Source: a virus. From it: 38,858 bases of DNA. Positions 1 to 38,858 of this stretch are shown here, in pieces (position 1 is the stretch's first letter; every line of letters starts with the position of its first letter). The stretch covers positions 1 through 38,858 of IMG/VR virus record IMGVR_UViG_3300023174_000341. One strand, 5' to 3'. Both the position numbers and the translations under genes were made by a program. Under the pieces are notes generated by a model. The model made no database searches, had not been told where the DNA came from, and was given only the letters and a program-made list of their open reading frames with translations.

Positions 1-87
1 CGGCTGCGCCGATTGAATGGCCGGCTGCGCCGGCGGATGGATGGCCGGCTGCGCCGGCATCGGGAACATGGCCGGCTGCGCCGGCAT
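1..87 (-). CDS. Possible 3'-truncated Pro/Ala/Gln repeat protein (N-terminus only)
   Basis: On the minus strand an ATG at 87-85 opens a frame that runs off the left edge without a stop. It encodes PAQPA repeats separated by short hydrophobic linkers (MFPM, IHP, IQS) with a period of 8-9 residues. The in-frame spacing argues for coding, but only 29 codons are visible and no strong ribosome binding site precedes the ATG. The repeat spacing upstream of the ATG (22 nt) breaks the frame. It could instead be a non-coding GC-hairpin array that happens to be open. Confidence 0.28.
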   Translation of the reverse strand, partial: MPAQPAMFPMPAQPAIHPPAQPAIQSAQP

Positions 88-120
88 GATTGGCCGGCTG
101 CGCCGGCACCGGCTGCGCCG
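1..120. repeat. Tandem GC-rich palindromic repeats
   Basis: Four full copies of a 16-nt unit, GGCCGGCTGCGCCGGC, lie at 19-34, 43-58, 70-85 and 92-107. Partial copies sit at 1-10 and 109-120. Each unit can fold on itself (GCCGG/CCGGC arms around CTGCG). The start-to-start spacing is 24, 27 and 22 nt. The first two spacings are multiples of three, which is consistent with part of the array being coding on the minus strand. It is not a CRISPR array because the spacers are only 6-11 nt. Confidence 0.85.
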
Positions 121-306
121 ATTGAGTATGCGGCAAAGATTGCCGCCCCATGCATTAATTGCCGGCACGGTTTGCCGGTGTCATGGTGTCAAACGCACGG
201 CGCCACGATTCTATGCGGGTTTCCGGGTAGGTTCTGGCTGGCACGGTTAGTGCATTAGTCTACGTGCGGCAAGCTTCGCCGCGGTTTAAAACGGAGTCTA
301 ACGAAA
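121..306. other. Leader region with three GC hairpins, no gene seen
   Basis: Between the repeat array and the first small gene I see no convincing ORF. Three inverted repeats are visible: 130-146 (GCGGCAA arms, AGA loop), 162-178 (CCGGCA arms, 5-nt loop) and 266-282 (GCGGC arms around AAGCTTC). The last is followed by GGTTTAAAA and then a weak GGAG (293-296) that could serve the ATG at 307. No clear sigma70 promoter is obvious. The two short + strand frames that cover this stretch are repeat-derived. Confidence 0.55.
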
Positions 307-468
307 ATGCTTTATTCCCACATCTACAAAACGCGCGGCGGATTCAATCTAATTCTCACGACTGGGCCGGCACTGAATACCGGGGTTATCAGCGAAACCC
401 AACATGCTGATAAACGCGCAGCGAAAGCCGCAGCGAAAGCCGCCGGCGCCAAGCCGTGGAACTATTGA
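307..468 (+). CDS. Small conserved-looking phage protein, 53 aa, unknown function
   Basis: The frame opens at ATG 307 and ends at TGA 466-468. A GGAG sits 10 nt upstream of the ATG. The product starts MLYSHIYKTRGGFNLILT and ends with a Lys/Ala-rich stretch (KRAAKAAAKAAGAKPWNY). I do not recognise a domain. The reading frame has the GCC/CGC-rich codon use of the following genes, and it lies in the same + strand block, separated from the next gene by a hairpin gap. It probably is a real accessory gene of the early region. Confidence 0.6.
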   Translation: MLYSHIYKTRGGFNLILTTGPALNTGVISETQHADKRAAKAAAKAAGAKPWNY

Positions 469-484
469 CCAACTAACCCAACCC

Positions 485-501
485 GGGCGGCAACGCCGCC
501 C
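485..501. other. Perfect intergenic hairpin
   Basis: GGGCGGC and GCCGCCC arms (7 bp) flank an AAC loop between the stops and starts of two small genes. ACTAACCC occurs on both sides (474-481 and 503-510 approximately). No T-run follows, so a terminator role is doubtful. A processing site, an RNA-stabilising element or a protein-binding site are alternatives. Confidence 0.7.
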
Positions 502-523
502 ACACTAACCCGGAGAACCAAAC

Positions 524-721
524 ATGCACCGCACAATCCGCAAACTAATCCGCCGCGCGGTTTCGCCCTATCGCGCCGTCATCATCGATCAAGACGGGGA
601 CCGATACGAACACCGCGCAATGACCACCCGGGACGCCCGGGATTGGATCGCCTGTTACGGCGCCGGAGTCGGAATCGTTTACACGCGCTCGGGCCGCATC
701 GCCGCCGTTCGCATTGCATAA
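524..721 (+). CDS. Hypothetical small basic protein, 65 aa
   Basis: ATG 524 is preceded by ACCCGGAGAACCAAAC, a GGAG site that recurs almost unchanged before the next gene (ACCCGGAGGACCAAAC). The protein starts with a basic helix (HRTIRKLIRRAV), followed by a beta-rich stretch (YRAVIIDQDGDRYEHRAM) and GVGIVYTRSGRIAAVRIA. No known domain is recognised. The shared leader sequence and 15-nt gap indicate co-transcription with the gene at 737. Confidence 0.65.
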   Translation: MHRTIRKLIRRAVSPYRAVIIDQDGDRYEHRAMTTRDARDWIACYGAGVGIVYTRSGRIAAVRIA

Positions 722-736
722 CCCGGAGGACCAAAC

Positions 737-955
737 ATGGCCGCAATCAGTGACCCCAACAAGATCGCCTTATTCCGACTCTGCACGCTGCGCACCGCGC
801 TACGCTTAGAAATAAACGGAATGCGCAGCAGCGGCCGCTCAGCCTATGCAACCCTCAAAACAGAGTACGGGTATCGAGGAAACCGTGCGGCCGTTCTGGC
901 CGCAGTCATGGCCGATATCGCGCAGGCATTTACCACAATGGAGAACCAAGCATGA
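737..955 (+). CDS. Conserved small phage protein, 72 aa, unknown function
   Basis: ATG 737 follows a GGAGG site 8 nt upstream. The product has the pattern LCTLRTALRLEINGMRSSGRSAYATLKTEYG, which I recall from small proteins in proteobacterial phages and prophages, with no assigned role. A predicted helix (residues 12-27) is followed by a short helical C-terminus. Its stop overlaps the start of the next gene in an ATGA, so the two are translationally coupled. Confidence 0.7.
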   Translation: MAAISDPNKIALFRLCTLRTALRLEINGMRSSGRSAYATLKTEYGYRGNRAAVLAAVMADIAQAFTTMENQA

Positions 956-1185
956 ACCACCGCCCACTGACTGACATCGCCCGCGAGATTAACGAAGATT
1001 GGAAACGGCCGCACTTCGCCGCTATCCCCTACCTGAACGCGCTTTCTGGTATGCACTCGATCCATGACCGCTTCGGGTATGACGACGCCCGCGGTATCGT
1101 TTTGTACTTTTTGGCAAATGCCGGATCGTGGCGCGGGCCAGTGGCCAAACGGATCAAGGCCGAATTGAAAGCCGCGCTTAAGTAA
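952..1185 (+). CDS. Conserved small phage/plasmid protein, 77 aa, unknown function
   Basis: The ATG overlaps the TGA of the previous gene by 4 nt; an ATGGAGAACC site lies upstream. The sequence RPLTDIAREINEDWKRPHFAAIPYLNAL, then FGYDDARGIVLYFLANAGSWRGPVAKRIKAELKAAL, resembles a recurrent family on phages and plasmids. The family has no assigned function that I know. The protein is probably mostly helical. It ends this short operon: a palindrome and a strong stem-loop follow directly. Confidence 0.75.
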   Translation: MNHRPLTDIAREINEDWKRPHFAAIPYLNALSGMHSIHDRFGYDDARGIVLYFLANAGSWRGPVAKRIKAELKAALK

Positions 1186-1191
1186 ACACCC

Positions 1192-1254
1192 GCCGCCCAC
1201 TAGTGGGCGGCACAGCACAGCGTCGGATGGCCGGCGCTGTGCTGTGCCGATTTT
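1192..1254 (+). terminator. Palindrome plus 14-bp stem-loop, likely terminator or attenuator
   Basis: A 20-nt perfect palindrome occupies 1192-1211 (GCCGCCCACT and its complement). Overlapping its last three bases begins a 14-bp perfect stem: GGCACAGCACAGCG at 1209-1222 pairs with 1235-1248 around a 12-nt loop, followed by CGATTTT (T4 at 1251-1254). The two structures compete only at 1209-1211. The short T-run makes complete termination uncertain. The next gene starts 24 nt further on. Confidence 0.65.
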
Positions 1255-1277
1255 GGCATTCAACCGGAGCGTAACGC

Positions 1278-2003
1278 ATGAAGAACCCCACCGGGTACGT
1301 ATTTTATGAGGGTAGATCGCCCATCGATGGCGCGCCCATTGTCGGGGTGGCAGTAGTCAGATCGGAGAACCCCAAAACCGGGGACATGGTGCAAACCTAC
1401 ATTTTGCGCAGCGACGTCCACCCATCGGAGGCGATAGCCAACGGCGCCGACCGTTCTATATGCGGAGATTGCCGACACCGTCGCGATCCGGTAACAGGCA
1501 AGCGTACTTGCTACGTGACGCACTTCGGGATCGGGTCGGTTTATCGCGCGCTGAAAGCCGGTTTATATCCTAGGGTTTCGCCCGCACAATTGCGCCGCAT
1601 TATCGCGGGCCGCATGGTAAGACTTGGCGCCTATGGCGATCCGGCCATGATTCGCGCCCGGGTGTGGCGGTCCATTCTGGCATTAGCCGCGGGTCATACA
1701 GGATACAGTCACCAGTGGCGCGCAGGGTTCGCGCAGGGCATCGCCGAGTTATGTATGGCGAGCGTAGACAATCCCGCGGAACTGCTAGACGCCCGCGCGA
1801 GTGGCTGGAGAACCTTCCGGATCCGCTTAGAAACCGACGCGCTAGCGCCCGGTGAATTCGCATGCCCCGCATCGGATGAAGCCGGGAAACGCTTGCAGTG
1901 CATCGACTGCGCAGCATGCGACGGCGCCGGACAAAACACCCGCAGGGCATCGCCCGCAATCATTGCGCACGGGACGCAATCCCGCTACTTTACCGGAGCC
2001 TAG
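1278..2003 (+). CDS. Conserved phage protein with two cysteine clusters, 241 aa
   Basis: ATG 1278 follows CCGGAGCGTAACGC, a GGAG site 9 nt away. The N-terminal part carries C62-x2-C65 with C78 (ICGDCRHRR, TCYVTH), and the C-terminal part carries C196, C208, C211 and C214 (EFACPAS, LQCIDCAAC), so it probably binds zinc. The motif GWRTFRIRLETD followed by LAPGEFACPASDEAGKR is familiar from a widespread family of phage and prophage hypothetical proteins. I cannot name its function. It is the largest gene of the GC-rich left block and sits between a terminator-like stem and two small genes. Confidence 0.75.
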   Translation: MKNPTGYVFYEGRSPIDGAPIVGVAVVRSENPKTGDMVQTYILRSDVHPSEAIANGADRSICGDCRHRRDPVTGKRTCYVTHFGIGSVYRALKAGLYPRVSPAQLRRIIAGRMVRLGAYGDPAMIRARVWRSILALAAGHTGYSHQWRAGFAQGIAELCMASVDNPAELLDARASGWRTFRIRLETDALAPGEFACPASDEAGKRLQCIDCAACDGAGQNTRRASPAIIAHGTQSRYFTGA

Positions 2004-2006
2004 GCC

Positions 2007-2210
2007 GTGAATCACATACACAAACTGCAAACCGAAAACGCCGGCGCAAATCAGCGAATCGTCGGACTAATCGAGCGCATCCACGAATTCCGCGCGCACC
2101 TGCAAACTAGTAAATTCGGGCCGCAATCCGACGGAACCCGGGGGGACTGGATCGGCACCGCCGACGTTAATCGCTGGCTTCGCTACATTGAAAACGGGAC
2201 GAACGAATGA
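2007..2210 (+). CDS. Small phage protein with N-terminal coiled coil, 67 aa
   Basis: Starts at GTG 2007, three nt after the previous stop, with CCGGAGCCTAG upstream. The N-terminus HKLQTENAGANQRIVGLIERIHEFRAHL is a likely coiled coil; the C-terminus has DWIGTADVNRWLRYI. This arrangement (coiled coil, then D-W-I-x-T-A-D-V) recurs in small phage proteins of unknown role. Its stop overlaps the ATG of the next gene as ATGA. Confidence 0.7.
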   Translation: MNHIHKLQTENAGANQRIVGLIERIHEFRAHLQTSKFGPQSDGTRGDWIGTADVNRWLRYIENGTNE

Positions 2211-2368
2211 AGCTTCACCCCACCCACGCACAGGCCGCTACCCTAGCGGCAAAACTACAGGCCGACGACACCGAGTGGAGTTACCGGGTAGTCCGCGCGC
2301 CCACGGCGCGCATCGCATACATCATCGAGGTTCGCGACGAAAAAGGGCTTCACCTCGGGTACCTGTAG
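2207..2368 (+). CDS. Hypothetical 53-aa protein, last gene of left block
   Basis: ATG 2207 overlaps the upstream TGA (ATGA) and the frame ends at TAG 2366-2368. The product (MKLHPTHAQAATLAAKLQAD, then WSYRVVRAP and YIIEVRDEKGLHLGYL) looks like a small alpha/beta protein. No domain is recognised. The overlapping start and the terminator 37 nt downstream support it as the final gene of the operon. Confidence 0.6.
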   Translation: MKLHPTHAQAATLAAKLQADDTEWSYRVVRAPTARIAYIIEVRDEKGLHLGYL

Positions 2369-2377
2369 CGCACCAGT

Positions 2378-2424
2378 GCCGGCCCGCGGGCCGGCGCATT
2401 CTCCGCCCCTTCGGGGGCTTTTTT
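2378..2424 (+). terminator. 18-nt palindrome followed by UUCG-loop intrinsic terminator
   Basis: A perfect 18-nt palindrome spans 2378-2395 (GCCGGCCCG and complement). It is followed by a textbook terminator: GCCCC (2405-2409), TTCG loop, GGGGC (2414-2418) and six T residues (2419-2424). This closes the left + strand block. The palindrome-then-stem layout repeats the one at 1192-1254. Confidence 0.92.
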
Positions 2425-2471
2425 GTGCCCATCGTATCGGCAATACTTGCCGCCCCATAGGGGCGACCGCC

Positions 2472-2521
2472 GGGGTTGCAGGCGCGTTCGTTATGCCGAC
2501 CGTGGGGGTTGCAGGCGCGTT
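2472..2521. repeat. 17-nt direct repeat pair, 33-nt period
   Basis: GGGGTTGCAGGCGCGTT occurs exactly at 2472-2488 and 2505-2521. The intervening 16 nt are CGTTATGCCGACCGTG. Exact repeats of this length with a fixed phase near a terminator suggest binding sites or a recent small duplication. Confidence 0.85.
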
Positions 2522-2534
2522 AAGCTGTAAAAGA

Positions 2535-2567
2535 TTAGACAAATGTTGTTTTTTTGCAACAGTCTAA
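2535..2567. other. Interrupted 11-bp hairpin with T-rich loop
   Basis: TTAGAC (2535-2540) pairs with GTCTAA (2562-2567), and TGTTG (2544-2548) pairs with CAACA (2557-2561). The left arm carries an AAA bulge and the loop is seven T plus G. The element has no T-run after the stem, so it is not a typical terminator. It may be an operator or an origin hairpin. Confidence 0.7.
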
Positions 2568-2650
2568 ATTTATCCCGATTTGTCCGCACCCCCGGACGCT
2601 CTGTAACCCGCGTCAATCCTAGCGCCCAATGTCAAAGTCCGGCGAATACC

Positions 2651-2687
2651 TATATATATATCTATATCTATATCTTATATATTAATA
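2651..2687. repeat. TA-rich tract with TATATC repeats
   Basis: Thirty-seven bases made almost entirely of A and T, starting with five TA steps and continuing with three TATATC-like units, stand inside a GC-rich genome. Such tracts melt easily and often mark origins (DNA unwinding elements) or promoter regions. No -35/-10 pair can be assigned with confidence because many hexamers resemble TATAAT. Confidence 0.7.
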
Positions 2688-2778
2688 CACCTACGTGGAC
2701 GCCCGGACTCTCGCTCCCTTCCCGGCTTAGGTTCTTTTATTTTTTTAAAATCGATCCCGTGTGGCACGCTACCCCCCT

Positions 2779-2902
2779 GAAACCTAGACTACACGCGGGC
2801 TTGAGTGCGTCCAATCAAAAAGCTAGTAAGCGACATAAGAAATTTACGTTTTAGGTATCCCCCACGGAAACACAGGCTACATAAGGGTTTGCCAGCGTCC
2901 AA
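2779..2902. repeat. Degenerate 36-bp direct repeat upstream of gene at 2941
   Basis: 2779-2814 and 2867-2902 align without gaps at 26 of 36 positions. Conserved blocks are GAAAC, CTACA, GGG and GCGTCCAA. Each copy is followed by a GCTAGTA within 20 nt. The second copy ends 38 nt before the ATG at 2941. This looks like a repeated promoter or regulatory element. Confidence 0.6.
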
Positions 2903-2940
2903 ACTTTTTGCTAGTATTTGGCCTTTAAGGAGGATCTGCC

Positions 2941-3558
2941 ATGACTCACGCCGTACACTGCCCAAAATGCAACCGGATTCTGCCGCCCAAGGAGTTCATC
3001 TATACAATCTCACGCCAACACGCAATGGCAAGGGGCTACTCTGGGGAGCACCGAGTCGAGTTCACATCCAACTATTGCAAAGCCTGCCGACCCCCCACAG
3101 AGCGTAAACTGTCAAAGCTAACCATTCATGAACTGAACGAACTCGTAGCATCCGGAGACATACGCCCATCCACCGCAGTTCGTGTGCAAGAAGCCAAAGT
3201 CAAACGCAAGTCCAAGGCGTGCAGCGAAGCCTCAAAGAAGAGATGGGGGCGCCCACGTACGCAGGCATGGAATGATTGGGTGTCTCATGTTAGACACGAG
3301 ATGGACCTAATCACTCGACAGAAGCGCTACGCCAAGAAGATTGGAGACCCCAACACAATCGTGTTCTGCGACGCTGCTATCTCGATGCTACACGGCGTGA
3401 TTGGCAGACTGAAGACCCGAGAGTTCCTCAAAGAGACGCTAGCACCCGGCGAGAACCCGCTTCAGTGGCCCGAACCCGAGCGCTCAGACGTAGCGAAACT
3501 GTGGGCCAACATCGTGCCGTCCATCACGAAACCACCAAGATCACCAATATTTTTGTAA
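2941..3558 (+). CDS. Zinc-ribbon protein, 205 aa, unknown function
   Basis: ATG 2941 has the strongest Shine-Dalgarno in the window (AAGGAGG, 7-nt spacer). The N-terminus carries C7-x2-C10 (HCPKC) and C46-x2-C49 (YCKAC), a four-cysteine zinc ribbon. A basic middle region (KVKRKSKACSEASKKRWGRPR, about residues 88-108) could contact nucleic acid, followed by a helical C-terminal half. The strong start and its place as first gene after the control region suggest an abundant early product, perhaps a regulator. No family is recognised. Confidence 0.75.
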   Translation: MTHAVHCPKCNRILPPKEFIYTISRQHAMARGYSGEHRVEFTSNYCKACRPPTERKLSKLTIHELNELVASGDIRPSTAVRVQEAKVKRKSKACSEASKKRWGRPRTQAWNDWVSHVRHEMDLITRQKRYAKKIGDPNTIVFCDAAISMLHGVIGRLKTREFLKETLAPGENPLQWPEPERSDVAKLWANIVPSITKPPRSPIFL

Positions 3559-3563
3559 AACGC

Positions 3564-3592
3564 TTGACAGACCAAAGCAGCCAAACTAACCT
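3564..3592 (+). promoter_or_regulatory. Candidate sigma70 promoter
   Basis: A consensus -35 TTGACA at 3564-3569 is followed after 17 nt by TAACCT at 3587-3592 (3 of 6 to the -10 consensus). A TATAGC lies slightly further down at 3592-3597. It sits in the 66-nt gap before the DUF3310 gene and would drive the replication operon. The -10 is weak, so phage activation is possible. Confidence 0.5.
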
Positions 3593-3624
3593 ATAGCCTC
3601 AATCAACCAAACAAGGGCACGCCC

Positions 3625-3918
3625 ATGATCTACGCACACACGACCCCACCAAAGCCAGCCAAGCCACAGATACAGATACAGATGAACGACCCAGTCAACC
3701 GTCCCAAGCACTACACATTCGGCTACTACGAAGTCATTGAAGTCTTGCAAGACTGGTTCCCCAAGAACCCACTGCTGTGGCAGGTGGGTAAATACATCGC
3801 TCGCGCTGATCACAAGGGCAACGCGTTACAAGACCTGCGCAAAGCCCGGTACTACCTCCAGCGCGAGATCGACAGGTTAGAAGACCTGTCAGAGAACCAG
3901 AAACCTGAACAGAACTAG
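3625..3918 (+). CDS. DUF3310 protein (T7 gp1.7 nucleotide kinase-like domain), 97 aa
   Basis: Residues 21-85 read MNDPVNRPKHYTFGYYEVIEV... then KYIARADHKGNALQDLRKARYYLQREI, the recognisable DUF3310 pattern. T7 gp1.7, a nucleotide (dTMP) kinase, contains this domain, so a role in phage nucleotide metabolism is possible but not shown here. Start choice: ATG 3625 has AAGGG 9 nt upstream; ATG 3682 begins exactly at the domain but lacks a site. The first 20 residues are Pro/Gln-rich and may be dispensable. A 182-nt gap without a clear + strand gene follows. Confidence 0.8.
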   Translation: MIYAHTTPPKPAKPQIQIQMNDPVNRPKHYTFGYYEVIEVLQDWFPKNPLLWQVGKYIARADHKGNALQDLRKARYYLQREIDRLEDLSENQKPEQN

Positions 3919-4100
3919 GCCGGCGTGCATATCGGGCGGTGCTCACACGTGGCTTGTATATCTTGTGTGTCCCGTCGTAGGTTGGGTCGCCGGCTACGAG
4001 ATCTTGGGCCTTACCTACACTCCCACACCGCGAACAGAGGGGGCGCGGAATATACATACCCCCCTCACATATACACCACGCTAACCCAACGCCAAACAAC

Positions 4101-4379
4101 ATGAAGCAAACTCAAGCAACCCTAAACAGAATCCAAGAGTCCTACGACAACCGCATGCCGCCCGAGTACTGGATGGATGACCTAGAAGACACGCCAGACA
4201 GCCTAATAGAGAACTTTGTAACACACGCACACGCTCAGCAAGCGTTCAGTAAATACGCAGACTTGCCGGCCATACGCGCATACGTGGCGAAGCTGTTGGG
4301 CTACCCGGACCCGGATCATTGGGCTGTTGAGTTCGTGACTGAAGAACTGGCGCTGCTGTACTACGACCAATTGAGATAG
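4101..4379 (+). CDS. Hypothetical acidic protein, 92 aa
   Basis: ATG 4101 is the first good start after the 3919-4100 gap; its ribosome binding site is weak (no GGAG). The protein is acidic and probably helical, with PPEYWMDDLEDTPDSLIENF near the N-terminus and WAVEFVTEELALLYYDQL at the end. No domain is recognised. It is followed after 13 nt by the VRR-NUC gene, with which it is probably co-transcribed. Confidence 0.6.
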   Translation: MKQTQATLNRIQESYDNRMPPEYWMDDLEDTPDSLIENFVTHAHAQQAFSKYADLPAIRAYVAKLLGYPDPDHWAVEFVTEELALLYYDQLR

Positions 4380-4392
4380 GGGCTATACCCAC

Positions 4393-4695
4393 ATGGGACT
4401 AAAACCAGAAAGCGCGGTCAAAAAGAAAATCAAAGCGATTCTGACCGAGAACGGGGCCTACTGGGTAATGCCTGTCAGTAACGGCATGGGTAACCACGGC
4501 GTGCCGGACTTTTTAGTTTGCTGTAACGGACGCTTCATTGGCATCGAGGCCAAGGCCGGGAGCAACAAGCCGACGGCGCTACAACAGGCGCACATCGACC
4601 GGATATTCGACGCAGGCGGCTACGCCCTAGTGATCAACGAAGACAACCTACACGTACTTACGGAGCTATTGGAATGGACAACGAAGAAAGCATAA
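4393..4695 (+). CDS. VRR-NUC domain nuclease, 100 aa
   Basis: The protein is a minimal VRR-NUC nuclease of the PD-(D/E)XK superfamily. Visible motifs are the leading Glu (E6, PESAVKKKI), GVPDF with D39, and IGIEAKAG with E52 and K54; TALQQAHIDR (61-70) is the usual following helix. Small stand-alone VRR-NUC proteins are common in phages and cut or resolve structured DNA. Start ATG 4393 lies 13 nt after the previous stop. The 3' end overlaps the next gene by 22 nt. Confidence 0.9.
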   Translation: MGLKPESAVKKKIKAILTENGAYWVMPVSNGMGNHGVPDFLVCCNGRFIGIEAKAGSNKPTALQQAHIDRIFDAGGYALVINEDNLHVLTELLEWTTKKA

Positions 4696-4937
4696 AGAGA
4701 ACCAAATTGGCGCAGATGACGATGCTGTTCGACGCGCTGACCACATGTAATGAGCCAGATTCAAAAGGACATGCGCTGTTTTTGTATACGAACGATGACT
4801 CTAAGCACATGACGATCTTGTCTTTTAACGCGGGTGCTGACGATGTATACAGCATGGTGCAGCACATGAACGACCTAATCACGAAATCAATAACCGCAGC
4901 GATGCAAGACGCCCCACCGAGAGAGAAATACAATTGA
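4674..4937 (+). CDS. Hypothetical protein, 87 aa, upstream of DNA polymerase
   Basis: ATG 4674 lies inside the end of the VRR-NUC gene; GGAG (4664-4667) provides a site. The product has MDNEESIKRTKLAQMTMLFDALTTC, a beta-rich core (GHALFLYTNDDSKHMTILSFNAG) and a C-terminal helix. No family is recognised. Its TGA overlaps the TTG start of the polymerase gene (TTGA), so it probably couples polymerase translation. Confidence 0.6.
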   Translation: MDNEESIKRTKLAQMTMLFDALTTCNEPDSKGHALFLYTNDDSKHMTILSFNAGADDVYSMVQHMNDLITKSITAAMQDAPPREKYN

Positions 4938-6895
4938 GTAACGCCAAACCCTTCAAACAAATAGTCACGATAGACTTTGAGACGCGCTGGTCTAAGGCGG
5001 ACTACACGCTATCCAAAATGACCACCGAGGAGTACATCCGCGACCCCCGGTTCAAAGCGTTTGGTGCTTGCCTGCATGAGTACGGATCGGACGAACCCCC
5101 ATGCTGGTACAACGGCGAGGACTTACATGCCGCGCTCGCTCAATACGACTGGACCCAGACAGCAATCCTTGCGCACAACGCCCAGTTCGATGTATCTATT
5201 CTTGAGTGGGTATATGACTGCCACCCGTGTTTTATTCTGGACACGCTCAGTATGGCCCGCGCACTGCGCGGCACCGAGGCAGGAAACTCGCTAGCGCAGC
5301 TAGCTCAGGAATTTGAGCTACCGCCCAAGGGCAACGCCGTACACAATACAGACGGGCTGGAAGAGCTTACGCCTGAGATTGAAGCGGAGCTAGCTGAGTA
5401 TTGTGCGCACGATGTGATGCTGTGCGAAGAGATATTCCACCGGCTATCTGCCGGGTACCCTAAGAGTGAGCTTCGACTGATTGATCTAACGCTACGCATG
5501 TACACACAGCCGCGGCTGTTACTTGACGGCATGATGCTGACCAAGGCTATCGATGAAGAGCGCGAACAGCGCGAAGCACTACTAACCAATCTAGGAATCA
5601 CAGACGCTGATCTGGCGTCGAACCCGAAGTTTGCCCAGCTACTCGAAGCTGTTGGGGTACCCGCGCCTAAAAAAATCAGCAAGACCACGGGTGAAGAGAC
5701 GCTCGCGCTGGCCAAAAACGACGCCATGTTTCAAGCGATCATGAACGGCGACAATGCCGAGGCTGTTCTGCTATGCGAGGCTAGGCTCAAGGTTAAGAGC
5801 ACGACCGAGCGCACCCGTGCGCAACGGTTCCTTGATATTAGTAGGCGCGGTGCTCTGCCTGTGCCGCTGAGCTATTACGGGGCCACTACGGGGCGCTGGA
5901 CGGCGAGCAAGGGCAGTGCCATCAACATGCAGAACCTAAAGCGCGGGAGCTTCCTACGCAAGGCGATACTAGCGCCGATGGGCCACACGATAGTAGTGGG
6001 TGACCTGTCCCAGATCGAGCCGCGCGTGCTCGCTTGGCTCTCGGACTACGAGGACATGCTCGACATCTTTCGTTCAGGTGCGGACCCATACGCGGCGTTT
6101 GGTGCGCAGATGTTCAACATCCCCGGCATGACTAAAGAGAGCCACCCTGACCTGCGTCAGTCGGCGAAATCGGCTTTGTTGGGGTGTGGGTACGGGCTGG
6201 GGTGGGCATCGTTCGCGTCGCAGTTGATGGTGGGGTTCCTCGGGGCACCGCCGATCCGGTATGACAAAAAGTTTGCCAAGCAACTAGGGGTGAACTGGGA
6301 GTACGTAAAGCAGTTTCTATTGCGCAAAGAAAACGAAGAGCGCCTGTTTGAGATCCCCCACACTTGCACCGACAATCAACTGGTTATACACGCCGTAGCA
6401 GCCAAGAAAATCATCGACACGTACCGGGCTACTGCCTATCCGGTTGTCGGCCTGTGGGCGTTGTGCACGAAGCTGTTGGTGGACTGCTTAGTTGAAGGCA
6501 AAGAGCACACGCACAAATGCCTGACCTTCCGGTTTGAGGAGATCGAGCTACCCAACGGCATGAAGATTCGCTATCCCAACTTGCGCAAGGATGCAGACGG
6601 CAACTGGGTGTACGGCAAGGATGCAACGAAGCTCTACGCCGGGAAGATCACCAACAACATCACCCAAGCACTCGCTCGGATCGTGATGACAGACGGCATG
6701 CTGCGCGTATCTAAACGCTACCCTGTGGTGGGGACTGTGCATGACGAACTCATCGCGCTAGCGCCCGAGAATGAAGCGCAAGAGGCACTCGACTGGGTGC
6801 TGGAGCAGATGACAATGGAGCCGTCTTACATGCCGGGGATACCTTTGGCCGCGGATGGCGGTACGAGTTTACGTTACGGGGATGCCAAGCAATGA
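4934..6895 (+). CDS. Family A DNA polymerase with 3'-5' exonuclease, 653 aa
   Basis: Replicative phage polymerase. The exonuclease domain shows IDFE (D14, E16), HNAQFD (N82, D86) and YCAHD (Y156, D160). The polymerase domain shows motif A VVGDLSQIEPR (D357, E362), motif B RQSAKSALLGCGYG (R408, K412) and motif C HDE (603-605). Motif A carries Pro363 where family members usually have Leu. No 5' nuclease domain is present. The start is TTG 4934, overlapping the previous stop; no nearby ATG would preserve the exonuclease motif. The gene ends in an ATGA overlap with a nuclease gene. Together with the primase-helicase at 15500 it supplies phage DNA replication. Confidence 0.96.
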   Translation: MSNAKPFKQIVTIDFETRWSKADYTLSKMTTEEYIRDPRFKAFGACLHEYGSDEPPCWYNGEDLHAALAQYDWTQTAILAHNAQFDVSILEWVYDCHPCFILDTLSMARALRGTEAGNSLAQLAQEFELPPKGNAVHNTDGLEELTPEIEAELAEYCAHDVMLCEEIFHRLSAGYPKSELRLIDLTLRMYTQPRLLLDGMMLTKAIDEEREQREALLTNLGITDADLASNPKFAQLLEAVGVPAPKKISKTTGEETLALAKNDAMFQAIMNGDNAEAVLLCEARLKVKSTTERTRAQRFLDISRRGALPVPLSYYGATTGRWTASKGSAINMQNLKRGSFLRKAILAPMGHTIVVGDLSQIEPRVLAWLSDYEDMLDIFRSGADPYAAFGAQMFNIPGMTKESHPDLRQSAKSALLGCGYGLGWASFASQLMVGFLGAPPIRYDKKFAKQLGVNWEYVKQFLLRKENEERLFEIPHTCTDNQLVIHAVAAKKIIDTYRATAYPVVGLWALCTKLLVDCLVEGKEHTHKCLTFRFEEIELPNGMKIRYPNLRKDADGNWVYGKDATKLYAGKITNNITQALARIVMTDGMLRVSKRYPVVGTVHDELIALAPENEAQEALDWVLEQMTMEPSYMPGIPLAADGGTSLRYGDAKQ

Positions 6896-7563
6896 TTGAG
6901 AAGAAAGTTACGTGGAGCCACTCCAGCCTCAAAGATTTCGAGGGCTGCGCGCGCCGCTACCATGAGGTCAAAGTACTCAAGAACTATCCGTTCACGGACA
7001 CGCAGGCCACCCTCTACGGCAAAGAACTGCATACCGCGGCGGAGCATTATGTGGCACACGGCACGCCACTGCCGGCACAGTTTGAGTTTGTTCAGCCTGT
7101 GCTCGATGCGCTGATGACAAAGCCGGGAAGAAAGCTGACCGAGTACCAGATGGCGGTGACTAGTGACCTTAAACCCTGCGCATGGGCTGCGGACAACATG
7201 TGGGCACGCGGGATCGCGGACCTTTTGATCGTGGACGATGACGATCTGACTGCATGGGTAGCTGACTATAAGACTGGGAATAACCGCTACCCGGACACTG
7301 ATCAGCTAAAGCTGATGTCGCTGATGGTGTTCATTCACTTCCCACATATCCGCCAAGTGAAGTCGGCACTGTTGTTTGTTGTGAAGAACGACATGGTCAC
7401 GATGTCGATGGAGCGCGGCGAGGCAGAGAAGGCGTGGTGGGAGTACCGCGAGCGGGTAGCCCGGTTAGAAGCTGCGTTTGAGAACGATGTTTGGAACCCA
7501 CGGCAGACGCCGCTCTGCCCGTGGTGTGTTGTTACGTCTTGTGAATTTAATCCTAAACACTGA
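6892..7563 (+). CDS. Cas4/AddB-like PD-(D/E)XK nuclease, probable Fe-S protein, 223 aa
   Basis: The fold signatures are TWSHSSLKDFEGCARRY (N-terminal helix), GKELH (H47), RGIAD (D110) and VADYKTG (D125, K127), the RecB/Cas4 nuclease pattern. Four cysteines are placed as in Cas4, AddB and Dna2: C19 near the N-terminus and C209-x2-C212-x4-C217 at the C-terminus (CPWCVVTSC), so a 4Fe-4S cluster is expected. It would process DNA ends for replication or recombination. The ATG overlaps the polymerase stop (ATGA), so the two are coupled. No cas1/cas2 or CRISPR array lies nearby, so a CRISPR role is not indicated. Confidence 0.88.
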   Translation: MIEKKVTWSHSSLKDFEGCARRYHEVKVLKNYPFTDTQATLYGKELHTAAEHYVAHGTPLPAQFEFVQPVLDALMTKPGRKLTEYQMAVTSDLKPCAWAADNMWARGIADLLIVDDDDLTAWVADYKTGNNRYPDTDQLKLMSLMVFIHFPHIRQVKSALLFVVKNDMVTMSMERGEAEKAWWEYRERVARLEAAFENDVWNPRQTPLCPWCVVTSCEFNPKH

Positions 7564-7570
7564 GGACTGT

Positions 7571-7804
7571 ATGAAAGTTAAACCCAAAGCTACGCCAGAA
7601 CTTGAAACAACCCTGCAACCGTGCTTCATGCACGGGGTCGATATGTATGTGCCGCACGTGAAGAACCCTAAAGAGTGGGTGACCTATGGCGGAGTTAAGA
7701 CCAAGACTTTGCAACAACTACAACTGATGGGCGCCAAGGTGCGACACGAAATGCTGTTTGCGCAGAACCCCGAGACTGACTGGATCTCTCACGTATACCT
7801 ATGA
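7571..7804 (+). CDS. Hypothetical protein, 77 aa
   Basis: The frame is open further upstream, but ATG 7571 is chosen because GAGG (7562-7565) sits in front of it and upstream codons overlap the nuclease gene. The product has LQPCFMHGVDMYVPHVKNPKEWVTYG and MGAKVRHEMLFAQNPETDW. No domain is recognised. The stop overlaps the next ATG as ATGA. Confidence 0.65.
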   Translation: MKVKPKATPELETTLQPCFMHGVDMYVPHVKNPKEWVTYGGVKTKTLQQLQLMGAKVRHEMLFAQNPETDWISHVYL

Positions 7805-7995
7805 AGTGTCCAGAGTGCTTTGAATCAATGAGAACTAAAGATACCCGGCAGTGGAAAGACCCCGCTAGAAATTTTGATTGGGTCGAACGGCGCAGGGTAT
7901 GTTCTTTATGCAACTATCGCGTAATGACAATCGAAATGCCCAAAGAAGTTTGGGTTAAATACACGGAAGGTACTAATGAAGAACAAGATGTCTGA
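7801..7995 (+). CDS. Small zinc-ribbon protein, NrdR N-terminus-like, 64 aa
   Basis: The sequence MKCPEC (C3, C6), then VERRRVCSLCNYRVMTIE (C34, C37), matches the layout of the NrdR zinc ribbon (CPxC, RRR, CxxC, T-x-E). The ATP-cone half of NrdR is missing, so this is not a full NrdR. A DNA- or RNA-binding role is plausible. It starts in an ATGA overlap and overlaps the next gene by 20 nt. Confidence 0.75.
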   Translation: MKCPECFESMRTKDTRQWKDPARNFDWVERRRVCSLCNYRVMTIEMPKEVWVKYTEGTNEEQDV

Positions 7996-8236
7996 AGCTT
8001 GGCGTGAATGGTGGTTAATTACTCACGGAAAAAACACCCCGGTGGGGAGCTACAACCCGCTAGAAGCACACATGTACGATGCGTGGGTTGCGGCATGGGA
8101 TGCGGCAAACGAACAATCTCAAGTTGAGATTAACCACCTTAAGGAACAACTGATGCGGGCTAACACCAATGACGGTGCGTACAAAGCCGCATTTCTGGCC
8201 GGTCAGATGGCTGCGCGGGGTGGGTCGTGGAAATGA
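7976..8236 (+). CDS. Hypothetical protein, 86 aa
   Basis: ATG 7976 lies inside the end of the zinc-ribbon gene; GAAGG (7966-7970) is a plausible site. It contains AWREWWLITHGKNTPVGSYNPLEAHMYDAWVAAWDAAN, a tryptophan-rich pattern (xYDAWxAAWDAA) that recurs in small phage proteins, then a helix and AAFLAGQMAARGGSWK. Function unknown. The stop overlaps the next start. Confidence 0.65.
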   Translation: MKNKMSEAWREWWLITHGKNTPVGSYNPLEAHMYDAWVAAWDAANEQSQVEINHLKEQLMRANTNDGAYKAAFLAGQMAARGGSWK

Positions 8237-8373
8237 AACATAACTGCCAGCAGTGCCGAGTGAATCCTGCAAGCCACAAAGTCCCAACATCAAAGGGTAA
8301 CGGGTTTCGATGGAAGTGCGAGGCTTGCCATAAACGACTAGCCCCGAGCGGGTTCAAGGACAAGATCGCATGA
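8233..8373 (+). CDS. Zinc-ribbon microprotein, 46 aa
   Basis: ATG 8233 overlaps the previous TGA and the frame ends at TGA 8371-8373. The protein has C5-x2-C8 (NCQQC) and C29-x2-C32 (KCEACHKRL), a complete four-cysteine ribbon in 46 residues. ATGA overlaps on both ends tie it into the operon. Function unknown. Confidence 0.7.
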   Translation: MKHNCQQCRVNPASHKVPTSKGNGFRWKCEACHKRLAPSGFKDKIA

Positions 8374-8666
8374 TTACCGAACGGGAAAAATTCGCAGGAA
8401 GGACTACTAATCATGAATCAAAATTACCGAACGGGAAACCCATGACACGAGAAGACATCATTCGCATGGCGCGGGAGGCTGGGTTTACGGCGGGTGAGGT
8501 TGCCCATATGGGTGACAATTTCATTCGCTTTGCCGAGATTGTTGCCGCACATGAGCGGGAGGAGTGCGCCAAGGTTTGTGATGATGCAAGAGATAATTCA
8601 AGCACCCTCGCTCACACCGTATGCATCAACTTGGCACGTCGCATTCGTGAAAGGGGAGAGAAATGA
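8370..8666 (+). CDS. Small phage protein of the (M)T-R/K-E-(D/E)-I-I ... RxRGEK family, 98 aa
   Basis: Two starts compete. ATG 8370 overlaps the previous stop and has AAGGA 9 nt upstream; ATG 8442 gives MTREDIIRMAREAGF, which matches the start of the paralogue at 9302 (MTKEEIIRLARGA). A 16-nt duplication (8373-8388 and 8423-8438) created the extra N-terminal stretch. The body has FIRFAEIVAAHEREECAKVCD and ends RIRERGEK. It is one of four related genes in this array. Function unknown. Confidence 0.7.
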   Translation: MITEREKFAGRTTNHESKLPNGKPMTREDIIRMAREAGFTAGEVAHMGDNFIRFAEIVAAHEREECAKVCDDARDNSSTLAHTVCINLARRIRERGEK

Positions 8667-8944
8667 CTGACTACGAACGCGGATATCGCCAAGGCTACGC
8701 TGATGCAATGAATTGGAAAACCCAGAACCACCTTGAACATCTTCCGGGTCGGCAGGAGTTAGTGATTGACTGCCCTCGGTGCGGTCATTGTTGTCCAGAA
8801 CGCTCATGGGTCGGGCTGACGAATGAGGAAATTAAATCCCTGCCTAGTTGGTGGCCTAGTTACGAAGACGCCCCGGCTTTGATTAAATTAGTTAAAGATG
8901 TAGAAGCCAAACTGCGAGAGAAAAATGAGATACGGAATCCTTGA
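8663..8944 (+). CDS. Zinc-ribbon small protein with WVGLT motif, 93 aa
   Basis: Starts in an ATGA overlap with AGGGGAGAG upstream. It begins MTDYERGYRQGYADAMNW, then has CPRCGHCC (C37, C40, C43, C44), SWVGLTNEEI and a C-terminal helix ending in AKLREKNEIRNP. The zinc ribbon, WVGLT and LxEKN elements recur in the paralogues at 10393 and 10716. The last residues EIRNP are encoded by sequence that is also the start of the next gene in another frame. Confidence 0.7.
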   Translation: MTDYERGYRQGYADAMNWKTQNHLEHLPGRQELVIDCPRCGHCCPERSWVGLTNEEIKSLPSWWPSYEDAPALIKLVKDVEAKLREKNEIRNP

Positions 8945-9068
8945 CGACGAGGGTAACGTCGTGCGTTGGGTCTGGCATATGCCGCCGTACCCGCACATCG
9001 TCCAAAAAATCAAACGCCAGCGCAAACCCAAGACCGACACGTCAAAAGTGCCAGACGCCCCGTTTTAA
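8925..9068 (+). CDS. 47-aa conserved microprotein, paralogue A
   Basis: ATG 8925 (GAGAG upstream) to TAA 9066-9068. It reads MRYGILDDEGNVVRWVWHMP, then a PYPHIVQKIK stretch and a basic tail. A second copy of the same length lies at 11264-11407 and differs over the first 36 codons at nine synonymous sites but only two residues, which shows selection on the protein. It overlaps the previous gene by 20 nt, as does its paralogue. Function unknown. Confidence 0.78.
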   Translation: MRYGILDDEGNVVRWVWHMPPYPHIVQKIKRQRKPKTDTSKVPDAPF

Positions 9069-9077
9069 GGAATTCAA

Positions 9078-9305
9078 ATGAATCAAGAAGAAATTATTGA
9101 TAACGCTTTGCAAAATAACGAAAGTATTAGAAATGCAATTCTTTGGGCGATCAAACAAGAGCGAGAAGAATGCGCGATTGTTTGCAAAGAAAGAGCCGAA
9201 GGATACAAATACACAACCGACATTTATGCTCTTGTTTATTCTGCTGAACACATTGCAGAAGCCAACAATTGCGCCATTGCTATCAGAGCAAGAGGACAAA
9301 AATGA
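9078..9305 (+). CDS. Small protein of the REECA ... IRARGxK family, 75 aa
   Basis: AAGGAATTCAAATG provides the site. The product MNQEEIIDNALQNNESIRNAI, then KQEREECAIVCKERAEG and AIAIRARGQK, shares the EREECA.VC and RARGxK elements with the gene at 8370. The base composition is clearly more AT-rich than neighbouring genes, suggesting a separate acquisition. It overlaps the next gene by 4 nt. Confidence 0.7.
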   Translation: MNQEEIIDNALQNNESIRNAILWAIKQEREECAIVCKERAEGYKYTTDIYALVYSAEHIAEANNCAIAIRARGQK

Positions 9306-9667
9306 CTAAAGAAGAAATCATCCGTTTAGCGCGGGGGGCAAATTTGCCATCGTGCCACACAACACACCCCAAAGCCCTTGAACGCTTTGCCGCCCTTGTC
9401 GCCGCAGCCGAGCGCAACAAACTGGCGCAGTGGATGGTATCGCTGGGCTATGCAACCGGACATGGTGACGCGATGGAAGATCTGCTGGAAGAGTTGGAGT
9501 GGCAGGTTACGGAATCTTGGTCGAAGGTTGTCGTAGCAAGCGTTGAGGCCGAGCGTGAGTTAATTGCCCAGTCGATGGACAAACAAGCAGACCTTGCCGC
9601 TGATGAAATTGATAGGCAGTGGGCGCAAGAAATGGCAGCCGCCATCCGAGCAAGGGGAGAGAAATGA
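9302..9667 (+). CDS. Small protein of the EEIIRLAR ... IRARGEK family, 121 aa
   Basis: The frame is open from 9269, but ATG 9302 overlaps the previous TGA, has AGAGGA upstream and gives the family start MTKEEIIRLARGANL. It continues ALERFAALVAAAER and ends AAAIRARGEK, like the genes at 8370 and 9078, with a 40-residue insertion in the middle (LAQWMVSLGYATGHGDAMED and following). Function unknown. Confidence 0.72.
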   Translation: MTKEEIIRLARGANLPSCHTTHPKALERFAALVAAAERNKLAQWMVSLGYATGHGDAMEDLLEELEWQVTESWSKVVVASVEAERELIAQSMDKQADLAADEIDRQWAQEMAAAIRARGEK

Positions 9668-9936
9668 AATGGAAAACCGAAAGGCCAAATCGCAATCAAC
9701 TGTGGGGCATGAGTCCAAGTCAGTTTAAGACCATGCTCAAACGCAAAGGTTACAAAGTAGGCCGTGATTTTTTTAAGTTTGCTGCTGTTGCGTACAAAAA
9801 CAACAGGGCCTATCGGTTTCGGTATTGGTCATTCCCCGAGTTTTTTGTTGACGTTTCCTGCCCGTTAAATGAATTTGACCGATGGGCAAACAGCACTGAC
9901 CGCGTTTTAACCTTTGCTAATTGGATTGAATCATGA
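9664..9936 (+). CDS. Hypothetical protein, 90 aa
   Basis: ATG 9664 overlaps the previous stop and follows GGGGAGAG, so it is preferred to the longer open frame. The protein has NRNQLWGMSPSQFKTMLKRKGYKVGRDFFKF and RFRYWSFPEFFVDV, rich in aromatic and basic residues. No domain is recognised. Coupled on both sides by ATGA overlaps. Confidence 0.65.
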   Translation: MKWKTERPNRNQLWGMSPSQFKTMLKRKGYKVGRDFFKFAAVAYKNNRAYRFRYWSFPEFFVDVSCPLNEFDRWANSTDRVLTFANWIES

Positions 9937-10148
9937 ACGAACGAAATAAAAAGCAAGGTGTTGCGGAGAGTTTGAACAAAGAAGCGCTACACCGGGAGTT
10001 GTTAGAAACAAACCAAGAGATGAAGCTAAATCATCCTAGATATAACAATCCAAATTCACCGGGCCATACAGATAGATACTATCAATTGATGAAAAAGAAA
10101 GATATTTTAATAGCATTGTTACAACAAAACACGGTAAAAAATACATGA
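9933..10148 (+). CDS. Hypothetical protein, 71 aa
   Basis: Starts in an ATGA overlap with no strong ribosome binding site. It is a charged, mainly helical protein (NKEALHRELLETNQEMKLNH, then DRYYQLMKKKDILIALLQQ) with an Asn/Pro-rich middle. It is AT-richer than the operon average. Function unknown. Confidence 0.6.
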   Translation: MNERNKKQGVAESLNKEALHRELLETNQEMKLNHPRYNNPNSPGHTDRYYQLMKKKDILIALLQQNTVKNT

Positions 10149-10396
10149 ACAAACGAATCAAAGAACTTGCTATACAGGCTGGCATTGCCATGATTCCAAA
10201 TTCACATCCAATCAGTATTACCGGCTTAACAACAGATTTGGAAAAGTTCGCCGAGTTGATTGTGCGGGAATGTTTAGATATTGCCTCAGAGATTAGAGGG
10301 GAACCAAGAACTGATACACATTTTGTTATTGGGTATGACCTCGCTTGCAAAAGAATGGTCGAGGCATTTAAAGAACATTTCGGGATTGAATCATGA
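10145..10396 (+). CDS. Small protein related to the RxLARxAG / FAELIVREC family, 83 aa
   Basis: ATG 10145 overlaps the previous TGA. It has KELAIQAGIAMI, LEKFAELIVRECLDIASEI and ends MVEAFKEHFGIES. The middle matches the FAxLVAAxEREEC element of the neighbouring paralogues. Proteins ending FKEHFGVE are common in phages of this type. Function unknown. Confidence 0.68.
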   Translation: MNKRIKELAIQAGIAMIPNSHPISITGLTTDLEKFAELIVRECLDIASEIRGEPRTDTHFVIGYDLACKRMVEAFKEHFGIES

Positions 10397-10719
10397 CTGA
10401 CCGCGAACTAATGCATCAGGCGCTAAATGCGCTGGAATACGCATCAGATCAATCTAAACCAGAAGGTTTGTACGGATGCGATTGTTTGATTTGCAAAACC
10501 ATTCTGGCTTTGCGCGATAGGCTGTCAAAGCCACACATAAAAGTCGAAGGCCCAATGCACGTTGTCTGCCAATGCGACAAGTGCAAAACACAGCGCCATT
10601 GGGTTGGGCTGACGGAGGAAGATAAGGAAGGTTTTTGGACAGCAGACCAGATGACTGTAGAAGAATGGGACACGCTATTCAACGAAATAGAAGAAGCACT
10701 TAAGGAGAAGAACACATGA
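10393..10719 (+). CDS. MTDRELMxQAL family zinc-ribbon protein, copy 1, 108 aa
   Basis: Starts in an ATGA overlap. The N-terminus MTDRELMHQALNALEYA and the helix ILALRDRLSKPHIKVEGP are nearly the same as in the next gene. Cysteines are C29, C31, C34 and C59, C61, C64 (VCQCDKCKTQRHWVGLT). The C-terminus ends EALKEKNT. It aligns with copy 2 without gaps but has a different block at residues 16-36, where copy 1 alone has three cysteines. Function unknown. Confidence 0.75.
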   Translation: MTDRELMHQALNALEYASDQSKPEGLYGCDCLICKTILALRDRLSKPHIKVEGPMHVVCQCDKCKTQRHWVGLTEEDKEGFWTADQMTVEEWDTLFNEIEEALKEKNT

Positions 10720-10929
10720 CCGACCGAGAACTTATGCAACAGGCGCTGGAAGCGTTGGAATGGAATTTGCCAGTCCTTGAAGATTACGGGGACAAAGAAC
10801 AACTCCAGAGACAACACAAAGCCATCACTGCCCTGCGCGATAGGCTGGCAAAGCCACACATAAAAGTAGAAGGTCCGCTGCACGTTGTCTGTCAATGCGA
10901 CAAGTGCAAAACACAGCGCCATTGGGTTG
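10511..10929. repeat. 96-bp direct repeat inside tandem paralogues
   Basis: 10511-10606 and 10834-10929 are 96-nt blocks that differ at about six positions (about 94% identity), far more alike than the rest of the two genes. The block encodes the LRDRLxKPHIKVEGP to HWV region. The 323-nt offset equals almost one gene length. This indicates recent duplication or gene conversion. Confidence 0.88.
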
Positions 10930-11042
10930 ACCTGACCCGAGCAGAGTTTGCTGAAATTTTGTGCGACGACCGTTTGAGAGGAAAAACTGAACTTATGCTT
11001 TTGCAAACTCAAGCAAAGCTCAAGGAGAAGAACGGTGGCTAA
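10716..11042 (+). CDS. MTDRELMxQAL family zinc-ribbon protein, copy 2, 108 aa
   Basis: ATG 10716 has AAGGAG 8 nt upstream and overlaps the previous stop. It is a tandem duplicate of the gene at 10393: same length, conserved residues 1-15 and 37-71, divergent elsewhere. It keeps VCQCDKCKTQRHWV (C59, C61, C64) but lacks the first cysteine cluster. The C-terminus ends AKLKEKNGG. Function unknown. Confidence 0.75.
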   Translation: MTDRELMQQALEALEWNLPVLEDYGDKEQLQRQHKAITALRDRLAKPHIKVEGPLHVVCQCDKCKTQRHWVDLTRAEFAEILCDDRLRGKTELMLLQTQAKLKEKNGG

Positions 11043-11283
11043 ACTACCTTACACATTTACAATCTGCCCCGACCAAGAAGCACCAAAAAGTTTTACCGCA
11101 AGCTGCAAAGAAATGGGAAGGCTTGTTATGAACAGCCCGGATGGTGATTTGACTATTAATCAAAAGCGTATTGCAACTTGGGATGCGTGGTCAGGCAACC
11201 ACATGGGTTTTATTGAAGAAAAATTGCAGGAGATGTTCCAAAAACTCAGGGAGAAAAACGGTGGTGAAATACGGAATCCTTGA
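11035..11283 (+). CDS. Hypothetical protein, 82 aa, precedes paralogue B
   Basis: GTG 11035 with AAGGAG (11022-11027) upstream; it overlaps the previous gene by 8 nt. The sequence has LPYTFTICPDQEAPKSFTASC, LTINQKRIATWDAWSGNH and ends KLREKNGGEIRNP. The ending matches that of the gene at 8663 because both share sequence with the start of a downstream 47-aa gene. The N-terminal part is unrelated to that gene. Function unknown. Confidence 0.62.
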   Translation: MAKLPYTFTICPDQEAPKSFTASCKEMGRLVMNSPDGDLTINQKRIATWDAWSGNHMGFIEEKLQEMFQKLREKNGGEIRNP

Positions 11284-11407
11284 CGACGAAGGCAATGTAG
11301 TACGGTGGGTCTGGCATATGCCGCCGTACCCGCACATCGTCCAGAAAATCAAGCGCAAACGTAAACCCAAGTTGGATTTGTCCAACGTACCAGAGGCTTT
11401 AATATGA
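11264..11407 (+). CDS. 47-aa conserved microprotein, paralogue B
   Basis: GTG 11264 (a second GTG lies at 11261) with AGGGAG upstream, ending at 11407. It reads MKYGILDDEGNVVRWVWHMP followed by PYPHIVQKIKRKRKPK. The length is identical to paralogue A at 8925-9068. The start is set by alignment to that ATG. The open frame reaches further upstream but those codons are in the preceding gene. Function unknown. Confidence 0.75.
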   Translation: MKYGILDDEGNVVRWVWHMPPYPHIVQKIKRKRKPKLDLSNVPEALI

Positions 11408-11595
11408 AACGAACAATGATTAACTTGAAATGGGATACGATAAAAGAAGAAGGCGTGGTGGCTACCAAACCAGAATTCGATGATGCCTATCGGATACTGC
11501 AACTAGATGTGCTGCAAGACTGGATTTACGACCTACAAAAACTTTACGACAGCATTCATCAAGAAGAATACCCAAATGACACACCCAATACTTGA
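11404..11595 (+). CDS. Hypothetical protein, 63 aa
   Basis: Starts with ATG in a 4-nt overlap, with AGAGG upstream. It is an acidic, helical protein (EFDDAYRILQLDVLQDWIYDLQKLYDSI). No domain is recognised. It overlaps the next gene by 20 nt, the same overlap length seen several times in this array. Confidence 0.6.
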   Translation: MKRTMINLKWDTIKEEGVVATKPEFDDAYRILQLDVLQDWIYDLQKLYDSIHQEEYPNDTPNT

Positions 11596-11908
11596 ATACT
11601 TAAAAGAACACGGCGAACTGCCGGCGTCTAAGGTGCTAATACCTAACCGGACCTTGGGCGCAGTTAAAAACGCATTGCGAAAATTCTACTTTGAGGGTGT
11701 GCTGCTGCGCAGAGAGGTCCCTATGGATGGTTCTAAAACCCGGATGTACATGGTGTACAGCCTGTCGGGCAAAGAGCCGGGACCTAGAAAAAAACCCCAA
11801 ACGAATGAAGAAAGATTAAAAAACGCCGCGCTCAAGAATGAGCCGGACTACGCCTACCACCTACGCAACTTACCGAGGCCCCAAGAATGCGAATCAACCT
11901 ACTCTTAA
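11576..11908 (+). CDS. Probable winged-helix protein, 110 aa
   Basis: ATG 11576 is preferred over an upstream in-frame ATG at 11507 that lies deep in the previous gene. The first 50 residues (ILEYLKEHGELPASKVL, then TLGAVKNALRKFYFEGVLLRRE) resemble a winged helix-turn-helix with a wing after the recognition helix. The C-terminus is charged (PRKKPQTNEERLKNAALKNE). A DNA-binding regulator is plausible but unproven. Confidence 0.65.
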   Translation: MTHPILEYLKEHGELPASKVLIPNRTLGAVKNALRKFYFEGVLLRREVPMDGSKTRMYMVYSLSGKEPGPRKKPQTNEERLKNAALKNEPDYAYHLRNLPRPQECESTYS

Positions 11909-11979
11909 ACTGGCTGGCTTTCCTCGCAGTGCTATACGTAGCCTGCCTGTGTGCCTACGCGATTGTTGTTTTTAACTGA
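11887..11979 (+). CDS. 30-aa membrane microprotein
   Basis: ATG 11887 to TGA 11977-11979, overlapping the end of the previous gene. The product MRINLLLNWLAFLAVLYVAC continues LCAYAIVVFN and is almost entirely one hydrophobic segment. It fills the gap before the next ribosome binding site. Tiny single-span proteins are common in phage early regions, but this one could also be a chance frame. Confidence 0.45.
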   Translation: MRINLLLNWLAFLAVLYVACLCAYAIVVFN

Positions 11980-11992
11980 CAGGAGACGCTAA

Positions 11993-12178
11993 ATGCTGGT
12001 CAACGGACAGTTTGTCAAAGACTGGGACAAATCCCAGATGTGTACAGGGTACTATCGTAAGCAGCAACCCAAGTGGGTTTCGTGGGACATGGAGCGCCTG
12101 CAAGATTCACTTCTTTGGGGGAAGCGGCTGCGCCCTACCCTGCTAGATCGCATTAAATATTTAGGCTTTACTCGCTAA
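11993..12178 (+). CDS. Hypothetical protein, 61 aa
   Basis: ATG 11993 follows ACAGGAGACGCTAA, a good GGAG site. The protein has FVKDWDKSQMCTGYYRKQQPKW and RLRPTLLDRIKYLGFTR. It is basic and aromatic. No domain is recognised. It ends one nt before the helicase gene and is probably coupled to it. Confidence 0.62.
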   Translation: MLVNGQFVKDWDKSQMCTGYYRKQQPKWVSWDMERLQDSLLWGKRLRPTLLDRIKYLGFTR

Positions 12179-12179
12179 C

Positions 12180-13742
12180 ATGCAGATCATTGAAAACAAA
12201 GCGCTTCTTTTCAGGACGCGCAACCCCGACAAGTACTCAATCATTCCCAAGCATAAGGTCTTGGAAGCAGATGATGATGGCATCCATGAGGTGGCCGTCT
12301 ACTGGGGGCTAGATGAAGCGAGGGTGCTACACAATCTTGGCGTAAAAAACGTACCTTCGCCCATCACCAAGCGGTACAGTTGGCCGGGACGCTACAGGCC
12401 CATGCAGCACCAGATAGATACTGCCGCTTTTCTGACGATGCACAGGCGGGCGTTTTGTTTCAATGATCCCGGCACAGGCAAGACAATGTCCGCGTTGTGG
12501 GCCGCGGACTACCTGATTGAGAAGGGTTATGTGCGCCGGGTGTTGGTGCTGTGCCCGCTCTCGATTATGCAGTCGGCGTGGATGCAGGACTTGAACAACG
12601 CCATCATGCACAGGAGTGCGGTGGTTGCGCACCACACACAGTCTTCGCGCCGGATCGAGATGATTCAGCAGGACTACACATTTGTTATTACCAACTACGA
12701 CGGGCTGGCACTAGTAGCCCAAGAGATCAACAACGACGGACGCTTTGATCTGATCATTGTTGACGAAGCGAATTGCTACAAGAACGCATCAACCAACCGT
12801 TGGAAAGCGCTCGCATCGATTATTAAGCCGGAGACCTACCTGTGGATGATGACTGGTACGCCTGCGTCGCAGTCCCCTGTGGATGCCTACGGTCTGGCCA
12901 AGCTAGTGAATCCGGGCGGCATCCCGAAGTATTTGTCGGCGTGGCGCGACATGACGATGCACAAGATCACGCAGTTCAAGTGGGCGCCCAAGCCCAACGC
13001 TGCCGAGCTTGTGTTTGATGCGCTGCAACCCGCGATCCGATTTACAAAAGGTCAGTGCCTAGATCTGCCGCCGGTTGTGACGATTACGCGCGATGTTCCT
13101 ATGACCCCGCAGCAAAGCAAGTACTACCGGCTACTCAAAGAACAGATGATGGTTAGAGCCGCCGGGGAAACCATCAGCGCAGTCAACGCGGGTGTAGCGG
13201 TGAGTAAGCTTTTGCAGATCTCATGTGGCGCGGCGTACACAGACGACAAAGAAGTAATCGAGTTTGATGCCAGCCCGCGGTTGGCGGTGTTGGAAGAAGT
13301 CTTGCAAGAGACCAAACGCAAGGTGCTGATCTTTGCCATGTTCCGTAGCAGCATCGACGCGGTGGCCGCATACCTAAACAAAAAGGGTTACCCCACCGAG
13401 CAGATCCAAGGCGATGTCAGCCCCGCCAAACGCAACAAAATCATTCACGATTTTCAGACCACGGACAACCTGCGGGTGTTGGTAATGCAGCCACAGGCTG
13501 CTGCGCACGGGTTGACGCTGACTGCCGCTGACACGGTCATATTCTTTGGCCCGCTCATGTCGGTTGAGATGTATACGCAGTGTATCGCCCGCGCAGATCG
13601 TAAGGGTCAGGACTCGGACAAGGTAACGGTTGTGCATCTTCAGAGCAGCCACATAGAGCGCGAGATGTTCAAGGCGATGAATAGCAAGGTGAGCGAACAC
13701 GCACTGCTGGTGAACCTTTTTAATGAGGAGATCAAAGCGTAA
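12180..13742 (+). CDS. SNF2-type superfamily 2 helicase/ATPase, 520 aa
   Basis: The protein has Walker A GTGKT (98-102), a DEAN box (195-198, variant of DEAH), motif III MTGTPASQSP, and a C-terminal helicase domain with motif VI ARADRKGQ (470-477). MQHQIDTAAFL before Walker A matches the SNF2 entry motif. Phage SNF2-like enzymes of this size translocate on DNA during replication, recombination or repair; the substrate is not visible. The start ATG 12180 has only a weak site. A promoter and a new operon follow immediately. Confidence 0.93.
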   Translation: MQIIENKALLFRTRNPDKYSIIPKHKVLEADDDGIHEVAVYWGLDEARVLHNLGVKNVPSPITKRYSWPGRYRPMQHQIDTAAFLTMHRRAFCFNDPGTGKTMSALWAADYLIEKGYVRRVLVLCPLSIMQSAWMQDLNNAIMHRSAVVAHHTQSSRRIEMIQQDYTFVITNYDGLALVAQEINNDGRFDLIIVDEANCYKNASTNRWKALASIIKPETYLWMMTGTPASQSPVDAYGLAKLVNPGGIPKYLSAWRDMTMHKITQFKWAPKPNAAELVFDALQPAIRFTKGQCLDLPPVVTITRDVPMTPQQSKYYRLLKEQMMVRAAGETISAVNAGVAVSKLLQISCGAAYTDDKEVIEFDASPRLAVLEEVLQETKRKVLIFAMFRSSIDAVAAYLNKKGYPTEQIQGDVSPAKRNKIIHDFQTTDNLRVLVMQPQAAAHGLTLTAADTVIFFGPLMSVEMYTQCIARADRKGQDSDKVTVVHLQSSHIEREMFKAMNSKVSEHALLVNLFNEEIKA

Positions 13743-13752
13743 AAAATCCACT

Positions 13753-13799
13753 TGCGTTGTCAAACAGATCGTGTAGAATGTCAAACACTAGACAAACTT
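13753..13799 (+). promoter_or_regulatory. Promoter with TGTCAAACA direct repeats
   Basis: TTGCGT (13753-13758), a 16-nt spacer and TAGAAT (13775-13780) form a plausible sigma70 promoter. TGTCAAACA occurs at 13759-13767 and 13780-13788, 21 nt apart (two helical turns), in the spacer and overlapping the end of the -10. A related AGACAAACT lies at 13791-13799. The repeats are well placed for a repressor. The region drives the gene at 13811 and probably the rest of the replication operon. Confidence 0.6.
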
Positions 13800-13810
13800 A
13801 GGAGTATGAA

Positions 13811-14218
13811 GTGAGCGAAGACACCATTCAGATGGACAAACTCGTCCGTGTTTATCGTAAGATGTCAGCCCGGATTCAGGAGCTGACTGCCGAGTATGAG
13901 AACGCTGTTGAGCCAATCAAGGCCCAGCAGGAACAGGTTAAGCTTGCGATCAAGGATCAAATGCTGGCGCTTGGGCTGGCATCCGTTCGCACTGTAGAAG
14001 GTACTGTGGTGCTGTCCCAAAAGACACGCTACTCTACGCAGGACTGGGACTCGTTCAAGAAGTTCGTTATCGAACACGAAGCTGTTGATCTGTTGGAGAA
14101 GCGTGTAGCGCAGACCAACATGGCGCAGTTTCTAGAAGAGAACCCCGGTCTTGTTCCCCCCGGGCTGAACTCTATGTCGGAGTACAGCATCACTGTCAAA
14201 AAGCCAACTTCTAAATAA
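13811..14218 (+). CDS. Conserved phage protein with N-terminal coiled coil, 135 aa
   Basis: GTG 13811 follows AGGAG with a 6-nt spacer. An ATG at 13806 in another frame gives only ATG-AAG-TGA, so it is a decoy. The first 50 residues (VRVYRKMSARIQELTAEYENAVEPI) form a coiled coil. Then come GTVVLSQKTRYSTQDWDSFKKFV, ALEKRVAQTNM-like sequence and FLEENPGLVPPGLN, a pattern I recall from a common phage family that neighbours recombination or ssDNA-binding genes. Function unknown. It precedes the ssDNA-binding candidate by 13 nt. Confidence 0.78.
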   Translation: MSEDTIQMDKLVRVYRKMSARIQELTAEYENAVEPIKAQQEQVKLAIKDQMLALGLASVRTVEGTVVLSQKTRYSTQDWDSFKKFVIEHEAVDLLEKRVAQTNMAQFLEENPGLVPPGLNSMSEYSITVKKPTSK

Positions 14219-14231
14219 GGCACTTTCACAA

Positions 14232-15170
14232 ATGTCCAACGTAGCTATTTTCAATCCCGCGCAAGCCCCTGCTCATGTCCGCGCGCGGACCGAACTCTCA
14301 ACCATGGCCAAAGCCCTCAGTGGTGGCGGCAGTAGTGGTGGCAAGCGAATCAGTATTGCAGGCGGAGTATTCCGTTTGTATCACGGCGGCAAAGAGATTG
14401 CTGCAATTGAGGATCGTTTCCTCGATGTCGTGATCATTAATGCCGCTACCCACATTGGCCGGGTTTGGTACGCGAAGTCGTATGATGGCGAAGCAACTTC
14501 GCCTGACTGCTGGTCCGCGGACGGAATGACGCCAAGTAACGACTCAACTAATAAGCAGTCGGACTCTTGCGCAACCTGCCCTAAAAACGTCGCCGGCTCG
14601 GGTCAGGGTAACTCACGGGCTTGCCGTTATCAACAGCGCTTGGCTGTTGTGCTACCGAACGATGTTGGCGGCGATGTTTTGGCCCTTCAGGTACCAGCCA
14701 CCTCGATCTGGGACAAAGACGCAAAGGGTGAAGATCGTCCGTTACAGGCATACGCCCGGTATCTGGTTGCGCAGAAGATCGAGCCAAGCGACGTTGTTAC
14801 GCGCATCAAGTTTGACACGAAGAGTCAGTCGCCCAAGATGTTCTTCAAGGCAATGGCGTGGGTTGATGGCGACGATCTGCCGACGATTGAGATGCAGAGC
14901 AAATCCGATGATGCTGTCAAGGCGATCACGATGTCGTTTTCTAAGAACGAAGCTACTGCCCCAGCACCATTGGCACTCGGCGCGCGCCCCGACCGCAAGG
15001 TAGAAGCTAAGTCGGAAGCAAAAGCAGAAGCCAAATCCGCGCAGCTTGAGGCGTTGGTGGCCGACGATGATGCGGCCGAGGAGCCTGTGGTCCGCAAGGA
15101 AGAGAAGAAGGCTAGCGCCGTGCCTGCGAAGAAGAGTAATCTTCTTGCTATGGTCGATGACTGGGAATAA
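14232..15170 (+). CDS. Putative single-stranded DNA-binding protein with zinc site and acidic tail, 312 aa
   Basis: ATG 14232, 13 nt after the previous stop, with AAGGC upstream. The core (residues 40-220) is beta-rich and includes C93, C113-x2-C116 and C131, a likely zinc site. After residue 245 the chain is low-complexity (Ala/Lys/Glu repeats) and ends LLAMVDDWE, an acidic-hydrophobic tip like those of bacterial and phage SSBs. Position between the coiled-coil protein and the primase-helicase fits an SSB. No OB fold can be proved from sequence by eye, so the function is inference. Confidence 0.65.
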   Translation: MSNVAIFNPAQAPAHVRARTELSTMAKALSGGGSSGGKRISIAGGVFRLYHGGKEIAAIEDRFLDVVIINAATHIGRVWYAKSYDGEATSPDCWSADGMTPSNDSTNKQSDSCATCPKNVAGSGQGNSRACRYQQRLAVVLPNDVGGDVLALQVPATSIWDKDAKGEDRPLQAYARYLVAQKIEPSDVVTRIKFDTKSQSPKMFFKAMAWVDGDDLPTIEMQSKSDDAVKAITMSFSKNEATAPAPLALGARPDRKVEAKSEAKAEAKSAQLEALVADDDAAEEPVVRKEEKKASAVPAKKSNLLAMVDDWE

Positions 15171-15184
15171 ATCTTAGAGGGGCT

Positions 15185-15201
15185 GGGGGCTTCGTGCCCC
15201 C
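15185..15201 (+). promoter_or_regulatory. Hairpin between Shine-Dalgarno and start codon
   Basis: GGGGGC (15185-15190) and GCCCCC (15196-15201) form a perfect 6-bp stem with a TTCGT loop. A Shine-Dalgarno-like AGAGGGG (15176-15182) lies just before it and ATG 15209 just after. Folding would reduce the 26-nt spacing to about 9 nt. No T-run follows, so a terminator is unlikely. Confidence 0.6.
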
Positions 15202-15208
15202 GCTAATT

Positions 15209-15487
15209 ATGTCGTATACACAGAAAACAATTGATGCCGTAGCTGAAGCACCCAAGACACTGGGTAACCAGCTTGGGCGCTGGTCTATCTACCGAGACTT
15301 CTCGGTCATGCGCATAGCTAAAATCACGGGCGCTACGCGCCAGTCTGTCTACAACTGGTTCTCGGGCCGGGAGGTCTTCCCTGCTTATCGGCCGATCATC
15401 GAGGCACTTATTCAAATTTTGCGGGCCAACCCGGACCCCGAGGTTGCATACCAAGAAGCGTGCAAGAAGTTCAATATCAACCCGTAA
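15209..15487 (+). CDS. Small helix-turn-helix protein, 92 aa
   Basis: The core SVMRIAKITGATRQSVYNWFSGREVFPAYRPIIEALIQIL is a Cro/C1-type HTH (recognition helix TRQSVYNWFSG). Length and shape fit a phage repressor or regulator. ATG 15209 is chosen; GTG 15194 would add MPPLI and lies in the loop/stem of the hairpin. Its target could be the TGTCAAACA repeats at 13759-13788 or the elements at 2472-2902, but nothing visible proves this. Confidence 0.78.
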   Translation: MSYTQKTIDAVAEAPKTLGNQLGRWSIYRDFSVMRIAKITGATRQSVYNWFSGREVFPAYRPIIEALIQILRANPDPEVAYQEACKKFNINP

Positions 15488-15499
15488 CTTGGGGCGTTT

Positions 15500-18412
15500 A
15501 TGGTGCCGTTGCGTTTTTTAACGCAGGTTCTGCCGCCTCCGGGCAACGGGTATTACTGTGCCGCAGAACTATCGCGTAAGAAAGAGCATGTCTTTGGTGA
15601 AAGCATTGAAGACCTGCAAGCTAAGATCGACGAATGGAACGAAAGAAAGTATGACGTTTATTTTGCGCTAGCCACATTCAAGGAAAGCCGCAGCCGAGAG
15701 GCAGTCAATGCACAGACCATCAAGTCGTTCTTCATCGACATGGATGGGTACGAAACTAAGAAGGCCGCAGCATTAGCGCTCAACGGGTTTCTTGAGAAAA
15801 CAGGTCTCTCCCAATTTGGGATACCGTGGATTGTCAGTTCTGGCGGCGGCATCCACGCTTATTGGCCGTTCACTGAGACCGTCAACGTAAGCATTTGGAA
15901 GCCGGCTGCTGAGAACTTCAAGCGCCTCTGTAAACAAGAGGGGCTGCACATAGACTGGACGGTGCCGGCAGATGCTGCGCGGGTGCTTCGTGTTCCGGGG
16001 ACATGGAACCACAAAAAGAAATACCCAGAACCCCGTGAGGTCAAGATACTGGCGGAAGGGGATACGTTTGTCTTTGAAGAATTCTTGGGCCAGATTCTCT
16101 CAAAGCTTGTCGCCCCTATGTTTGAGCCAGCCGCTCCACTTAATTTACCGGGTAAGCGCCCGACCAAGTCCGTTACGCAGCTAAAGCTTGTGGCCAATAG
16201 CGCCACAGTATTTAAGTTAGTCGAAGAAAAGTCGGGCTGTGGGCAGATCAAGTACTACCGCGAGCACGCCGCTCAAGATGGGATGGAGCCTGTATGGCGT
16301 GGGCTGCTGTCGTGGGCCAAGGTTTGCACGGATGCCGAAGAGGCCGCGTCTGACTTAACTGCGCTGCATCCGTACACTAGCGAGCGAATGAACGCGAAGC
16401 TTGCGGAGATTAAGGGGCCTTATCCCTGCATCAAGATGGACAGTGAAAACCCCGGTGTGTGTACATCGTGTGTACATTGGGGGCAGATTACTAACCCGCT
16501 CAAGTTTGGCCGCGAGATTCAGACGGACAACACCACGAAAGAAATCACGATCAACGCAACGGATGAAGACGCCGAAGAGGCGCTCTTCGGGATAGATGCG
16601 GAAGATGACGATGACGACGTAGTTAAGCCCGCGCCCATCAAGGTCACCCGCCCAGAGCCACCGCGCGGATTTAGTTACGGGATCAACGGCGGGGTGTATT
16701 GCCAGAAGGAAGAGAAGGACGAAGAGGGCAAGAAGATGACGGTGCAGAGACAGATTCTGCCCTACGACTTGTTTGTAATCGACATCCTGAAGTACCAGCA
16801 CGACCACCTAGTTCACATGGTAGCGGTGCGCCCGGACGGCCCGGTGCTGATCAACATGCCGCAGAAAGCGGCAGTAAGTAAAGATGAGACTGTTAAATGG
16901 CTGGCGAACCAGAACATTATTTCTTCGTACGGTCAGGGCAGCGACATCAACCTGTTCAACTATGTGCGGGCGTGTGTCGAGCAGGCATCACTCAACAAGA
17001 AGGTAGTTACGGTGCCGCTACAGGCGGGCTGGCAGGAAAACGGATCGTTTGTTTATAACGGCAGGATCTTCAACAAAGACGGCTCCGTTACTACGGTGCC
17101 CATGCCGGGGCTGGAGAACATCACTCGGATCACGCAGTCCAAGGGCACGTTAGAGGATTGGCGCAAGGTCTGGAACCTGTTTATCGAGCGCAAGATGTAT
17201 ACGCTCTTGGCTGTTGCGCTTGATTCGTTTGGCTGCCCACTAATGCACTTCACCGAGTACGAAGGGTTCGTATGGCACATCGGGGCCAACAAGTCTGGTA
17301 CAGGTAAGTCACTGACGCTAAGCGCCAAGGCAGGAGTCTGGGGTCACCCAGTGCATTACCGCACAGGGAAGGGCACATCGCCTGTGGCGATGCAGAACCG
17401 CGCAGGCAACTTAAACAGCATGCCCCTGCTAGTGGACGAGATAACCGGCCAGCACCGCAAAGATATGGAGTGGGCGCCGGGGTTCATCTTCGACATGTCT
17501 GAGGGCAAGGGCAAGGAGCGCATGGAGGCCGGCGCCAACAAGGAACGTGTTAACGACACCACGTGGGGATTAACATGTACGCTAACTTCAAATGAAAACT
17601 TAACAGATTACATGGCGGGTGCCCGCAAATTTAGCTCAAATGGTGAGCTATTGCGGATGCTGGAGTGGACGCCCAATGTGAAGTTGCACTGGAACGCAGA
17701 AGAACGCGAGACCCTGAAATTGCTTAAACGCAACTACGGTGTTGCCGGGGAGGCTTGGGTGCGCTGGATGGTACAGAACCGCAAAGTCATCAAAGACATC
17801 ATGCCCCAAGTTCACTTGCAGCTAGAGAAGGAATTTAAGTTTACGGATGACGAACGGTACTGGCATGTGGCATGCACCGAGGTGGTTACAGCGGGGATTT
17901 TGTTAAGCAAGAATTATGCCAACATAATAGATGTGCCTGTCCAGCACGTGATCGATGCGCTTAAAGAGTTGGTATTTAAAGCGCGGGGGAGTATCTCAAG
18001 CAATGTACGCAGCGCTGACGATGTGCTGAACTCATTTACTCGGGAGAACTACGGCGGGTTCATCGTTCTGAAGAAAGCCGAGGGTCGACTGCTGGCGGCG
18101 TGGGGTGATGGTGATACGGTAGAGAAATCAATCACGCGCTCGAAAGTGATGGGGCGTGTGGAACACGGGCTAATTAAGCCCGGATACATAGACTACTTCA
18201 TCGAAGAGAATTTACTCAGGCAGCACTGCGTCAGCATGAGCTTTGCATACAACGACTTTAAGACTGAACTAGCCCAGACACACGCGATTACGTACATCAA
18301 GAAAGATATGTTGGCCAAAACAGGAGGGCCAACCATGCGGGTGAACGCGCTACACATAAGCCGTAAGAAAACAGATGCCGACGAAGATTCATTATCCGTG
18401 GAAAAAGATTAG
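15500..18412 (+). CDS. Primase-helicase fusion (AEP-type primase plus SF3/DUF927-like ATPase), 970 aa
   Basis: The N-terminal part shows archaeo-eukaryotic primase motifs: FFIDMDG (D80, D82), SSGGGIHAYW (H119) and RVPGTWNHK. A cysteine-containing linker (CIKMDSENPGVCTSC, about residues 312-326) may bind zinc. The C-terminal part has Walker A GTGKS (600-604) and LLVDEIT as Walker B, followed by a DUF927-like helicase core (GTSPVAMQNRAG, LTSNENL). It would prime and unwind phage DNA for the polymerase at 4934. ATG 15500 is 12 nt after the HTH gene. The 3' end overlaps a short + strand gene. Confidence 0.88.
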   Translation: MVPLRFLTQVLPPPGNGYYCAAELSRKKEHVFGESIEDLQAKIDEWNERKYDVYFALATFKESRSREAVNAQTIKSFFIDMDGYETKKAAALALNGFLEKTGLSQFGIPWIVSSGGGIHAYWPFTETVNVSIWKPAAENFKRLCKQEGLHIDWTVPADAARVLRVPGTWNHKKKYPEPREVKILAEGDTFVFEEFLGQILSKLVAPMFEPAAPLNLPGKRPTKSVTQLKLVANSATVFKLVEEKSGCGQIKYYREHAAQDGMEPVWRGLLSWAKVCTDAEEAASDLTALHPYTSERMNAKLAEIKGPYPCIKMDSENPGVCTSCVHWGQITNPLKFGREIQTDNTTKEITINATDEDAEEALFGIDAEDDDDDVVKPAPIKVTRPEPPRGFSYGINGGVYCQKEEKDEEGKKMTVQRQILPYDLFVIDILKYQHDHLVHMVAVRPDGPVLINMPQKAAVSKDETVKWLANQNIISSYGQGSDINLFNYVRACVEQASLNKKVVTVPLQAGWQENGSFVYNGRIFNKDGSVTTVPMPGLENITRITQSKGTLEDWRKVWNLFIERKMYTLLAVALDSFGCPLMHFTEYEGFVWHIGANKSGTGKSLTLSAKAGVWGHPVHYRTGKGTSPVAMQNRAGNLNSMPLLVDEITGQHRKDMEWAPGFIFDMSEGKGKERMEAGANKERVNDTTWGLTCTLTSNENLTDYMAGARKFSSNGELLRMLEWTPNVKLHWNAEERETLKLLKRNYGVAGEAWVRWMVQNRKVIKDIMPQVHLQLEKEFKFTDDERYWHVACTEVVTAGILLSKNYANIIDVPVQHVIDALKELVFKARGSISSNVRSADDVLNSFTRENYGGFIVLKKAEGRLLAAWGDGDTVEKSITRSKVMGRVEHGLIKPGYIDYFIEENLLRQHCVSMSFAYNDFKTELAQTHAITYIKKDMLAKTGGPTMRVNALHISRKKTDADEDSLSVEKD

Positions 18413-18563
18413 CATCGGGCGTGGGTTCTTTGTGCCCACGCTTAGCCCCGACAAAGTAATTGAAGATGGACTAAAGGCCGCGGTTCGCTATCGCATTCGG
18501 CCCATAGCTACCTACGGGATCAAGGACGGCCTTATCGGAGTGTGGTTCCTTCGGCGACTTTGA
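18375..18563 (+). CDS. Conserved small phage protein, 62 aa
   Basis: ATG 18375 starts inside the end of the primase-helicase gene. The product MPTKIHYPWKKISIGRGFFV, then PTLSPDKVIEDGLKAAVRYRI and GIKDGLIGVWFLRRL, follows a pattern (YPWxxIxxGxGFFVPT, GLxxALRYRI) that I recall from phage hypothetical proteins. Its last 32 nt overlap the 3' end of the giant minus-strand gene. A hairpin at 18419-18441 (GCGTGGG arms) lies inside it. It is the last + strand gene before the strands converge. Confidence 0.72.
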   Translation: MPTKIHYPWKKISIGRGFFVPTLSPDKVIEDGLKAAVRYRIRPIATYGIKDGLIGVWFLRRL

Positions 18564-21500
18564 GGAAGTTACGCGACAGCGCAAGCTGAGAGATGTACAG
18601 ATTCTCCAGTGCCACATCCTTCTGTTCCGTAGTCATTTGTGGCGAGGACTTGATCATACGCGCCTGCTTGGACATCTCGCCCAAAGTCTTCTTCATGTAG
18701 CCGGCCATGCTCGATGCGGCCAAGACCGAAGCGTTTTCGTTGGCAAACTTGATGGCTTCTTCGGGTTTGCCGTCCTGAATAAGTTTGTTGTACGCGCCCT
18801 TGTACTGCTGAATTTCTTCGATAAGCTTGTACGTAGCATCGAGCGCGCCGCGGCCTTCAGAAGTTTGGAAGAGCGAGCCAAAGAGCGGAACCTCTGAGAG
18901 CTTTGTAGTGGGCTGCTCCACATTCGCAGCTTCCGGCGCGCGCAGAAACACGTTGGCCATTTGGGTGATCGCCATACCCACACCGCCGGTATAGCCGCGG
19001 ATCAGATAATCAATTTGGATTGGCGACAATCCACCCACACCGCCGAGCATCTTGGCAAGCTCCGTGCTGTTGGTACGGTAGCGGTACTGCGGCAGGATTT
19101 CTTTTTCGTGTGGCGACTCAATAGGCCCAGAATAGAACGATGAACCAAGCATCACTTCTGTTATTGGCTTGAGTGCTTGCGGCATGCTAAGCGGCTGAGA
19201 TTGGCTAAGCAAACGCCCGAGCGCTTCCATTCCGGGACCAACCTTCTCATCGCCCATCGCCATGTTAACAATAGCTTCGGGCAGAGCCTTGAAGAAGAAT
19301 CCAACTTCGTATGGGATTGGGATTTTTATCCAGTTCTCTTTGGTCAAACCCAACGTCGGCACCCACCAGTTGCCGTAGCGCTCCTCTGGCTTAGCGCGTT
19401 TGTAGTCCTCATCGTCTTGCATGATCGCGGCATATGCCACGGATGACATGGCCAACAGCGCAGCCCGCGCAGTAAACCGCTGCATGGTCGTAAGCTTATC
19501 GGCACCCGGCAACTGCCCGCGCATCGAGCGATACAGAACGTCCAGACTTTGAACCTGCGAGTGCATAAACGGCGTCAGACTGGCCAACAAGTACATACTG
19601 GGCGACGTCCCCCGGCGGCTAAAGTTCATCGACTCAAGCGTGCGCATCAACGCCTGCTGATGGGACATTCCCTTCTTGATCGAGTCTTCGTAGATCACCT
19701 GCCGGGTAGCCGCATCGGACTGCTGAGCGACCGTATCAAGCTTAGAAAATGCCCGTTGCAGACTCCACTTGCCGGCGGTCAAGTCTTCCAAGAACTTGGT
19801 CATGTCGCGGGCGTCGCCCACTAGGACGTTGCTGCTGGTCGCACCTGCACGCTGAAGCCGCTGCGCGGTGGTGTCTTTGCCGGTGGCCATTTTAGCCAGC
19901 GTTGAGAACGAATCAAGAATTGGGATCGTGTCCGTACCATTCTGCACCCACGCCGAAACAGGATCGCGCACAAGCTGGCGGAACATGTAGAGCGGATTGC
20001 GAACCGTGAACTTGCGGAAGATATCTCCCGGCATGCCAAGCATGCGCACAATCGCTGGCATCGCAACTTTGATACCCTCAAGACCCTCGACAATCATCTG
20101 TGCCGGGATGCCGTACATATCGGTATCAATGATGGCGTGATGCTCAACGCCATGCACTCGGAAGTGAACCACGTTATCCGTATACGGACCCTTGGACGCT
20201 ACGATCCGACTGGCAATACCCAGATCCTTGAGCACAAACGCCGTATCTTTAACGGTCTGGTTGCGCATCGCCATGTTGATCAGCATACTGGTGTTTTGTA
20301 CAGCACTAGTAAACACCGGCAGGATCTGTTCGCTATCGCCAAGCAGTTCTTTCAGGCGCGGTTCGCTCTTGATGTTGCCAATACGGATTGAGCGGCGCTC
20401 GTCACCCGTCTCCATGCGGATGTTGCCATCCTTGTCTACGCGGTAGAACGGCACGTAGGTGATCTGTTTTAGCTCAGCCGCTTTCTGTTTGGACATGGTG
20501 CCGGTCTGAACCAAGAAGTCCAGCAGCCCAGCGTTGTACGCCTGATAGATTTTTTCGGCTTCCTTGAACGCAGTCTCGTCAGCTTTGTTTTGCTTCAGGT
20601 GCGCGAGCACAGCCTTGTATTCGTTCTCGGCTTCGACCGGGTTATCAAAGCGTAATTTGTTCCAGCCAACTTGCTCAGCGCGCTTGCCTGCTAGGTAAAC
20701 TGTGAATGCGTTCTCGCGGTCTTCTTCCCTGTAGCCCTTGGCTTTCTCTAGGGCCTGTGCCATGCCAACTAGTGTCGGGCCACCCGCATCATTCTCGTAG
20801 AAATATTCGGTGCCGGCCTTGGTCTTTTCGCTGCGAAGACGCGGCGGCCCACTGGTAACGGTCTGCCCAACAATGTCGCTGCGCTGCTGACCAAAGCGCA
20901 GTGCATACATCAGGTTCTGTGCGCGCAGAGCATCAATCTTTTTATCGTCCAGTCCCTTCTTGACCACCTCTTCCAACGCCGCATACTGGTCAAAGATCCG
21001 CTGACGCAGCTTCAACGCGCGGGTATTGGTCTTGTCCTTGATCCCGGCAAGCGTAGCGTCCCGGCTACTTGCACCCGTCAGCCCCGTGTAGAGCGACATC
21101 AGATCATCGACAGTGCTGGTGCGTTGCGCAACGACAGACTTGGTGGGTTTGCGTGAGCGGTAGAGGACATCGCCTTCCTTGGCTGCTGGCTTACCCGAAG
21201 GTGCAACCTGCGCTAGCGCCTTCACCGTCTCGCTTGGCTTGGTGGTCACACCACTTACATACTTGTGCGAGTCGCGGATCAGGCGAATGATCTCGGAGTC
21301 ACCGATAGGAGCGCCCTTCCAGATGCCCCACTGCCGCAGCTTGGTACGGATAAGGTTTACCAAGCGGTTCATCCAGTTCAGCGACACATCCTTCTCGGCG
21401 CGCTCGGCGATGCTCTCCTCGGTCGCTACTTCCAGCGACATGTCGGGGTTGTCCTGCATCCGGGCGTTAGCTTCTGCCTTGATCTGCTTATTGTTCTGGT

Positions 21501-24500
21501 AGATCGAGCGCATCACTGCCGGGTACGAATTGCCCAGTACCCCGCGCAAACCAAAGTGACCAACCAGTTCGTGAGCAATCGTCTTGCCAACGTCCGCGCC
21601 ATCAATCAAGTTGTCGCCCACCAAGTAGATCGTCTTGGTTGGCGGGTGGAACATACCCGGCGCGCTCTGCGTACCGTCGCGCTCCATCTGCGCTTGGATC
21701 TTCTCAGGCAACTCCGAGATAGACTGAACCACCGTGATCTTGGGCGCCACTGGCAACTTACGGAATGGCGCTATCAAAGACTCAACATCATCGACGCGCA
21801 TCCCAACCGCAGGCTCCTCGCCCTTGGAACGGAACATTGCGTCCTGTTCATCTTTAGCCAAGGTGCCTTCGGCAGGCGGGGCGTTTTTGTTTTTGTTCCG
21901 CTTAGCTCTTCTCTCTGAAGCCGCCGCCGACTGCATTGTGTCGCCGATTCTTACAAGCTGGTCTTTCAAACTAGTCAGCGGAACTTCTTCCGTGCCAAGC
22001 AGCGCTATCTCTTCATCGACTCTGGCTTTGTCGATTACTTTAGTTTCTTCAAGCTGATTTAGCAGCGCCTGTACTTTTTGACTGTTATCTTCGCCGACAA
22101 CAGTCTCGGCTTGTAGCGCTTCAATCTGCTTGATTGCGTTTTCTATTTCTTCCGAATTAGCACCAAACCGTGCAGGCGTAACCTCAGTTTTACCCTGCGG
22201 TTGTTCAACAGCCTCGGCAGGTTTCATTGCTTCGCGGATCTCGCCAACCAATGTCGGGCTGGTTGTCCAGTTATTCCACGATGCCTTAAGCTGTTGCAGT
22301 TCCGCAATGCGGCGCTTGACTGCTTCCGGGTCTTTAATGTCGATCCCTTCAGCGGCGGCGAGCTTGGGATTTTTGCTAGCGCCCGTGATAGCACTTAGCC
22401 GTTGACCAACCTCACGTTGCTTTTGCGTAGCGATCTTGGCCATCTCTTGGGCTTCGAGCATGGCGCTCTCATCAAACCCAAACATGTCCGCCATGCCACC
22501 TTCGGCGGGCTTGGGCGCAATCACTTGAACTGCGCGCATTAGGTTGAGCGCTTCGGCAGCAGATTTAGACTGCGCGGCTTTGATTGCAACTGCTTGGATT
22601 CTTGAATCTTTTGGCGCTTCAATGGCCGCGGTTGCAGCCAGATCGTCACTAATCTGTTTAGCGCGGTGGGCAGCGATCAGTTCTGGGCTACCGTTCGTAG
22701 CGATCTCGATAGCCTCTTCGCCTTTGCCGCGCGTCAACCCGCGGGCATCTGCCTCTTCTTTTGAAAGCTGTGCGCCTTGGAAGTAGTTGACATAGTCGGC
22801 TACAGTGCCTTGACCATCGCGAATGTTGATCTCCGCATCCATCGTTGCGGCTTTCTTTTTATCAAACCCGGCAGCTTCATCAAAAACTTGCGCATCGATT
22901 GTTTGCCGCCCCGAGCGCTTGGCCAGATCCCAACGGTGCCGCCCGGAGATAATTTCTAAGCTGCCATCGAGGCGCCGCCATAACTGAATGGGCGCTACAC
23001 CATAGTCCGCAAATTTGCCCTTGAGCGGTTTAACGACACCTTCCGTATTTGCTTCCGCCTTGAACTGCGGCACATCTTGAGATAGCTTGAGTTCATTGAC
23101 CGGAACCTTGACTACGGGCACACCTTCAATCGCATGCTGAACTGGGCCAACAGGCGGCGCTTCTACTTTTGGCGTCTCGACCTTCGGTACTTCAGGTGCA
23201 GCAGGCGCTTCAGCCGTAGGTGCTTTTATGATCTCGCGTTTATTGCGTTTATCCAGCGGCGTAACAACACCGGCCTTTTCAAGATCAAGCAATAACTGTG
23301 CCGCAGTTTGCTTTTTAATATTAAGCCCTTCAGCGAGATGGCTTACAGTAGCTTTGCCGGTGTCGCGCACAAACTTCGTGGCACGGTCCAGATCCACATC
23401 TCCAAACATCTCCATCGGTGTGGGGAGATCAAACGGCGCAGTTAGATCGGCCACAGATCTAGCCCCAAACATCTCGTATGGAGTTGGGAAATCGTATGGC
23501 GTGATTGATGGGGGTGCGGCCTGTTCTTGCGCCGCGGGTTGTTCTGTTGGTGCAGCTTGTTCTGTTGGTGCAGCAGGCGGGGTTCCTGCAAGCTGTTCCT
23601 CAACCGTAGTGCGGGGCGCACGGCCTTCAACCAAGTCACGCTTTTCTTGAAGCTTGTTGATGCGCTCCGAGACTTTACGCATGACATCAAAGTCACCAAC
23701 TTCAGCGGCTTTGGTCAGTTCCTTTTGCGCGGCATCGAGCTTTTTATCTAGCGCGATAGCCGTTTCCGTTGTACCGCCCGCAGCCTCAACAGCTTTGCCA
23801 AGCTTATCGAACTGATCGGTCAGCGCCTTCCACTGGTCGTGCAGATCAATGATGGTTGCCGTATCCCCACTAAGACCGGCCATTTGCATCTGAGCGCCAA
23901 GCTGATCACGCTGCTGGAATAGCGCGTCATACTGATCCATCAAATCCGTAACTGTTGGCGGTGAGGGCGGTGGAGCAGATGTAGTTGGTGCGGCGGGTGC
24001 AGCCGCAGGCTGTGCTGCTTGGCGCTGGGCAACCAGCGGCTTAATTAAATTTTCGCGTTGCCGGTATTCATCACGCAGTGGCTGGAGAACATTCTCCATG
24101 TGATCCGACGCCGCTTCACGGGCGCCAGCCGTTTCCTCTTCCCACTTGGCGTACTCTTCAGGTTTTTTCTTTTTGCTTGGCGCTGCCGGTATTAAGCTGG
24201 CCAACCGCTTAGCCTCTTCTTTGGCTGCGGTATAGTCATCGTGCAGCTTGAGCAGGTTCGCCGGCTGAGTAGCCGCGGCTTCTTGTGCAGCAAAAGCATC
24301 GGCGGCGGCTTTTTGTTTACGCTTCTCAATCTCGCTGCGTGCTTCACCGCGCTCACTGATGCGGCCCAGACCCCCTAACGGGGACAACAACCCGGCCTGA
24401 TAAGCCGCGCTGCCGTACTCAGCTAATGCTTCGTCGTTCATTAGCGGCAGACCAGCCTGCGCCCGCTCAAGTATCTGCTGCGTAATCTCGGTGGGTATCT

Positions 24501-25320
24501 CGACCGTACCTTTGGCTGTACCCTTCAGTAGCGTGCCAGCACTTACTTCGCCTCTGCTTAACCGCGGCAACAGCTTTTCTGCTGCCAGCTTCTCTAGTTC
24601 TTGCGCGGACTTTTTAGCGACTTGCTCATCGGTAAAGCCCATCAAGCGCCCAACCAACCCCTTGCCAAGTAGCAAACGATCCGTGAAAACATCCAGCGCC
24701 GCGCCGGGAATCGCTGCCCCATAAGCAGCTAGCGGATTTACATCAACGGGTTTGCCTTCAGCCATCTGCGCGCGAGCTTGCGCTTCCAAGTTTGCCCCGG
24801 CTGTTGGGACATACGAAGATAAGAACTGCCCGACCCCAGCGCCAATCCCAGCGCCAACCCCCGCACCAATAGGCCCAAAGAACCTACCAGCCATAGCCCC
24901 TGCGCGAGCGCCTGCCCCCATCGAGGCTAGCTGCGGAACCTGCTCAGCAATTGCGTATGGGACTTGACCTAGCGCTTCACCAGCAGCAGACAGCACGCCG
25001 TTTTTTTCGTAGGCTTCTTTGACTTTTTCTAGCGATACTTGACTAGGTCGAGCCTTCTCAATCTCTTCCATGCGGGCAACACCCGCCTTGGCTGCTTCGC
25101 TACCGCCGCCTAGACCCGTACGAAACTGCGAGCCATATCTTTGCGCCCCACCAATAAGCGCAGAACCAATACCCGTCTTTGGTGCAACTTCTGGTATTTC
25201 TGTTTTGGTGCCGAATGCATCTGGATACAACTGCGACGCGGCATACATGCCGGCCATCGCATCCTGCCCGGGCTTTAATTGAAAGTACGAACCGTCAGGC
25301 AGTTGAATGTAGCCGACCAT
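18532..25320 (-). CDS. Giant polyvalent internal virion/ejection protein, 2262 aa
   Basis: Domains, N to C: a glycine-zipper region (about 130-170, GPIGAGVGAGIGAGVG) that may insert in membranes; Ala/Glu/Gln-rich coiled coils (330-600); a winged-helix segment (about 645-695, SHLAEGLNIKKQTAAQLL); a ParB-like nuclease domain (about 735-900, ISGRHRWDLA near 790); a putative zincin with H1250-E-x-x-G-H1255; and a long region (about 1430-2150) resembling LPD38 of phage polyvalent proteins (NPLYMFRQLVRDP near 1770, LTPFMHSQVQSLD, WIKIPIPYEVGFF near 2000). Such proteins are packaged and ejected with DNA. ATG 25320 lies 5 nt after the previous stop, without a clear ribosome binding site. The 3' end overlaps the + strand gene at 18375. 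Confidence 0.82.
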   Translation of the reverse strand: MVGYIQLPDGSYFQLKPGQDAMAGMYAASQLYPDAFGTKTEIPEVAPKTGIGSALIGGAQRYGSQFRTGLGGGSEAAKAGVARMEEIEKARPSQVSLEKVKEAYEKNGVLSAAGEALGQVPYAIAEQVPQLASMGAGARAGAMAGRFFGPIGAGVGAGIGAGVGQFLSSYVPTAGANLEAQARAQMAEGKPVDVNPLAAYGAAIPGAALDVFTDRLLLGKGLVGRLMGFTDEQVAKKSAQELEKLAAEKLLPRLSRGEVSAGTLLKGTAKGTVEIPTEITQQILERAQAGLPLMNDEALAEYGSAAYQAGLLSPLGGLGRISERGEARSEIEKRKQKAAADAFAAQEAAATQPANLLKLHDDYTAAKEEAKRLASLIPAAPSKKKKPEEYAKWEEETAGAREAASDHMENVLQPLRDEYRQRENLIKPLVAQRQAAQPAAAPAAPTTSAPPPSPPTVTDLMDQYDALFQQRDQLGAQMQMAGLSGDTATIIDLHDQWKALTDQFDKLGKAVEAAGGTTETAIALDKKLDAAQKELTKAAEVGDFDVMRKVSERINKLQEKRDLVEGRAPRTTVEEQLAGTPPAAPTEQAAPTEQPAAQEQAAPPSITPYDFPTPYEMFGARSVADLTAPFDLPTPMEMFGDVDLDRATKFVRDTGKATVSHLAEGLNIKKQTAAQLLLDLEKAGVVTPLDKRNKREIIKAPTAEAPAAPEVPKVETPKVEAPPVGPVQHAIEGVPVVKVPVNELKLSQDVPQFKAEANTEGVVKPLKGKFADYGVAPIQLWRRLDGSLEIISGRHRWDLAKRSGRQTIDAQVFDEAAGFDKKKAATMDAEINIRDGQGTVADYVNYFQGAQLSKEEADARGLTRGKGEEAIEIATNGSPELIAAHRAKQISDDLAATAAIEAPKDSRIQAVAIKAAQSKSAAEALNLMRAVQVIAPKPAEGGMADMFGFDESAMLEAQEMAKIATQKQREVGQRLSAITGASKNPKLAAAEGIDIKDPEAVKRRIAELQQLKASWNNWTTSPTLVGEIREAMKPAEAVEQPQGKTEVTPARFGANSEEIENAIKQIEALQAETVVGEDNSQKVQALLNQLEETKVIDKARVDEEIALLGTEEVPLTSLKDQLVRIGDTMQSAAASERRAKRNKNKNAPPAEGTLAKDEQDAMFRSKGEEPAVGMRVDDVESLIAPFRKLPVAPKITVVQSISELPEKIQAQMERDGTQSAPGMFHPPTKTIYLVGDNLIDGADVGKTIAHELVGHFGLRGVLGNSYPAVMRSIYQNNKQIKAEANARMQDNPDMSLEVATEESIAERAEKDVSLNWMNRLVNLIRTKLRQWGIWKGAPIGDSEIIRLIRDSHKYVSGVTTKPSETVKALAQVAPSGKPAAKEGDVLYRSRKPTKSVVAQRTSTVDDLMSLYTGLTGASSRDATLAGIKDKTNTRALKLRQRIFDQYAALEEVVKKGLDDKKIDALRAQNLMYALRFGQQRSDIVGQTVTSGPPRLRSEKTKAGTEYFYENDAGGPTLVGMAQALEKAKGYREEDRENAFTVYLAGKRAEQVGWNKLRFDNPVEAENEYKAVLAHLKQNKADETAFKEAEKIYQAYNAGLLDFLVQTGTMSKQKAAELKQITYVPFYRVDKDGNIRMETGDERRSIRIGNIKSEPRLKELLGDSEQILPVFTSAVQNTSMLINMAMRNQTVKDTAFVLKDLGIASRIVASKGPYTDNVVHFRVHGVEHHAIIDTDMYGIPAQMIVEGLEGIKVAMPAIVRMLGMPGDIFRKFTVRNPLYMFRQLVRDPVSAWVQNGTDTIPILDSFSTLAKMATGKDTTAQRLQRAGATSSNVLVGDARDMTKFLEDLTAGKWSLQRAFSKLDTVAQQSDAATRQVIYEDSIKKGMSHQQALMRTLESMNFSRRGTSPSMYLLASLTPFMHSQVQSLDVLYRSMRGQLPGADKLTTMQRFTARAALLAMSSVAYAAIMQDDEDYKRAKPEERYGNWWVPTLGLTKENWIKIPIPYEVGFFFKALPEAIVNMAMGDEKVGPGMEALGRLLSQSQPLSMPQALKPITEVMLGSSFYSGPIESPHEKEILPQYRYRTNSTELAKMLGGVGGLSPIQIDYLIRGYTGGVGMAITQMANVFLRAPEAANVEQPTTKLSEVPLFGSLFQTSEGRGALDATYKLIEEIQQYKGAYNKLIQDGKPEEAIKFANENASVLAASSMAGYMKKTLGEMSKQARMIKSSPQMTTEQKDVALENLYISQLALSRNFLKVAEGTTLR

Positions 25321-25325
25321 AATTA

Positions 25326-27491
25326 TTAAGGTTGTGTGCGAACAAGTGCGTTTCTAGGGGGTGTGGTTACCGTTTGTCCCGCGCCAAACATCGCCAAAAA
25401 CTGAGCGTACGTCATCGGCTTATCGTTAAGATTATTAAGCCCGGGTTTCCAGTCAGTTAAGTACTTAGTGTACGCCGTTTGTGGCTGGAACTTTTCATGG
25501 GAAAGAATTTCAAGTCCAGATTTTATCTGCTCTGGGGTGCCCACTTCTCCGGGTTTAGCGCCGCCCAAGAATGCCGCAGCGCGAACCGACTCCGGCGGTA
25601 GAGAGGCTTTAAACAAATCAGACGTTCTTTGTGCTGCAATTTGCGCATTAGATCTGGCGGTGGCTCCCATTTCGCTTGCAGCATGTCGTGCCGTTGCCCC
25701 TTGTTCGCGTATGCCTGTAAGGTAAGTTTCATTTTCCGCGCCAAATTGAGCAAGCTTAAAGTTATTAACTACGTCTTGTGCGTGATTAAACGCAGTCAGT
25801 GCGGCGGTACCTTTCTGGCCAAAAACAGCTTCGCCAATACGCATCTTGTTGTTGTTTGCGTCAGTTTCAATTTGGTCTGCGCGCATACGCAGCGCAACTT
25901 CTCGATCAAAATCTCCTCGCGCCGCAGCATCCTGCGCTGCTTCAATGGTGACGCGCATCTGCATACGCTTCTGTGCAAGTTCCTTGAATTCCTTATTGGA
26001 TTTCTGGAGTTCTTTAGCGCCTTCGGTTGCCCCAGCGCCCACGTTACGAAGGAACGCACCTAGCCCCTTGCCTCCGTATGGAGACTCCATCATTTTAAGA
26101 CCTGCCATCATTATGGCCATGCCCCGCGCTTTTTCTTTTTCGCCTACCTCATTAAACTCTTCCGTGTCAAGTTTTTCGGCTAGTTTCTTAAAAGGCGCTG
26201 CCGGTTTACTAAGGCGTACAAACTGCTCAGTTTCTTCTGCTCGACCAAGAGCTTCTGCTCTAGCTTTGTCTGCTTGTGCGTAAAGCGCTTTAGGATCAAA
26301 AAACTGCCCTACGTTCTCCATTGCTTTTTCGGGGGTAAGCGTTGGGGGTGGGGTTAGTGTTGGTGGCCCACCCGCTCTCACTAAACTAGCCAGACCTGCG
26401 CGTGGTCCGGCGCCCGTACTTGCTGCTGCCGGCACTGCCGGCACTGCGCCCATAGAACGATATAAGCCTTCATAGGTTGTCGGCAAAGCAGCAGCCGCCG
26501 CAACAGCGTCGCTACTCACAGGTTCGCGATTTCCTAAAGCCCTGTCTTTAAATGCCCCTTGTCCGGGCGTCATTGGTACGACCCCACCACCCGGCACAGC
26601 ACGAATCCGCCCTGCTTCAAGATCGGTAGAAAACTGCCTAAGATCGGGCAAACGATCCGTTGCGTTTCCAAGATTTGTTCTTGTCGGTGCAATGCCGCTA
26701 CTTGGCGATTCCTCTCGGCTTATAAAAGGATTGCGGTCGTTTGGTCCAACTGCTGGCGCCTCTCCCATCATTCGTGGATTAGGTATTGGCGTCGGCATTG
26801 GCATTGCCTCGCCAAGATTTTGCGCTTTAAATTGCGGAACGGCAATACCACTAGCTGTTGCCGGTGTGTACGGCAGATTCCTTGGGGGCGCCGAGTCAGC
26901 GTTCTGCCTGTTCTGGATAAACCGCTCAATTGCATCATCGGACAGGCCAAGAGATCTACCCTGCGCACGGATCGCGTCTAAATCAAGCCCACCACCAGCC
27001 ATACGCACAACATGCTCTTCATCATCGGCGTAACCAGCGATCCCGCCGTCAGCCATGTTCTGGATATTCTGAGCAGGCAAACTAGCTAGACCTTGCGGGG
27101 GCGCGCTGGGACCGGAAGGTGGGGGCATCTGTGGAGTGGGCGGCATAGCCGGTGGCATCTGCATACCCGGAGGCGCAGCCGGAGGCATACCCTGCGGTGG
27201 CATCGGGCCTTGTGGCCCTCCGGGCGGGGGCATGGGCGCTCCACCTTGACCGCCAATAGATTGCACAACTTGCTGCGCTACGGTCGGGGGTTGCTGTCCG
27301 CTCAACATTGCCAACGCTTTGGAGTGCATCTCCTTGGCGTCATTGACCGCTTGGTTGGCAAGGCTCAACCTAACAGCGTCGTCTTGGTGTGTCTGTGCAT
27401 ACTGGCGCAGCATTTGAATGGCTTGTGGGGTACCGACTTGCGCTAGCCGCTGAAGCTGCGCCTCTTCTCTGGCAATGTTCTCATGCAGCAT
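25326..27491 (-). CDS. Pro/Met/Gly-rich internal virion protein, 721 aa
   Basis: ATG with AAGG upstream. The N-terminus is a helical stretch (LQRLAQVGTPQAIQMLRQYAQ). Residues 85-135 are a Pro/Gly/Met low-complexity tract (PMPPPGGPQGPMPPQGMPP). NMADGGIAGYADDEEHVVRMAGGG (about 145-168) is a motif seen in large virion proteins of short-tailed phages. The C-terminal half is coiled coil (residues 440-640). It lies directly upstream of the giant ejection protein gene and probably belongs to the same structure. No enzyme motif is visible. Confidence 0.68.
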   Translation of the reverse strand: MLHENIAREEAQLQRLAQVGTPQAIQMLRQYAQTHQDDAVRLSLANQAVNDAKEMHSKALAMLSGQQPPTVAQQVVQSIGGQGGAPMPPPGGPQGPMPPQGMPPAAPPGMQMPPAMPPTPQMPPPSGPSAPPQGLASLPAQNIQNMADGGIAGYADDEEHVVRMAGGGLDLDAIRAQGRSLGLSDDAIERFIQNRQNADSAPPRNLPYTPATASGIAVPQFKAQNLGEAMPMPTPIPNPRMMGEAPAVGPNDRNPFISREESPSSGIAPTRTNLGNATDRLPDLRQFSTDLEAGRIRAVPGGGVVPMTPGQGAFKDRALGNREPVSSDAVAAAAALPTTYEGLYRSMGAVPAVPAAASTGAGPRAGLASLVRAGGPPTLTPPPTLTPEKAMENVGQFFDPKALYAQADKARAEALGRAEETEQFVRLSKPAAPFKKLAEKLDTEEFNEVGEKEKARGMAIMMAGLKMMESPYGGKGLGAFLRNVGAGATEGAKELQKSNKEFKELAQKRMQMRVTIEAAQDAAARGDFDREVALRMRADQIETDANNNKMRIGEAVFGQKGTAALTAFNHAQDVVNNFKLAQFGAENETYLTGIREQGATARHAASEMGATARSNAQIAAQRTSDLFKASLPPESVRAAAFLGGAKPGEVGTPEQIKSGLEILSHEKFQPQTAYTKYLTDWKPGLNNLNDKPMTYAQFLAMFGAGQTVTTPPRNALVRTQP

Positions 27492-27500
27492 GACAATACC

Positions 27501-29507
27501 TTAGTGCATTCTGGCAAGAATGAGGGAAGACAATCCACGCGGCTGACGAATCATACCGCCTTTAGCTTTAAAAAGATTAGCCGCACCAATCGCAGCCGTA
27601 CCAAAACCAGCCGCTTGCGAAGCCAGACTTGGCGCTTGTTGATATACAGCCTGCGTCTGTTGAGTCAACGGCACACCACGCAACACGTTTGAGAGTTGCC
27701 CAATCTGTTGGAATGGGAAGTTCTGCTGGTTGAGGAAGTCGTTGTAGTTCTGCGTTAGCTGCTGCTGTTGGTAATTTTGTGCCTGCAAACCCATCTGATT
27801 CTGGGCGTTGGCAATATTCATCTGCTGATTATTGTAGTTAGCGCCAAGGTTGGCGTAGTTCTGCATGCCCTGCATACCGGCGTTAAGCGCTTGCAACCCA
27901 TACCCTGCGCCATACTGGTTGGCTTGTTCTTGCAACTGGTTTGCTGCCTGACCATATTGCGCGGCGTTAGCAGCCGAAGCCATCTGTTGCCCGTAGCCGT
28001 ACTGATTGGCTAGCTCTTGTTGCTGTTGCGTAGTAAGTCCCGCTTGCTGGTTTGCCAACTGCGCCTGCAACGCCTGCTGGTTGTACAATTGCTGCACACC
28101 AAGATTAGCTGCAAGGTTCTGTTGCCCCGTAGTTAATCCGGCTTGTTGGTTAGCAAGATTAGCTTGTTGCGCAAGTTGCGCATTTTGCAGGTTGGCGGCT
28201 TGCCCAAACTGCCCCTGAGTCAGCCCGTATTGGCCAAGCATACTCTGGTTAGCCAACAGCCTTTGGTTGTTAGCCGCTTGATTAGCCGCGTTCGCGGCTT
28301 GCTGCATCTGCGCTTGAGTCAGCCCATACTGACCTTGCAATGACTGATTGGCTAGCTGTTGCTGTTGCGCAAGCTGAGCGTTTTGCAGCGCCGTGTTGTA
28401 TGCTTGCTGCTGATTAAACTGCCCTGTCTGAATCCCAGCGGCTTGGTTTAGTTGTTGTGCGGTAAGCCCAGTTTGTGCGCCAAGACCTTGCGTCTGAAGC
28501 AACGCGCTCAGATTTTGCACACCCGTCTGTTGCTGTACTTGCTGGTTAGCCAATGCCGCTTGGAGCGCCGCCTGTTGCTCAGTATTAAATTGCCCCTGCG
28601 CAGACTGAAACGCGCCCTGAAGACCTTGTGCTTGAATGTCAGCTTTTTGCGTAGCCAGATTACGCGCAGCTTCAGCATTTTCAATTGCTTCGCGTGACCC
28701 ACCAAACGCACCTAGCTGCGCCATCTGCGCAGACCGTTTAGTCGAGGCAATGTCTGCTTGGCGTTGAGCTTCCCGTTGCTGAATATCCACCACGCTCTGC
28801 ATGTACGGAGACATGTATGCGCTGGCGGCTCCGGGCTGAGTAAACGAGCTTGTCCCAACATTACCCGCCGCTTGCATCTGCAAATCGCGCAGTTGCGGGG
28901 CTGTTACCTTGTCATATCCAACAGCTTGTGGGGTGTACCCAAGTTGCTGCCCTTGATATGTTGGGGCCTGACCAAGCTGCGCAGCTTGCATCTGAGCGGC
29001 GTTATCAATAGTTGGCGCACGGCCTAACTGTGCCGCTCTTGCGGTAGTGCCCCGCACATCTTGGGGCTGCTCCATCTGAAAATACTGCGCGCCCTGCGGA
29101 CCCACCGATTGGTAATTAAACTGCCCTGCCCTGTACGCACTCGGCGCTTGATATTGATTACCGTAGGCGGTTGGGTTGTACGTGGATGTGCCTGCTTGCG
29201 CGGCCATGTTGTACGTATTTTGAAGCGCATTTGCCGCTTCTGCACCAACACCCAGTCCAGCAATTCCTTGATACGCTTGCTGGCTAAGTACGTCAGGCCC
29301 AGCAATCCGCTCGCCTTGGTATGTCTGGTAGGGTTTAAGCCCCGTAACAATTGGCGCACCGCTGGCGTCTTTGACTAGGTTGCCTTGCGCATCCCGCTGG
29401 TAATCATAAATCGCCCCTTCGGTAGCGCCGAGCATGCGCTCGACCTGCGCACGCGCGTAGTCGGGGATCGACGTCTGTGTTTGTACAATCTGTTGTGGAT
29501 CTGCCAT
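27501..29507 (-). CDS. Gln/Asn/Ala-rich repetitive structural protein, 668 aa
   Basis: ATG with AAGGA 7 nt upstream. After a normal N-terminus (IPDYARAQVERMLGATEGAI) the central 400 residues are dominated by Gln, Ala, Asn and Leu with recurring pieces such as LANQQAGLTT, QYGLTQ, QAAN and LQNAQLAQQ. The C-terminus has LFKAKGGMIRQPRGLSSLIL. The repetitive helical character and position suggest an elongated internal virion or ejectosome component. The function is inferred from context only. Confidence 0.68.
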   Translation of the reverse strand: MADPQQIVQTQTSIPDYARAQVERMLGATEGAIYDYQRDAQGNLVKDASGAPIVTGLKPYQTYQGERIAGPDVLSQQAYQGIAGLGVGAEAANALQNTYNMAAQAGTSTYNPTAYGNQYQAPSAYRAGQFNYQSVGPQGAQYFQMEQPQDVRGTTARAAQLGRAPTIDNAAQMQAAQLGQAPTYQGQQLGYTPQAVGYDKVTAPQLRDLQMQAAGNVGTSSFTQPGAASAYMSPYMQSVVDIQQREAQRQADIASTKRSAQMAQLGAFGGSREAIENAEAARNLATQKADIQAQGLQGAFQSAQGQFNTEQQAALQAALANQQVQQQTGVQNLSALLQTQGLGAQTGLTAQQLNQAAGIQTGQFNQQQAYNTALQNAQLAQQQQLANQSLQGQYGLTQAQMQQAANAANQAANNQRLLANQSMLGQYGLTQGQFGQAANLQNAQLAQQANLANQQAGLTTGQQNLAANLGVQQLYNQQALQAQLANQQAGLTTQQQQELANQYGYGQQMASAANAAQYGQAANQLQEQANQYGAGYGLQALNAGMQGMQNYANLGANYNNQQMNIANAQNQMGLQAQNYQQQQLTQNYNDFLNQQNFPFQQIGQLSNVLRGVPLTQQTQAVYQQAPSLASQAAGFGTAAIGAANLFKAKGGMIRQPRGLSSLILARMH

Positions 29508-29516
29508 GACTATTCC

Positions 29517-30656
29517 TTATGCGGGCAGCAGACGTTCTGCGTTTGTGTCGGTAGCTACTTTGTGTTTGCCAACCGTCTTTTGCCGCGCCTTCTGAACACG
29601 GTCCATCATTGCGTACAGTTTACGCGCACCTGCCTCGGTCGAGCCGTTGCCAATCTCAGACACGATGCGCGCTGGGACAACAAACTCCCCATCGGCTAGC
29701 CGCGCGGGTTGGCGATCCCCAATAGTTGCCGGGATGTTGTCCGACACACCATCACCGGGGCCGCGAAGCAAGCGCCCACCATCCGAGTAGCCGCCCAACG
29801 AACCTAGTCCACCTTGGTTGAATGCCACAACGCCGCCAGTAGCGGCTTTGTATGGCTCGGGCACATCGTACGTATCGGTAAAGTACCGCGCTTCTCCCTG
29901 CCCAGTGTAAGGTGTGGGGTTCTGTCGGCGGTTAAGAATGATTGGGCGGATCATCGCCTGCGGAGAAACGCTACCCAGCGTCGGCATCTTGGTTGTCTGG
30001 TTTGCTTGGATACCCGACATGATTGGTAGCGCCGTAGCTGCGAGTAAACCAGCGCCTTTCATAGTGCTGCCGCCGCCAAGCGTGTTGAGCGCTGCGCTGG
30101 GGTTATCCATTGCCGATGAAACGCCTCCGGCTAACTTTTCATAAGGCGTCATATTGGCTGTTGTATTTGCACCTAACTCAGCGGCGTATTTGGCTGCGTC
30201 TATATCTGATAGCCCTGCCGCACTTCCTCTAGCAAATCCAGCTTCTGCTGCCGCTTGCGACGCCGCATCTGAGCCAATATTCATCAGCCCACTACCAAGA
30301 CTTGCCCCACCGTACGCACCCAGCCCGGCCATGAGTCCTTTCTGCAAGCTTCCGGTAGCCAGAGCGCCAACGCCGCCAGTAATAAGGCCCGCCGTAAGGG
30401 GGCTGAGCGCACCGCCGGATAGGTAGGTAAGTGCAGCGCCAGCCAGCGGTGCTGCCACAGGTTTAATTGCTTTCCACGCCTGACTAAAGATGTTGGCTTC
30501 AGGCAAACCTGTGTGTGGGTTAATTGTCAGCGAGCCGCCGTGCGCCATAGCCAAACGCTGGAGTCCATGCACCTCATCTGGCGTTACGTGCATCAGCATT
30601 GAGTCGCCGTTGCGACCGTAGCCAGCCATGTGTTGGGCAAGATTATGTAGGCTCAT
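29517..30656 (-). CDS. Structural protein with hydrophobic N-half and GDGxSDxIPA C-domain, 379 aa
   Basis: ATG 30656 is chosen over the TTG at 30674 because it lies 2 nt after the previous stop and starts MSLHNLAQHMAGYGRNG. Residues 70-130 are Gly/Ala/Leu-rich (PLAGAALTYLSGGAL, LITGGVGALATGS) and could interact with membranes. The C-terminus holds GPGDGVSDNIPATIGDRQPA, then LADGEFVVPARIVSEIGNGST, a domain I recall from structural proteins of short-tailed phages. It fits the internal virion/ejection set. Confidence 0.7.
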   Translation of the reverse strand: MSLHNLAQHMAGYGRNGDSMLMHVTPDEVHGLQRLAMAHGGSLTINPHTGLPEANIFSQAWKAIKPVAAPLAGAALTYLSGGALSPLTAGLITGGVGALATGSLQKGLMAGLGAYGGASLGSGLMNIGSDAASQAAAEAGFARGSAAGLSDIDAAKYAAELGANTTANMTPYEKLAGGVSSAMDNPSAALNTLGGGSTMKGAGLLAATALPIMSGIQANQTTKMPTLGSVSPQAMIRPIILNRRQNPTPYTGQGEARYFTDTYDVPEPYKAATGGVVAFNQGGLGSLGGYSDGGRLLRGPGDGVSDNIPATIGDRQPARLADGEFVVPARIVSEIGNGSTEAGARKLYAMMDRVQKARQKTVGKHKVATDTNAERLLPA

Positions 30657-30658
30657 GA

Positions 30659-30988
30659 TTATCCAACTTTCCAATTCGTGCCGTCTGAATATACGGGCAC
30701 TTTAGTTGACCCGCCTCCGGCTACCGTAGATCCAAATGTAGACACAGAAGAATCAATTACGAACGACCTAGACCCCACACCAGCAGTGGACGCGCTTGGT
30801 AAATTGGCCACCGTTACGGGGGTTGATGCGCTTAGCTGCCGAGAAAAATTGTCAAGCTGGTTGAAGTACAACCGTAAGATGTTGTTAAGCTGGTCAATGT
30901 AACGCGGGTCGTACTCTTTCGTGGCATCCGGCAAACGCGGTGCGGCAAGTTTGTTGAGCGCATAGTCCGAAGTGACGATGTAAGTCAT
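30659..30988 (-). CDS. Hypothetical structural protein, 109 aa
   Basis: ATG 30988 overlaps the TGA of the nozzle gene. It has LPDATKEYDPRYIDQLNNILRLYFNQLDN (helical) and ends VPVYSDGTNWKVG, an ending typical of short tail-associated proteins. Place between the nozzle and internal proteins suggests a virion component. Function unknown. Confidence 0.65.
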   Translation of the reverse strand: MTYIVTSDYALNKLAAPRLPDATKEYDPRYIDQLNNILRLYFNQLDNFSRQLSASTPVTVANLPSASTAGVGSRSFVIDSSVSTFGSTVAGGGSTKVPVYSDGTNWKVG

Positions 30989-33129
30989 CTGCGACCGTCA
31001 GGTTTGATGTCGATTCGGGGAGCGCCCAACTGCCATGTAGTGCCAAGTTGGTTCGATTCTACTTTAAACGCCATCTGGCGTCCACGAACCCGAGTGTATA
31101 TTTGCCCAGTAAACTGCTCAACTGGAATTGCCGCCGTCCTTACTACGTTAGCGTTGTTTGTTCCGCCCACGGAAGGGGGCACGTTATATCCAGAGCCTGA
31201 GTTCTGGAGCGGGTACAAGTACATTGTGACTTGCGGGTTGGTCGCAGTCGATCCACGGAATGTGATGTCCGGAAGTATGCGCCAGATAAATCCAAACTGG
31301 TGCCCGTCACCAATATCAAATTCAGACGATGTAATGTATGCGTCAATCGGCTGACCCGTCAATGAGTCCACACAGTCGTTTACGCCGTTCTCATGCCAAA
31401 CAAGATTCTTAGAATATGTGGCGGCAACTGGGTAGTCATTAAGCCCGCTATCAAGCCATGCGGTGCGCCCCATCGTGCCGTAGTACCAGACGTTTTCTAA
31501 GTAGTTGTACACAACATACTTGTCTATGGTGTTGCTGTTAGTTGAGCAGTAAAACCACCAAACCTCATTAAAGCCTTCGTTCGTGCTGGCAAAGATCTGG
31601 TCGTATTGATTTGTGTTGATGTCTTGAAAAATGTACTGACGCAAGTCGCAACTAAGCGTCTGTATACGCCCGTCGTATTTGTAGAATTTGTCGTATCCCA
31701 TCCAGTACACAACGCCAGAAGCCAGCGCCACAGCGTTCTGCCCAACAATAGATATGTTGTCGCCAATAAGCTGAACTGGCCAAACATTTGGTGGCCCCAC
31801 ATACTGCATCGAATACACCGACGCATCAGTAAAAACAACAATCTCTTGCCGGTTCTGTATGTACGTAACAATCTTTGAGCCGTGCGACAACCGCACACTA
31901 CCCGCCTGATTGGTGATGGCGGGGTACCAAGTCGTTAGCGATTGTTTGTCAGACCACCGGATCAACATCGGGTCTAGCGTTGTATTTGTGATGTCGTTTG
32001 TCCCAAACACAATTGTGAACTGTAGCGTATCAGACACAGTGAAGTTGTTTTGGTACAGTGGGGCGTAGCCATCTGACCCGCCAATACTGGCTACTGGGTA
32101 TCCGCGAGCAGAAATGCTTTGCACTCCAGACTGCGTGCCCGATGTGTTTATTGCAGATCCGTTGTAGGTAGCAGACAAATTAAACGTGTTACTGCTGGAG
32201 TTAACCACGTAATAGACCGTACCCGGCACCAATCCTGTTGGTAGATATCCCGTAGTTGTGAGCGTTACCGCCGTACCATTGGGTAGCGAGTATCCAAAAG
32301 TAAAAACCGCAGGGCTGGCAATCGTTACGGTAAAGACGCTATCTCTGTACCCCGTATTAGCGTCCCAATAGTACAGCGGTGACCCGCGTGTACCGTAAAG
32401 CAGATTCTGCCCGTAGTTCATCTGGTTCCAAATCTGCAAGGGGTTGCCGGTTGAAGTGCTGCCGTACCCCCAAGTGCCGATAGTAGATGGCGGAGCATAT
32501 GTTGGTGGCGTCCCCCAAGTTCCTGCCCCCCAACCAGTAAGCGGCACAGCGTACTCTGGGCCGATATTAACTTGGTAAGAAATGTAAACGGTGCCGCCGC
32601 CCGTCGTGTTGGAGGCTGCTGTGCCAGAAACCGTGATGCTGTATGTGTTGGAAGATATGTAGGAAATGGTGTACTGCCCAACAGGAATAGTCACACCTCC
32701 CACTGTGGGAGCCGTACCGGAATAGTAAATATTTATGTAGCTCCCATTAAGCGCGCCGTGCCCGTTGTCGGTGATTGTCACCGTGGTATTACCACCCGAG
32801 TTAGTAGTGGTGTCTGTAGTAAACGGGTTAGAGAGCGTGCTGGTCTTGCGAATGGGCGTGACATCGTAGTAAGCGCCCCCGTTTTGGATGTAGAATTTTA
32901 GGTTTGTGCCCACACCCATCAATGTTTGCGCTGCCAGCGTCACCCAAGACCAGAGTGAACGGCATATGCCAAGGAACGTGTTGCCAGAAATCTGCAACCA
33001 ACCGCCAATTTTTTCTGGCGTACCCTGTCGAAAACGAATTTTGTCGCTGTCGTACCAACCACCTTCAGTTGTGTACCGCGTGTTTTCCCGGTTGACTCCG
33101 GGTTTGAACAGAATTTTCTGTAAAGGCAT
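30985..33129 (-). CDS. Tail nozzle-like protein (P22 gp10/T7 gp12 type), 714 aa
   Basis: N-terminus PLQKILFKPGVNRENTRYTT, then GGWYDSDKIRFRQGTPEKIGGW, and the C-terminal half with NRQEIVVFTDASVYSMQYVG, ALASGVVYWMGYDKFYKYDGR and VYNYLENVWYYGT, match the beta-propeller-like nozzle proteins of short-tailed phages. Two Thr/Ser/Gly-rich insertions (about 95-175 and 260-345) look like Ig-type decorations. The start overlaps the holin stop by one base (TAATG), and the end overlaps the next start. Confidence 0.82.
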   Translation of the reverse strand: MPLQKILFKPGVNRENTRYTTEGGWYDSDKIRFRQGTPEKIGGWLQISGNTFLGICRSLWSWVTLAAQTLMGVGTNLKFYIQNGGAYYDVTPIRKTSTLSNPFTTDTTTNSGGNTTVTITDNGHGALNGSYINIYYSGTAPTVGGVTIPVGQYTISYISSNTYSITVSGTAASNTTGGGTVYISYQVNIGPEYAVPLTGWGAGTWGTPPTYAPPSTIGTWGYGSTSTGNPLQIWNQMNYGQNLLYGTRGSPLYYWDANTGYRDSVFTVTIASPAVFTFGYSLPNGTAVTLTTTGYLPTGLVPGTVYYVVNSSSNTFNLSATYNGSAINTSGTQSGVQSISARGYPVASIGGSDGYAPLYQNNFTVSDTLQFTIVFGTNDITNTTLDPMLIRWSDKQSLTTWYPAITNQAGSVRLSHGSKIVTYIQNRQEIVVFTDASVYSMQYVGPPNVWPVQLIGDNISIVGQNAVALASGVVYWMGYDKFYKYDGRIQTLSCDLRQYIFQDINTNQYDQIFASTNEGFNEVWWFYCSTNSNTIDKYVVYNYLENVWYYGTMGRTAWLDSGLNDYPVAATYSKNLVWHENGVNDCVDSLTGQPIDAYITSSEFDIGDGHQFGFIWRILPDITFRGSTATNPQVTMYLYPLQNSGSGYNVPPSVGGTNNANVVRTAAIPVEQFTGQIYTRVRGRQMAFKVESNQLGTTWQLGAPRIDIKPDGRR

Positions 33130-33566
33130 TACTTGCTCGCCACGCCTTTGGTTTTCTCAAATGAGCGCATGCCACCAAAGCCGAGCAAGCCAGACAAAAG
33201 CACCATCAACTGGTCGGTCTGAAGGTCGGGTGGTGGGGTCAGCCCTTTAGGAATTATATCCACGCCTTGCAGGAAAGACCACCCCCACTGCATCAGCGGG
33301 TAGCCAATGAATTGATAAGCGAGGCCAAGCACCCCAACCCAACCGACAGCAGGACGCCAGCCGCTGACAAACAGATTAGGATTTTCTGCTTCAATCTTAT
33401 TGACATCAACTTGGGCGAGGTCCGTAGCTTGGTCAATCCGCGCCTGTTCAAGATCGAGCTTGCGGTCCTCCAACGCCATTTCGAGGCGTTCTTTGTCCGT
33501 CGTAATGAGCGAATCCGCAACTTTGCCAACGCCTTCAATGATTGACCCAATACCAATCAGATCCAT
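33129..33566 (-). CDS. Holin-like protein of the 3TM/GTA-holin type, 145 aa
   Basis: ATG 33566 is chosen over GTG 33599 because it forms a TAATG junction with the endolysin stop and has AAAGGG upstream. The N-terminal half is a charged helix; FVSGWRPAVGWVGVLGLAYQFIGYPL (67-91) and LMVLLSGLLGFGGM (120-133) are membrane segments. The layout N-x-F-V-x-x-W-R-P-x-x-G-W matches the Holin_3TM family (named for gene transfer agent release). It would permit endolysin access to the cell wall. Confidence 0.82.
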   Translation of the reverse strand: MDLIGIGSIIEGVGKVADSLITTDKERLEMALEDRKLDLEQARIDQATDLAQVDVNKIEAENPNLFVSGWRPAVGWVGVLGLAYQFIGYPLMQWGWSFLQGVDIIPKGLTPPPDLQTDQLMVLLSGLLGFGGMRSFEKTKGVASK

Positions 33567-34081
33567 TACTTCAGCCCTTTCAGAGTACGATTGATCCACC
33601 CAAGCAGAAATTTAGACTGCGTACGATTTTTATTGCAGATGTCCGCGTAACGGGTGATCTTTGCCAGTGCGTAGGCTTTCTTGAACGCTTCGGGTTCAAC
33701 ACTGTTCAACATCTGCACTGTCTTATCGCCAACCGCGCCATCTGGTGTGGCCCCAACAATTAACTGAGCCAGCTTGATTGCAACACCAAGACCTGTGTTT
33801 ACTGAGAAATTGAAGATGTTCTCGGCAACAGCTTGGACCGCAATGTCATCCCCTCGGATACGATCCCAAAACTCAACTTTATAAAAGTTGCGCACCATCC
33901 CAGTAAGGAGCGGATTACTGGTGGCTTCGTGGTCGATGAGGTTCCAACCGGGCCAGTTGGGGTTTTTGTTTCGCGCAATTCCAGCATACGTCATCCCACC
34001 CGTGTCACCGGGAATATTGTGTAGGACATAACCGCCTTCGTCGGCGATCATCTTTTCAAAGGCTTGTTCAAAGTTAGCCAT
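33566..34081 (-). CDS. Endolysin, glycoside hydrolase 108 family, 171 aa
   Basis: The N-terminus FEKMIADEGGYVLHNIPGDTGG, then MTYAGIARNKNP, is the GH108 signature with the catalytic Glu in EGGY (E15). The C-terminal half (LIVGATPDGAVGDKTVQMLN) matches the peptidoglycan-binding part that follows in this family. It has no signal peptide, so it relies on the holin. It overlaps the small membrane gene by 8 nt and the holin gene by 1 nt. Confidence 0.9.
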   Translation of the reverse strand: MANFEQAFEKMIADEGGYVLHNIPGDTGGMTYAGIARNKNPNWPGWNLIDHEATSNPLLTGMVRNFYKVEFWDRIRGDDIAVQAVAENIFNFSVNTGLGVAIKLAQLIVGATPDGAVGDKTVQMLNSVEPEAFKKAYALAKITRYADICNKNRTQSKFLLGWINRTLKGLK

Positions 34082-34235
34082 TATTGTCCTTCATCTTGTT
34101 GATCTGCTCCCAAGCAGATTTCATCTTTTCCTCAAGGACCGCTACCCGCAAGTCAAGCTTAGAGAGCACGATGATGAGCGTCACAAGGCCAAGCAGCACC
34201 GGCCACGCTTTCAGGAAGAGTTCAACTATTTCCAT
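34074..34235 (-). CDS. Small membrane protein of the lysis cassette, 53 aa
   Basis: ATG 34235 to TAA 34076-34074. It has one N-terminal transmembrane segment (WPVLLGLVTLIIVL, about 11-24) followed by a charged helix (LRVAVLEEKMKSAWEQINKMK). The topology resembles a very short i-spanin or accessory holin. Its place, overlapping the HNH and endolysin genes, supports a lysis role. No outer-membrane partner (lipobox protein) was seen. Confidence 0.68.
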   Translation of the reverse strand: MEIVELFLKAWPVLLGLVTLIIVLSKLDLRVAVLEEKMKSAWEQINKMKDNNG

Positions 34236-34662
34236 TGCCGTGCATCCTTATGTACTCGCCACGCAGGAACGTCACCTTTTTGCGCCCGTCATGTTTCTTG
34301 ACTTTACCCAAAGCAGGCGGGTTACTCAAGTATTCTGCGGCTCGCAGGATCATGTCCGGGTCATCCTCAAAAATACCAAGCGCCGTATTGCACCTCTTAC
34401 ATAAGATCCCACGAACATCATTCGAGTCGTGGCAGTGGTCTACGGCAAACTTGTACTGTTTGAGTTTGAGGGGGGTTTGACAGATAGCGCAATTATACCC
34501 CTGAAGTTTCAACAGGAAGTCATAATCTGAGGGGGACAACCCGAAACGCTCAAGACGGTTTACGTCTGACTTACATTTGCTACAGAGAAAGTAGTCTTTG
34601 CGCCCATGAATGATCAAGTCTTCTCTGGCAAACTCACCAGAACACACAGCACAGAACAGCAT
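34222..34662 (-). CDS. HNH endonuclease, recombination endonuclease VII family, 146 aa
   Basis: The core CAICQTPLKLKQYKFAVDHCH, then GILCKRCNTALGIFEDDPDMI, is the endonuclease VII (T4 gp49-type) fold: C58, C61, C88, C91 zinc ligands with D75-H76-x-H78. An extra N-terminal ribbon has C4-x2-C7 and C27-x2-C30. Such enzymes resolve branched DNA before packaging or act as homing nucleases. The start codon lies two bases after the T-run of an intrinsic terminator, unusual for a late-operon gene. Confidence 0.9.
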   Translation of the reverse strand: MLFCAVCSGEFAREDLIIHGRKDYFLCSKCKSDVNRLERFGLSPSDYDFLLKLQGYNCAICQTPLKLKQYKFAVDHCHDSNDVRGILCKRCNTALGIFEDDPDMILRAAEYLSNPPALGKVKKHDGRKKVTFLRGEYIRMHGNGNS

Positions 34663-34664
34663 AT

Positions 34665-34690
34665 AAAAACCCCGGTGGGTCGCACCGGGG
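34665..34690 (-). terminator. Intrinsic terminator after the acidic gene
   Basis: On the minus strand CCCCGGTG (34690-34683), a 5-nt loop and CACCGGGG (34677-34670) form a perfect 8-bp GC-rich stem, followed by TTTTT (34669-34665). It follows the acidic-protein gene by 7 nt. The downstream HNH and lysis genes would need read-through or their own start. Confidence 0.9.
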
Positions 34691-34697
34691 CCGGACC

Positions 34698-34934
34698 TTA
34701 GTTGTCGGTCTGTTCGTCTTCTGCTTCGTCTTCGTCTTCTTCAGCGTCTTCGTCTTCGGCAACTGCGTTGGCAGCAACTTCAAACTGGGCTTCCAAGTGC
34801 GAAGAGAAGAAAGAGCTAAGCGTGAACTCGCTGATACCGTTCTCGGCAGCGACAGCAAACACGACAGAAAACAGTGCATTCAGCGCATCAATCGGCTCCG
34901 AGCCGTCAATCGCATCAATGATCAAGTCTTTCAT
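34698..34934 (-). CDS. Highly acidic small protein in a moron-like unit, 78 aa
   Basis: ATG 34934 with GGAG upstream. The N-terminal 55 residues are hydrophobic-helical (SEPIDALNALFSVVFAVAAENG). The C-terminus is a run of Asp/Glu (AEDEDAEEDEDEAEDEQTDN). I count 23 acidic residues against a single lysine. It has a -10-like TAAAAT upstream and its own terminator, so it can be expressed independently. DNA mimicry (as in anti-restriction proteins) is one possibility among several. Confidence 0.75.
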   Translation of the reverse strand: MKDLIIDAIDGSEPIDALNALFSVVFAVAAENGISEFTLSSFFSSHLEAQFEVAANAVAEDEDAEEDEDEAEDEQTDN

Positions 34935-34954
34935 GAGAATCTCCGGGGTTGATG

Positions 34955-34977
34955 GGCGGGTGCCCGCCGCGATTTTA
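34955..34977 (-). promoter_or_regulatory. Candidate promoter -10 and 5' leader hairpin
   Basis: On the minus strand TAAAAT (34977-34972) matches the -10 consensus at 5 of 6 positions; the -35 (TTTTCC, 16-nt spacer) is weak. Downstream, GGCGGG and CCCGCC arms (34968-34955) form a 14-nt palindrome near the expected transcription start, and GGAG leads into ATG 34934. Confidence 0.45.
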
Positions 34978-34999
34978 CCGTGCGTGTAAGACAGGAAAA

Positions 35000-35176
35000 T
35001 TACTTCTTCAAATCCTTGAGCGTCTCGGCCAGTCGTGCGCGTTGCCCAAGCTTCCCCGGTTTCTTTGCAGCGGCGGCTAGTTTTTTAGCGGGGATGGGTT
35101 TACCGGGTTTTGCACCAAGTTCAGCCCGTAAAGCGCCGGGTTTTTTGATTGCCTTTTGAATCCACTTCTCAGCCAT
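35000..35176 (-). CDS. Very basic conserved small protein, 58 aa
   Basis: ATG 35176 to TAA. The product MAEKWIQKAIKKPGALRAEL continues with KPIPAKKLAAAAKKPGKLGQRARLAETL. I count 17 Lys/Arg against 4 acidic residues. This KWIQKAIKKPGALR...KLGQRARLAxTL pattern is a familiar phage and pelagiphage small-protein family. A nucleic-acid-binding or virion role is likely, but the function is unknown. It lies 9 nt after the fibre gene. Confidence 0.75.
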   Translation of the reverse strand: MAEKWIQKAIKKPGALRAELGAKPGKPIPAKKLAAAAKKPGKLGQRARLAETLKDLKK

Positions 35177-35185
35177 GACTGCACC

Positions 35186-36277
35186 TTATGTGTTAGATAC
35201 GTTTGTTGATGGGAACTGACGCGTGTTACCGGGGTACACAATACGGACTGCGCCTCCAGCGCCACCACCGCCCGGGCCTCCGCTTGCGGGTCCACCACCA
35301 CCGCCACCAAACAAGCCCCCACCACCACCAGCGCCATTACCATAAGGCGATGTTGCTTGACAATTGCCACCACCAGTGCCGCTAGAACCTCCGCCACCAC
35401 CATTATTTAGAGAGCCTGTCCCGCCAGCAGGCGATCCGCCGCCACCACTTGCACCTTGGCCGTAAAGTCCAACACCGCCCCCGCCCCCGCCGCCAGAAGC
35501 AATGTACGGCCCAGTAGTGTAGAACCCAGAGCCACCACCGCCACCGCCACCACCAGAGCCACCAGCACCTACGTAAATACCGCCATCACCGCCGTTGCCG
35601 CTATACCCACCAGCGCCACCACCACCGGGGGCGATATAGTTTGGTGCCGAATACCCCTGCCCAGCGCCGCCGTTACCCCCGCCGGTACCAACACAATTAA
35701 GATTACCAAGCCCAGCAGAAAGAATAATAGTTGAGCTTGCCGTTAAGGACGATGTGTATCCGTCGCCTCCGTTGACCTGTACCGTAATAGCTTGACCCGG
35801 AGTTACTGCGTAGTTGTTTAGGTAGCGCAGTGCGCCACCAGTGCCGCTTGAGATAATACCGAAGCCTGACGAACCAGCACCAACAGCCACGGCAGAAATT
35901 GAGGTAATCCCGGCAGGGACAATGAAGGTGTACGTTCCGCTAGATGTGTATTCGTTTGCACCGCCAGTTAGGATTGAATTGCTTGCCGCGCTTGGAGCGC
36001 TTGGCCCAAGCCCGTTGTTTGCCGTGACGGTAAACGTATAAGAAGTAAGCGATGACAATCCCGAAACTGTAATCGGCCCTGAACTTGCGGTGCCAGTAAA
36101 TCCACCCGGACTTGATGTCGCGGTGTAGCTGGTAATAGCTGAGCCGCCGTCAAATGAGGGTGGCGTGTAGGAAACCGACGCAGTGTATGCGCCTATTGTG
36201 GAAGCCGTGACTCCCGTGGGGGCATTGGGCGTACGCCCGTAGCTCAGCCCAACAACTGAACTAAGAATGCCACTCAT
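35186..36277 (-). CDS. Fibronectin III plus glycine-rich tail fibre protein, 363 aa
   Basis: ATG 36277 overlaps the previous stop (ATGA); a TTG at 36304 is less likely. Residues 15-105 are a fibronectin type III domain (PNAPTGVTASTIGAYTASVSYTPP, GLSSLTSYTFTVTANN). The C-terminal 160 residues are Gly-rich (runs of 4-8 Gly) as in receptor-binding tips with polyglycine sandwiches. It is likely an adhesin at the end of the tail fibre. The FN3 and Gly-rich parts often evolve fast. Confidence 0.82.
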   Translation of the reverse strand: MSGILSSVVGLSYGRTPNAPTGVTASTIGAYTASVSYTPPSFDGGSAITSYTATSSPGGFTGTASSGPITVSGLSSLTSYTFTVTANNGLGPSAPSAASNSILTGGANEYTSSGTYTFIVPAGITSISAVAVGAGSSGFGIISSGTGGALRYLNNYAVTPGQAITVQVNGGDGYTSSLTASSTIILSAGLGNLNCVGTGGGNGGAGQGYSAPNYIAPGGGGAGGYSGNGGDGGIYVGAGGSGGGGGGGGSGFYTTGPYIASGGGGGGGVGLYGQGASGGGGSPAGGTGSLNNGGGGGSSGTGGGNCQATSPYGNGAGGGGGLFGGGGGGPASGGPGGGGAGGAVRIVYPGNTRQFPSTNVSNT

Positions 36278-37233
36278 GTCAGCGCGGTTCCCGTGATAAT
36301 CCAAGTCGTGCTGGCTACTTTAAGCGCGTTTGCCACGCCATACTGCCCGAGCGTACGTGAACCCGCCGTACCAAAATAGCCCCAGTACATCGTGTCTGAG
36401 TTTGCAATACCAATTGCAGTAGACGAAAGATTCACAAAAGAAATAACCGTACCAATCGGGTATGCCACAGAAGCGTTTGCTGCAATAGTGTACGTCGCGG
36501 CTCCAGCACCAGCCGCGTGATAGATGTGTTTACCAGCGTCACTTAGTACCGTTGTGTAGTTACCAGTCTGAGCGTTCTGCGGGATGTTCAGGTAACCTGC
36601 CGAGTTAGTGCCGTCAATCGTGCAGTTTGATAGCGTGCCAGAACTAGGGGTTCCTAGCACGGGGGTTACGAGCGTTGGTGTGGTTATTGTTGGGCTAGTT
36701 GAGAAAACAAGATTCGTGCTAGTAGTGCCCGTAGCACCAGACGCGGTATAGCCCGTAATGTTGTTAAACGAACTGATGCTAGCGGTTGATGCGTTGGTAC
36801 CGCCGCTGGCGACTGGGACAACCCCCGACACAACGGAGGGGGAAATCTTTACGAAGTCAGTGCCATTAAATGCAAGGGAGCAGCGCTCATTAGCCGCCAG
36901 TACTACGCCGGTCTGGCCAGACGCTTTGAACGTGACCGTGTATGTGCCAGACGTATTAAGAACAACATAAGTCTTGCTCGATGCCGGGGCCGTAATGGTT
37001 ATGTTAACTGACGCCGGGGACGCAATAATAATTGCATACTGAGATGAAGTGGCACCAAGCGCGCCCCCAGTTGTTTTGGTTAGCGTCGTGTCCGCAGTTA
37101 CTGTTAGTGCCCCGGCAATTGCCGAATCAAGATAGGTCGTAATGTAGTTATTGACTGTATCGCCCCATGTGCCGGATAACTCCCCCGTAGTAGGAAGCGC
37201 AAGCCCAAGAAGTGTAGTAAACGTGGTTGACAT
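36274..37233 (-). CDS. Tail fibre/baseplate spike-like protein, 319 aa
   Basis: ATG 37233. N-terminus TLLGLALPTTGELSGTWGDTVNNYI is the common attachment part of phage fibres. Residues 60-130 form a beta-rich region (YVVLNTSGTYTVTFKASGQTG), then VVPVASGGTNASTASISSFNNI, the stretch seen in many fibre shafts. The C-terminus AGSRTLGQYGVANALKVASTTWIITG is a typical fibre ending. It precedes the Gly-rich adhesin and probably carries it. Confidence 0.82.
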   Translation of the reverse strand: MSTTFTTLLGLALPTTGELSGTWGDTVNNYITTYLDSAIAGALTVTADTTLTKTTGGALGATSSQYAIIIASPASVNITITAPASSKTYVVLNTSGTYTVTFKASGQTGVVLAANERCSLAFNGTDFVKISPSVVSGVVPVASGGTNASTASISSFNNITGYTASGATGTTSTNLVFSTSPTITTPTLVTPVLGTPSSGTLSNCTIDGTNSAGYLNIPQNAQTGNYTTVLSDAGKHIYHAAGAGAATYTIAANASVAYPIGTVISFVNLSSTAIGIANSDTMYWGYFGTAGSRTLGQYGVANALKVASTTWIITGTALT

Positions 37234-37242
37234 AAGTGTTCC

Positions 37243-38292
37243 TTACGCGGCTATCTGTGTCCAGTACGGGTTCTGGCTATCGTCTACCTGAACCCATCCG
37301 GGTGTTTGTGGGTTAGAAATTAGCGTCCAGTTCGGGTCTTGCGGAGTTGGAATTGGCGTCCAATTATTATACGGTAAAGCCACTTGCCCAACATACCCGA
37401 CTGCTTGTATCCCGGTAACGGGTATCACAACAGTTTGGACAACCACAACAGTACCGATTGCTCCGGTACCCTGAACTCCGGTAACAGTGAATGTGACCGA
37501 TATTGGCACAACGGCTGTGCCAATTGAACCCGTGCCTTGAACGCCTGAGACAGCGACAGATGTTGGAACCTGTGTAATTCCAACTGCGCCGTTGCCCTGT
37601 ACGCCTGTGACGTATGGGATGATTCCAACCTGACCTAAACCCTGTATTCCGGTTGGAGATACAACCGCACCAGCAACGATTGAGACAGAGCCAATACTTC
37701 CTGTAGCTGCAACTCCAGTCAGAACAGTATTGGATGCGCCCGTAGCTGTGACGGTTCCTGCACTTGCTGTTCCTTGAACTCCAGTAACCGGGACATTGAT
37801 TGGGTTGATAACAGCGCCAATCTGCCCGTTGCCTTGAACACCGTCAGGGAAGACAACATAGCCATATTGAAGCGTAACCGTGCCGACTGCGCCGTTTCCT
37901 TGGACTCCGCTAACAGTTAGGCCAGCTACATAGAACGCATCGTTCTGGAAAGCTGATGCTTCAAAAGCCCCATCTGTTCCAACTGCTTGTATCTGACCAA
38001 CATTGCCTGTCGCAGCTATGCCGGTAACGGAAACCGTGGCGGAAATCCCAGCGGTGATAGAACCAACTGACCCCGTACCGGCAACGCCGGTAACAGAAAC
38101 AGCGGCGGAGGCTACAGTTGTAACGATGCCGACTGAGCCAGTACCGGCTACTCCGGTGACGGTCGTGGAAACACCGTAAGCGACACTTACGCTGCCAACT
38201 GCTCCTGTGCCAGAAACGCCAGTGACTGCTGTATTTGTTTCGGTTTCAAATGCGCCGGAGTAAAACGCACTCGACTCAAATGCAGCAGCCAC
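37243..38292 (-). CDS. Repetitive beta-rich fibre protein, 349 aa, 13 GV repeats
   Basis: GTG 38292 (GAGG upstream). After AAAFESSAFYSGAFE, the protein has 13 copies of a roughly 20-residue unit with core VTGVxGTGxVGxV. A second FEASAFQNDAFYV motif sits between units 4 and 5. The C-terminus carries four 11-residue Trp repeats (NWTPIPTPQDP, NWTLISNPQTP, GWVQVDDSQNP, YWTQI). The repeat structure suggests a beta-helix or beta-roll shaft. It is part of the host-recognition module. Confidence 0.78.
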   Translation of the reverse strand: MAAAFESSAFYSGAFETETNTAVTGVSGTGAVGSVSVAYGVSTTVTGVAGTGSVGIVTTVASAAVSVTGVAGTGSVGSITAGISATVSVTGIAATGNVGQIQAVGTDGAFEASAFQNDAFYVAGLTVSGVQGNGAVGTVTLQYGYVVFPDGVQGNGQIGAVINPINVPVTGVQGTASAGTVTATGASNTVLTGVAATGSIGSVSIVAGAVVSPTGIQGLGQVGIIPYVTGVQGNGAVGITQVPTSVAVSGVQGTGSIGTAVVPISVTFTVTGVQGTGAIGTVVVVQTVVIPVTGIQAVGYVGQVALPYNNWTPIPTPQDPNWTLISNPQTPGWVQVDDSQNPYWTQIAA

Positions 38293-38295
38293 CGT

Positions 38296-38412
38296 TTAAA
38301 CCTCAATTTCGCAAGCAACCCCAGTCACTTCAACTACACAAGCGATAACAGGAACCCACACTTGGTTCTCTTCATCCCATATATATTCTTTACCGTCGTC
38401 AGGCTTGTCCAT
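38296..38412 (-). CDS. 38-aa microprotein
   Basis: ATG 38412 to TAA 38298-38296, overlapping the end of the previous gene by 14 nt. The product MDKPDDGKEYIWDEENQVWV continues PVIACVVEVTGVACEIEV. The YIWDEENQVWV part resembles the Trp/Asp motif YNWDEPTTSWV at the end of its neighbour. Overlap on one side and a 3-nt gap on the other support it as real. Function unknown. Confidence 0.55.
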   Translation of the reverse strand: MDKPDDGKEYIWDEENQVWVPVIACVVEVTGVACEIEV

Positions 38413-38770
38413 TGATTATCACCCAAGAGGTTGTTGGTTCGTCCCAGTTGTACAACTGACCATCAGTAGGAAACGGGACAGGCGGTTCCCACAAACAGGT
38501 ATCTTCGTTCAACGTCCAAGATAGGAACGGTTGTGGCGGGATAAAAGCGTCTCGGGTTGCATCGTATGTGTAACCAAATCCGGCAAAATTTTTACGAAAT
38601 GGTGTACCGCCCAATTGATGAACTCCACCAATCGTGTTGTAGCTAGTGCGTTTGCCACAATAATATTGTTCCCAATTTATTGTTTGACCTTCAAAAGTCT
38701 CGCCCTCATCTTTCCCAACCGTCACTTGAACAACAATATTGTTTTCATCAAGAACTGCGTAATGAGCCAT
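38399..38770 (-). CDS. Conserved tail-associated protein (MAHYAVLDENN family), 123 aa
   Basis: ATG 38770 has TTGAGG upstream and is preferred to TTG 38782. The sequence MAHYAVLDENNIVVQVTVG, then TPFRKNFAGFGYTYDATRDAF, IPPQPFLSWTLNEDTCLWEPP and YNWDEPTTSW, is a family common in marine and freshwater phages, especially cyanophages and pelagiphages. It is usually found near tail fibre genes. Function unknown. Confidence 0.8.
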   Translation of the reverse strand: MAHYAVLDENNIVVQVTVGKDEGETFEGQTINWEQYYCGKRTSYNTIGGVHQLGGTPFRKNFAGFGYTYDATRDAFIPPQPFLSWTLNEDTCLWEPPVPFPTDGQLYNWDEPTTSWVIINGQA

Positions 38771-38778
38771 TTCAGACC

Positions 38779-38858
38779 TCAACTAAATGTCACGGTGTCA
38801 GAAACACCGGCTGCTGTAATTGTATAAACTTTATTAGCCCCAACTGTTGCAGATGTTT
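38779..38858 (-). CDS. C-terminus of a tail protein, truncated by the window edge
   Basis: The minus-strand frame enters at the right edge and ends at TGA 38781-38779, giving TSATVGANKVYTITAAGVSD then TVTFS. The end looks like the beta-rich terminus of a fibre or decoration protein. Another two frames stop early in this stretch. The remaining part lies outside the window. Confidence 0.6.
   Translation of the reverse strand, partial: TSATVGANKVYTITAAGVSDTVTFS

Follow-up and report, generated by a model that had tools for sequence, protein, structure and literature searches.

A giant phage polyvalent protein with a constant LPD38 chassis and a putative, exchangeable zincin bracketed by a repeated motif

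An IMG/VR viral contig from a freshwater bacterial virus, analyzed here over its full 38,858 bp (the window), encodes a 2262-aa protein that joins an FtsK gamma-type winged helix, a weakly matching ParB-like module, a putative HExxGH zincin, and an LPD38 domain in a single chain, in agreement with the polyvalent character proposed in the initial annotation. The zincins of polyvalent proteins are presumed to cut the chain that carries them into functional pieces. On balance, we favor the view that this giant is a phage polyvalent ejection protein whose cargo is exchanged at short tags and whose zincin would process the chain itself. We also propose, more tentatively, that the AFRTR-type tags on either side of the HExxGH zincin may be both its self-cleavage sites and the joints of module exchange, the peptidase being obligatory and repeatedly replaced. 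Such an arrangement would amount to a cut-and-swap grammar, in which one constant chassis delivers a changing cargo.

Results

Gene and genomic setting

The giant gene (18532..25320) is an uninterrupted 2262-codon open reading frame with the extent first annotated; it runs from 25320 to 18532 on the minus strand, which had not been given. Near relatives with about 90% C-half identity retain a reading frame of 2042–3073 aa, arguing that the frame is real, and conservation of the N-terminal tag, M-x-x-Y-[IVL]-x-LP-[DN]-G, backs the assigned start codon. In one relative (L008, positions 4853–4855), the giant gene is split into ORFs of 1617 and 417 aa at the equivalent of window residue 1845, which may be a sequencing error or a genuine two-part form of the protein.

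The giant is the final gene of a leftward late operon, preceded by genes encoding 721, 668, 385, 109, and 714 aa (25326..33129, minus strand) that are transcribed toward it. It lies downstream of a virion structural gene, the 714-aa product matching a virion structural family. Late-gene contexts are also described for phage-type polyvalent proteins by Iyer et al. 2017 (PMC5512222). Two genes upstream of the giant, the 668-aa late protein (27501–29507) is Gln/Ala-rich without a family match, and may be another internal virion protein. A 970-aa DUF927 protein (15500–18412) ends the rightward replication operon, convergent with the giant gene. Beside the lysis genes, positions 34222–34662 encode a small protein with paired CxxC motifs and DHCHDS...GILCKRCN that resembles the recombination endonuclease VII or HNH family, and positions 37243–38292 encode a protein of unusual composition built from repeats of about 20 aa of the type VTGVQGTGxVGTV, possibly a tail or fiber protein.

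The window is probably a fragment, since nine related contigs measure 61–67 kb; it contains no exact terminal repeat of more than 15 bases. A near-identity search of a phage collection with the window returned no match, a terminase (PF03354) search of the related contigs found none, and a search of GTDB genomes with the chassis profile found no prophage or host.

A constant C-terminal chassis with exchangeable cargo

Residues 1392–2262 (18535..21147, minus strand) form a constant C-terminal chassis present in more than 80 contigs. An LPD38 domain (PF18857) occupies residues 1970–2146 (18883..19413, minus strand) near the C-terminus, with an E value of 4.2e-31 and 108.9 bits against a curated cutoff of 27. 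Its identity is certain, bearing out the LPD38-like C-half initially annotated. Searches of the PDB by sequence and with Foldseek returned no relative of the C-half or of LPD38, and the AF2 model of the C-half (pLDDT 63, pTM 0.53) allows no fold to be named.

A profile search of IMG/VR with the C-half confirmed 423 stretches, and the family analysis draws on the best 80 of these 423. Among those 80, the chassis is constant (29 invariant columns in a 58-row alignment) and the N-terminal header and coil are retained in most relatives, while the segment between header and chassis varies, comprising zincin2, ART (PF18760), an unknown insert (insX), YkuD, and others. Even the near relatives of the window, with about 90% C-half identity, differ by entire cassettes, and homology to them breaks at residues 1046–1050, 1147–1162, and 1374–1384. 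Two giants, L006 and L010, carry two different ADP-ribosyltransferase (PF18760) cassettes on C-halves about 90% identical, with the same DVLYRS endpoint.

A motif scan recovered a putative zincin-like signature in every full-length giant among the matches listed. The signatures, with the HExxH types read from the motif alone, are HExxGH, LHE[GSA][TV]HA, HEAVHA, HELLHTVT, HEILHH, and HEVGDH (the last in L019). A quick C-half tree with some long branches requires, by parsimony, no fewer than 12 switches of zincin type, or 7 when just the two commonest types are considered, and several swaps separate close relatives, including L026/L029 and L040/L050. Because the signature is always present and its type changes at least 12 times, peptidase activity, rather than one specific effector, looks to be required. 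From these sequence patterns, the peptidase appears obligatory yet interchangeable, and the other modules dispensable.

The HExxGH zincin and its bracketing tags

The predicted metallopeptidase domain of the window spans residues 1176–1371 (21208..21795, minus strand) and contains HELVGH at residues 1250–1255 (21556–21573, minus strand; H1250, E1251, H1255), exactly where the HExxGH had been placed. H1250, E1251, G1254, H1255, and E1302 (21415–21417, minus strand; on the helix after HExxGH) do not vary across 22 aligned modules with identities as low as 23%, and the invariance of the four signature residues supports the putative zincin initially proposed. No Pfam model reaches this region in a profile search of the protein, and it has no Foldseek match of its own. 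AF2 predicts the order helix–strand–helix–strand–strand–HExxGH helix–Glu helix, which fits the polyvalent MPTase core, including its HExxxH variant, as described by Iyer et al. 2017 (PMC5512222); an HExxxH helix followed by a helix bearing Glu is predicted, and peptidase activity is putative. The same paper treats HExxxH zincins as a clade within polyvalent proteins (PMC5512222), and HExxGH, initially noted as standing in place of HExxH, is accordingly an established variant there and no anomaly.

HExxGH modules are flanked on both sides by one motif with the core A-[FY]-R-[TS]-[RK] and the consensus G-x-x-A-[FY]-R-[TS]-[RK]. The window copies are DAMFRSKGE upstream (residues 1160–1168; 21817..21843, minus strand; at the cassette breakpoint 1162) and DVLYRSRK downstream (residues 1384–1391; 21148..21171, minus strand; at the ART-cassette breakpoint 1384). 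Among 14 non-redundant HExxGH modules, [FY]R occurs at −87 to −91 from the first His in 13 and at +125 to +145 in all 14, against a background of 0.0047 per residue; these counts are descriptive, since the sequences counted are those in which the motif was first spotted by eye. In either copy of the tag, the information content of the core [FY] and R columns is about 4.1 bits per column. When the downstream copy was matched against the 18 residues of the upstream stretch in 16 related, non-independent modules, the best match gave a within-protein p with a median of 0.018.

Both tags lie in predicted disordered linkers (model pLDDT <50). Next to the inserted zincin2 and ART cassettes, the points at which DNA homology picks up again are exactly residues 1162 and 1384. 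The tag precedes the chassis irrespective of the module before it. Giants whose zincin is of an HExxH type mostly have an FSF[KVT]S-like motif at the border and lack a second copy beside the zincin. Motif and zincin type agree in four pairs, disagree in none, and tie in two (p 0.125, not significant), and this correlation could reflect hitch-hiking with the swapped segment. The spacing of the upstream tag from the active site hardly varies, so the tag could mark a conserved domain edge instead of a cut site. Outside the family the tag is not general, a variant near the position occurring in only one of four more distant phage giants with HExxxH zincins. The observations on the bracket are consistent with self-processing sites that also serve as joints; the near-constant spacing, the lack of the bracket in HExxH-type giants, and this limited generality speak against cleavage. 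The passages searched in Iyer et al. 2017 make no reference to an AFRTR bracket (PMC5512222), and neither the bracketing motif nor the obligatory, swapped zincin was found in the literature searched.

The N-terminal header, FtsK gamma winged helix, and ParB-like module

The protein opens with a tag of 37 residues (MVGYIQLPDGSYFQLK...YPDAFG; 25210..25320, minus strand) that is conserved in relatives or replaced by alternative short tags. In P1 DarB, the first 30 residues are a capsid-targeting signal (PMC9024508), and by likeness to DarB the tag of the giant is a candidate virion-targeting or packaging signal. Of the glycine zippers in the initial annotation, a stretch at residues 135–171 (24808..24918, minus strand) was recovered; its match to the Pfam Gly-zipper_Omp family is weak (E 0.067 in the window, 0.0076–0.017 in relatives).

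The DNA-binding helix proposed earlier can be named. Residues 643–699 (23224..23394, minus strand) form an FtsK gamma-type winged helix, matched by Pfam FtsK_gamma at residues 644–698 with E 1.3e-6 and 28.4 bits in the full protein, and with 31.1 bits against a cutoff of 30.6 on the 340–1399 segment. A phmmer comparison with the solved FtsK gamma structures 2ve8 and 2j5o gives 1.5e-6. The AF2 model of the winged helix has pLDDT 85–88, and its Foldseek ranks 1–13 are all FtsKγ (2ve9_B: rmsd 0.9 Å, TMt 0.86, prob 1.00). It shares its fold and 34–37% identity with the Pseudomonas aeruginosa FtsK gamma domain (2ve8, 2ve9, 2j5o, 2j5p), and DNA binding is predicted; in contrast to the known context of FtsK gamma, the giant has no motor domain.

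Numbered after E. coli FtsK, the window domain replaces R1289 by E664, N1296 (a KOPS residue) by Q671, R1300 by Q675, and E1303 by L678, retaining only E1306 (E681). In E. coli FtsK gamma, R1289 contacts XerD, and R1300, E1303, and E1306 are KOPS residues (PMC5052618, PMC2680272); R1289E was the worse of the changes reported at R1289 (PMC5052618). The XerD-contacting Arg and most KOPS residues are thus replaced in the window. One relative (L090, 5222–5900) has a near-canonical FtsK gamma domain just after the coil region (Pfam 2e-20), in which the equivalents of R1289, N1296, R1300, and E1306 are retained, E1303 is replaced, and the KOPS-helix residues read GYNRAGR; from these residues, the L090 giant may really read KOPS or touch XerD. 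With L090 orthodox and the window diverged, the slot tolerates domains at differing divergence. Given the lost contacts, and the orthodox domain of L090 in the same slot, the residues make it more likely that the window domain binds DNA generally, or has been re-targeted, than that it reads KOPS.

A ParB-like module with a helical extension follows at residues 719–1050 (22171..23166, minus strand), with the GRHRWDLA pocket motif at residues 793–800 (22921–22944, minus strand) as first read. The initial annotation of a ParB-like nuclease holds as a distant superfamily resemblance, the nuclease being putative, and falls short of the curated Pfam cutoff: ParB_N scores 13.1 bits against 26.3 (E 0.0028 per genome). 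This is the sole match to that family in the genome, it lies exactly at the module, and it recurs at the same place in five records, with relatives giving E values of 2e-4 to 2e-3. The pocket follows the GxHRxxxA pattern with its Arg, and SGRHR-x-DLA is invariant between the window and its Vibrio and Shewanella homologs. The module is 49% identical across its length to modules in the giants of Shewanella phage X14 and of Vibrio phages, whereas the LPD38-half of the window shares about 22–27% identity with other phage records, a difference which suggests that the ParB-like module has been exchanged horizontally between phages. Its AF2 model is of low confidence (about 60), and it has neither a PDB sequence match nor a Foldseek match of its own. 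A DdrB-type ParB assignment (PF18763) was rejected, there being no match in the window or its near relatives and a match at 1.3e-39 in the control W03.

Discussion

Proposed function and alternative readings

An ejected internal protein is the best reading of the giant, given its place at the end of a late operon, the internal-protein slot occupied by relatives elsewhere, and the precedents of P1 and N4. LPD38 relatives lie in the internal-virion-protein slot of Pelagibacter phage HTVC204P and after the head genes in a Vibrio phage. We infer the packaging, ejection, cleavage, and DNA target of the giant as follows. The long chain would be produced in the late phase of infection, built into the virion, and delivered with the phage DNA into the host. 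From the N-terminus, the layout comprises a tag and a glycine-rich header, coil-like linkers, FtsK gamma, the ParB-like module, a tag, the HExxGH zincin, a second tag, and the LPD38 chassis. Chassis and header are the constant carrier, and the middle is a cargo bay with modules exchanged between phages at the tag positions, where the breakpoints lie. The zincin would most likely be self-processing, cutting at or near both tags during maturation or after entry, and splitting the chain into about 1–1163 (FtsK gamma and ParB-like), 1164–1387 (peptidase), and 1388–2262 (LPD38); the first of these pieces would go on to bind either the phage DNA entering the cell or the chromosome of the host. From the gene position and the precedents of P1 DarB/DdrB and N4 vRNAP, the initial description as a pilot protein and host-takeover toolkit is plausible.

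An obligatory, interchangeable, tag-bracketed peptidase, a feature absent from the initial description, is no weaker a pointer to self-processing than to an attack on host proteins. That the zincin is instead a host-directed effector, cleaving a host defense or regulatory protein, with the AFRTR tags mere linker or joint sequence, strikes us as rather unlikely: zincins do serve as effectors in other conflict systems (PMC5512222), and type swapping would suit an arms race over targets, but effector cargo should sometimes vanish, whereas the zincin signature is found in all full-length members while other cargo varies, and two copies of one tag bracket the HExxGH module. It is possible, at a level of belief that we would still call tentative, that the tags are recombination joints only, keeping the chain intact when modules are exchanged and having no proteolytic role. 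Breakpoints falling exactly on the tags would be expected of such joints, as would a tag before the chassis whichever module precedes it; conservation of the tag at the protein level, in modules only 23–32% identical to that of the window, would be unneeded for a purely DNA-level joint.

Little probability attaches to the view that FtsK gamma, by reading KOPS or activating XerD, brings in host XerCD or FtsK for action on the DNA of phage or host. The fold in the window protein is clear, L090 keeps four of the contact residues (R1289, N1296, R1300, and E1306, not E1303), and mobile elements are known to exploit XerCD, one encoding its own XerD activator, XafT (cited in PMC9765430). Against this stand E664, Q671, Q675, and L678 at the contact positions of the window, the absence of an integrase from the 12 related records searched, and the lack of any dif-like site clearly above shuffled sequence; on the same grounds (no site above shuffle, 0 of 12 records with an integrase, contacts lost), hijacking of XerCD for integration was rejected. 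Least probable of all is that the giant is an ordinary structural protein, or one that sets tail length, in which the enzymatic motifs survive as relics. The great length, the low-complexity linkers, and the annotation of most relatives as virion structural or hypothetical would be in keeping with such a protein, but catalytic-type residues are invariant across 22 diverged zincins, the zincin has repeatedly been replaced by other zincin types, and relatives contain ART and methyltransferase domains.

Comparison with known polyvalent and ejected proteins

The phage-type polyvalent proteins of Iyer et al. 2017 likewise combine nucleic-acid-binding, ParB-superfamily, zincin, and LPD38 domains, in one chain, and LPD38 is listed there as phage-only (PMC5512222). 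The particular domain combination of the giant was not found in the text read (PMC5512222), and its ParB-like module differs from that of polyvalent proteins in not being of the DdrB type. The giants of Shewanella phage X14 and Vibrio phage 1.183.O share an LPD38 domain near the C-terminus and the 49%-identical ParB-like module, and differ in having a methyltransferase domain, a HEMAH zincin-like motif, and no reported FtsK gamma match. P1 DarB and DdrB are large internal head proteins, DdrB having a ParB-superfamily domain and an MPTase and being processed (PMC5512222, PMC9024508); DarB is packaged through its N-terminus (PMC9024508), and both differ from the giant in their domain sets. The virion RNA polymerase of N4 is an ejected protein of about 3,500 aa with a zincin-like C1 domain (PMC12633501), but it carries an RNA polymerase in place of FtsK gamma and ParB and has HExxH in place of HExxGH. 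This zincin-bearing protein is packaged uncut (PMC5512222), which counts against self-processing.

In the literature found, virion processing is reported for P1 DdrB and no recognition site is described for any polyvalent-protein zincin; the conserved bracketing motif gives exact positions at which self-processing is testable. Phage polyvalent proteins are an already published type, of which the giant is a new member, and its family, with a constant chassis, a swapped peptidase, and exchangeable cargo, provides a natural map of the modules that an LPD38 carrier tolerates.
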